The notes under the pieces are model-generated. The model worked only from the letters and a program-made list of their open reading frames with translations. It was not told the origin of the DNA and searched no databases. A DNA stretch of 64,000 nucleotides from Novakomyces olei. Its lineage: Eukaryota > Ascomycota > Novakomycetes > Novakomycetales > Novakomycetaceae. The position numbers were made by a program, and so were the translations under genes. Shown one piece after another: positions 1 through 64,000 of the stretch. The DNA is taken from contig JADEYG010000006.1 of assembly GCA_016906335.1 (NCBI GenBank), positions 32,085-96,084 of the forward strand, in the 5' to 3' direction. Position 1 is the first letter of the stretch. Each line of letters opens with the position of its first letter.

Positions 1-1599
1 TATAATAATTTTATTAATAATTATATTTTATTAGTTAATAATATTTTATATAATAATAATAATAATAATATTAATAATAATAGTTTTAATATAAAAGAAT
101 TATTAATAAATAAATTATCTATAAATAATATAATATATCCTTATACTTATAAATTAACAGATGATAATGATACATTTAATATAAATAATACAGATTATAT
201 ATCTAAAACAAATAAATTAAATATAAAATTAGATAGTTCTAATGAATATAATTTAATATTATTATTAAATATATTAAGTTTTATATTATTAATATGTAGT
301 TATGATTTATTAAGTATTATAATATCAATAGAATTAGTTAGTTTTAATTTATATATAATTACAAATAAGTTTACAGGTTTATTAAATAAAAATAAAATAA
401 CTTCTAATATGGAATCATTAAATATAGATAATAATAATAATAATAATAATACTATAAGTTATTCAGTAATAAATTCAACAATATTATATTATTTATATAG
501 TAGTATAGGTTCAAGTTTAATAATATTAGGAAGTTTTATAATATATTATTTATCAGGTTCATTAAATATATCATCAATAATTATGTCAAATAATATATAT
601 TATTCATATAATAGTATATTTATAGATAAATCATTAGGTTTATATTTATCAATAATAATATTATTAATAGGTTTATTTTTAAAATCAGGTATAGCACCAT
701 TACATTTTTGGAGTCCATATGTATATAGTAATAATTATATGCCAACAATATCATGGTTATATATAATAACTAAATTAGGTATATTACCAATAATAATATT
801 TTTATTATATTATATAAATTTATTAGATAATAATATTATAGATAATAGTAATAATAATAATTTATTAAATATATTACCAATAAATGATTATATAAAATCT
901 ATAAGATATTTTATAGGAATAATAGGTATATTAAATTTAATAATAGGTACATTTAATGCATTATTAGAAAAGAATTTAGTAAGATTATTTGTTTATAGTT
1001 CAATATCACATTTAGGTTATATGTTATTATGTATAGTAAATATGAAAAATATGTATAGTATGTATTCAATAATATTTTATTTAATGCAAAATACAATTAC
1101 TTCATTAACAATAATTTATATGATTTATATAATTAGTAATATTATTTGTAATAATTCATATAAATTTAATGATATATATAATATCAATATATTAAAAGGT
1201 TTTTATAAATATAATAAATATATATCAATATGTTTTATATTAAATATATTATCATTATTAGGTATACCACCATTTATAGGATTTTATGGTAAATGAAATT
1301 TATTAACAACTTTAAGTTATAATAATTATTATATCTTAATGTTAATAACTATTTTAATTAGTATAATAACTTCATTATATTATTTATATATAATAGAATT
1401 AATTATTATTAATGATAAAAATAATTATAACTATTATATAAATAATATTATTTATAATAATTCTAATTTAATATCAAAATATAGTTATATTATAATTACA
1501 TTATTAACAATGTATCAAGGTTTATATATATTTAATATAAATAATATTATAAATTTACAAATAGAAATGAGTATATTAAATTATTATGAATTAATATAA
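1..1599 (+). CDS. nad2: NADH dehydrogenase subunit 2 (5' end outside window)
   Basis: Membrane antiporter-like subunit of respiratory complex I in the inner mitochondrial membrane. The frame is open from base 1 to TAA at 1597-1599, so the start lies upstream of the window; at least 532 residues are visible, rather long for the family. Conserved stretches include SGIAPLHFWSPYVY, a segment reading LVRLFVYSSISHLGYML, and GIPPFIGFYGKW near the C-terminus. The W of FYGKW is TGA (1294-1296), which splits the gene into two pieces under the standard code. The visible N-terminal ~100 residues are Asn-rich and low complexity before the first clear membrane helix, possibly an expansion. nad3 follows after 14 bases, so the two are probably co-transcribed. 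Identity is firm from the motifs and from the nad2-nad3 pairing common in fungi. Confidence 0.95.
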
Positions 1600-1613
1600 T
1601 AAAATAAAAATAA

Positions 1614-1979
1614 ATGATAAATTTAATAAATAATTTTTATATATATTTAATAGTTGTTATAGTAATAGGTTTATTATTATTAGTATTAAACTTATTATTA
1701 AGTACACATCAACCAGATATTAATAAATTAGTACCATTTGAATGTGGATTCTTAAGTTATACACAAACTAGAACTCCTTTTAGTATAGCTTTCTATTTAG
1801 TTGGTATATTATTTATGCTATTTGATCTAGAAATACTTTATATTTATCCTTACTCTGTTTCTTCTTATCACTTAGAATTATATGGTTTAACTACTTTAAT
1901 TATCTTTATTTGTATTTTAACTTTAGGTTTTATATTTGAAATTAATAAAGGTGCACTAAAATTAACTCCACAAAAATAA
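1614..1979 (+). CDS. nad3: NADH dehydrogenase subunit 3
   Basis: Small three-helix subunit of complex I, 121 residues, a normal length. The diagnostic loop between helices 1 and 2 is present, including the VPFECGF motif with the Cys of the active/deactive switch loop, followed by the helix FLVGILFMLFDLEILYIYP-like segment with its conserved Asp-Leu-Glu. The start ATG at 1614 lies 14 bases after the nad2 stop; no closer alternative ATG exists in frame. Codon use shifts toward more C-containing codons (TTC, CCT, ACT) compared with nad2 but remains AT-biased. Very secure. Confidence 0.97.
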   Translation: MINLINNFYIYLIVVIVIGLLLLVLNLLLSTHQPDINKLVPFECGFLSYTQTRTPFSIAFYLVGILFMLFDLEILYIYPYSVSSYHLELYGLTTLIIFICILTLGFIFEINKGALKLTPQK

Positions 1980-2229
1980 TATTTTATTATATATTATATA
2001 ATATATATATATATACAATAACATTATATATTATAATATTTAAATATATAAAAACATATATATACATATATAATATTAATATAATGTTAATACAAATTAA
2101 CACTAATAATATATTATAATATATAATAATATATAAATATATAAATAGATAAATATTATTATAGTATTTAAAGATTTTAATATTTGTATACTTTATAATA
2201 TAATTAATATTTATATATACTTTATAATA

Positions 2230-2352
2230 CAATTAATATTTATATAATTTAAGATATAATTAATATTTATATAATTTAAGATATAATTAATATTTATATA
2301 ATTTAAGATATAATTAATATTTATATAATTTAAGATATAATTAATATTTATA
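2230..2352. repeat. 27-bp tandem repeat, about 4.5 copies
   Basis: The unit AATTAATATTTATATAATTT followed by AAGATAT recurs every 27 bases with almost no change. The first copy is preceded by a diverged copy that has lost part of the unit. No coding or RNA function is visible. Confidence 0.85.
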
Positions 2353-2971
2353 CTTTTGTTTTTAATAAGCCTTATATATAATATTCTTCATATATATATA
2401 TATATCTATTTATAATATTAGATATTTAATAATAATATTTATATATAGATATAATAGTATAATAATATAATAATATATAAATATAATAATATCTAAATAT
2501 CTAAATATATTTAATATATATAATCAAAGTTAATTAACATGAATTATTAATTAATATGAATTATTAATTAATATTTTGATATTATAGTAGCAGATTATAT
2601 TTAATGATTTTAAGTTAATATAAAATCTTTAATATTATTGATTAATAATTATTGATTAAAAATTAATAATTTAAATAATAATATAATATTAAATCAATAA
2701 TTAAATAAATATTTAATAATAATAATAATAATAATTATAATTATTATAATATTAATATACTTTACTAAAACTTATGAATAATATATATATATTATAATCA
2801 AAGTTAAATAAATAAAGTATTATATAATAATAATATATATGATGTTTATTGTTATATATAAATATAAATATAAATATATCAATTATCTTTACTTTTAAAT
2901 ATAATAAAATAATAATAATAAATAATATGAAAATAATAATAAATAATATTATAAATATTAACTGTTAAGTT

Positions 2972-3006
2972 GGTGCAAAAAAAAATTAATTTAATTTTTT
3001 TTCACT
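2972..3006. repeat. GGTGC-type hairpin element
   Basis: Imperfect palindrome: GGTGC, an A run and AATT on the left, AATT, a T run and CAC on the right. It is preceded by AATATTAACTGTTAAG, the same type of flank (ATTAACTGT) found next to the hairpins in the 6.7-12.8 kb array. Confidence 0.7.
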
Positions 3007-3289
3007 TGAAAAGCAGTTTACTCTTAAGGAAAATATAAATTATTAATAAAATCTAATAATAAATAGTTATATATATATATATATATATATTATATTTTAA
3101 TATTAAATATTATTAAATATTATTATTTATTATAAAATATTATTTAATATATTATAAACTTTTATAATATATAGTTTAGTTTATTGATTTATATTTATTA
3201 TTTAAAAGTTAATAATTATAATAATATTTATTATTATAATCAATATATATTTTATTATATTATAAAGTAAATACTTATCTTATCTTACA

Positions 3290-3333
3290 AACTTTTATCT
3301 TATCTTATCTTATCTTATCTTATCTTATCTTAT
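3290..3333. repeat. CTTAT pentanucleotide microsatellite
   Basis: The 5-mer TCTTA is repeated about seven times in a row before the sequence returns to TATAT spacer. An isolated copy also precedes it. Confidence 0.8.
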
Positions 3334-3591
3334 ATATAATTTTATATGATTATTATTATAAATAAAGTTATAAATATCATAGCTTTAAATTCTTATAAAA
3401 AAATTTAAAATATAAAATTTTCTATTTTATTTATAATTATTAATAAATGTTATATAGATATATTTATTTATAGTATTAAATATATTTATATATATATATA
3501 TATTTATTATATTATATTATATTATATTATATCTTATTAAATATATTTTATTAAATGTCTAATATATTATATATATATTATATATATTATT

Positions 3592-3665
3592 GGATAATGT
3601 TACATAATGGTTTATGTATTGGATTGCAAATCTAATTATTTAGAGTTCGAATCTCTCATTATCTT
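3592..3665 (+). tRNA. trnC: tRNA-Cys(GCA)
   Basis: Cloverleaf with anticodon loop TTGCAAA on a TTGGA/TCTAA stem, giving anticodon GCA. The T arm is AGAG(T)-TTCGAAT-CTCT and the acceptor GGATAAT pairs with ATTATCT through a G-U first pair. The 3' CCA is not encoded. Confidence 0.9.
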
Positions 3666-3945
3666 TAAATATTATATTTTATTTAATAATAATATTTATT
3701 ATTTATAAATTATTTATATTGATATTTATATTTATATTGATATAATAAAGTTTAAATACTATCAAATATTATATTATATTATATTATAAAGTATTGATAT
3801 TATAAATAATTTATATTTATATTGATATTTATATTGATATTTATATTTATATTGATATAATAAAGTATTTATATTAATAAAATATCAAAGTTTTTAAAAT
3901 AAATAATAAATAATAAATAATAAATAATAAAGAATAAAGAATAAA

Positions 3946-4031
3946 GAATAGATTAGTCATATTGGTTAGACTGACAAGCTGTAAACTTGTTGATTTATAT
4001 ATCATTGTAGGTTCAATTCCTATTCTATTCA
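3946..4031 (+). tRNA. trnY: tRNA-Tyr(GTA)
   Basis: Acceptor GAATAGA pairs perfectly with TCTATTC. The anticodon stem-loop ACAAG-CTGTAAA-CTTGT gives anticodon GTA. A long variable arm (TGATTTATATATCA) is present, as expected for organellar class II tRNA-Tyr. T arm GTAGG-TTCAATT-CCTAT. Confidence 0.93.
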
Positions 4032-4071
4032 ATATATTAATAAAATTTATAAATAAATTATAATAATTAAA

Positions 4072-4143
4072 GAAACTATAGCTCAGTGGTTAGAGCGTGT
4101 TACTCATAATAACAAGATATTGGTTCAATTCCAATTAGTTTTA
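4072..4143 (+). tRNA. trnM: tRNA with CAT anticodon (tRNA-Met type)
   Basis: Acceptor GAAACTA pairs with TAGTTTT (first pair G-U). The anticodon arm TGTTA-CTCATAA-TAACA gives CAT. The sequence alone does not tell me whether it is initiator or elongator Met, or a CAU-anticodon Ile tRNA. It is the only CAT tRNA I found in the window. Confidence 0.85.
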
Positions 4144-4568
4144 TATCTTTCTTATATAATATCTAACAATAATATAATATTTTATAATATTTAATAATAA
4201 TACATTATTTATATTTAATATAGTTTTATATCTATTGACTTTGCTTTACTTTACTTTACTTTACTTTACTTTACTTTGATAAATATATTTTATATTTAAT
4301 ATAATAACAATATATAACTTTACTTTATATATAATATATCTTTATATATCTTTTCTTTATACATATTATATATTATATATTATATATAATAAAAGTTTAT
4401 AACAATATATAATAAAATATTAATTTATTATCATATGTTTATAGTTTTAATAAGTAGTTAATATTTATAATATAATTTATTTTAAAAACTTTGATATTTT
4501 ATTATATTTATACTTATATTTATATTTATATAAACAGATTGTTGTATTTATATTTATATTTATATAAA
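4144..4568. other. Spacer tRNA-Met to tRNA-Pro
   Basis: AT-rich spacer. A TTTAC/CTTTA pentamer microsatellite lies near 4228-4277. A copy of the first bases of tRNA-Pro lies at 4535-4548 (listed separately). No gene seen. Confidence 0.75.
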
Positions 4569-4582
4569 CAGATTGTTGTATT
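4515..4582 (+). repeat. Duplicated 34-bp segment including tRNA-Pro 5' end
   Basis: A segment ending AAACAGATTGTTGTATT, preceded by repeated TTTATATT, occurs twice in tandem. The second copy runs into the genuine tRNA-Pro (starting 4569). The first copy (CAGATTGTTGTATT at 4535-4548) breaks off before the D loop, leaving a tRNA fragment. Confidence 0.8.
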
Positions 4583-4643
4583 AATTGGTTAATATGCTTA
4601 ATTTGGGTTTAAGTGATTGTCAGTTCGAATCTGACCAATCTGA
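4569..4643 (+). tRNA. trnP: tRNA-Pro(TGG)
   Basis: Acceptor CAGATTG pairs perfectly with CAATCTG. The anticodon arm CTTAA-TTTGGGT-TTAAG gives anticodon TGG. T arm GTCAG-TTCGAAT-CTGAC. Its 5' end is duplicated immediately upstream. Confidence 0.93.
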
Positions 4644-5389
4644 TTAATTATATAATATTAATAATAAATATTATATAATTTAATATAAGTTAATTTAATT
4701 TAAGTTAAGTTAGGTTAATTTAGGTTTAGTTTAAGGTAAATTATAAAGACTATAATATATATTAAAATATAATATATATATAAAAAGTCTATTAAATTAA
4801 TCATATTTTATTCACTTATAATATACTTATTGATTATCTATCTACTTTTATAACATTATATATTTTATTTATATCTAAATATAAGTAAATAATAATAATA
4901 ATTATTATAATTATAATAATAATTATAATATATATATATTATAATATACTTTTATAATATATCTTCATATACTTTTACAATATATGATGATAAGATAGTA
5001 TAAGTTATATTTATAATTATTGATAGTATAAGTTATATTTATAATTATTAATAATAAAAATAATATTTTTATTTTTATAATAAAAAATACATATACATAT
5101 ACATATACATATTAGTAGTTATTTTATATAATAATTATAATAATATTTTATAAATAAATAATATAAGTATAGGTATATAATAATAAGTATATAAGAATAA
5201 TTAGATTAATATAATCAATTATAGGATTATAATATTAAATAATAATTAATTAAGGAAGTGTGTACTTTAACAATTAATAATATTAATTATATATTTATAT
5301 ATATATTTATATTTATATATATATATAATATAATAGATAATATATCAGATAATTAAATAATAGTTAATTTAAATATAATAAATAAATAA
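4644..5389. other. Spacer and cox3 leader
   Basis: About 750 bases without a gene. There is a 28-bp direct repeat (GATAGTATAAGTTATATTTA...) near 4993-5050 and an ACATAT run near 5088-5110. A less AT-biased stretch near 5252-5272 (GGAAGTGTGTACTTTAAC) lies about 120 bases before the cox3 start and may be part of a 5' leader; this is inference. Confidence 0.6.
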
Positions 5390-6220
5390 ATGACAATAAT
5401 AAATAGAGAATATTTAAATGTATTAAAACAAAGATATCAGAAATATCCATTTCATATAGTATATCCAAGTCCTTGGCCATTTTCATTAAGTATGTCATTA
5501 TTATATATGGCAATAAGTGGAGTATTATTTATGCATGATTTCAATGGAGGTATAATTTATTTAATAATAAATACGATATTATTATGTTTATCATTTTTCT
5601 TTTGGTTTAGAGATGTAAATATAGAGTCAGATTTTTTAGGGGATCATACATTTAGTGTACAAAAAGGTATAACAATGGGAACAGCATTATTTATAACTAC
5701 TGAAGCTTTATTTTTCTTTGGAATATTTTGGGCTTATTTTCATAGTAGTTTAAGTCCAACAATAGAAATTGGTGCATCATGGCCACCAACAAATATAGAA
5801 CCTATAAATGCTGCAGAATTACCATTATTAAATACAATAATATTATTAAGTTCTGGTGCATATGTTACATATTCACATCATAGTTTAATATTAGGTAATA
5901 GAATTGCAGCTATAAATGGGTTAATTATTACTTTAATTTTAGCAGTAACTTTTACTATATGTCAATATATTGAATATACTAATGCTTCTTTTACTATTAG
6001 TGATTCAGTTTTTGGTAGTTGTTTCTATTTAGCTACTGGATTCCATTCTGCTCATGTTATTGTTGGTACAGTTTTCTTATTAGTTGGTTACTTTAGATTA
6101 TTACATTATAAATTAACAGATAATCATCATATTGGTTATGAATCAGCTATATTATATTGGCATTTCGTTGATGTTGTATGGTTATTTGTTTTAATTAGTA
6201 TTTATTTCTGGGGTAGTTAA
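5390..6220 (+). CDS. cox3: Cytochrome c oxidase subunit 3
   Basis: Seven-helix subunit of complex IV, 276 residues, close to the usual ~269. It opens with the typical QKYPFHIVYPSPWP segment and keeps the conserved FLGDHTFSVQKGI loop (WFRDV...), TEALFFFGIFWAYFHSSLSPT, GASWPP and the final block YWHFVDVVWLFVLISIYFW. All Trp codons I checked here are TGG. The ATG at 5390 is the first in frame and gives the expected N-terminus. No intron. A short ORF follows 128 bases downstream. Confidence 0.98.
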   Translation: MTIINREYLNVLKQRYQKYPFHIVYPSPWPFSLSMSLLYMAISGVLFMHDFNGGIIYLIINTILLCLSFFFWFRDVNIESDFLGDHTFSVQKGITMGTALFITTEALFFFGIFWAYFHSSLSPTIEIGASWPPTNIEPINAAELPLLNTIILLSSGAYVTYSHHSLILGNRIAAINGLIITLILAVTFTICQYIEYTNASFTISDSVFGSCFYLATGFHSAHVIVGTVFLLVGYFRLLHYKLTDNHHIGYESAILYWHFVDVVWLFVLISIYFWGS

Positions 6221-6348
6221 ATTTATTAATTATAAATTAATAAAAAAATAAAAAAAAAATAACACTAAATTATTAAACTTATTTTAATTTTTATAATCTC
6301 TATTAATTTAATTATAATATAAATATAAATATAAATATAAAAATAATA

Positions 6349-6423
6349 ATGGGATTACTAAGATGAGAATTTATATTCTGTTTCTCTACTGGTTTATATA
6401 TTGGTTATTTATGGTTCTGGTAA
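6349..6423 (+). CDS. Candidate 24-residue hydrophobic microprotein downstream of cox3
   Basis: ATG at 6349 to TAA at 6421-6423 gives 24 residues starting MGLLRWEFIF and ending GYLWFW, with one TGA read as Trp at codon 6. The predicted product is a short positively capped hydrophobic/aromatic segment that could span a membrane once. By my count 21 of 75 bases are G or C, well above the flanking spacer, and it uses codons such as TTC, TGT, TCT, CTA and GGA that are typical of genes here and rare in spacers. I recognise no family. It could instead be part of an RNA or a relic. Without comparative data coding status is unproven. Confidence 0.4.
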
Positions 6424-6479
6424 TAATATATAAATATATATATTAATAATAATAATAATAATATATATATATATTTATT

Positions 6480-6664
6480 ATATAAGTAAATAAATATAAA
6501 CTAATCTAATATATAATACTTTGTTTTATTATAGAATAAGATATAAAATAAATAAAATATATATTTATCTACTTTAACTTAAGATTATTGTAGTTAATTA
6601 TATAGGTATTATAAATAATATATAATAATAATAATAATAATATATATATATATAATAATACCGA
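6480..6664. other. Spacer before tRNA-Gln
   Basis: AT spacer with TATATA and TAATAA runs. The 9-mer ATATAAGTA at 6480-6488 resembles the budding-yeast mitochondrial promoter, but see the rejected list. Confidence 0.4.
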
Positions 6665-6740
6665 ATGGATTTTAGACGAATAGGTAAAGTCATTGAAATT
6701 TGAGTTCAATATCTGCAAGTTCAAGTCTTGCAAATCCATA
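6665..6740 (+). tRNA. trnQ: tRNA-Gln(TTG)
   Basis: Acceptor ATGGATT pairs with AATCCAT. The anticodon arm TTGAA-ATTTGAG-TTCAA gives anticodon TTG; base 32 is A, which is unusual. T arm TGCAAG-TTCAAGT-CTTGCA. It closes the gene-bearing part before the 6.5 kb repeat array. Confidence 0.85.
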
Positions 6741-7941
6741 ATTAAATAAAATATATAAAATAAAAATAGTTTGGATAAACGTTAACAGTATTTATAAAAA
6801 ATTTAAAATATAAATTTTTGCACCTAAACATCATATAATATTTATAAATCTTATTTATTAAATAGTATATATAAAATATTAAGTATTAAATGTAATAAAT
6901 AGATTATATATATATTTTATACAATCATTAACTACTATCAAATATCATATAATATTTATAAATCTTATTTATTAGATTTGAGATATTAAATATCATAATA
7001 TATTAAATACTAAATATTAAGATAGTATATATTAAATATTATATATATAAATATAAATACAAAATAAATAAATTATATATATATTATTTATATAATCATT
7101 AACTACTATCAAAAGCATTATATATTTATAAATCTTATTTATTAGTTATTAAATATTAAGTATTAAATGTAATAAATATATATAAATATATATAAATACA
7201 AGATAAATAGATTATATATATATTATTTATACAATCATTAACTACTATCAAAAGCATTATATATTTATAAATCTTATTTTAAAGATATTAAATATTAGAT
7301 TAAAGATATTAAATATTAGATTAAAGATTAAGATAGTAGATATAAAGTATTTAATATTAAATACTAAATATTATATATTATAGATATTTAATATAAAATA
7401 TTAGATATTATATATAATCATTAACTACTATAAAACATCTCAGCTTATATTTATAAATCTTATTTTAAAGATATTAAATATTAAATGTTATATTAAAGAT
7501 ATTAAGATTTGAGATATTATATATAAAAATAATATTAAATATAAAATACAAAATATTGTAATATTGTAATATTGTAATATATATATATAAAGTTATTATA
7601 TACATATTATTTATACAATCATTAACTACTATAAAACATCATATAATATTTATAAATCTTATAACTAAGCTAAGATATATTATATAATATTTTATTATAT
7701 TTAATAATAATATAATAATGATATAATAATATAATATCTAATATCTTATATATATAAAATTATATATAATAATATTTGGATATTATTGTTAATAAGTAAA
7801 TATTATTTTATAATTTATATATTATTATATCAAATATTTTAATATAGTTATTATAAAATAATAACTATTTATTACTTATATATATATAAAATATATAAAT
7901 AAATTATATATAAAATATTATTTATATAAACATTAACAGTA

Positions 7942-8010
7942 TTTCTAATTTCTAATTTCTAATTTCTAATTTCTAATTTCTAATTTCTAATTTCTAATTT
8001 CTAATTTCTA
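7942..8010. repeat. TTTCTAA minisatellite inside a hairpin-bearing unit
   Basis: The 7-mer TTTCTAA is repeated about ten times between the TTAACAGTA box and the palindrome that starts with GTGCAAAAA at 8011. Other units have TTTCTA once at this place, so the run looks like local expansion of the box-hairpin junction. Confidence 0.85.
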
Positions 8011-8043
8011 GTGCAAAAATTTAAAATATAAATTTTTTTCACC
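8011..8043. repeat. GGTGC-type hairpin element
   Basis: GTGCAAAAATTT on the left and AAATTTTTTTCACC on the right, followed by TAAATATCAT, matching the other hairpins of the array. Confidence 0.7.
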
Positions 8044-8421
8044 TAAATATCATATAATATTTATAAATATTATTTATTGAAAAATATTAATATAATATAT
8101 TATATTATATCTTATATTTATATATTATATACATTATAATTAATAACAATATTATATTATATAGTTTATCATAAAATATAATTAATTTATATATATTATA
8201 TTCTCTAAGTATAATAAATATATAATTATATTAAATATATATATTAGAATAAAAATAATATCTATAAATAATTATAATTATAATTATAGTTATAGTTATT
8301 TTATAATTATTAAATATTAGTTTGATATAACCCTTTGGAATATATATATATATATATATAAATATTAAGTTAATAATTTATATTTAAGATATTATTATCA
8401 TAAACATTAACAGTATTTCTA

Positions 8422-8457
8422 GTGCAAAAAATTTAAATTTTAAATTTTTATTGCACC
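8422..8457. repeat. GGTGC-type hairpin element
   Basis: GTGCAAAAAATTTAAA on the left pairs with TTTAAATTTTTATTGCAC on the right. It is preceded by AAACATTAACAGTATTTC and followed by CTAAACATCAG. Confidence 0.8.
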
Positions 8458-9138
8458 TAAACATCAGTTTATATTCTTATTAATATTAATCTAATCAATT
8501 TGATATTAAATATTTATTAATATTAATATAATCACTATTTTAATATATTATATTTTATATTCTATATTTAAATATATTAAATATTATATATATTGTTAAA
8601 TATATTTAAATTTTAGTTAATATTTTATACATTTAATAATATTTTATAAATTTAATAATATTTTATACATTTAATAATATTTTATACATTTAATAATATA
8701 TATTTAAATATATTGTTATATATATTATAATAATATTAAATATTAAATATCTAATGTTTTATATATAAATATATATATAAATATATAATAAATAGATTGA
8801 TTATATATAGTTTTAGTTTATATAAATATTAACTGTATTCAATAGCATACAATATTTATTTATACTATAACTAGGATATTATATATTATATACTATAATA
8901 TTATATCTTATATAACTATAATATAATTTATTTATTTATTATATATAATATTGTAATATATTTATTTATTATATATAATATTGTAATATATTTATAAGAT
9001 TTATAATAACTATTTATTATTTATAGTTATTAAATATAAAATATTGTTGTTAATATATAAATATAAATATAAATATAAATATAGATATAAAATTAATAAT
9101 TTATATATAAATAGTTTATAAATATTAACTGTATTGAT

Positions 9139-9174
9139 GGTGCAAAAAAATTTATATTTTAAATTTTTTGCTCC
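9139..9174. repeat. GGTGC-type hairpin element, variant right end
   Basis: GGTGCAAAAAAATTTA on the left and AAATTTTTTGCTCC on the right, flanked by ATTAACTGTATTGAT and TTAAAAGCATT. The right arm carries GCTCC in place of GCACC. Confidence 0.75.
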
Positions 9175-10070
9175 TTAAAAGCATTAAATATTTATTTATA
9201 TTATCTATTAAAAGCATTAAATATTTATTTATATTATATTATATTATATTATATATTTTATCATATATAATTTATTTAATATGTTATTTATTTTATTTTA
9301 TTTTATTTTATTTTATTTTATTTTATCATATATAATTAATTTAATATATTATATCTTACATTTTTATATATATATTTATATAATATATTATATATAACAT
9401 GTATATATATATATATATATATTATAGTTAATAACAATATTATATTCTATTATATAATTTTATATAAAGTTTATTTTATTATAATATATTTTATTAAAAA
9501 TAAATTGTATAATAAATATATAATTATATCAAATATATATTCTAATAATATCTATAAATAATTATATTTATATATAGTGTTTATATAAGTATTAACTGTA
9601 TTATATATAAAATAAATATATTATATATATATAGTTTGTATAATCATTAACTACTTATTACTTAACAGTTAATATTTATAAATATTATTTATTAAATTTG
9701 AGATATAAAATATAAAATATTAAACATAAAATATTAAATGTTTTATATAATATATATATATATATATAAAGTTATTATATATATAAAGTTATTATATACA
9801 TATTATTTATATAATCATTAACTGTTCTGTTATCATGAAAAATTTAAATTTTAAATTTTTTGCTCCTTAAAAGCATTAAATATTTATATTTATATTATCT
9901 ATTAAAAGCATATTTTATATTTATTAATATTTAAAATATATATCTAAATTAAATATCATTAAATATTATTTTATATTTTATAAATAATAAATATATTATA
10001 TATATTATTAATAAGCTAAATATATAATATAAGTATAAGTTATATAAGTTGTATATATTATTTATATAAT

Positions 10071-10105
10071 CATTAACTGTATTCCCATCAGCAAATATTC
10101 TTAAT
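10071..10105. repeat. Empty counterpart of the hairpin site
   Basis: CATTAACTGTATTCCC is joined directly to ATCAGCAAATATTCTTAAT with no palindrome between them. A second, shorter empty junction (TAACTGTATTCCCATCAGC) lies at 12200-12219. Confidence 0.85.
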
Positions 10106-10394
10106 AACATCATATAATATTCTTAATAATATTTATAAATATATATTTAATATTAAATATTTTACATAATATATTATATATATAATATAATATATATAAG
10201 ATATTATAATTTTATATAGATATATATAAGTATTAACTTTTATTAATTATTAAATATTAAATATTAACTTTTAAGCAAATCTTTGATATTTTATTTTACA
10301 AACTTTTATAAAAGTTTATTAAATAATATAAAATATGTATATATAAATTATATAAGTTGTATATATTATTTATATATATATTAACTGTATTCCT

Positions 10395-10427
10395 GGTGAA
10401 AAAAATTTAAATATTAAATTTTGCACC
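10395..10427. repeat. GGTGC-type hairpin element
   Basis: GGTGAAAAAAATTTAAAT on the left and ATTAAATTTTGCACC on the right, between ATTAACTGTATTCCT and TAAACATCAGTT. A TTTATA microsatellite follows directly (10436-10503). Confidence 0.8.
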
Positions 10428-10435
10428 TAAACATC

Positions 10436-10503
10436 AGTTATATTTATATTTATATTTATATTTATATTTATATTTATATTTATATTTATATTTATATTTA
10501 TAT
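10436..10503. repeat. TTTATA hexamer microsatellite
   Basis: About eleven uninterrupted copies of TATATT/TTTATA directly after a hairpin element and its CATCAG flank. Confidence 0.85.
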
Positions 10504-10822
10504 TATCTATAAAAGATATTAAATATATTGCAACAATATTATTAAATATTTTTACTAAATATATTAAATATGATATTATATTAAGTATATTATATTATAT
10601 ATAATAAATATAATATATTTATAAGATTTATAATATTTATAATATTTATTTGAAAATAATCTTTATAAATTTTTACAAACTTTTATAAATATTGTTGTTA
10701 ATATCTTTAATATAAATATAAAGTTATTATATATTATAGATATAAATATAAAGTTATTATATATTATAGATATAAATATAAAGTTATTATATATTATAGA
10801 TATAAACATTAACTGTATTCCC

Positions 10823-10855
10823 GGTGCAAAAAATTTAAATATTAAATTTTGCACC
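10823..10855. repeat. GGTGC-type hairpin element (filled site)
   Basis: Left arm GGTGCAAAAAATTTAA, right arm TTAAATTTTGCACC, then TAAAC. The flanks are AACATTAACTGTATTCCC and ATCAGCAAATATTCTTAAT. The same two flanks are joined directly without the palindrome at 10071-10105, so this is the filled version of that site. Confidence 0.85.
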
Positions 10856-11211
10856 TAAACATCAGCAAATATTCTTAATATTATAGTATATATATTATAG
10901 TATAAGATAGTATATATTTTACATAATATTTGTATTTAGTAGATATTATTAAATATATTGTACATAATATAATATTAATATTAATATTAATATTAATGTT
11001 AATATATATTCTAATATATTATATTATATTATATTATATTATTTAATAGATATCATATTAAGTATAATTATAACTATAATAATAATTATAAATATAACAT
11101 AACTTATTTATTTATTTATATATTTATAAAGTATAAAATAATTAATACTAAATATTATATATATTATTTATAATTTATTAAAAATATATTATAAACATTA
11201 ACTGTATTCCT

Positions 11212-11245
11212 GGTGCAAAAAAATTTATATTAAAATTTTTGCACT
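11212..11245. repeat. GGTGC-type hairpin element
   Basis: GGTGCAAAAAAATTTA and AAAATTTTTGCACT arms, after CATTAACTGTATTCCT and before AGAACATCATC. The right end CACT pairs less well than CACC. Confidence 0.75.
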
Positions 11246-11665
11246 AGAACATCATCAAATATTTATAAATCTTATTTATTAGTTAATTTATTATATTATA
11301 TATTATAAAATATTATATTATGTTAAGTATAAATATGTATTAATATTATTATATTAAGTATAAATATGTATTAATATTATTATATTAAGTTTAGATATGT
11401 ATTAATATTATTATATTAAGTATAGATATGTATAATATTATATATATAACAATAATAAAATATATTTATTATATATAATATTTAATATTTATTTATTAAT
11501 TAAATAATATATAATATATTCAATATAATTTATAAATTATATATATATATATATAATTAAATCTTTTATATTATTTAATAAACTTTTATAAAGTTTTATA
11601 ATAAATAATATTTATAATATTTTTATATTAAATATACTATAAACATAATCATTAACTGTATTCCT

Positions 11666-11699
11666 GGTGCAAAAAATTTTATATTTTAAATTTTGCACT
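11666..11699. repeat. GGTGC-type hairpin element
   Basis: GGTGCAAAAAATTTTATA and TTTTAAATTTTGCACT arms, between CATTAACTGTATTCCT and AGAACATCTG, closely matching the copy at 11212. Confidence 0.75.
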
Positions 11700-12041
11700 A
11701 GAACATCTGTTTATATTCTTAATATTATAGTATATATATATTCTTAATATTTTAGTATATATATTATAAGATTGTATATATTGTACATAATATATTTATT
11801 TAGTAAATATTATTAAATATATTGTACATAATATTAATATTATGCATATTGTAAAATATTATATTATGTAATAGAGATATCATATTAAGTATTTATATGT
11901 ATAATATTATTTTATATTATATTATATTAAATAATTATAATAATTATAATATAATTTATTTATTTATATATTTATAAAGTTACTATTAATAATAAATATA
12001 TATATATATATCAAATTAATAATTTAAATTATATTATTAAA

Positions 12042-12124
12042 TTTATTATATTATATTATATTATATTATATTATATTATATTATATTATATTATATTATA
12101 TTATATTATATTATATTATATTAT
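12042..12124. repeat. TTATA pentamer microsatellite
   Basis: About sixteen copies of the pentamer TTATA in an unbroken run. Similar but shorter runs of the same pentamer occur throughout the spacers. Confidence 0.85.
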
Positions 12125-12702
12125 TGTAAAGTTTTATTTTTATAATAAATATTATTTATATTGTTTATAATTTATGTGTATATAATATAAATATAAATGT
12201 TAACTGTATTCCCATCAGCCTATATTTATTAATACTATCTATAATATATATATTATTATAAGATAGTTTGATATATTTTTAATAATATATTTATGTTTGA
12301 TATATTATATCAAAGTATATATTATATCAAAGTATATTTAATATTAAATAAGATATTATATTAAGTATTGATATGTATAAATAATATTATATTATATAAA
12401 ATAATTATAATAATAAGAATATAATTATTTAATAATATTAAATACTGATTATAAAGTATAAAATAATATAATATAATTAAATTATTTAGATAGATTATTA
12501 TAAGTTTTTATAATAAATATTATATATAGTTTATGTATAAAATATGAATATAAATATTATATATAGTTTATGTATAAAATATGAATATAAATGTTAACTG
12601 TATTCCTATTATATATAGTTTATGTATATTAATATGAATATAAATGTATATAATATGAATATAAATGTATAAAATATGAATATAAATATTAACTGTATTC
12701 CT

Positions 12703-12736
12703 GTTGAAAAAAATTTAGATATAAAATTTTTGCACC
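12703..12736. repeat. GGTGC-type hairpin element (degenerate)
   Basis: Left arm GTTGAAAAAAATTTAG is altered; right arm AAAATTTTTGCACC is intact. Flanks are ATTAACTGTATTCCT and TAAACCTCAG. Last recognisable unit of the array before the small rRNA. Confidence 0.7.
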
Positions 12737-13261
12737 TAAACCTCAGTTTATATTCTTAATATTATATCTTATATTATAATTTATAAACCTATCAAATATT
12801 ATTTATTTATCAATAATTTTATTTAATTATTTTTAAATATATATATATGGATAGATATACATACATAAATTATTAAATATTATATATAGATTAATATTAA
12901 GATATAAAACTATTAAAAATATTTTATTAAGTATATTATGATATATAGAATAAGATAATATTTATACAAAATATATTTATATTAGATATTAATATTATTA
13001 ATTGTTAATTATATATATATATATATTTATAAAATATTTGATATATAGTATAGTAATAATGTACATTTATAAATAATAATAATATAAATATAATTTATTA
13101 TTATTTAATATATATATATAATATAATACTAATATTATATAATATAAATTATATATAATATAATATAATATAATATAATATAAATTATATATAATATAAT
13201 ATAATATAAATTATATATATATATAATAATAAAATAGTTTACAAGAACATATAATATATAT

Positions 13262-15020
13262 GTAAATAAATTTGAGAGTTTAATTCTGGCTCAGTTTGAA
13301 TACTATCTATATAAATTAACACATGCTAATCAAATGATATATATTAAATATATTATAAATTAATATATAAATAATATATTCATGGTGTAAAGGTGAGTAT
13401 AATAGATATAGTTACCTATTAGTTATAAATAATTTATTAATATATTATTAATTTAATTAATTAATAAAAAATGTATAATAATAATATATATAATATATAT
13501 ATTATCTAAAGATATAAATAATAAATAAAAAACCTTTGATATTAGTTATATTTATTATAAATATGTAAAATATTAATATAATTATAATAAATTATTATTA
13601 TTTAAATAATAAATAATAAAATAATAATATATATAAATAGTATCTAATATAAGGAATATAAAATTATATTGCTAATAGATATAATCTATAATGAAGAATT
13701 AGTTTTAGTGGTAAAATCTCTAATAAGATGTAAGGATTCATAATCATTATTGAAAGATATAATGATCACAATAATTATTAATAAGGTTATAGGATAATTA
13801 ATATTATAAATAATAATATTAAATCTTCAGCAGTGATGAATATTAGTCAATGTATGAAAATATGAACTAGTAATATAGAAGATATATATTAACTTAATAT
13901 ATCGATAATATAAAAATAATAATGATATAATTATATTATAATAAATATTGAATAAATATAGTGCCAGCATTCGCGGTGAGACTATAAATATTAGTATTAA
14001 ACGGTTTTAATAGGTCTAAAAAAATATAAGGTTGTTATAATTATAAAATAATAAAATATTATATTATATTATATTATAAACTAGAATTTAAAATAATTTT
14101 TATATATGAATTCTTTGTGTAAGGTTAAAATCTTTTGATTCAAAGAGGACAGCTATTAGGCGAAAGCATAAAAATATTAAAAATTGACACTAAATATTGA
14201 AGGTTTAAGTAGTGAACAGGATTAGAGACCCTTAGTAATTTAAACTGTAAACTATGTATGCTATATATAATTATTATTTAATTAAATTTATTATATATAA
14301 ATGAAGATGTAAGCATACTACCTGATTAGTAAATACGCAAGTACGAAAATCAAAGAATTAGGCGGCCGAATATAGAATAAGTGGATTGTACTATTTAATT
14401 AGATAATACGCAAATAACCTTACCAAATTTTGCATATTATATATTATTTAATTTAGTTTTATTATTTTATATATATATATATTATTTATATAATATATAA
14501 ATTATAAGATATATAATACAGGTTTTGCATGGTTGTTTTTCAGAGCATGTTTTGAAATTTTGGTTAAATCCTTTAATGCTCGTAAGTCTTTGAGTTATTT
14601 TAATAAAATAATAAAAATCATAAAAATTTTAATTATATTAATAAATAATTGTTAACTTAAATAATAAGTGATAAACAAAGAGTAAAACAAATCAATATGA
14701 ACTATATAATTTGGGCTATAGGTACAATACAATAATTAATACAAATTTATATATATTAATATAATATAATAATTAATAAATAAAATTAATTTTAGTTTGG
14801 ATTATTATTTGTAACTCAATAATATGAAAATGGAATTTATAGTAATCGTTAATCAGTATGAAACGGTGAATTCATAGAATTCGGTGCACTAATTATCCAT
14901 CAAGTAATTATAATAATATCACTATAAAAAAACTATAATATTAGTATTAATAGTAGATTTATGATAAGTATTAAGTTGTAGTAAAGTTGCCTTATATGAA
15001 TATGAGGCAGATAGATGATT
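13262..15020 (+). rRNA. rns: Small subunit ribosomal RNA
   Basis: Conserved blocks appear in order: TTGAGAGTTTAATTCTGGCTCAG at the 5' end (13271 on), the 530-loop GTGCCAGCATTCGCGGTGAG near 13961, ATTAGAGACCCTTAGTA near 14221, GGCGGCCG, GCATGGTTGTTTTTCAGAGC near 14527 and GTAATCGTTAATCAG near 14841. The 3' end is placed just after the small hairpin GCCTTATATGAATATGAGGC (about 14989-15008), which fits the conserved 3' terminal helix. Both ends are estimated to within a few tens of bases. AT expansion segments separate the conserved blocks. I see no intron. Confidence 0.93.
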
Positions 15021-16344
15021 TCGATAATTTAATTTAAATACAGTTAACTCCCTATATAATATAATATAATAATAATAATATATTTAATATTTTAATTATA
15101 TATATATCTTATATTATTATTATATACTTTTATATATAATATATTATATTATTTTATTTTAAATAATACCTATTTAAATATATATATATATATATAAATA
15201 TAATATATATAAATGTAAAGTAAATTAAGTAATATATATATTTAATAATATATTTAATAATAAACATTAATTTTATTTGAGATATATATAAATATAAACA
15301 TAAATATAAATTTTATATATAAATATAAATATATGTTTTTATAATTTTATATATAAATATAAATATATGTTTTTATAATTTTATAAATAATACAATATTT
15401 AATTATATTATTAAATATATAATAAATGTAAAGCAAGTATATATATTAAATAATATAATAATTTTATTATCTTTATAGATAATTTAAATATAATAAATAT
15501 TATTTACAATTAATACATATCATATATTTGATCTAATTTAATTAAAATATATGATATACATATAAATATAAATATATATAATATATATAATCATACATCA
15601 TCATATATATATAATCATATATCATATATATAATAATATATATTTTAAATTAAAATATTAAATATAATTGGTAGATGTTATTATTATTATTATTAATTAT
15701 TTAATATAATAAATGATTAAAAAGTATAATAAATAATATTAAAATATAAAATTTATATATTTTATTATATTTAAGGAATTAAATCTTATAATAAATGTTA
15801 TTAACTAAATTAAGATTAGCTAATTTTTATATTATATTTATTATATTATATTAGTAGATATTATATTATATTATTAAATATTATATTTATAAAAATAATA
15901 TTATATTTATAAAAATAATATTTATTTGAACCTCATCTATAGATCTAATAATATTTAATAATATTTATATACAAAGTTAGTATATATTTATATTTATATT
16001 TATATTTAATATATATATATTGATACAATAAATAAAATAAGTATATTGATATAATAAATAAAATAATTATATTAAATTTATACTATGATTATTTATTATA
16101 ATAATTATAATTATTGTATGTTTTTATAATTATTATAGTTATTAATTATTATAATAGTTACATTAAATATATTTTTATTTAATTTAATTTAATAATATTT
16201 AATGTATTTATAATATATATTATAAATAAAGATATTTAATATTTAATTTAGATGTTTAATAATATAATATTTAATAGTAATATATATATATATATATAAA
16301 TATAATTTATATAAATTATTGTTAAAATAATGTAATAAGATTAT

Positions 16345-16382
16345 GGTGCAAAAAATTTAATATTAAATTTTTTGATTGCACC
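16345..16382. repeat. GGTGC-type hairpin element
   Basis: GGTGCAAAAAATTTAATA and AAATTTTTTGATTGCACC arms. It lies outside the 6.7-12.8 kb array and lacks the TTAACTGT flank, so it is a dispersed copy. Confidence 0.75.
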
Positions 16383-17171
16383 TATTAAATTTATTTATAA
16401 AATAAATAAATTTTATCATATTAAACATTATAATATAATTAGAAATTATAAAATATATACTAAATTATAAAATATATACTAAATTATAAAATATATATTA
16501 AATTATATACTTTACTTTAACAATTAATATTATTTAATAATATTTTATATATAATATAATATAATATAATATAATATAATATAATACAATGGTTTTATTG
16601 TTAATTAAATATAAAAATATTTATATTAAAAGATATATATATATATATTATTTTATAATAATTTGATATTTCTATGTTTATATTAGTATAATAGATGATT
16701 ATATATATTATACATATAAATATTATTTAATATATTATTCAAAGGTATGCTTTTCTTTAATATGAAAGGTTATCTTATAAAAATAAAAATTTTTATTATT
16801 TTTTATAATAATTTAATATCTATTATTTAAAATAATATTAAATAAATATATATTTTATATTATATTATATTATATTATATTTTATTTAAATTTATAAATT
16901 ATTATTTATATAAAATATATAAATATTATATATATATAGATAATAATCATAATAATAAATAGTAGTAATTATATATTATTTATATAGATTATCTAATAAA
17001 CTATAACATATTGTAAAATAAAATATAAATATAAATATATATTAAAATATAATTTAATTATTAGTTTTAATATAATAAATATATTTTATATATTAACTAT
17101 ATCAAATTATTATAATAATATATAATTAATTATAGATATAGTTAATAATTAATAATTAATAATTAATAATT

Positions 17172-17278
17172 AATAATTATCATAATAATCATAATAATCA
17201 TAATAATCATAATAATCATAATAATCATAATAATCATAATAATCATAATAATCATAATAATCATAATAATCATAATAA
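17172..17278. repeat. CATAATAAT 9-mer tandem repeat
   Basis: The 9-base unit ATAATCATA is repeated about eleven times, preceded by about five copies of AATTAAT. It lies 170 bases before the cox1 start codon, in what must be the 5' leader if transcription starts upstream. Confidence 0.88.
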
Positions 17279-17448
17279 TATTTAGTATTAATTATTTAAT
17301 ATCTTTATTATATATATATAAAGATATAATAATAATAATAATATTAATTATAATATATATATATATATATATTGATATAAAAAATATTATTATATATAAT
17401 ATATAAAATATATAAATATAAAATATAAATATATTAATATAAAAATTA

Positions 17449-26961
<9,513 letters not shown>

Positions 26962-27866
26962 TTTATATATTATTATACATAATATACATATATAACTTTA
27001 TATAATATAAATTAATAAATTAAATAAAATAAAAGTTTTTAAAAATAATAAAAGTTTGTAAAAATAATAAAAGTTTGTAAAAATAATAAAAAAAATATTT
27101 TTTAATTTACTAATTAAAGTTTATATAAAAATTATTTAATAATGTTTTATTTTTATTAAAATATTAAAAATATATTAAATATTATATTTGATATTTGATA
27201 TGTATATATAATAATATATATAAAATATTTTAGTATTTTAACATAGGATAAAATTTAAACTTATTTTATATATTAATTTTAATATATTTAATTTGTTTTT
27301 ATTTAAAATTTAATAAGCCATAATTAATATAAATAATATTTATATTAAATATTAAATATTATATTAAATATATTAGTTATTATATATTATTTATTAAATA
27401 TTATTAATTTATATTATACACTTTATTATTATTGTAAATATAGTAAAATAATAATAAGATTAAATATAATAATAAGATTAAATATAATAATAATAATAAT
27501 AATAATTTGTTTTTAAAAGTAAAAGTAAAAGTAAAAGTAAAAGTAAAAGTAAAAGCTTTTAATAATAAATGATAATAAATATATTAAAATATATGAAAGT
27601 TTTTAAAATGTTTAAGTTTAATTTAATAATATTTTAATATTAATAATTTAATAATTTGATTGATTTTTTGTTTATAATTAATTGTTAAAATATAAAATAT
27701 TTAATTGTTTTAAAAATATAAATAGGATATTAAAAAGTATATATATATTAAAATATTTAATATAAAATAACTTTTTTTTATACTTATTAATCAATATTTT
27801 TTATATACATTTTATAAAATTTTATAAAAGTTTAATTTTAGTTTATAAAAATAAGATAAAAATAAA
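26962..27866. other. Spacer cox1 to nad4
   Basis: About 900 bases without a gene. Contains AAAAATAATAAAAGTTTGT repeats near 27040-27090, an AATAATAAG run, and an AAAGTA hexamer repeated about seven times near 27516-27555. Confidence 0.75.
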
Positions 27867-29762
27867 ATGAATATATTTACAAATTATATAGATAATATAT
27901 ATTATTATATAGATAATAATTATATAAATTATATATATAATATAATATTAATGTTATATATATTACCAATAATAAATATAATGTTAAATCAATTATTAAT
28001 TAAGAGTGAATCATTTGAATTAGAATTAAATAATATTAATAATAATAATATTTTAAATATATATACAAAAATAAATAAGAGATATATAATAAATAAAAGT
28101 ATATTATATATATCAATAATATTTAGTATAATAGTATATTTATTAGTATTATCATTATTATTAATATATAATACAAATTTAGGTTTAATAGAATATAATA
28201 TAAATATATTAGATAATAATTTATTAAATTTTGATATAGGTTTAAGTTCAATTAGTTTATCATTTATATTATTAAATAGTTTAATAATAGTATTAATATT
28301 ATTATATAATTATAAGAATTATAATAATTTCCAAAGTAATATATTAAGTAATAATTCAATAACAATAAATAATAGTATAATGCATACATATATATTTATA
28401 TTATTATTATTATTAATAAATTCAGTATTTATAGTAAGAAATACATTATTATTCTATGTATTTTTTGAATCATTTTTACCAATATTATTTATATTAGTTG
28501 GTATATATGGATCATATAATAGAATAACAGCAAGTTATTATTTATTTATATATACATTATTTGGAAGTATGTTTTTATTAATAGGAATATGTATGTTAAA
28601 ATATACAACAAATTCATTTAATTATAGTTATATAAGTTCAATGATAATACCGTTACATACACAATATATAATATGATTATGTATATTTATAGGATTTGTA
28701 GTAAAGATACCATTATTTCCCTTTCATATATGGTTACCATTAGCACATTCAGAATCAGTATTAAGTGGTTCAATAATATTAGCAGCATTAGTATTAAAAG
28801 TTGCAATATATGGAGTATTAGAATTTTTAATAAATTTATTACCATTAGCAAATATATATTATAATAATTTATTAACATTTTTAAGTATAATAACATTAAT
28901 TTATTCATCAATAATAACTTTAAGACAAATTGATAATAAAGTTATAATAGCTTATAGTTCTGTAGCACATATGGCTATAGTTATAATAGGTATATCATCA
29001 AATAATTTATTAGGTTTAAATGGTTCAATATTATTAAGTATTAGTCATGGTTTTGTTAGTCCAGCATTATTTATTATATTTGGTGGTATATTATATGATA
29101 GATATCATACAAGATTATTAGATTATTATAGAGGTATTAGTACTTATTATCCTTTATTATCAATATTATTCTTTATTTTTGCTTTAGGTAATATGGGTAC
29201 ACCTACTACTTTAAATTTTGTAGGAGAATTATTCTGTATTATTGGTTCAATGAATAATAATATTATTATATCAGTTTTAGCTTCAACTACTTTAGTTCTT
29301 AGTGCTAGTTATACTATATGGTTATATAATAGAATTACTGGTGGTTATATTACTATATCAAATATTATTAATAATTATAAATTATTTAATTATAATTCAA
29401 ATAATTTAAAATCTATTAAAGATATAATAAACTTAAAATATGATATAAAAAATAATAAAAATAATAAAAAAAATAAAAATAAAGTAAATAATAATTTAAA
29501 AACTTTAAATAATAAAATAGTTAATAATAATAAAATAGTTAATAATAAAAAAACAAAAACTTTAAAAAATAAATTAATTAATTCTTTACCTCAAATGATT
29601 ATTAATAATTATAATAATAATATACTAAATATATCTTATGATATTAATAGATGTGAAGGTTATATATTATTAACATTATTATATTTAACTATATTATTAG
29701 GTTTATTACCTAATGTTTTAATTAATATATTAAATAATGATTTATCTTATTATTTATTCTAA
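27867..29762 (+). CDS. nad4: NADH dehydrogenase subunit 4
   Basis: Antiporter-like subunit of complex I, 631 residues, notably longer than the ~480-540 usual. One Trp is TGA (28674-28676). Conserved blocks: FFESFLPILFILVGIYG, VKIPLFPFHIWLPLAHSESVLSGS in order, LKVAIYGVLEF, IAYSSVAHMAIVIIGISS, GSILLSISHGFVSPALF and NMGTPTTLNFVGEL. Two extras: an Asn-rich N-terminal loop, and a Lys/Asn-rich hydrophilic insert at about residues 510-585 (29395-29620) before the last helices (EGYILLTLLYLTILLGLLPN). The frame stays open through the insert, so it should be translated. Start ATG 27867 is the first in frame. Confidence 0.95.
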
Positions 29763-30744
29763 TTTATTTAATATACTTTTATTTTTATACTAAATATATT
29801 TATAATCATTAATTTAATATATAGTAATTAATAATTATAATTATAATTATTATAATAATAATAATTATAATAATAACAATAATATTATTAAGATATATAA
29901 TAATAAACATAAATATAAATATCAAATTATAAATAAATAAATATAAATATAAATATCAAATTATAAATAAATATATATATATATATTAATAAATATCTAT
30001 TTAATATTTAATAAGTAAATATTATATAAATAAATCTATAATTATATTTAATAAATTAAGATGTAAAATATTAAAAATTAATATAAAAAATGTAATGTTT
30101 TTAATTATTATTAAATACGATAATTAAACTTTGTATGTAATATCAAAGTTTAATAATATATATATATATATTTATCAAATACTTATTATTTAATATAAAT
30201 ATATATAGTATATTTATTTATCAAATGCTTATTATTTAATATAAATATATATAATATATTTATCAAATGCTTATTATTTAATATAAATATATGTTTATTT
30301 AAACACCTATCATTATCTATAACTTATTATATATTTATAATTAATAATATACTTATTAATATATAGTTAGTATAAATATAATATATTAATTTAGTTAAAT
30401 ATTAAATAAATAACTAATATTATAAATGTTAACTGTTAAGTTGGAGCAAAAAAATTAAATATTATTTTTTATTTAAAGTAAATATAAATATACTTAAATA
30501 TAAATATATTTAGACATAAATATACTTAAATATAAATATATAAAATATAATATTTAATATATCTAATATTTAGTATATAATTTAATATTTTATATATATA
30601 ATTTAATTTCTTGTAAATATAATTTAGTATGTATAATAAATATATTATAATTTATAGCTATAAGTATATATTATTAAATATATTATATTAATAATAAATA
30701 GAATATATATATATTATATTATAATATAAATATTTATATGTTTA

Positions 30745-30771
30745 TTAACTTTCTATTACATAGAAAGTTAA
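30745..30771. repeat. Perfect palindrome TTAACTTTCTAT / ATAGAAAGTTAA
   Basis: Twelve-base arms around a TAC loop, followed by CTAATTTAATATAAATTAAT and TAAAAAC. The same palindrome and downstream flank recur at 31427. Confidence 0.9.
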
Positions 30772-31426
30772 CTAATTTAATATAAATTAATTAAAAACTT
30801 TGATTAATTTATTTATTAATCATTTGAAATATTATTAAACATTATATTATAATATATTTCAAACTTTTATATATATTTTAGATATTAAATATATTATATA
30901 TACATATTATATTAGATAGTAGATAGTAGATATTATATAGTAGATATCATATAGTAGATATTAAAGATAGTAGATATTATATTTTATATATTTATATTTT
31001 TGCACCGGAACCTGTACCAACTTAAAATATTTAAAATATTTAAAATATTTAAAATATTTAAAATATTAAGCTTGTCGATTTAATATCATTAAATTTTATT
31101 AATTTATTAATTTACTTATCTTTACTATTATTATAATATATTTAATAATATTTATTTAATAAATACTTATAAATGTTATAAAAGATTTATTTAATATTAT
31201 ATTTTATTTATAAGAGATTTATTTTATTATATTTTATTTAATAGATTAATAATATTGTATCTTTATTTACTTATTTATTCATTATTATTATAATAATTAT
31301 TATAATTTTATATATATATATATATTAAATATCTAATAAGATATTAAATAAATATTAATATGAATTGTTTTATAATATAAATAATTATTTAGTGAATATT
31401 AAATATACTTTATATTAATATTAATA

Positions 31427-31453
31427 TTAACTTTCTATTACATAGAAAGTTAA
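31427..31453. repeat. Second copy of the TTAACTTTCTAT palindrome
   Basis: Identical 27 bases to the copy at 30745, followed by CTAATTTAATATATATTAAT. A looser copy (AAACTTTCTAT, ATA loop region, ATAGAAAGTTT) lies at 31938-31962 after tRNA-Lys. Confidence 0.9.
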
Positions 31454-31744
31454 CTAATTTAATATATATTAATTAAAAACATTTACTATTTACTATTTAC
31501 TATTTACTATTTACTATTTACTATTTACTATTTACTATTTACTATTTACTATTTACTTTAAAGTATATTTAATATTAATATAATTTAATATTATATTTTA
31601 TAAACTTTTATATAACTTTTAAAGTTGATATTATATTCTTTATATATAACTAATATTATATATATATATATTATTAAGTATGATATAATACATATATTAT
31701 CAAGTATAATATAATTTATATATTATTAAGTATAATATATAAAA

Positions 31745-31818
31745 GGGTTGATCGAATAATAGGTTAATTCATAGATCTTTTAAATCTATAAATATAAGTT
31801 CAAATCTTATTCAACCTA
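31745..31818 (+). tRNA. trnK: tRNA-Lys(TTT)
   Basis: Acceptor GGGTTGA pairs with TCAACCT (first pair G-U). Anticodon arm TAGAT-CTTTTAA-ATCTA gives TTT. T arm ATAAG-TTCAAAT-CTTAT. Confidence 0.92.
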
Positions 31819-32433
31819 GTTAATTAATTATTTATATATAATATAATATAATAAAATATAAAGTAAATGTTTTAAATTATTGTATATAAAATAAAATATA
31901 AAGTAAATGTTTTAAATTATTGCACCTATCGGTAAGTAAACTTTCTATAAAATAGAAAGTTTATTAAATATATATATATTATATATAAACAATAAAATAC
32001 TATTAAATATTATATAATATTATATAACATTTATATATATAATAAATAATTTGATATACTGTTTATATATTAATATAATATATAGAATAGATAAAATATT
32101 TGATAATATTTATTAATATTAGATATTATTTAATAAAATAATTTGATATTAATATATAAAATAATTAATAAAAGAGTATTATAGAATATAATAATATTTA
32201 ATTTTATAAAAAATAAATGTTATATAATATTAATAGATTTAATAAAAGTTTTAAATTAATTTATATAAATAAAAATAAATATAATATTAGTTTATTTTTA
32301 TAAAATAAGTTAATAAGTTTATATAATAATATATAATATAGATTAAAATAAGTGAGATATATTAATTAAGATATAAGATTAAAAATTGTATATATAAATA
32401 TTAAAAATATTTAATAATATTATTAATAATTTA
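31819..32433. other. Spacer tRNA-Lys to cox2
   Basis: A 35-base direct repeat (AAATATAAAGTAAATGTTTT...) near 31855-31922 ends in TTGCACCTATCGG, a half hairpin. A third palindrome AAACTTTCTAT...ATAGAAAGTTT lies at 31938-31962. The rest is AT leader. Confidence 0.7.
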
Positions 32434-33219
32434 ATGTTAAATAATATATGTATTTATATATTAAACAATATATTATTAATAAATAAGATACAATTAGATG
32501 TACCTGAAGCTTGAGCTAAATATTTCCAAGATAGTTGTAGTCCTAGTTCTGAAGGTATAGTAGAATTACATAATAATGTAATGTTTTATTTAGTTGGTAT
32601 AATAGTATTTGTATTTTATATGTTAATAACTATAATGATAACATATCAATATAAATATACTAATAATATAGTATATAAATATTTAAATCATGGAACTTTA
32701 TTAGAATTAGTTTGAACAATAACACCAGGTATTATATTAATATTAATAGCATTTCCATCATTTAAATTATTATATTTAATGGATGAAATAATATCACCAA
32801 GTATGACTATTAAAGCTATTGGTAATCAATGGTTTTGGTCTTATGAATATAGTGATTTCTTAGATTTAGATAATCAACCAATACAATTCGATTCTTATAC
32901 TAAACCAGAATCAGATTTAGAATTAGGTGAATTAAGATTATTAGATGTTGATCAATCATTAATTGTACCATATGATACTAATATTAGATTAATAGTTACT
33001 GCTAATGATGTTATACATAATTTCGCTTTACCTAGTGCTGGTATTAAATTAGATGGTTATCCTGGTAGATTAAATCAAACATCTTTATTAATTGAAAGAC
33101 CTGGTATCTTTTATGGACAATGTAGTGAATTATGTGGTGTAGGTCATAGTAATATGTCTATTGTTGTTGAAGCTGTTTCTATAGATAAATTCTTATCTTT
33201 CTTAGATAATCAATTATAA
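32434..33219 (+). CDS. cox2: Cytochrome c oxidase subunit 2
   Basis: CuA-carrying subunit of complex IV, 261 residues. ATG at 32434 gives a short leader of about 20 residues before QLDVPEAWAKYFQDS, the region where yeast pre-Cox2 is cleaved; so leader removal is likely here too. Two Trp codons are TGA (PEAW at 32512 and LVW at 32713). The CuA site CSELCGVGHSNM is complete, as are GNQWFWSYEYSDF and the His of NDVIHNFALPS. Two N-terminal helices precede the soluble domain. No intron. Confidence 0.97.
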
Positions 33220-33702
33220 TTATATTATACTTAAATAAAATATAATATATATAATAAGATTATAATATAATTATTATAATTTATTAAGTTATTTTATATA
33301 ATATTAATAATGATAATAATAATTAATAAAAGTTTATTTTATAACAATTTATAAATAATAATATTTATATTAAGTTATTAAATAATAATATTTATATTAA
33401 GTTATTTAATATAATTGAAGTTCTAGTGCAAAAATTTTAGATTTAATATTTTAATATTTATATATTATTATATTATTTATCTTTTGTTTTAGATAAAAAT
33501 ATTATAATTATAATTATAATTATATCAAATTAATTAAATATATAATATTTAATCTAATCTATAATCTATAATCTATCCTAGGAATTAATTAAAATTAAAG
33601 TATTTAATAAAAGTTTAATATTTATAATTAATATATATAAATAAATATATAATAATATAAATAAACTTTATTTCTTTTTTACACAATATATGTATATATA
33701 AA
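33220..33702. other. Spacer cox2 to cob
   Basis: About 480 bases; TATTAAGTTATTAAATAATAA direct repeats near 33358-33410, then TTCTAGTGCAAAAATTTTAG near 33422, a left half of the GGTGC hairpin without a clear right arm. No gene seen. Confidence 0.7.
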
Positions 33703-34095
33703 ATGAAATTATTAAAAAGACATGTATTATTGAGTTTATTAAACTCTTATATAATAGATTCACCTCAACCTTCGTCAATAAGTTATATGTGGAATTTTGG
33801 TTCATTATTAGCTTTATGTTTAGGTATACAAATAGTAACAGGTGTATTATTAGCTATGCACTATGCACCAAATATTGATTTAGCATTTACCTCTGTAGAA
33901 CATATTATGAGGGATGTGTCCGGTGGATGGTTAATAAGATATTTACATGCTAATACAGCATCATTCTTCTTCTTATTTGTTTATTGTCATATGGGTAGAG
34001 GTATTTATTATGGTAGTTATAGAAAACCTAGAATATTATTATGGATTATTGGTGTAATAATTTTCTTAGTTATGATAATTACAGCATTCTTGGGT
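33703..34095 (+). CDS. cob: cob exon 1
   Basis: 131 codons from [19 protein letters not shown] to MIITAFLG, ending in T. An in-frame TAA follows at once in the intron, so the intron ORF is not fused to this exon. Confidence 0.95.
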
Positions 34096-37000
34096 TAATA
34101 TTTAATATTTAATATTTAATATTTAATATTAATTGGCCCAAAATTATATAATAAAAGTTTGTAAAAATAATAAAAGTTTTAGATATAAATAAATGACAAA
34201 AAACAATTTAATATTATGAGAAAATAATATAATATATGATAATTTAAATTTATTAAAAGTTAGAGAATTAATAAAAAATAGTACAAAAGATATGATAGGT
34301 ATATATGTTATATATAATAAAATAACTGGTCATATTTATATAGGTTCAAGTTATAAAAATATAAGCATAAGATTTTTTAGACATATGATATATTTAACTG
34401 GTTCAAAGAAAGTAAAAAAATCAATAATAAATTATGGATTAGAAAATTTTCAATTTTTAATTATAAATTATGAATATATACATGATAATAATAATAATAA
34501 TAATAATATAAATGATTTATCATTATCAGATATAAATATGAAAAAGAAAGCTTTAAGAGATTTAGAAGAATTATTAATATTAAGATATAAACCAGAGTAT
34601 AATACAATAATATGAAGTAAAAAATCAGATAAAAAGATTTTAAATTATAATGAAGATGTATTAAAAAAAATGATAAATAATTATTCTTTAGAAACAAAAT
34701 TAAAAATAAAAAATGAAAATTTAAATAAAAGTTTTAATTTTAATTTTAATTTTAATCAAATTCATAGAGAAAATTTAAGTATATCTGCAAAATTAATACA
34801 TAAAAATAATCCATTTAGTGAATCAATAATAAGTAAATGTATTAGTAATACAAAACCTATAAAATTATATATATGTAAAAATAAAAATGAAATATTAAAA
34901 GATAAATATTATATTTATAATTCTATAAAAGAATTAACTATTGATTTAAATTGTTCATATAAAACTATAAATAGAGCATTAAAATATAATAAAGGATTTT
35001 TAAAAAAAGAATATTATAGTATGTCTGCTAATATTAAATCTTATTTTTATATTGTTGTTGATAATATTAATTAAATTTCATAAATAATATTAAAATTAAA
35101 TTAATATAAAAATTTAATAAATATTTTATCTTTTTATAAACTTTTATATTATCTTATATTAAAAACTTTGCTTTTATATTATCTTATATTAAAAACTTTG
35201 ATATTTATATTTATATTTATATTTATATTTATATTTATATTTATATTTATATTACAAACTTTTATCTATCTTATCTTTATCTTATTTTTATCTTTATTTT
35301 TATCTTTATCTTATCTTAAATATTTGTTATAATTATTATATAATAGTCCCACTCACATATATAATAAGATTATATAATAATAAAAATATATATATATATA
35401 TAAATATATTAACTATTAAATAAAAATAATTAAAATAATAAAAAATAGTTATGTATAAATATTAATATAATATAAGGGGCGACACTAGTGAAAACGATCA
35501 ACAAATTAGTTATAAAATTTTAGAACGTCGGTGATATAATATTAATAAATTAATATATATGAATATTAATAAATTAATATATATGAATATTATAAAATAT
35601 TATTAAATATTATTAAATATTATTAAATATTATAAAATATTATATAATCGCTACAGACTGGATAACACACTAGTGGGTATTATAAATTAATCAAAGTTTT
35701 TAAAATAAAATAAAATATTGTATTTATATTTACATTTATATTTATATTTATATTTATATTTATAATAAAAGTTTTTAGATATATTTTATAATGCTTAATG
35801 TACAGTCGATATTTTTCATAAGTATTTAATAATTACTTGTGTAATGTAATTCATTTATAAATAAAAATATAAGAAAATAAACTAAAAGTTTTAATTTTAA
35901 TTTAAAATATATTGTTTAATATTAATTTTAATATTAATTTAAAATTTTATCTTATGTAAGAATATATTTTAATATATTTTAATATATTAAATATATTTTA
36001 GTTATATTAATATAAATATATATATATAATATAATGTTTTATATAAATGAATTACATTGTTTACTATATAATTATAACAAATAATAAGAATTAGTATATA
36101 ATTATAACAAATAATAAGAATTAGTATATAATTATAACAAATAATAAGAATTACTATAAAAGTTTGTAAAATAAAATAAAAGTTTGTAAAATATATTAAA
36201 AATATTAAGATATATAGTAAATAAAAATATGTATGTATTACCATATGGTCAAATGAGTTTATGGGGTAAATTAAAAAGTACCATTACCATTGCCCCAAAT
36301 GTGTTAAATATTTATTATTTATTATATTTATATAATATAACTCTTTTTTATATATGTTATACTTATAATTCATTTACAGATTTACTTAATAATAATTTTA
36401 TATATTCCTTTTTTATATTGTCAAGGAGATCTGTATCATTATCATTATCATTAAGTAGATCAATATCAACATCAACATCACTCAGAATAGGAAGTAATTT
36501 TAATTTAAATTTAAATAAACATGATGTGAATAATAAAATAAGTTGTATAAATAAAGATTTATTAGAGTTTATAACAGGTTCCTTATTAGGTGATGGTTAT
36601 TGTGAGAGAATATTAAGTAATAATAAGAATAATAGTATAGATAAAAGAGGATCAAGAATTTGTTTTTATCAAGAAGGAAGTCATAAAGAATATTTATTGT
36701 ATTTACATAATTTTATATCTAGTAGAGGTTATTGTAATCCAAAATTACCAAAGTTAACAAGTAGAATAACTAAAGGTAACAAGTATAGATATGTAATAAG
36801 ATTTCAAACATATACTTATACTTATTTCAATACTATACATGATGATTGGTATATAAATAATATAAAAGTAATACCAAAGAATATATATTTTTATAATAGT
36901 TTTACACCTTTAGCAATAGCAATATGGATAATGGATGATGGATATAAATCATCCAAAGGTTTGAAATTATTAACAAATAGTTTTAGTAAAGATGATGTAT

Positions 37001-38568
37001 TATATTTATCATATATATTAAAAGAAAAGTATTTGATAGATTCTAGAATTCATTATGTAGGTAATGGTAATGGTAATGGTATTAACGATCAATATTGTTT
37101 ATACATATTAAATAATTCAATGACTACTTTATGAGAGTTAACAAAACCTTATATTATACCTTCGATGAAATATAAGTTTGGTGATTATATAAATATAAAA
37201 TAATATATATTATAAACATATAGTCTAACATAGAGTTTAGTTTATATACATAATATATATAATATAAAATAAAAATTAAATTTATTGATTTTATACTACT
37301 AATTAAGTTATAAGTTTAACAATGTATAAATATATATATATAATATAAACAATGCTAAGTTTAAGAGATAATATATAAATAGAATCTTAAATTAACAATG
37401 TTAGGCAACATAATTGAAAACAGGTCAAATATATTAAGTTATTATATAGAGACCGTAGGTATTTTATAGTATCTCTACAGAATAGTACAATTATGGGTGT
37501 CTGAAATGATGCTTAATGTTTATTCGGAATCTATTATATTATATATAATTATATAATATATCTAGGGCTATAATCATAGTAATAATTTAAGTAATTATGT
37601 CTAATTAATAAAATAGTAACAGTTAAATTAAATTGAAAATAATATTAATTATTAAAAATAATAAACTATAATTTAATTAAATATAAAGGTTATTAAATAT
37701 AAAGTTTATTAAATAAAATAAAATAAAAGATATTAATTAATTATAGTACAGGATATACTTTAAAATAACATAATATGTATGTATATATAAGTTTAATATA
37801 TATAATATATATTTGAAGTATATTATAGATTTGGCAACAGTAATAACAAATTTAATGAGTGCAATACCATATTTAGGAAATGATATAGTACAATTATTAT
37901 GAGGAGCATTTAGTGTAGGAAATCCAACATTAAATAGATTTTTTAGTTTACATTATTTATTACCATTTATATTAGCAGCATTAGTATTAGGACATATGAT
38001 AGCATTACATGAACATGGATCAAGTAATCCATTAGGTATAACAGGTAATATAGATAGAATACCAATGTCACCTTATTTCTTATTTAAAGATTTAGTAACA
38101 ATATTTGCTTTCTTTATTGTTTTATTAACATTTGTATTTTATTATCCTAATAATTTAGGTCATTCAGATAATTATATACCTGCTAATCCTTTAGTTACTC
38201 CTATGTCTATTGTACCAGAATGGTATTTATTACCATTTTATGCTATATTAAGAAGTATACCTGATAAATTATTAGGTGTTATAGCTATGATATCTGCTAT
38301 ATTAATTTTATGTATTTTACCTATTGTTGATACATCTAGAATTAGAGGTAACCAATTTAGACCTTTAGGTAAAATATTATATTGGTTATTTATAGCAAAT
38401 TTCTTAATATTAATGTTTATTGGTAGTCAACATGTTGAATATCCTTTTATTGAAATTGGACAATTTGCTACAGTTTTCTATTTTGCTTACTTCTTATTCT
38501 TTGTACCTATATTAGGTTTAATAGAAAATACTATCATTGATATTACTTTAAATAAATATAATAAATAA
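33703..38568 (+). CDS. cob: Cytochrome b (three exons, two introns)
   Basis: Core subunit of complex III. Exons 33703-34095, 36232-36267 and 37834-38568, total 1164 bases, 387 residues, the normal length. Heme ligands are in place: LLAMHYAPN and [14 protein letters not shown]...YCHMGRG in exon 1, and [12 protein letters not shown]...[12 protein letters not shown] in exon 3; the quinol-site PEWY is at [17 protein letters not shown]. One Trp is TGA (QLLWGAFSVG). Exon edges follow protein continuity ([28 protein letters not shown]) and the T/G group I rule. The middle exon is only 36 bases. Confidence 0.96.
34193..35074 (+). CDS. GIY-YIG homing endonuclease of cob intron 1
   Basis: Free-standing ORF with its own ATG (34193), in a different frame from exon 1, 293 residues with TGA as Trp at 34217 and 34613. 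The catalytic module is near residues 34-110: [19 protein letters not shown], then the conserved R and H segment [17 protein letters not shown], and the Glu in [15 protein letters not shown]. The C-terminal region contains [20 protein letters not shown] near residue 245, resembling a NUMOD-type DNA-binding repeat. A poly-Asn tract sits mid-protein. All key catalytic residues appear present. Confidence 0.92.
36061..36155. repeat. 30-bp tandem repeat in cob intron 1
   Basis: TAGTATATAATTATAACAAA followed by TAATAAGAAT recurs three times with near identity just upstream of cob exon 2. Confidence 0.85.
36232..36267 (+). CDS. cob: cob exon 2, 36 nt
   Basis: Twelve codons, [12 protein letters not shown]. 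Starts after intron-final G and ends in T. Confidence 0.93.
36268..37203 (+). CDS. LAGLIDADG maturase/homing endonuclease of cob intron 2
   Basis: In frame with exon 2 and open to TAA at 37201-37203 (TGA Trp at 37132); about 311 intron residues. Motif 1 [14 protein letters not shown] near residue 100 and motif 2 [17 protein letters not shown] near residue 220 place it in the subfamily with a diverged second motif that includes known fungal cob maturases. The acidic residues GDG and DDG are kept. A Ser/Thr-rich run ([14 protein letters not shown]) lies before motif 1. Confidence 0.9.
36268..37833 (+). mobile_element. Group I intron with LAGLIDADG ORF, cob intron 2
   Basis: 1566 bases from AAATTAAAAAG to TAGATTTG. 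The core after the ORF includes CAATGTTAGGCAACATAATTG (near 37397), GAGACCGTAGGTATTTTATA, TCTCTACAGAATAGTACAAT and GATGCTTAATGTTTATTCGG. Confidence 0.88.
37834..38568 (+). CDS. cob: cob exon 3
   Basis: 245 codons from [15 protein letters not shown] to the TAA. Contains the second pair of heme His, the PEWY loop and the last helices. Confidence 0.95.
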
Positions 38569-38877
38569 TATATATTAACATATATATATATATTAACATA
38601 TATATATATCTTTATTTTAATTTATATTTATTTAAAAAACTTTGATTAAATTTAATTTAATTTAATTTAATTTAATTAATAAAATATTATATATATATTA
38701 ATTTCTATTATATATCTATTATTATACTTATTTAAATTAATTTATAAATAATAATAATAGTATTAAATATATTTTTATATATATATTTAATAAGCCAAAC
38801 ATTTATCATAATTATTAAATAAATAGAATAGTTAAAAGTATTATTAATTATTATATATAAAATATTATATATAAAAA
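38569..38877. other. Spacer cob to tRNA-Ser
   Basis: AT spacer with TTAACATATATATA and TTTAATTTAA runs; no gene seen. Confidence 0.6.
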
Positions 38878-38961
38878 GGATAAATAGTCAATAGGTAAGA
38901 CAAAACATTTGCTATATGTTAATGATCAAACATTTTATGGGTTCAATTCCCATTTTATCCG
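38878..38961 (+). tRNA. trnS1: tRNA-Ser(GCT)
   Basis: Acceptor GGATAAA pairs perfectly with TTTATCC. Anticodon arm AACAT-TTGCTAT-ATGTT gives GCT. A long variable arm (AATGATCAAACATT) marks a class II tRNA. T arm TATGGG-TTCAATT-CCCAT. Confidence 0.92.
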
Positions 38962-39185
38962 TATCTATAATATACATATTAATAAAAGTTTGTAAAATTA
39001 TTTAACATTATTATTTATAAATTATATATATTTAATGATAATAATATATATATAATTAATTATAAATTAAATTATATTTTATAATATTTTATAATATTTT
39101 ATAATATTTAATAATATTTTATAATATTTTATAATATTTTATAATATTTAATAATATTTTATAATATTTAATAATATTTAATATT

Positions 39186-39228
39186 TTTGCACCGGAACCT
39201 GAACCTGAACCTGAACCTGCACCAAACT
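39186..39228. repeat. GC-rich AACCTG cluster next to half hairpin
   Basis: TTTTTGCACCGG followed by four copies of AACCTG and GCACCAAACTT. A related sequence, TTTTTGCACCGGAACCTGTACCAACTT, lies at 30997-31023 with a single AACCTG. One of the most GC-rich non-coding stretches in the window. Confidence 0.85.
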
Positions 39229-39537
39229 TATATTTCTAAATAAAATAATAAAAATAATATTGAAACTTTTAATAAACTTTTAAATATATATAATATTATA
39301 TAATAATATACATAATATTATATAATAATATACATAGTTTTATATAATAATATAAATAATAATATGAATAATAATTATATATATATTATATTATTATTTA
39401 TAAATAATAATTATATATATATTATATTATTATTTATAGAGAATGAGAATAGATATTTTAAATTTAAATTTAATTTTTATTTTAATAAAATGTATTGCTT
39501 TTAATTATAAATAATATAAAATACATATATTTTATAA

Positions 39538-39588
39538 AATACATATCATATATATTGTCAATTTATATGTATATTGATGATATGTGAT
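39538..39588. repeat. ACATATCAT palindrome
   Basis: ACATATCATATATATTG ... ATTGATGATATGT forms an imperfect hairpin. A close copy with the same right arm (TTTATATGTATATTGATGATATGT-like) lies at 40047-40092; looser relatives occur near 15515-15560 and 40478-40515. Confidence 0.75.
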
Positions 39589-40046
39589 AAATATTTATTA
39601 TAAGTAGACATACATTTATTATAAATAGACATGATATACATTTATATAATATTAAATATATTATATAAAAATACATACCTATATTTTATATCTATATCTA
39701 TACCTATCTTATATCAATATCTATCTTATATTTATACTTATCTTATATCTATATCTATATTTTATATCTATATCTTATATCTATATCTATCTTATATCTA
39801 TTAGCCAATAAATATATAATATTATTATACAAACTTTTATATATAATATATAATATATAATATATATTATATAATATAAGATATTTGTTGATTGATATTA
39901 AACATTAAATATTAAATATTATATTATAAATATTATATTATAAATATATTATTATTATAATGTTTAAGAATATATAAATTAAATTATTATATATATTAAT
40001 CATTTTGATAATTATAAAAATATTTAGTTAATTATAATTAATATAA

Positions 40047-40092
40047 ATACATATCATACATTAGATCAATTTATATGTATATTGATGATATG
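40047..40092. repeat. Second ACATATCAT palindrome
   Basis: ACATATCATACATTAGATCA on the left; TATATTGATGATATGT on the right, matching the copy at 39538 over most of its length. Confidence 0.75.
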
Positions 40093-42855
40093 TATTAAAT
40101 TAATAATTTATATCTAATAAATAATTTATATTTAATAAATAATTATATTTAATTTAATTATTAAATTATACACAATTAATAATATATAATAAATAATTTT
40201 AATATTTTTATATCTTATTATAAATACTAAATATATTTTATATTTTATATTTTATAAGAAATGCATTTTATATTTTATATTTTATATTTTATATTTTATA
40301 TTTTATCATAAATGTATTTTATATTATATATCTTATCTTATTATAACTTATTATATTTAATTATATTAAATTATATCTAATTATATATTTGTGATAATAA
40401 ATTAAGTATTATATGTATATATTTATGTATATATAAATTATAATAATTATTATAATATAAATATAAAAAATATAAAATATATATCATACATTTGATATAA
40501 TTTGATATATATATATAATCTATAGAGTATAACAATCTGTAAAAATATTTGTTTTTTTACTAATATAATATTATTAATTAATATTAGTAAAATATAATTA
40601 AATAAAAATTTAATTATAAAATGTTTTATAAAGGAATAATTAATTAAAGTATGCGAATTTATATAGAATATAGGTGTATAATATTTCAAAATATTTTATA
40701 TATTAAAATTATAATAAATTAATTTATTATAAATAATTAATAAGATAAAAATATAACCTAAATGTGAAAACATATAAATAAACTTATTGAATTGAAATAT
40801 CTTAGTAAATAAAGGAAAATAAATCAAAATATAAGAGATTATAATAGTAGTTAAGAACGAAATTATAATAGCCATTATAATATATATTTTATATATATTA
40901 TAAATTAATTAAATTTGCTAATAATTAGTGGATTGAATAAAAGGTGAACTATCATCAAAGGCTAAATACTATATAAATATCGATAGTGAAAAGTACTGTG
41001 AAGGAAAATACTAAAAAAGTTATTCTATAAGCATATAAAGATTATAATAAAATTATAATTGATATAGTAACTTTTGTATAAGCGGTCAATAAATCTTATA
41101 TTTATGCAAGATAAAATAATAAATAATCAATATAATAATATATATATAAGTATAAATATAAGAACGCGAAACCTAATGATCTTAATTAATATAAGAGTTA
41201 AGTCTGAACCGGTGATTGTGGCAATAATCTCGGATAATATTAGTTAAGTAGTGAAATGTTAAACGTATTAGGTTATAGCTCGTTTACAGCGAAATATATC
41301 TAAGTATAGTAATAATATTTATAATTAATAATGATAATGCTATTTATTATATTAGGCTTTAATATAAAAATTACTATTATAATATAATCAATGAATTATA
41401 ATTAATTTAATTTATTATTAATCAGGTTATTAGTGATAAGGTTATAATCAAATTGGAAACAACCAAACACATATAATAAGGTCCTTAAAATATTATTAAG
41501 TGTTTTTAAAGAATAATTATAGTTTATACAATTTAAATATTAGCTTGGAAACAGCTATTATATAATGAACACGTAATAGTGTATAAATCCATTTATCTTA
41601 TATATATATATTATTATATATATATAATTAATATTATAATTAACTGAAAATTTATCGGGACTAAAATAATATACCGAATTTATGTATATTATTTTAAATA
41701 TAAATAAAACTATTTAATTTAATTAATTTAGTTTAAATAATAATATATTTATTATAATATGGTAGCTGTATATACAATATATGTATGATGTATAATAATT
41801 ATAATATTATATTGACATATTTGTAGAAAGAATTTTGACATGAGTATTGCATAAAAGATTAATATATATAATATATATATAATTATTATAAATAAAAAAA
41901 AATAAATAATAATTATAAAATAATCTTCACCTAAACTCTAAAGATTTAATAAGAAATGTTAAAATCATTTAAAGATAACAATAAACGGTATCTAAGTATA
42001 ATATCGATAGATATATACGATGATAAAATATTTTATTTATAAAATTATATAAAATAAATATATAATCAGGAAAAATTAAATAAATATAAACCGTACTTTA
42101 AACCGACACAGGTAGAGTAAAAAGCATAAAAGTGCAACGGTGTTCAGATAACTATTATAAAGGAACTCGGCAAATTAAGGACGTAACTTCGGGAAAAGTT
42201 CTGATTATTATAATAATATATTATATTATATTTTATTTTATTCTATTATTATAATGGTTTCAATAAAGCTTGTTTATACAACTGTTTATAAAAACATAGC
42301 ACTTTGCAAAAAAGTTAATTTTTAGTATAAAGTGTGATACCTGCTCAATGCTATTAAATAATAAATATATTATATAAATTTATATCTATTTATTTATATA
42401 TAATATTTATGTAATATATATTAAACAATAGTAAATGGCAGTCTTAACTATAAGGATTCTAAGGTAAATTAGATTATCGTTGCCTTAATTATAAATTCCA
42501 CTATATGCTAAGAAAATCTTATAAATATATATATACAATAAATTTATTTTATTATTATATTAAATATAATATATTATTAAATATAATATATTAACTTAAA
42601 CTATTATATTTTACAATAAATATATTATTAAATATTAAATATATTATTATATATTATTAAGTATATAATACTAAAAGTATATAATTAAATGTTTAATATA
42701 AATATTATATAATAATTATAGTTATTAATAATATATTTAATATGTATAATAATTTATGATAATAATCATAATCATAATAATAATAATAAATTATATAATA
42801 ATATAATAATATAAATAAAATAATAACAAATATTATAAATGTTAACTGTATATTA

Positions 42856-42880
42856 GGTGCAAAAAATTTTAAATTTTTTT
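42856..42880. repeat. GGTGC-type hairpin in rnl intron 1
   Basis: GGTGCAAAAAATTTTAAATT followed by TTTTT, preceded by AAATGTTAACTGTATATTA, the same TTAACTGTAT flank as in the 6.7-12.8 kb array. The right GCACC is missing. Confidence 0.7.
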
Positions 42881-43297
42881 AATAAGATATTTGTTATATT
42901 TATAATATTAATATTATTAATTATTATTAAATATTTAATTTAATTAATATCAAATAATATATAATATATTTATTTAATATAAATAATATAATAAATTTAA
43001 TATTTATAAATCAATTAGCAGGAAACTTATAATAATATAATAAAGATATAATATATATTTAATAATAATATTTTATTAATATATATATGTATATAAGTTA
43101 TATTATATATAAGGATCCTCAGAGACTATACGTGGATAATATAATATATATATAAATTAAATAAATGTTTTTATATTATAAATAAAATAATAAAGTAAAG
43201 ATTATAGATATATTATATTATATTAAGAAATAGTCCAAAATATTTAAAATAATTATTTATTTGATATTTTATTTATAAATAAGTTATTAAATTTCTA

Positions 43298-43435
43298 GTG
43301 CAAAAATTTTAGTTTTAATTTTAATTTTAATTTTAATTTTAATTTTAATTTTAATTTTAATTTTAATTTTAATTTTAATTTTAATTTTAATTTTAATTTA
43401 AAATCTAATTTAATTTAATCTAATTTTTTTTGCAT
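43298..43435. repeat. Expanded GGTGC-type hairpin in rnl intron 1
   Basis: Starts CTAGTGCAAAAATTTTAG and ends TTTTTTTTGCATGG, with about fourteen copies of TTTTAA between, so the palindrome has been stretched by a hexamer expansion. It lies about 60 bases before the 3' splice site. Confidence 0.75.
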
Positions 43436-45123
43436 GGTAATAGCATTTAAATAAATGAAATAATTAAACCAAAAATAATTTAAATATTTCACTAGAGCGA
43501 AATCTCTTGTCCACTAATTATGGTCCAGCATGAATGGCGTAATGATATAAACACTGTCTCTATAATAGACTGAAAGAAATTGGAATGGTTGTGAAGATAC
43601 AATCTTATTACGGTTAGACGAGAAGACCCTAAGCATCTTAAATACTAATAAAGATTGATTATTTAATATATTTATTAACTTATTCATAATATTATATTAA
43701 TATAGATAAAAATCTTTAATTTATCATTTAATTTAATATTTCATAAGTTATTATTAGTAATCTTATTGTTAAAGATTTTAATTAAAAATAATAAAATATT
43801 TTTAATAGTTTTGTTTTTAACATAAATATTAATAGTTATATTTTATTTAATATAATAAATAAAATACTATGACAATCTTTATGAGGTATTTTAATTGGGG
43901 CAATTGCTTCATAAAAAGAAATTGAAGTTACCAAATATTCATATATATTATATTAATATTTATATTAATATAATACAATATAATAATATTAGTATTATTA
44001 TATATATTAATATATATTATGATAAGATATAGTATAAATAAAATGGTAATTTATAATTAATAATCTTAATTTAATAAATTTAAGATATTATCAATATAAT
44101 TAATTGATAAAGATAATTAATAATATTTAATTGTAGAACTATGTCTAACTTAAAGATTGACAAATCGATAAGATTCGTAAGGATGGAATAATAAACCTAA
44201 ACTAATAAATAGAAATGGTTTAGATAAAGATATAAGATACGCTAGGGATAACAGCCTAATTGCTTAAGATAGTACATATTGGCTATAGCAGTTTGGGACC
44301 TCGATTTGAATATAAATATTAATATAAATATAAATATAAATATAAATATAAATATAAATATAAGAGTTAAAGTTGAGGTAAATATTATATATAAATAGAA
44401 TATATAATAATAAATTGGGTTAATTGACAAGAATAACTTATTATTTATATAAATATAATAAGTCAACTTGCAGCGAAACTATATATAATATAAATATATA
44501 ATAACTTTGTATATAAATATATAATATAATATAAATATATAATAACTTTGTATATAAATATATAATATAATATAAATATATAATATAAATATAAATATAA
44601 ATATATAGAACGTTCAACGACTAGTTAATAAATAAAATTAACCATGAAATCCAATAATTAATAAAAGTTTGGTTTGATAAATAAATAAATTTATTAATTA
44701 AATACATAGTCTGAACCTTTTAGTGATAAAAGGAAATAAAGATTAAAATTCTTTATGATAACAAAGAATTATTTAGTATAGAAATAAGTATAATATTGTT
44801 AATAAAAATAAAAATATTTAAATAAACAAAAATCATTAATAGATCATTTATTTAATATATTTGATTCTTATACTCTAAGGATAAGGGATAAGGGATAACA
44901 AAATGTATTATTATTTAATAATAAATGATTATAAAAAATTAAATGACTTTGCTTATTATCATCAAATATTTTTATTTTTATTATTATTATTATTATTTTT
45001 ATTATAATTTAAATATAAATTTTATACTAAATAATAAATAATTGGTCGACTCTACGTACCTATTGGTGTAGTAACTAATAAGGGTATGTTTGTTCAACAT
45101 TTAAAACGTAACGTGAGTTGGGT

Positions 45124-46545
45124 TAATTCTTAGCCCCATATATATATATATATATGTTAACTGGATAAAAACGGTGAAGGTTATAATAAAGATTATAAAT
45201 AACACCGTGGTAATCATAATAATAAATAAATATGACACTGTAACGACTAAATAAAATAAAATAAATTTGACTAACAAGTTATATATAATATATTATATAT
45301 AAAATAATAGTTGGTAATACTTCCAGCAACAATATAATAATATGGTTATTTATATATTTTTGAATATATATATCCTTATTAATTGTATATAATATAGATA
45401 ATTAATAAATAAAAAATAATAAAACAAATAATGATAAAACAAAGAATATTAGAATATTAGAAGATTTAATAAAATTAAGATTAATAACACCATTAAAACC
45501 ATTATCAAATGATATTTTAAAGATAATAGAAAAAAACTTATTAAAATATAAAATATTAAATGTAGATAATATAAATGATGAGTATATAAGTGGTATAATA
45601 CAATCAGATGGTAGTTTTTCATTAACTATAAGAAAAACAAGAGATTATATACATATAGTACCAAAATTTACATTAAGATTAAATAAGAATAATAAAGATT
45701 TGATATTAAAAATTAAAAGTGTATTAGGTGATGTAGGTAATTGAAGTTTAAATAAGAAAGATAATACAATATGTTATGAAGTGACAAAATTAAAAGATTT
45801 AGATCAAGTAATAATACCTTTTTTTACAAAAAATGATTTAAAAAGTAATAAACATTTAAATAGTTTTATAATATTAAAATACATTGTATCAATAATGAAA
45901 AGAAAACTTCATATTAAGGATAATAGATTATTGTTAGATATGATAATATTAGGTAGTAAAATGAATGATAATTATTTGTATAAAGATATACATAAAAAAT
46001 CAATAAATATAATTCATAATGATGAAAAATATAAAAAAGATATGATGAAATATGTAAGATATTTAAATAAAAGTCAACAAGATATTGTAATAGATCAATT
46101 ATTAACAAAAAATACTGAATTAGAAATAAATAATATGATGTATAATTATAATCCTACATCATTTAACGCAATGTATTTGCATGGTTTAATAGATGGAGAT
46201 GGATCTATTATAATATATAACTCTTTATCTAAATATGTAAGATTTACTATAAGTATAGCACAAGATTATACAAATTTAACATTACTTAAAGATTTATATA
46301 AATATTTTGGTGAAATAGGTAGTATAACTAAAATATCAAATAAAGGTTATAGATATGATATAAAAAGTAAAAAGGATATTATAGAAAAAGTAATACCTTT
46401 ATTAGAATACAAATATAATAATAATATTCATTTAGGTGTATTAAAAGGTTATAAATTAATATTAATGAAAATAATATGGGATATAAAAAATATATAATAT
46501 ATATAAATAATTTATATATTGTTGAAGATATAGTCTAAATAAAAG
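45124..46545 (+). mobile_element. Group I intron with LAGLIDADG ORF, rnl intron 2
   Basis: Interrupts GAGTTGGGT|TAAGAACGTCGCGAGACAG in the peptidyl-transferase domain (near E. coli 2585 by my alignment). 1422 bases, beginning TAATTCTTAGCCCC and ending AATAAAAG. Core pieces include GTTAACTGGATAAAAACGGTG (45154), CACCGTGGTAATC, CACTGTAACGACTAAATAAA, GTTGGTAATACTTCCAGCAAC and GATATAGTCTAAAT near the 3' end. Confidence 0.88.
45431..46497 (+). CDS. LAGLIDADG endonuclease of rnl intron 2, start out of frame
   Basis: The LAGLIDADG frame is open from 45409 to TAA at 46495-46497, with TGA as Trp at 45742. Motif 1 YISGIIQSDGSFS (near 45583) has lost the usual LAGL but keeps the Asp; motif 2 YLHGLIDGDGSIIIYN (near 46168) is standard. 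No ATG lies in this frame before motif 1. The nearby ATG at 45431 is in another frame and hits TAG after nine codons. Between them AATATTAG is present twice in tandem (45445-45460); without one copy the ATG would be in frame. So either the gene is recently inactivated at its start or it starts at a non-ATG codon. Confidence 0.8.
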
Positions 46546-47019
46546 TAAGAACGTCGCGAGACAGTTCGGTTTCTATCTGCCGTAATATATATAATAAAAT
46601 ATCAAATTTTCCTTTAGTACGAAAGGACCAAGGTAAAATTAACCAATGGTGTTATTGTTATTTATATTTAATATTAATAAATTAATTATTATTATTATAT
46701 CTATAAGTATCTCGCAATAAAGCTAAGTTAATAATAAATAATTATTGAAAGCATATAAAATATAAGAAGTTAATTGATGGATTATTTATAAAAATACATT
46801 ATAGATTATAATGAATATAATATATATATATAAAATAATATATATATATATAAATAGGTAATAATTGTAAATATAAAATCTATAAAATATAGAAATTATA
46901 ATTGTTTATAATTAATAATAATTATAAATAATAAAGATATATTATACTAATTTATAATATTTTAACTAAAATATCACAGATTGTTATCATAAATAAAATA
47001 TAAAATATAAAATATAAAA

Positions 47020-47092
47020 GTCTAATTAATTTAATTGGTAAAATGCATATCTTGTAAATATGTTACTAATAGTTCGATTCTATTATTAGACA
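47020..47092 (+). tRNA. trnT: tRNA-Thr(TGT)
   Basis: Acceptor GTCTAAT pairs perfectly with ATTAGAC. Anticodon arm CATAT-CTTGTAA-ATATG gives TGT. First tRNA after rnl. Confidence 0.92.
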
Positions 47093-47323
47093 ATATAAAA
47101 TATAAAATATTATAAAAAATAAAAATATTAATATTTTTTAATATTGGATAACTTATATTTATAAATAAAAGTTTGATAAATATTTCATATTTATTTTCTA
47201 AGAAATAATAGTTTAATAAATAAAAAAGATTTTAATTTTTAATAAACAAAGACAAATATAAAATACAAATCAAAGTCTTTAATAAAATATTAAAAATATT
47301 AAATTTTAAGTTAATAACCAATA

Positions 47324-47413
47324 GAACAAATGACCGAGTCAGGTTTAAGGTGCTATACTTGAAATATAGTGTAATATAATCTATTACCACGTGTTCGAAT
47401 CACGTTTTGTTCG
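47324..47413 (+). tRNA. trnS2: tRNA-Ser(TGA)
   Basis: Acceptor GAACAAA pairs with TTTGTTC. Anticodon arm CTATA-CTTGAAA-TATAG gives TGA. Long variable arm around AATATAATCTATT. T arm CGTG-TTCGAAT-CACG. Confidence 0.93.
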
Positions 47414-47613
47414 TTAATATAAATTATATAATAATATTTATCATTAAATATAATATAATATCATTAAATATCATTAAATATCATATTTTTAATAGATATT
47501 ATAGATTTAATATTTTATTTTATTTTATCTATCGACTTTGGTTTTAATATACAATTAATAAATATTAAATATATTATATATCTTATATAATAATAATAAT
47601 AATATAAAATAAG

Positions 47614-47686
47614 GGGGATATAATTTAATAGGCTAGAATATTGTAATTGCACTACAGTTATATGGGTTCAAATCCCATTATTTCCA
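47614..47686 (+). tRNA. trnA: tRNA-Ala(TGC)
   Basis: Acceptor GGGGATA pairs with TATTTCC through two G-U pairs. Anticodon arm TTGTA-ATTGCAC-TACAG gives TGC. T arm ATGGG-TTCAAAT-CCCAT. Loop base 32 is A, as in tRNA-Gln here. Confidence 0.88.
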
Positions 47687-47767
47687 TATTAAATAATATA
47701 AATTTTATTTACCATAAATAAACATAAACAATTAATAACTACTATTAATATTAATATAATAAAATAA

Positions 47768-47839
47768 GCCTGATTAACTTAATGGTTAAAGTGTGATATT
47801 GAAGATGTTAATATAGTGGTTCAATTCCATTATTGGGCA
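47768..47839 (+). tRNA. trnF: tRNA-Phe(GAA)
   Basis: Acceptor GCCTGAT pairs with ATTGGGC (T-G and G-T wobbles inside). Anticodon arm TGATA-TTGAAGA-TGTTA gives GAA. Confidence 0.88.
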
Positions 47840-47874
47840 TAATAATAATAAATTTAATATAATATATAATATTA

Positions 47875-47962
47875 ATGGTTATGATGAAATTGGTAGACAT
47901 GTATAATTTAGGATTATATAATAATAATAAATATTATATGGGTTCAAATCCCATTAACCATA
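47875..47962 (+). tRNA. trnL1: tRNA-Leu(TAG)
   Basis: Acceptor ATGGTTA pairs perfectly with TAACCAT. Anticodon arm TATAA-TTTAGGA-TTATA gives TAG. Long variable arm. T arm ATGGG-TTCAAAT-CCCAT. A Leu-type tRNA for CUN supports normal Leu decoding of CTN rather than the Thr reassignment of some yeasts. Confidence 0.9.
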
Positions 47963-48577
47963 ATTATTATTAAAATAATATAAATATAATTATAATAATA
48001 ATAATAATATAAAAGTTTAAAATAAAAAATATAAAAGTTTTTAAAATAAAAAATATAAAAGTTTTTAAAATAAAAAATATAAAAGTTTTTAAAATAAAAT
48101 TTTTTCACTAGAAATCTTTGTTTATTGGTAAGATTATATTAAATATATAAAATATATGTATATATAAATATATTTGATAATATTTGATAAATATCATATA
48201 AATATATTATATAATATTTTATAAATATAATATTTAATAATAGGTATCAATTATATAATATTTTATAAATATAATATTTAATAATAGGTATCAATTATAT
48301 AATATTAATAATAAGTATTAATAATAAATATAAATATATAATAAGTTAATATGACATTGTTTTATTTTATAGAATACTTATAGGTGCAAGCACCTTAACA
48401 TCAGTTATATATTGAAATTAATATTTTAACTACTTTATTTATAATGTTAAATATATATATATATATCTTAATACATATTATTAAGTTAATAACTAAAATA
48501 ATTTATAATATTATATATATCTTATTATAATATAAATATATATATCTTATTATATTATTATATAATAATGTATAGTA
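47963..48577. other. Spacer tRNA-Leu to tRNA-Gly
   Basis: Four copies of AAAAATATAAAAGTTTTTAA near 48012-48098, then TTTTTTCACTAGAAATC (a hairpin right half), two copies of ATATTTTATAAATATAATAT near 48208-48280, and the minimal hairpin at 48383. No gene seen. Confidence 0.7.
48383..48394. repeat. Minimal GGTGC hairpin
   Basis: GGTGCAAGCACC, a perfect 5-bp stem with an AA loop, followed by TTAACATCAG, the usual hairpin flank. It looks like a copy whose A/T arms have been deleted. Confidence 0.8.
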
Positions 48578-48649
48578 GCAGATATAGGTTAATTGGTAAA
48601 CTCAATGATTTCCATTCATTTGTTGTCTGTTCAAGTCAGATTATCTGTA
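48578..48649 (+). tRNA. trnG: tRNA-Gly(TCC)
   Basis: Acceptor GCAGATA pairs with TATCTGT. Anticodon arm AATGA-TTTCCAT-TCATT gives TCC. T arm GTCTG-TTCAAGT-CAGAT. Confidence 0.9.
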
Positions 48650-48851
48650 AATATTATTATTAAATATTTAAATTTAATATAATTTCTTTAAATTGTTTAT
48701 TAAATAATATTATTAATTGTTTAGTTTACTAAAAGCTAACTATTATATAATATATGAAATATATTATATCTATTATTTAATAATAATTTGATATAAAACA
48801 TTTTATTTAATTGTATTAAATATATTATTTATATATTATCACAATATTTTA

Positions 48852-48924
48852 GGGTTAATAACTTAATTGGTAAAGGGTTTATTTGTCAGATAAATAGATG
48901 CTCGTTCGAATCGGGTTTAGCTCG
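48852..48924 (+). tRNA. trnD: tRNA-Asp(GTC)
   Basis: Acceptor GGGTTAA pairs with TTAGCTC. Anticodon arm TTTAT-TTGTCAG-ATAAA gives GTC. T arm GCTCG-TTCGAAT-CGGGT. Confidence 0.9.
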
Positions 48925-49323
48925 ATTAATATATATTATATATTATATATTATATATTATATATATACTTATATCTATATTATATATATGCTGCTTATAT
49001 TTATATTATAAATATCTAATTATATTTAAATATAAATAATTAATAATTAATAATTAATAATATGATATTAAAATTACTTTAATTAATTAAATATTAAAAT
49101 TTTTATTGCAAAAGCTTTATATTTTATTAATTAAAATAAAAGCATATTATTTAATTTAATATTAAAGATATTTGAATATATCTTATTTAATATTTGAGAT
49201 ATATAATATTATATATATATTGTTTATCAAAGTATAAACTATTAAAATATATTGTATTATATAATATTATAATTAATAATATATTTATATATATGATATA
49301 TGATATAATATTATTATATTTAT
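48925..49323. other. Spacer tRNA-Asp to tRNA-Asn
   Basis: About 400 bases of TATATA, AATTAATAATTAA and a partial hairpin-like TTTTTATTGCAAAAGC near 49099. No gene seen. Confidence 0.6.
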
Positions 49324-49395
49324 GTTACCATAGCTCAACGGTTAGAGCATGATACTGTTAATATTATGATATTGGTTCGATTCCAATTGGTGACT
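49324..49395 (+). tRNA. trnN: tRNA-Asn(GTT)
   Basis: Acceptor GTTACCA pairs with TGGTGAC. Anticodon arm TGATA-CTGTTAA-TATTA gives GTT. T arm ATTGG-TTCGATT-CCAAT. Confidence 0.92.
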
Positions 49396-49460
49396 TAATT
49401 TTAATATATTATTATTTAATATATAGAATAGATAAATATATTTAAACTTAATAAATATTA

Positions 49461-49543
49461 ATCTACATGCAGAAATTGGTAGACTGGCTAATCTTAAGAT
49501 TTAGTATTGTATAAATATATGGGTTCAAGTCCCATTGTAGATA
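49461..49543 (+). tRNA. trnL2: tRNA-Leu(TAA)
   Basis: Acceptor ATCTACA pairs perfectly with TGTAGAT. Anticodon loop CTTAAGA gives TAA; the top pair of the anticodon stem (CTAAT/TTTAG) is a T-T mismatch. Long variable arm. T arm ATGGG-TTCAAGT-CCCAT. This tRNA reads TTA, the dominant Leu codon here. Confidence 0.9.
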
Positions 49544-49864
49544 TTTTAATATATATATTACATAGATATTATATTTAATATATTTGATAATATAATATAA
49601 TATAATATAATATAATATAATATAATATAATATAATATAATATAATATAATATAATATATCAAAGTCTTTAAATAAGTAATATATAATAATAATTTATTA
49701 TTATATAGATAATATATATATATATATATTTAATAATAATATTAAATATTATAATTATAATAGTGTGTTATAATAATAATAGAAAGTTATATTTCTATGA
49801 AATAATTATATATGTAATATAAAATAATATTATATATATAAATAAAAATAAATAAAATAATAAA
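49544..49864. other. Spacer and atp9 leader
   Basis: A TATAA pentamer run of about thirteen copies (49589-49656), then AT spacer. GTGTGTTATAATAATAATAG near 49764 and AGAAAGTTATATTTCTAT near 49782 (small stem-loop) may belong to the atp9 leader; inference only. Confidence 0.6.
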
Positions 49865-50089
49865 ATGTTACAAGCAGCAAAATTCATAGGATCAGGTTTA
49901 GCAGCTATTGGTTTAGCTGGAGCAGGTATTGGAATTGGTATAGTATTTGGTAATTTATTATCAAGTACAAGTAGAAATCCAGCATTAAGAGCTCAATTAT
50001 TTAGTTATGCTATATTAGGTTTCTCATTAGTTGAAGCTACAGGTTTATTCTGTTTAATGTTATCATTCTTAATATTATATGCAGCTTAA
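49865..50089 (+). CDS. atp9: ATP synthase subunit c (F0 ring)
   Basis: Proteolipid of the F0 ring, 74 residues. Two helices with the glycine-rich first helix [19 protein letters not shown], the polar loop [10 protein letters not shown] and the proton-binding Glu in [13 protein letters not shown]. Start ATG 49865 gives the usual [12 protein letters not shown]-terminus. Confidence 0.98.
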
Positions 50090-50679
50090 TTTAATTATAT
50101 AATTAAATTATCTAATAATAATATTAAAAAACAAAATATATATTTAATATTTATTGTAAATGATATAATAACTTTTATATATAATAATTAATTAATAATA
50201 ATTTAATTGTTTATTTAAATTGATATCTATATCTAATCAATATATATGTATTATTATATATTAAATTAATAAGCCCTATTTATATAATTAAATATTAAAA
50301 TTTTATATAAATAAAAAAATAAAAAAATAAAAATAAATTAAACTAAATAGATAATATATAATTATATTTATAATATATTGTAATTAATTTAATTAAATTA
50401 TATTATATATAATAATAAATAATATAATATCTATAAATAATAAATAGTATAGTTTAAATATATATATATATATATACAAATTATATAAATAAAAGTTTAT
50501 TTTAGTTTATAAATTAAAAATAATCTATTTTATTTAATTTAATTTAATTTAATTTAACAAACTTTTATAATAAATAAAATATATTTATATAATTTAATAT
50601 ACATAAAATATAATAAAACTTTTATTATAATTATAATCAAACTTTTATTATAATTACTTATAAATAAAAATATAATAAA
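50090..50679. other. Spacer atp9 to nad4L
   Basis: About 590 bases, AT-only, with ATTTAATTTAATT runs and TATAATTATAATCAAACTTT repeats just before nad4L. No gene seen. Confidence 0.65.
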
Positions 50680-50952
50680 ATGAATACAGGTATATTATTA
50701 TATATAATTGGTTTATATGGATTTATTAGTAATAGAAAAAATATAATAATTATGTTAATAAGTATAGAAATTATTTTAATATCAACTACTTTTATGTTAT
50801 TATTAAGTAGTTATTATTATGATGATATATTAACACAATTATATAGTATATATATAATATCTATTGCTGGTGCAGAATCAGCTATAGGTTTAGGTATTAT
50901 TGTTAGTTATTATAATATTCATGGTAATGTTATAATACAAAAATATCAATAA
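50680..50952 (+). CDS. nad4L: NADH dehydrogenase subunit 4L
   Basis: Three-helix complex I subunit, 90 residues. Conserved membrane Glu residues are in LISIEIILIS and AGAESAIGLGIIV. The usual fungal nad4L-nad5 order is kept, but instead of overlapping they are nearly 1 kb apart here. Confidence 0.96.
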   Translation: MNTGILLYIIGLYGFISNRKNIIIMLISIEIILISTTFMLLLSSYYYDDILTQLYSIYIISIAGAESAIGLGIIVSYYNIHGNVIIQKYQ

Positions 50953-51937
50953 ATATTATTTATAATTTAATATTATATATATATATTTATATATATATTA
51001 TTATCAAATATTTAATATTTATTATATTATCAAATTATTTAATTAAAGTATATATATGATTATGATTATGATTATGATTATAATTATCATTATTATTATA
51101 ATTATGATTAAATATATTGTATATTAATATAAAATAAATTATATATAAAATATAAATTTATAATAATGAAGTTTGTAATATAACTTAGGTTTATAAATAA
51201 AAAAATTAAAAATTTTTATTTAATAAAATATTTAACTCATTTATTGATATAAATATTAAATATATTTAGTATTTTATTAAATGTTATATATTTAATATAA
51301 TTTAATATAATTAAATATGAAATATATTAAATATAAATGATATATTTGATTTGATATAAAAGGATATATTATATATTAAAATATATCTAAGTTATTTTTA
51401 TTGTTATTTTTATTGTTATTTTTATTGTTATTTTTATTGTTATTTTTATTGTTATTGTTATTAAATTAAATGAAATAATAATATTATTATAATTAAAATT
51501 TTAATTTGTATTTTTGTAGAAAGAATTAATAAATAAAATATTAAATAAATTAATTTAATTAAAAGTAAAAGCTTTTATTATTTTTATTATATTTAATTAT
51601 TATAATATAATATACAATATTAATAACATATATAAAAGTTTGTAATATATAATATTAATAATATATATGATATAAAAGTTTGTAATATACAATATAAATA
51701 ATATACCATATTGATTTGATAATATAATAAATATTAAATATTAGATAATAATATATATTATATATATAATATTAAATTATAGATAATAGGTTGTTATATA
51801 TTAATATATAATAAATAAGAGTTTGTAAAATAAATATACTAATTTATAAGAATAATAGTTTACTTTATATATATGTATATATATATAATAAATATATTAT
51901 AATTATATGATAATAAAATAAAAATTTTAAAGAATAA
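50953..51937. other. Spacer nad4L to nad5
   Basis: About 985 bases without a gene. TGATTA repeats near 51056-51080, seven copies of TTTTTATTGTTA-like units near 51395-51462, and AAAGTTTGTAATATATAATA repeats near 51634-51700. Confidence 0.7.
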
Positions 51938-53940
51938 ATGTATTTATGTATATTATTATTACCATTATTAAGTTCAATATCGAGTGGATTATTAGGAAGA
52001 AAGATAGGTATAAGAGGTAGTCAGATATTATCAAGTACATTTATGATAATATCAATGTTAATAACATTATATACATATAAACATATAGTAATTGATGATA
52101 ATATAATAACAATAAATATAATAAATTGATTAAATATAGAATCATTAAATATAAATTATTTAATATTATTAGATTCTTTAAGTATATCAATGTTAATACC
52201 AATAACAATAATATCAACATTAGTACATATATATACAATATCATATATGAGTAGTGATCCTCATCAACAAAGATTTTTAAGTTATATATCATTATTTACA
52301 TTTTTTATGATGTTATTAGTAACAGGTTCAAGTTATTTAATAATGTTTATAGGATGAGAAGGTATAGGTGTAAGTTCATTTTTATTAATAAATTTCTGGT
52401 TTCAAAGTATAGAATCAAATAAATCAAGTATTAGTGCTATATTAGTTAATAGAGTTGGAGATATATTTATAACAATATCAATAGCTTTAATATATTATAC
52501 TTATGGTAATCATAATTATAATACAATTAATAGTATAAGTATTTATATAAATAATAATACAATATTATTTACAATAGGTTTATGTTTATTATTAGGTAGT
52601 ATGGCAAAATCAGCTCAAGTACCATTAAATAAATGGTTACCAGAATCTATGGTAGCACCAACACCTACATCTGCTTTATTACATGCAGCTACTTTAGTTA
52701 CTGCTGGTGTATATTTATTAATTAGATCTTCTTATATTATAGAATTAAATGATACTTTATTAATTATTATTATGTTTGTTGGTGGTTTAACAACTATTAT
52801 TAGTGGTTTAATTGGAGTATTACAATATGATGTAAAAAGAATAATAGCATATAGTACTTGTAGTCAAATTGGTATGTGTTTTGTTTCTATAGGTATATCT
52901 AATTATAATTTATCTTTATATCATTTAATTAATCATAGTATGTATAAAGCTTTATTATTCTTATGTGCAGGTATAATAATTCATTCATTAAATGATGAAC
53001 AAGATATTAGAAAAATGGGTGGTTTAATAAATTATTTACCATTTACTTATAGTTGTATGTTAATAGCTAGCTTTTCTTTAATGGCTATACCATCTTTAAG
53101 TGGTTATTATAGTAAAGATTTAATTATAGAATTAACTTATGGTAAATATTGTATAAGTTCAATAATATGTTTTTATTTAAGTTTAATTAGTGCTATAACA
53201 ACTAGTTTATATTCTATGAAAATATTATATAATATTTTTTTAAATATACCAAATAATAGTAGAAAATTTAATTATATTAATTGTTTAGAAAGTGATATAT
53301 TTATGATAATACCTTTAGTTTTATTAACTTTATTAAGTATATTTATTGGATATTTAACTTCAGATATATTTATTGGACCAGGTTCAATATTATATTCAGA
53401 TACTTTATTTAATAAACCTTTTAGTAATAATATATTAGATTTAGAATTTAATATACCAATTTATATAAAATTATTACCATTAATTGGTAGTATATTTTTT
53501 AGTTTATTATTATTATATTCATATGAAATATTACAAAATAAATTTATTAAAAATAAATATAATAATATTGATATAAATTAAGTAATATAAATTATATATT
53601 AAAAAGTAATAAATTAATATTAAATATTTTTACATTTATTAATCAAAGATTTTATCATGATATTATATATAATAGATATTTAACTATTACACCTTTAAAT
53701 TTAGGTTATGTATATTATAATATATTTGATAAAGGTATAATAAATAAAATAGGTCCAAATGGATTATATTATACTTTAAAAAATTATTCATCTAATATTA
53801 TTTATCTTAATAATGGTAAATTATTTAATTATATTATTTACTTATTATTATTAATTATATTAAGTTTTTATATAAGTTTCTTTAATATTTCTGATCAATT
53901 ATTCTTATTATTCTTTATTATATCTTTATACTTTATATAA
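51938..53940 (+). CDS. nad5: NADH dehydrogenase subunit 5, apparently frameshifted
   Basis: Largest antiporter-like subunit of complex I. Frame A runs 51938-53581 (547 residues) with TGA as Trp at 52127 and 52357. It holds [79 protein letters not shown] and [10 protein letters not shown]. It then stops at TAA 53579-53581. The family's C-terminal part continues in the -1 frame: open from 53566 to TAA 53938-53940 (124 residues), with [30 protein letters not shown] and a final helix. The frames overlap by only 13 bases. Joined, they give about 665-670 residues, the normal size. Either a sequence error, a real mutation, or programmed frameshifting; the 3' part is clearly coding by codon use. Confidence 0.9.
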
Positions 53941-54068
53941 TTATTATTATTATTACTCTTTTATTTAATATTTAATAATATAATATAATATTATTTAATA
54001 ATATTTATAATTAAAGTATATAAATATAATATTTAATAATAATTATTAATGGTAATAAACCATAAACA
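53941..54068. other. Short spacer nad5 to tRNA-Arg
   Basis: AT spacer with ATGGTAATAAACCATA, a small stem-loop, near 54049. Confidence 0.5.
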
Positions 54069-54144
54069 CTTATTTTATAGTTAAATAGGTATAACATAAT
54101 ACTTCTAATATTATATTATAGGTTCGAGTCCTATTGAAATAAGA
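54069..54144 (+). tRNA. trnR: tRNA-Arg(TCT)
   Basis: Acceptor CTTATTT pairs perfectly with AAATAAG. Anticodon arm TAATA-CTTCTAA-TATTA gives TCT for AGA/AGG. T arm ATAGG-TTCGAGT-CCTAT. I found no tRNA for CGN Arg in the window. Confidence 0.92.
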
Positions 54145-54352
54145 AATAAGAAATAAGTAATAAATACCTTTAACTATATTAAATATATTAATATATAATA
54201 ATTCATAATAAATAAATATATTAATTATATATTAAAAATACTAAATATATTAATAATATATCTTATTATTTATTTATATAATATAATATAATATAATATC
54301 AAAGTCTTTAAAATACATATAAATATATATATAAATATCAAAGTCTTTAAAA

Positions 54353-54436
54353 TACATATAACATATAACATATACATATAACATATAACATATACATATA
54401 ACATATAACATATACATATAACATATAACATATACG
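54353..54436. repeat. ACATATAAC-type 22-bp tandem repeat
   Basis: TACATATAACATATAACATA recurs four times with a two-base spacer, the last copy ending in TACGTATA. Spacer DNA between tRNA-Arg and tRNA-Val. Confidence 0.85.
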
Positions 54437-57400
54437 TATATTATACTTAATATTATATTAATTTATAGTTAGTTATAATAGTATTAATAATAATATATAA
54501 TAATATATGAAATATATAATTATTATATACAAATATATAAGATATGAATATATATAAATATATAAATATATTTAATATAATATATTTACTTTACAGTAGG
54601 TATATAATATATAATTAATAATTTAATATTGATAAATATAAATATTAAATAATATAATATAATATATTGCATATATTATATTCACTATATTAAAGTTTAT
54701 AAAATATAAAAACATTAGATTTATTTATACATTTATATTATAGTTTATAATATCAAATATCTAAATATAATATATATATCTTATAATATCAAATATCTAA
54801 ATAATATATATATATATTAACTATATAATAGTAACATTTAATATACATATACATATAATATTTAATACTTATATAACATTTAATATACATATAACATTTA
54901 ATATAAATATTAATATCAAAGTCTTTAAAATACATTTAATATACATTTAATATACATATCTACAATATATAATATAGTTTATTTAATAATATAGTATATT
55001 TAATAATATAGTATATTTAATATAATATATTTTAGTTTATTTAATATATTATTATATTTAATATAATATATAATACTTTTAAAATAAGTATATTACTATT
55101 AATAATAACTTATAAATAATATTTAATATTAAATATATGGTATTTATTATATAATAAAAAATGTACTATTCTATTAAGTAGGATATATCTATCCTTTGTA
55201 ATCAATAATGTATAATATTAGTAAAACATTAATATAATCTTGATAAACATAGCATAGCATAGGTAAAAACTTGTTAAATATTAGTATAATATATAAATAT
55301 ATTGATATAGATATATAAATATATAAATATATAGGTATAGGTAGATATAGATATATAATATATATATAATAATAATAGATATAGATAGATAGATATAGAT
55401 AATAATATATAATATAGATATAGATAATAATATAATAATATATATAAATAATATAATATATAATATAAATAATATAATATATAATATAAATAATATAATA
55501 TATAATATATATAAGTATAATAATATATAAATATAATATCTACTGATATAATAGAATATATATATATATTATATAATAATTATACATAATATAATATCTA
55601 GTAATATAATATATTACATATATTATATCTAATAATAATAGATAAATATAAAACATTAGATAATATTATACTTAATAATTAATATATATAATATAATAAT
55701 ATACCCTTATAATTAATATATTATAATATAATATATCTTATATATATATATAATATCTTATAAATAAATAATATAAGTATAAGTATATAATAATAAGTAT
55801 ATATACATTACTATAATAAGTATATACATAAATATATAATAAGATATACATATAATAGATATAAATAATATATTAAATATATAACCAATATATATTAAAT
55901 ATAAATAATATTATAATAAATATAATATTACATGTATAATATAATAATATATAAACATATAAATATATAAATATATAAATATAAAGTTTATATGTTAAAC
56001 ATCATTTAACCATACCTGAACTATAATATTAAAGAATATACAATATATTTATTTATAGTAATAATATTAAAGAATATACAATATATTTATTTATAGTAAT
56101 AAAATAATTAATTATATATATATACAACATATACATATATTAATTTATATATATATACATATTAATTTATATATACATATTAATAAATAATATATTTAAT
56201 ATAATAATATATTCTTAAATATAAAAGTAATATATATTAAAATAATTAATAATTATAGTTATAATAATAATAATTAATATTATTATAGTAATAATTTAAA
56301 GATAATTATAATAAATAATATCAAATAATATAATATATGTAATATATTATATCTAATAATAATATATAAAGTATAAAACATTTGTTATTATAATTAATTA
56401 TATCTATAAATTATAAATATATTATTAATAAAATAATAATAATTTATATAAATTATATTTATATATAATATACATATACATATAATATACATAGTTAATA
56501 TTTTATATACATATATAATATCCATAGTTAATATTTTATATACATACTAAATATTTAGTACATATATATAATATAGATATATTTTATATAGATATTAATA
56601 TATAATATAGATATATATATATATAATATATATAAAGATATAAAGATGTAATATACATATATAAATATAATATAGATATATAAAATATTAAATAAATATA
56701 TTAAATATAGTATATATATTAAATATAAATCTAAATATAATATATTAATATAATCCAGTAAATATAATTCAACCATACTTGAATAATAATATTAAAGAAC
56801 TTATTAAATATAATAATATATTAAACATAATAATTTATTAAATAATATAATATAGATAAATATATAAAATATATTAAATATCATAATTTATATATATAAT
56901 TATAATTCTAATTGTTATAATTATAATTTATATTGTTATTATATAAATTATCCATTAACTATAATTATATAATAAATCTAATAAAATAATATAATATATT
57001 GCATATATTATATCTAATAATAATAAATAAATATAAAAACATTTGATATTTTATTTATTAATAATATTTATATTTATTAATAATATATAATTTAACTATA
57101 AATATATAAATATATAATATAGATATATAAATATGATATATGATATATAATATATATATATATAATATTAAAATAAATATATCTTTTCTATTATTTACAA
57201 TAGATAAATATATTAAATATAATAAATATAAAATAATATAAAATAAATATAAATAAAAAATATAAATAAATTTAAAGTCTTTGATTATATTAATAAGAAT
57301 CAATATATAATTTAAAAGATCTTAGATTATATATAATATATATAAATTATAAATTAACATTACCTTTCCTTTATAGTAAATTATAAACTATATTAAATAA

Positions 57401-58207
57401 TATATATTATAATATACTTAATATAATATACTTTATATTAAATATTAAATATAATATATTAAATATTTAATATTTAATAATATAATCTAATATAATCTAA
57501 TATACATATACTTTTATATTAAATAAAATAATATAAAGTTAATATCTAATCTAATATATTAAATAAAATAATATAAAGTTAATATATAATATATATAATA
57601 ATAATGTATATTAAATATATATATATATAATATTTAGATAATATACTTTATCTATAAAGTTAATAAATATAATATCAAATAATATAATATATTGCATATA
57701 TTATATCTAATAGTTATAGATATATGTATAAAAACATTAGATATTTTAATAAAATATATAAATAATATATACAAATATATATATACATATAAATAATATA
57801 TTTATAAATATAAATATAATATCTATAAACTAATAAATATAAAATATAAATAAATTTAAAGTCTTTGATATAATATAAAATATAAATAAATTTAAAGTCT
57901 TTGATATAATATTAATTATAAATAAATTTAAAGTCTTTGATATAATATTAATAAGAATCTATATATTATTTAAGAAATATTAAATTAGATTTAATATAAT
58001 AAATAATAATATATAATATAATATAATATAATATATTAAATATAATATATATAAGATAATATTAATAGTATAAATAACATTATATAAATATAATATATAT
58101 ATATATTTTAATAAGTAATAAATAATAAATAATAAATAATAATATATAAATATTAAATATATATAAAGATATAAATATTATTATTCTATAAAGATAGAAT
58201 GATAGTA

Positions 58208-58360
58208 GGAGCAAAAATAATAACTATAAAAATAATAGTTATGTAAATAATTATATAAATAAAAATAATTATATAAATAAAAATAATTATATAAATAAAA
58301 ATAATTATATAAATAAAAATAATTATATAAATAAAAATAATTATATAAATTTTTTGCACC
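58208..58360. repeat. Expanded GGTGC-type hairpin
   Basis: Left end GGAGCAAAAATAATAACT, right end TTTTTTGCACC, with about six copies of AATTATATAAATAAAA between them. Right flank ATAACTTATG. Third example of a hairpin whose loop holds a tandem expansion. Confidence 0.75.
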
Positions 58361-59190
58361 ATAACTTATGTTTATATTAAAACTATATTTTATAGACTCA
58401 TCATATATTTTATAGATTTATCTATTATCATATATATATTAAATATATATATATATTAATTATTTATATTTATAATATTATACTTTATATAATATATTAT
58501 TAATATATCAAATCAAATACTTAATATTTTATACAATATACAATATAACAATATAATATAACAATATATTTAATATTAAATAAAATAATATAATACTTAA
58601 TATAAGTTAAGTTATATATATTATAATATATATAATATATTACATATATTATATCTAATATCTATATAAAGATATATAAAAACATTAGATTTATTTAATT
58701 AAATTAAATTAGATTAATAACTTATAAAACTATTAATTAAAACTATATTAATATTTTAAAGTTATTATTAAATATAATAATATATAATAATATATAATAA
58801 TATATAATAATATTTAATAATATATAATAATATTTAATATAAGCTTATTATTATATCATAATAATATATTTGATATATATATATATATATATATAATTAT
58901 TATAATAATATAATATATAATAATAATATATTTAATATAATTATAATATAAGATATATATATAATAATGATAGTAATAATATATAAGTTTATAAAATAAT
59001 ACATATATTAAATATATGTATATGTATATAATATAAATATAAATATAAATATTAATAATTAATATATAAATATAAATATAATATTAATATAAATATAAAT
59101 ATAAATTATAGAGATATATAATTAAATATATAAATATAAATATAAATATAAATTATAGAGATATATAATTAAATATATAACTTGATATCT

Positions 59191-59224
59191 GGTGAAAAAA
59201 ATTTATATCTAAAATTTTTGCACC
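59191..59224. repeat. GGTGC-type hairpin element
   Basis: GGTGAAAAAAATTTATAT and TAAAATTTTTGCACC arms, after AACTTGATATCT. Confidence 0.75.
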
Positions 59225-59455
59225 TACTTTAATATAACATTTATAATATTTTATTCATTAACTATATACAAATATTTTATTTATTATTTATTAAACTTAA
59301 TATAAATACTTTATTAAAACTTAATATAAATACTTAATTAATAATTAACAATGATCAATTTATATAATTATTTATTTTTAAAATAAAATAAAAGTTTTTA
59401 AAATAAAATAAAATAAAATAAAAGTTTTTAAAATAAAATAAAATAAAATACAATA

Positions 59456-59536
59456 AATACATTATCATTATCATTATCATTATCATTATCATTATGATTA
59501 TCATTATTATTATCATTATGATTATCATTATGATCA
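59456..59536. repeat. CATTAT/GATTAT hexamer microsatellite
   Basis: Thirteen or so hexamers of the form ATTATC with scattered A-to-G changes. Confidence 0.85.
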
Positions 59537-60874
59537 TATATATAATATATATATATAATTTAATTAAATAATAGGTTTTAAATAAAAATATATATATTAT
59601 TTATTAATTTTAACAATAAATTAAATACAATTACTAATAATTATATTTAATACTAATAAATAAACATTATAGTATTAATTAATCTTTAATTATGGTGCAA
59701 AAAAATATTTATTATTTTTTAATATTATTTATAATAATCATATTATTTATAATAATCATATTATTTATAATACTAAACTAATATCATTAATTATATTAAA
59801 TATTATCCATTAATTATATTAAATCAAATATTATCATTAATTATCATTAATTATATCGAATATATTATAATTATTATATATTTAATATAATATATAATAT
59901 ATAACTTATTTTAAAATAAAAGTTTTAATATTTAATAATGGTTTTAATTAATAAATAAAATATAGTAATTTATTTTTTTATAATATTTTAAAGAAGTCTT
60001 AGTCTATAATATATTTAATATTTAATATAATATATTTAATATAATATAATATAATAAAATAAACATTATAGTATTAATTAATCTTTATTTAAAAGCATTA
60101 AGTATATTTATAATTATAATTATTTTATAATCTTATTAAAATATTATTATTTATTACTATGATCTAATACTAGATATTATTAATATTATTTAATAATATA
60201 ATATTATCCAATTATTATATATAATATAATAATAATAATAATCTATTTAATAATTTAATGATATTATATTTTTACAAACTAAACTAAAATAAAATAAAAT
60301 AAAATAAAAGTTTTTAAAATAAAATAAAATAAAATAAAATAAAATAAAATAAAATAAAATAAAAGTTTTTAAAATAAATTAAATTAAATTAAATTAAACT
60401 TTAATAAATTTATATTAATAATTTAAGATATGTTTAAATAAACATTATATTAATAATTTAAGATATGTTTAAATAAACATTATAATATTAATTAGTCTTT
60501 ATTTAAAAGCATTAAGTATTTATTTATATTATATATAACTTATATTAAAATTAAAAAGTAGATTATATTAAATATAATATAATATAATATAATAAAGTTT
60601 ATACAATTATATATATATATTAATATAAATATAAGATATATATTAAACTATAGATAATTTATTAATATTATTGTTAATATATATATTATATTAAATATTA
60701 AATATTAAATATATTATATGTATATTATATTGTAATTAAATATTATGAAATATTATTAAATATATTATTAAATATTATGTAATATTAAATATTATCATTA
60801 AATATATATATATATATATATTTAGTATAATATAATATATAATAAACATTAAATATTAATTAATCTTTATATCT

Positions 60875-60905
60875 GGTGCAAAAAATTTAAAATTTAAATT
60901 TTTTA
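60875..60905. repeat. GGTGC-type hairpin, right end missing
   Basis: GGTGCAAAAAATTTAAAATT then TAAATTTTTTATA. It follows AAACATTAAATATTAATTAA and TCTTTATATCT, whereas the related units at 60061 and 60475 continue with ATTTAAAAGCATTAAGTAT and lack it. Confidence 0.7.
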
Positions 60906-61325
60906 TATTATTTATATATTACAAACTTTTATATCATATATATAATATATGTAATATATTATATATATCCATTATATCTTTATTTATTGATTGGTTAATA
61001 TACAATATTATTAAATATACATACATATCTATAATAATAATCTATTATTATATTATTATACTATTTCAATATATATATATATACACATATATATAATATA
61101 TCTATATTATATAATTAATATTTTATTTATAAGATTTTATTAAATATATTTATAATTAATTATTTTATATATATTTTTCTATAACTATATAATGGTTTAT
61201 ATTAAATATTATTATTATTAAAGATATTATTATTAAGAATATTATTATTAAAAATATTATATAATATTAATTGTTATTATTATTATTATCATTTATTTAA
61301 TATATTTTAATATGTATATATAGAA

Positions 61326-61401
61326 GAGAAATTAGTCAAGTTTGGTTTAAGGCATTATCTTTACACGATAACATACATAGGTTCAAATCCTGTATTTCTC
61401 A
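61326..61401 (+). tRNA. trnV: tRNA-Val(TAC)
   Basis: Acceptor GAGAAAT pairs perfectly with ATTTCTC. Anticodon arm TTATC-TTTACAC-GATAA gives TAC. T arm ATAGG-TTCAAAT-CCTGT. Confidence 0.93.
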
Positions 61402-61819
61402 AATATTATAGTTAATTTTATTAATTATAAATTTATTATAATACTTTAAAATATAATAAATATAATTAATAATTATAATAAATTATAATGTTAAAATAAT
61501 TAATTAATAATAGTAGCTTATATTTAAAATTAATATTATATGATATTTTATCATTTAATATTTAATATAAAAGTTATAAATTATATATTATTATTTTATA
61601 TTATTAAATAAAAATATAGAAGGTTTTATAAGTTAATAAAAACAAAACTTATATATTTTAAAATATATATTATAGATATATATATTATTATATTATATTT
61701 AATAATATTTAATAATAATTATATATTTTATTTAGAAATGTTTAAAATAATAAAGTATAATATATTTATATTTTATTTATAAAACAATTCAATTATTATA
61801 AAATTTATAAATAATTTAA
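61402..61819. other. Spacer tRNA-Val to atp8
   Basis: About 420 bases of AT spacer, presumably including the atp8 leader. No repeats of note. Confidence 0.6.
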
Positions 61820-61966
61820 ATGCCACAATTAAATCCAGCATATTTTAATAATTTAATTATATTTGGTTTATTATTATTATTATTATTAGTATATATTAGT
61901 AGTTATTATATTTTACCATCTATTTTAAAATTATATTTAAGTAGAAAATACATTAGCAAATTATAA
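61820..61966 (+). CDS. atp8: ATP synthase subunit 8
   Basis: Small single-helix subunit of the ATP synthase stator, 48 residues, too short for the usual ORF cut-off. It starts with the family signature MPQLNPAYF, continues through a Leu-rich helix and ends in the basic tail ILKLYLSRKYISKL. It lies 299 bases before atp6, the normal fungal order. Confidence 0.97.
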   Translation: MPQLNPAYFNNLIIFGLLLLLLLVYISSYYILPSILKLYLSRKYISKL

Positions 61967-62265
61967 TTAATTTATAATTATTTTAAATAAAATTAATAAA
62001 AGATTTAATAAAGTTAATATAAATCTTTTTCTATATAATTATTATTATATAATATAATTATAATTATAATATATAATTATAATAATATATAGTTTTTAAA
62101 TAAATAAAGTTTATAAAATAAAAGTCAATAATATTATAAAAATATTATTATTATAATAATTATAATAATTATAATAAATATAATTAAATATATAATAATA
62201 TAAAATATATTATAATATAATATTAGATAATTTTATAAATAAATAAATAAATAATATAAATAAGA
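61967..62265. other. Spacer atp8 to atp6
   Basis: AT spacer, TTATAATAATTATAATAATT runs, no gene seen. Confidence 0.55.
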
Positions 62266-63066
62266 ATGTCAAATAATATAATAATAAGTTCACCATTAGA
62301 ACAATTTGAGATAATAAATTATATAGGAATAGATGCACCAATATTATTTAATCAAAGTTTATATATAACAAATTATAGTTATCATTTAATATTAAGTATA
62401 ATATTCATAACATTTTTTAATATGATATATACAAGTAATAATAATAAATATGGATTATATAATCATAATTTAATAAGTAATAAATTAAGTATAGTAAATG
62501 AATCAGTATATATGACAGCAGAGAACTTAGTTACAGGTCAAATGGGAAATAATAAGAAATATACAATATATTTACCATTAATATATTCATTATTTACATT
62601 AATATTAATTGGTAATTTTGTAGGTATGATACCATATTCATTTAGTATAAGTTCACATTTAATATTTACATTAGGTATGAGTATAACAATATTAATAGCA
62701 GTAACTATAATTGGTTTTGAAACTCATGGTATAAAATTCTTTTCTTTCTTTGTACCATCTGGTACTCCTTTAGCTTTAGTACCTTTATTAGTTTTAATTG
62801 AATTTGTTTCATATATTGCTAAAGGTTTAAGTTTAGGTATAAGATTAGGTGGTAATATTATTAGTGGACATTTATTATTACATATTATTAGTGGGTTTAT
62901 TTTACAATTTATGAAATCAGGTATAATTGGTTTCATATTTAGTTTATTACCTTTAACTATTTTAATATTAATGTTTGGTTTAGAATTAGCTATTAGTTAT
63001 ATGCAAGCTTATGTTTTCGCTATATTAACTAGTATCTATATCTCTGATTCTATTAATTTACACTAA
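62266..63066 (+). CDS. atp6: ATP synthase subunit a
   Basis: Proton-channel subunit of F0, 266 residues. The short leader MSNNIIIS precedes SPLEQFEI, where yeast Atp6 is cleaved, so processing is plausible. The essential Arg is in SLGIRLGGNIISGHLLLHI, and the last helix has LELAISYMQAYVFAILTSIY. All features normal. Confidence 0.98.
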   Translation: MSNNIIISSPLEQFEIINYIGIDAPILFNQSLYITNYSYHLILSIIFITFFNMIYTSNNNKYGLYNHNLISNKLSIVNESVYMTAENLVTGQMGNNKKYTIYLPLIYSLFTLILIGNFVGMIPYSFSISSHLIFTLGMSITILIAVTIIGFETHGIKFFSFFVPSGTPLALVPLLVLIEFVSYIAKGLSLGIRLGGNIISGHLLLHIISGFILQFMKSGIIGFIFSLLPLTILILMFGLELAISYMQAYVFAILTSIYISDSINLH

Positions 63067-63411
63067 TTTATTATCTTATTTATTCTCATATATTATTATT
63101 ATTATTAAAATATACTAAATATAAATATAAATATTAATATAAATATATATAATATAAATAAATATTATTTAATATTATATTAAATATTAAATATAAAGTT
63201 TTTAAAATATATTTAAATATAATAATAATATATAATTTATAGATAAATCTATAAAATATTAAATAATATAAAATATATTTTAATATAAAACATTAGATAA
63301 TATAAAATATATTTTAATATAAAATATTAAGTAATATAAAATATATCAAAGTCAATAAAAATAATATCTATTATTTTTAATTTAACTTAACTTGCTAAAA
63401 ATAGCAAAATA
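63067..63411. other. Spacer atp6 to tRNA-His
   Basis: AT spacer with three copies of ATAATATAAAATATATTTTA near 63260-63350, and a small hairpin GCTAAAAATAGC at 63394-63405 directly before the tRNA. Confidence 0.65.
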
Positions 63412-63485
63412 GGTAATATAGTTAAATAGGTTATAACAATCAATTGTGGTTTGATTATTTACAGTTCAAATCTGTATTTTTACCC
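63412..63485 (+). tRNA. trnH: tRNA-His(GTG)
   Basis: Anticodon arm ATCAA-TTGTGGT-TTGAT gives GTG. T arm TACAG-TTCAAAT-CTGTA. Acceptor GGTAATA pairs with the TTTTACC side with one T-T mismatch, or, shifted by one, leaves a G(-1) opposite C73 as expected for tRNA-His. Confidence 0.88.
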
Positions 63486-63518
63486 TTAATAATTATAATA
63501 ATTATAATAATAATAATA

Positions 63519-63559
<41 letters not shown>

Positions 63560-63787
63560 TTAAAATACTATATTATATGATATCATATCATATGATATCA
63601 TATCATATCATTAAAAAGTATATTAATATATTAATATATTATAGATAATATATAATAATAATAATAATAATAATAGTTAATATATTTAAATCAAATCAAA
63701 TCAAATCAATCAAATCAAATCAAATCAAAGTTTTTATATTATATAATAATAATATATAATAATATATAATAATATTATAATATATTA
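63486..63787. other. Spacer tRNA-His to tRNA-Glu
   Basis: TAATAA runs, an ATATCATATCATATGATATC palindromic stretch near 63577-63610, and about nine copies of CAAAT near 63688-63728. No gene. Confidence 0.65.
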
Positions 63788-63860
63788 GACCTTATCGTAT
63801 AACGGTAAATACTTTGTACCTTCAATGCAAAAATCTCGGTTCAACTCCGAGTAAAGGTTA
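63788..63860 (+). tRNA. trnE: tRNA-Glu(TTC)
   Basis: Anticodon arm TTGTA-CCTTCAA-TGCAA gives TTC. T arm CTCGG-TTCAACT-CCGAG is strong. Acceptor GACCTT pairs with AAGGTT, with an unpaired A at its base. Confidence 0.88.
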
Positions 63861-64000
63861 TAAATAATAATAATAATAATAATATAATAATAATATTTAT
63901 ATATATATTTTATTTATATAAAAGTTTTAGTTATTATAAAAACTTTATTTTTATAAAAAATAAAAGTATAAGCTTGTCTATTTAAATATATATATATATA
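63861..64000. other. Spacer to window end
   Basis: AT spacer, ending AAGCTTGTCTATTTAAATAT, whose first ten bases also occur at 31069. Confidence 0.4.

Follow-up and report, generated by a model that had tools for sequence, protein, structure and literature searches.

The window, by which the whole stretch of DNA analysed is meant (G000:C6:32085-96084, the final 64,000 bases of the 96,084-base contig C6 in an assembly of 14.3 Mb and 15 contigs), carries a mitochondrial nad5 gene that reads in two frames, and the question raised by this locus is whether the split belongs to the gene or to its assembled letters. In open reading frame analysis, frame A of nad5 runs from the ATG at 51938 to the TAA at 53579-53581, comprising 547 codons (547 aa) with NNIDIN as the last residues, and a second frame, shifted by -1, is open from 53566 to 53940 and encodes 124 aa, including INQRFYHD and one further 15-residue stretch. 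The two frames overlap at 53566-53581, over 16 bases, or 13 without the stop codon. The preliminary description of this DNA had placed the stop after NNIDIN, had located the missing C-terminus of ND5 in the -1 frame, and had given the overlap as about 13 bases; all three statements are borne out by the window's letters, the last if the bases before the stop codon are counted. As explanations it had offered programmed -1 (or +2) frameshifting, translational bypassing, an RNA-level change, and a one-base error in an A/T run, among others.

The 3′ part was examined against protein families and structures. The 124-aa fragment matches the Pfam family NADH5_C (PF06455) with 39.9 bits and an E-value of 4.5e-10, and a search of the PDB with E-values up to 1 returned six distinct sequences, five of which, all with E-values of 4.7e-05 or better, are ND5 chains; the remaining one is an unrelated protein with an E-value of 0.48. 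Furthermore, when the single bases of 53566-53940 were shuffled, none of 20,000 shuffles remained open for 124 codons. On the basis of the NADH5_C match, the ND5 chains, and the shuffling result, the 3′ part is regarded as the real end of ND5. The gene-like codon use previously attributed to this part is likewise found, as G+C content is lowest at the third codon positions in both parts of nad5 (0.048 and 0.040). The coordinates are summarized in Table 1.

Table 1. Features of the split nad5 gene and of the duplicated stretch in the window.
Feature	Position	Strand	Basis
nad5 5′ part as read in the window letters, with premature TAA	51938..53581	+	ORF; Pfam PF00361 and PF00662
nad5 3′ part, shifted to the -1 frame in the window copy; C-terminus of ND5 (NADH5_C)	53566..53940	+	ORF, Pfam, PDB
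Site of the difference between copies: A-run, 3 long in the window and 4 in C6:13141-13682	53575..53577	+	Alignment of copies
Ring stretch assembled again as C6:2-23756 at the start of the contig; the copies differ by 30 events (29 indels)	40266..64000	+	Alignment of copies

The same gene is found a second time in the assembly. A query of 541 bases (window 53400-53940) gave at least 53 matches, of which two are strong. Both lie on C6; one, at 976 bits, is the query region of the window, and the other, at 970 bits, is C6:13141-13682, which exceeds it in length by one base. A nuclear copy as the source of the difference was considered and rejected, the third-best match scoring just 88.7 bits at 70% identity. 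The second strong match is part of a much longer duplication, in which C6:2-23756, the head of the contig, matches window 40266-64000 at 99.83%. One stretch is thus assembled twice within a single contig, as in an untrimmed circular contig; from this alignment the contig spans approximately 1.33 turns of a mitochondrial ring of approximately 72.34 kb, and the mtDNA would accordingly be circular. Because the contig runs about 1.33 times round the ring, window 40266-64000 is represented twice in it.

In the head copy, nad5 is unbroken. Its reading frame extends from ATG to TAA over 667 codons with zero internal stops, and window 53501-53660 differs from it by one base in total, in the A-run of Table 1. 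The split in frame is therefore correctly described for the window's letters and is absent from the other assembled copy. Without its initial M, the translation of the head copy has 666 residues, of which 1-663 align with chain 5 of 7zm7, an ND5 protein, with an E-value of 3.7e-176, and the alignment passes through the junction, which falls in a poorly conserved linker. Against Pfam, the head-copy protein matches PF00662 and PF00361. In a search of the genome with Proton_antipo_M, both copies score 226.6 bits, and the open frame under translation table 11 is 603 aa long in the head copy versus 483 aa in the window. With NADH5_C, the stretch C6:13314-13613 of the head copy passes the cut-off of the genome search; the scores of the head and window copies (39.2 versus 37.2 bits) are nearly alike because their 3′ letters are identical, so the argument at this point lies in the single frame and not in the score. 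A contrary result came from hmmscan, which at E-values up to 1 listed NADH5_C for the fragment and not for the complete head-copy protein. Overall, the head copy holds Proton_antipo_N, Proton_antipo_M, and the C-terminus of ND5 in one frame. Relatives of nad5 were also sought among assembled sequences. At least 550 of 595 stretches in genome_contigs encode one, and the best 80 that were kept are bacterial by title and 31-42% identical; since this identity is too distant for a variable junction, homologues from the PDB were used instead. In viral_contigs, four stretches matched the pattern and none was confirmed as a relative of nad5.

The nature of the difference in nad5 can be judged from the other differences between the two copies. 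They are identical at 23,724 of 23,765 aligned columns, and the remainder consists of 30 events, i.e., 29 indels and one substitution. Most indels (25 of 29) consist of one A or one T, and the same number (25 of 29) adjoin a copy of the identical unit, either in A/T runs or in short tandem units, a pattern characteristic of indel errors in a consensus. The events are unevenly distributed: 16 of the 30 lie within approximately 0.6 kb of a contig end (approximately 1.04 kb in all), with 11 in window 63397-64000 and five in 40266-40699, corresponding in the head copy to the very start of the contig, and the other 14 are spread across the remaining 22.7 kb. The window copy is the shorter one in 11 of these 14 middle events, as counted from the alignment rows. 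The difference in nad5 is located approximately 10.4 kb from the tail end of the contig, outside the dense clusters, and of the three protein genes in the overlap, identified by eye as nad4L, nad5, and atp6, nad5 alone contains a difference.

RNA genes provide an independent test of which copy is correct. Rfam models gave 13 matches at the gathering score in both copies of the overlap, comprising one LSU rRNA stretch and 12 tRNAs. Ten of the 12 tRNAs score equally in both copies. The head copy scores higher than the window copy for the LSU rRNA stretch (81.3 versus 73.3 bits), tRNA-His (48.9 versus 42.7 bits), and tRNA-Glu (55.3 versus 41.9 bits), and each of the three lower-scoring RNAs carries one of the 30 indels. 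In the acceptor stem, non-standard or lost pairs number two in the head copy and three in the window copy for tRNA-His, and zero and one, respectively, for tRNA-Glu. The oddities of tRNA-His and tRNA-Glu in the window (63412-63484, 63789-63859) are suspect in view of their one-base indels and lower Rfam scores. In the LSU rRNA stretch, at window 41085-41839, the indel relative to the head copy is also one base long (41444). Taken together, four of the 30 differences (nad5 and the three RNAs) can be scored by family or frame, and all four favour the head copy, a consistent but small set whose agreement has a chance probability of 1 in 16; no model scored at the sites of the other 26.

Since a second, unbroken copy exists in the same contig, the apparent split of nad5 almost certainly stems from an error of one base in the sequence. 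Very probably, the window's nad5 is an ordinary mitochondrial gene without any break, a single A being missing from its assembled consensus at 53575-53577, and the split is most likely not a real feature. The assembler would have circled the mtDNA approximately 1.33 times and left the overlap untrimmed, such that the tail of the contig (the window) and its head would be two assembled versions of one DNA with residual indel errors; the consensus of the tail copy would have dropped one A, and the head version has the continuous 667-codon frame. The difference would accordingly be a consensus error and not two real molecules. Of the options offered previously, the one-base error in an A/T run is thus supported: C6:13141-13682 has the extra base within approximately 53560-53582 and a single frame, although it is an assembled copy and not a set of independent reads. 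Programmed -1 frameshifting, bypassing, and an RNA-level change find no support.

Real length heteroplasmy would account for the same two copies in another manner. Some mtDNA molecules would have the run of three A and a truncated nad5, others the run of four A and an intact gene, the assembler having taken one version from each; the populations with truncated and intact ND5 would persist side by side, differing in the length of a short A-run within a variable linker. One organism does yield two differing assembled versions, and A/T runs mutate by slippage. However, the overlap of 23.7 kb holds 29 further differences, of which 28 are indels, with one substitution overall, whereas heteroplasmy would probably bring substitutions as well. 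Moreover, differences due to genuine heteroplasmy should show no concentration at contig ends, where 16 of the 30 events are located, and three RNA genes differ likewise, with the lower-scoring version always in the window copy. Heteroplasmy is therefore a weak rival to the consensus error, and both the mixed assembly and the maintenance of two such populations are improbable.

A truly split nad5 from which full-length ND5 is produced by programmed -1 (or +2) frameshifting, bypassing, or RNA editing is the least tenable explanation and very nearly discounted: the 3′ part is indeed conserved and open in the displaced frame, but the second assembled copy has one frame. The earlier statement that no classical slippery heptamer is evident holds, as a scan of 53400-53581 found no in-phase -1 slippery heptamer within the frame overlap. 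Two strings resembling X-XXY-YYZ are present in 53400-53581, at 53495 and 53540, and neither is usable; both are codon-aligned (phase 0), whereas a -1 slip needs a different phase, and the -1 frame is closed downstream of them by the TAA at 53563-53565. Programmed -1 frameshifting was rejected on these grounds. Translational bypassing involves additional untranslated sequence separating the take-off site from the landing site, and is the mechanism that Lang et al. reportedly described in 2014 for the byp elements of Magnusiomyces capitatus mitochondria. The present case resembles it in that a yeast mitochondrial gene is apparently interrupted, but nad5 here has no inserted block: the frames overlap by 16 bases, the copies are one base apart over 53501-53660, and byp bypassing was rejected. 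The byp elements and bypassing of M. capitatus are mentioned in passages of PMC10701893 and PMC4618339, and a passage of the former states that none were observed in coding sequences of other species. For Kazachstania mitochondria, PMC10701893 cites Szaboova et al. (2018) on a +1C frameshift that requires CTGY codons and likewise appears as a one-base break of frame in a yeast mitochondrial gene; CTG is absent from window 53501-53660 and the frame is whole in the other nad5 copy, and this candidate was also rejected.

The consensus error agrees more closely with the homopolymer indel errors of long-read assemblies. As in those, the differences are mostly single A or T indels with one substitution in 30 events, are denser at the contig ends, break the frame of a gene, and lower the fit of RNA genes to their models. 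It differs in that the run in nad5 is just three or four A long. The assembly itself was presumably made from long, noisy reads. Indel errors are a usual residue of long-read assembly, as supported by work on gene-fragmenting errors in long-read assemblies of small genomes (PMC12007338), on residual errors in bacterial assemblies, most commonly in homopolymer length (PMC8812927), and on a yeast genome whose PacBio indels at homopolymer tracts were corrected (PMC6053246). The nad5 case is mainly a caution for noisy-read assemblies of AT-rich organelle genomes. Where a circular contig is left untrimmed, its overlap is an internal replicate, and can settle an apparent frameshift before an exotic mechanism is invoked.

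Two further observations concern other parts of the assembly and the window. A nad1-like fragment with three in-frame TAA codons (83.5 bits) is located on another contig (G000:C7:1121812-1122075, strand -) and may represent mtDNA copied into the nucleus; the nad1 gene belonging to the ring lies outside the window, at C6:26845-27789. Within the window, six long frames (17443-20034, 20427-22031, 25086-26342, 34193-35074, 36190-37203, and 45409-46497) look by eye like putative intron-encoded proteins in cox1, in cob, and near the LSU rRNA; they appear reverse-transcriptase-, LAGLIDADG-, and GIY-YIG-like, and some are continuous with the upstream exon.
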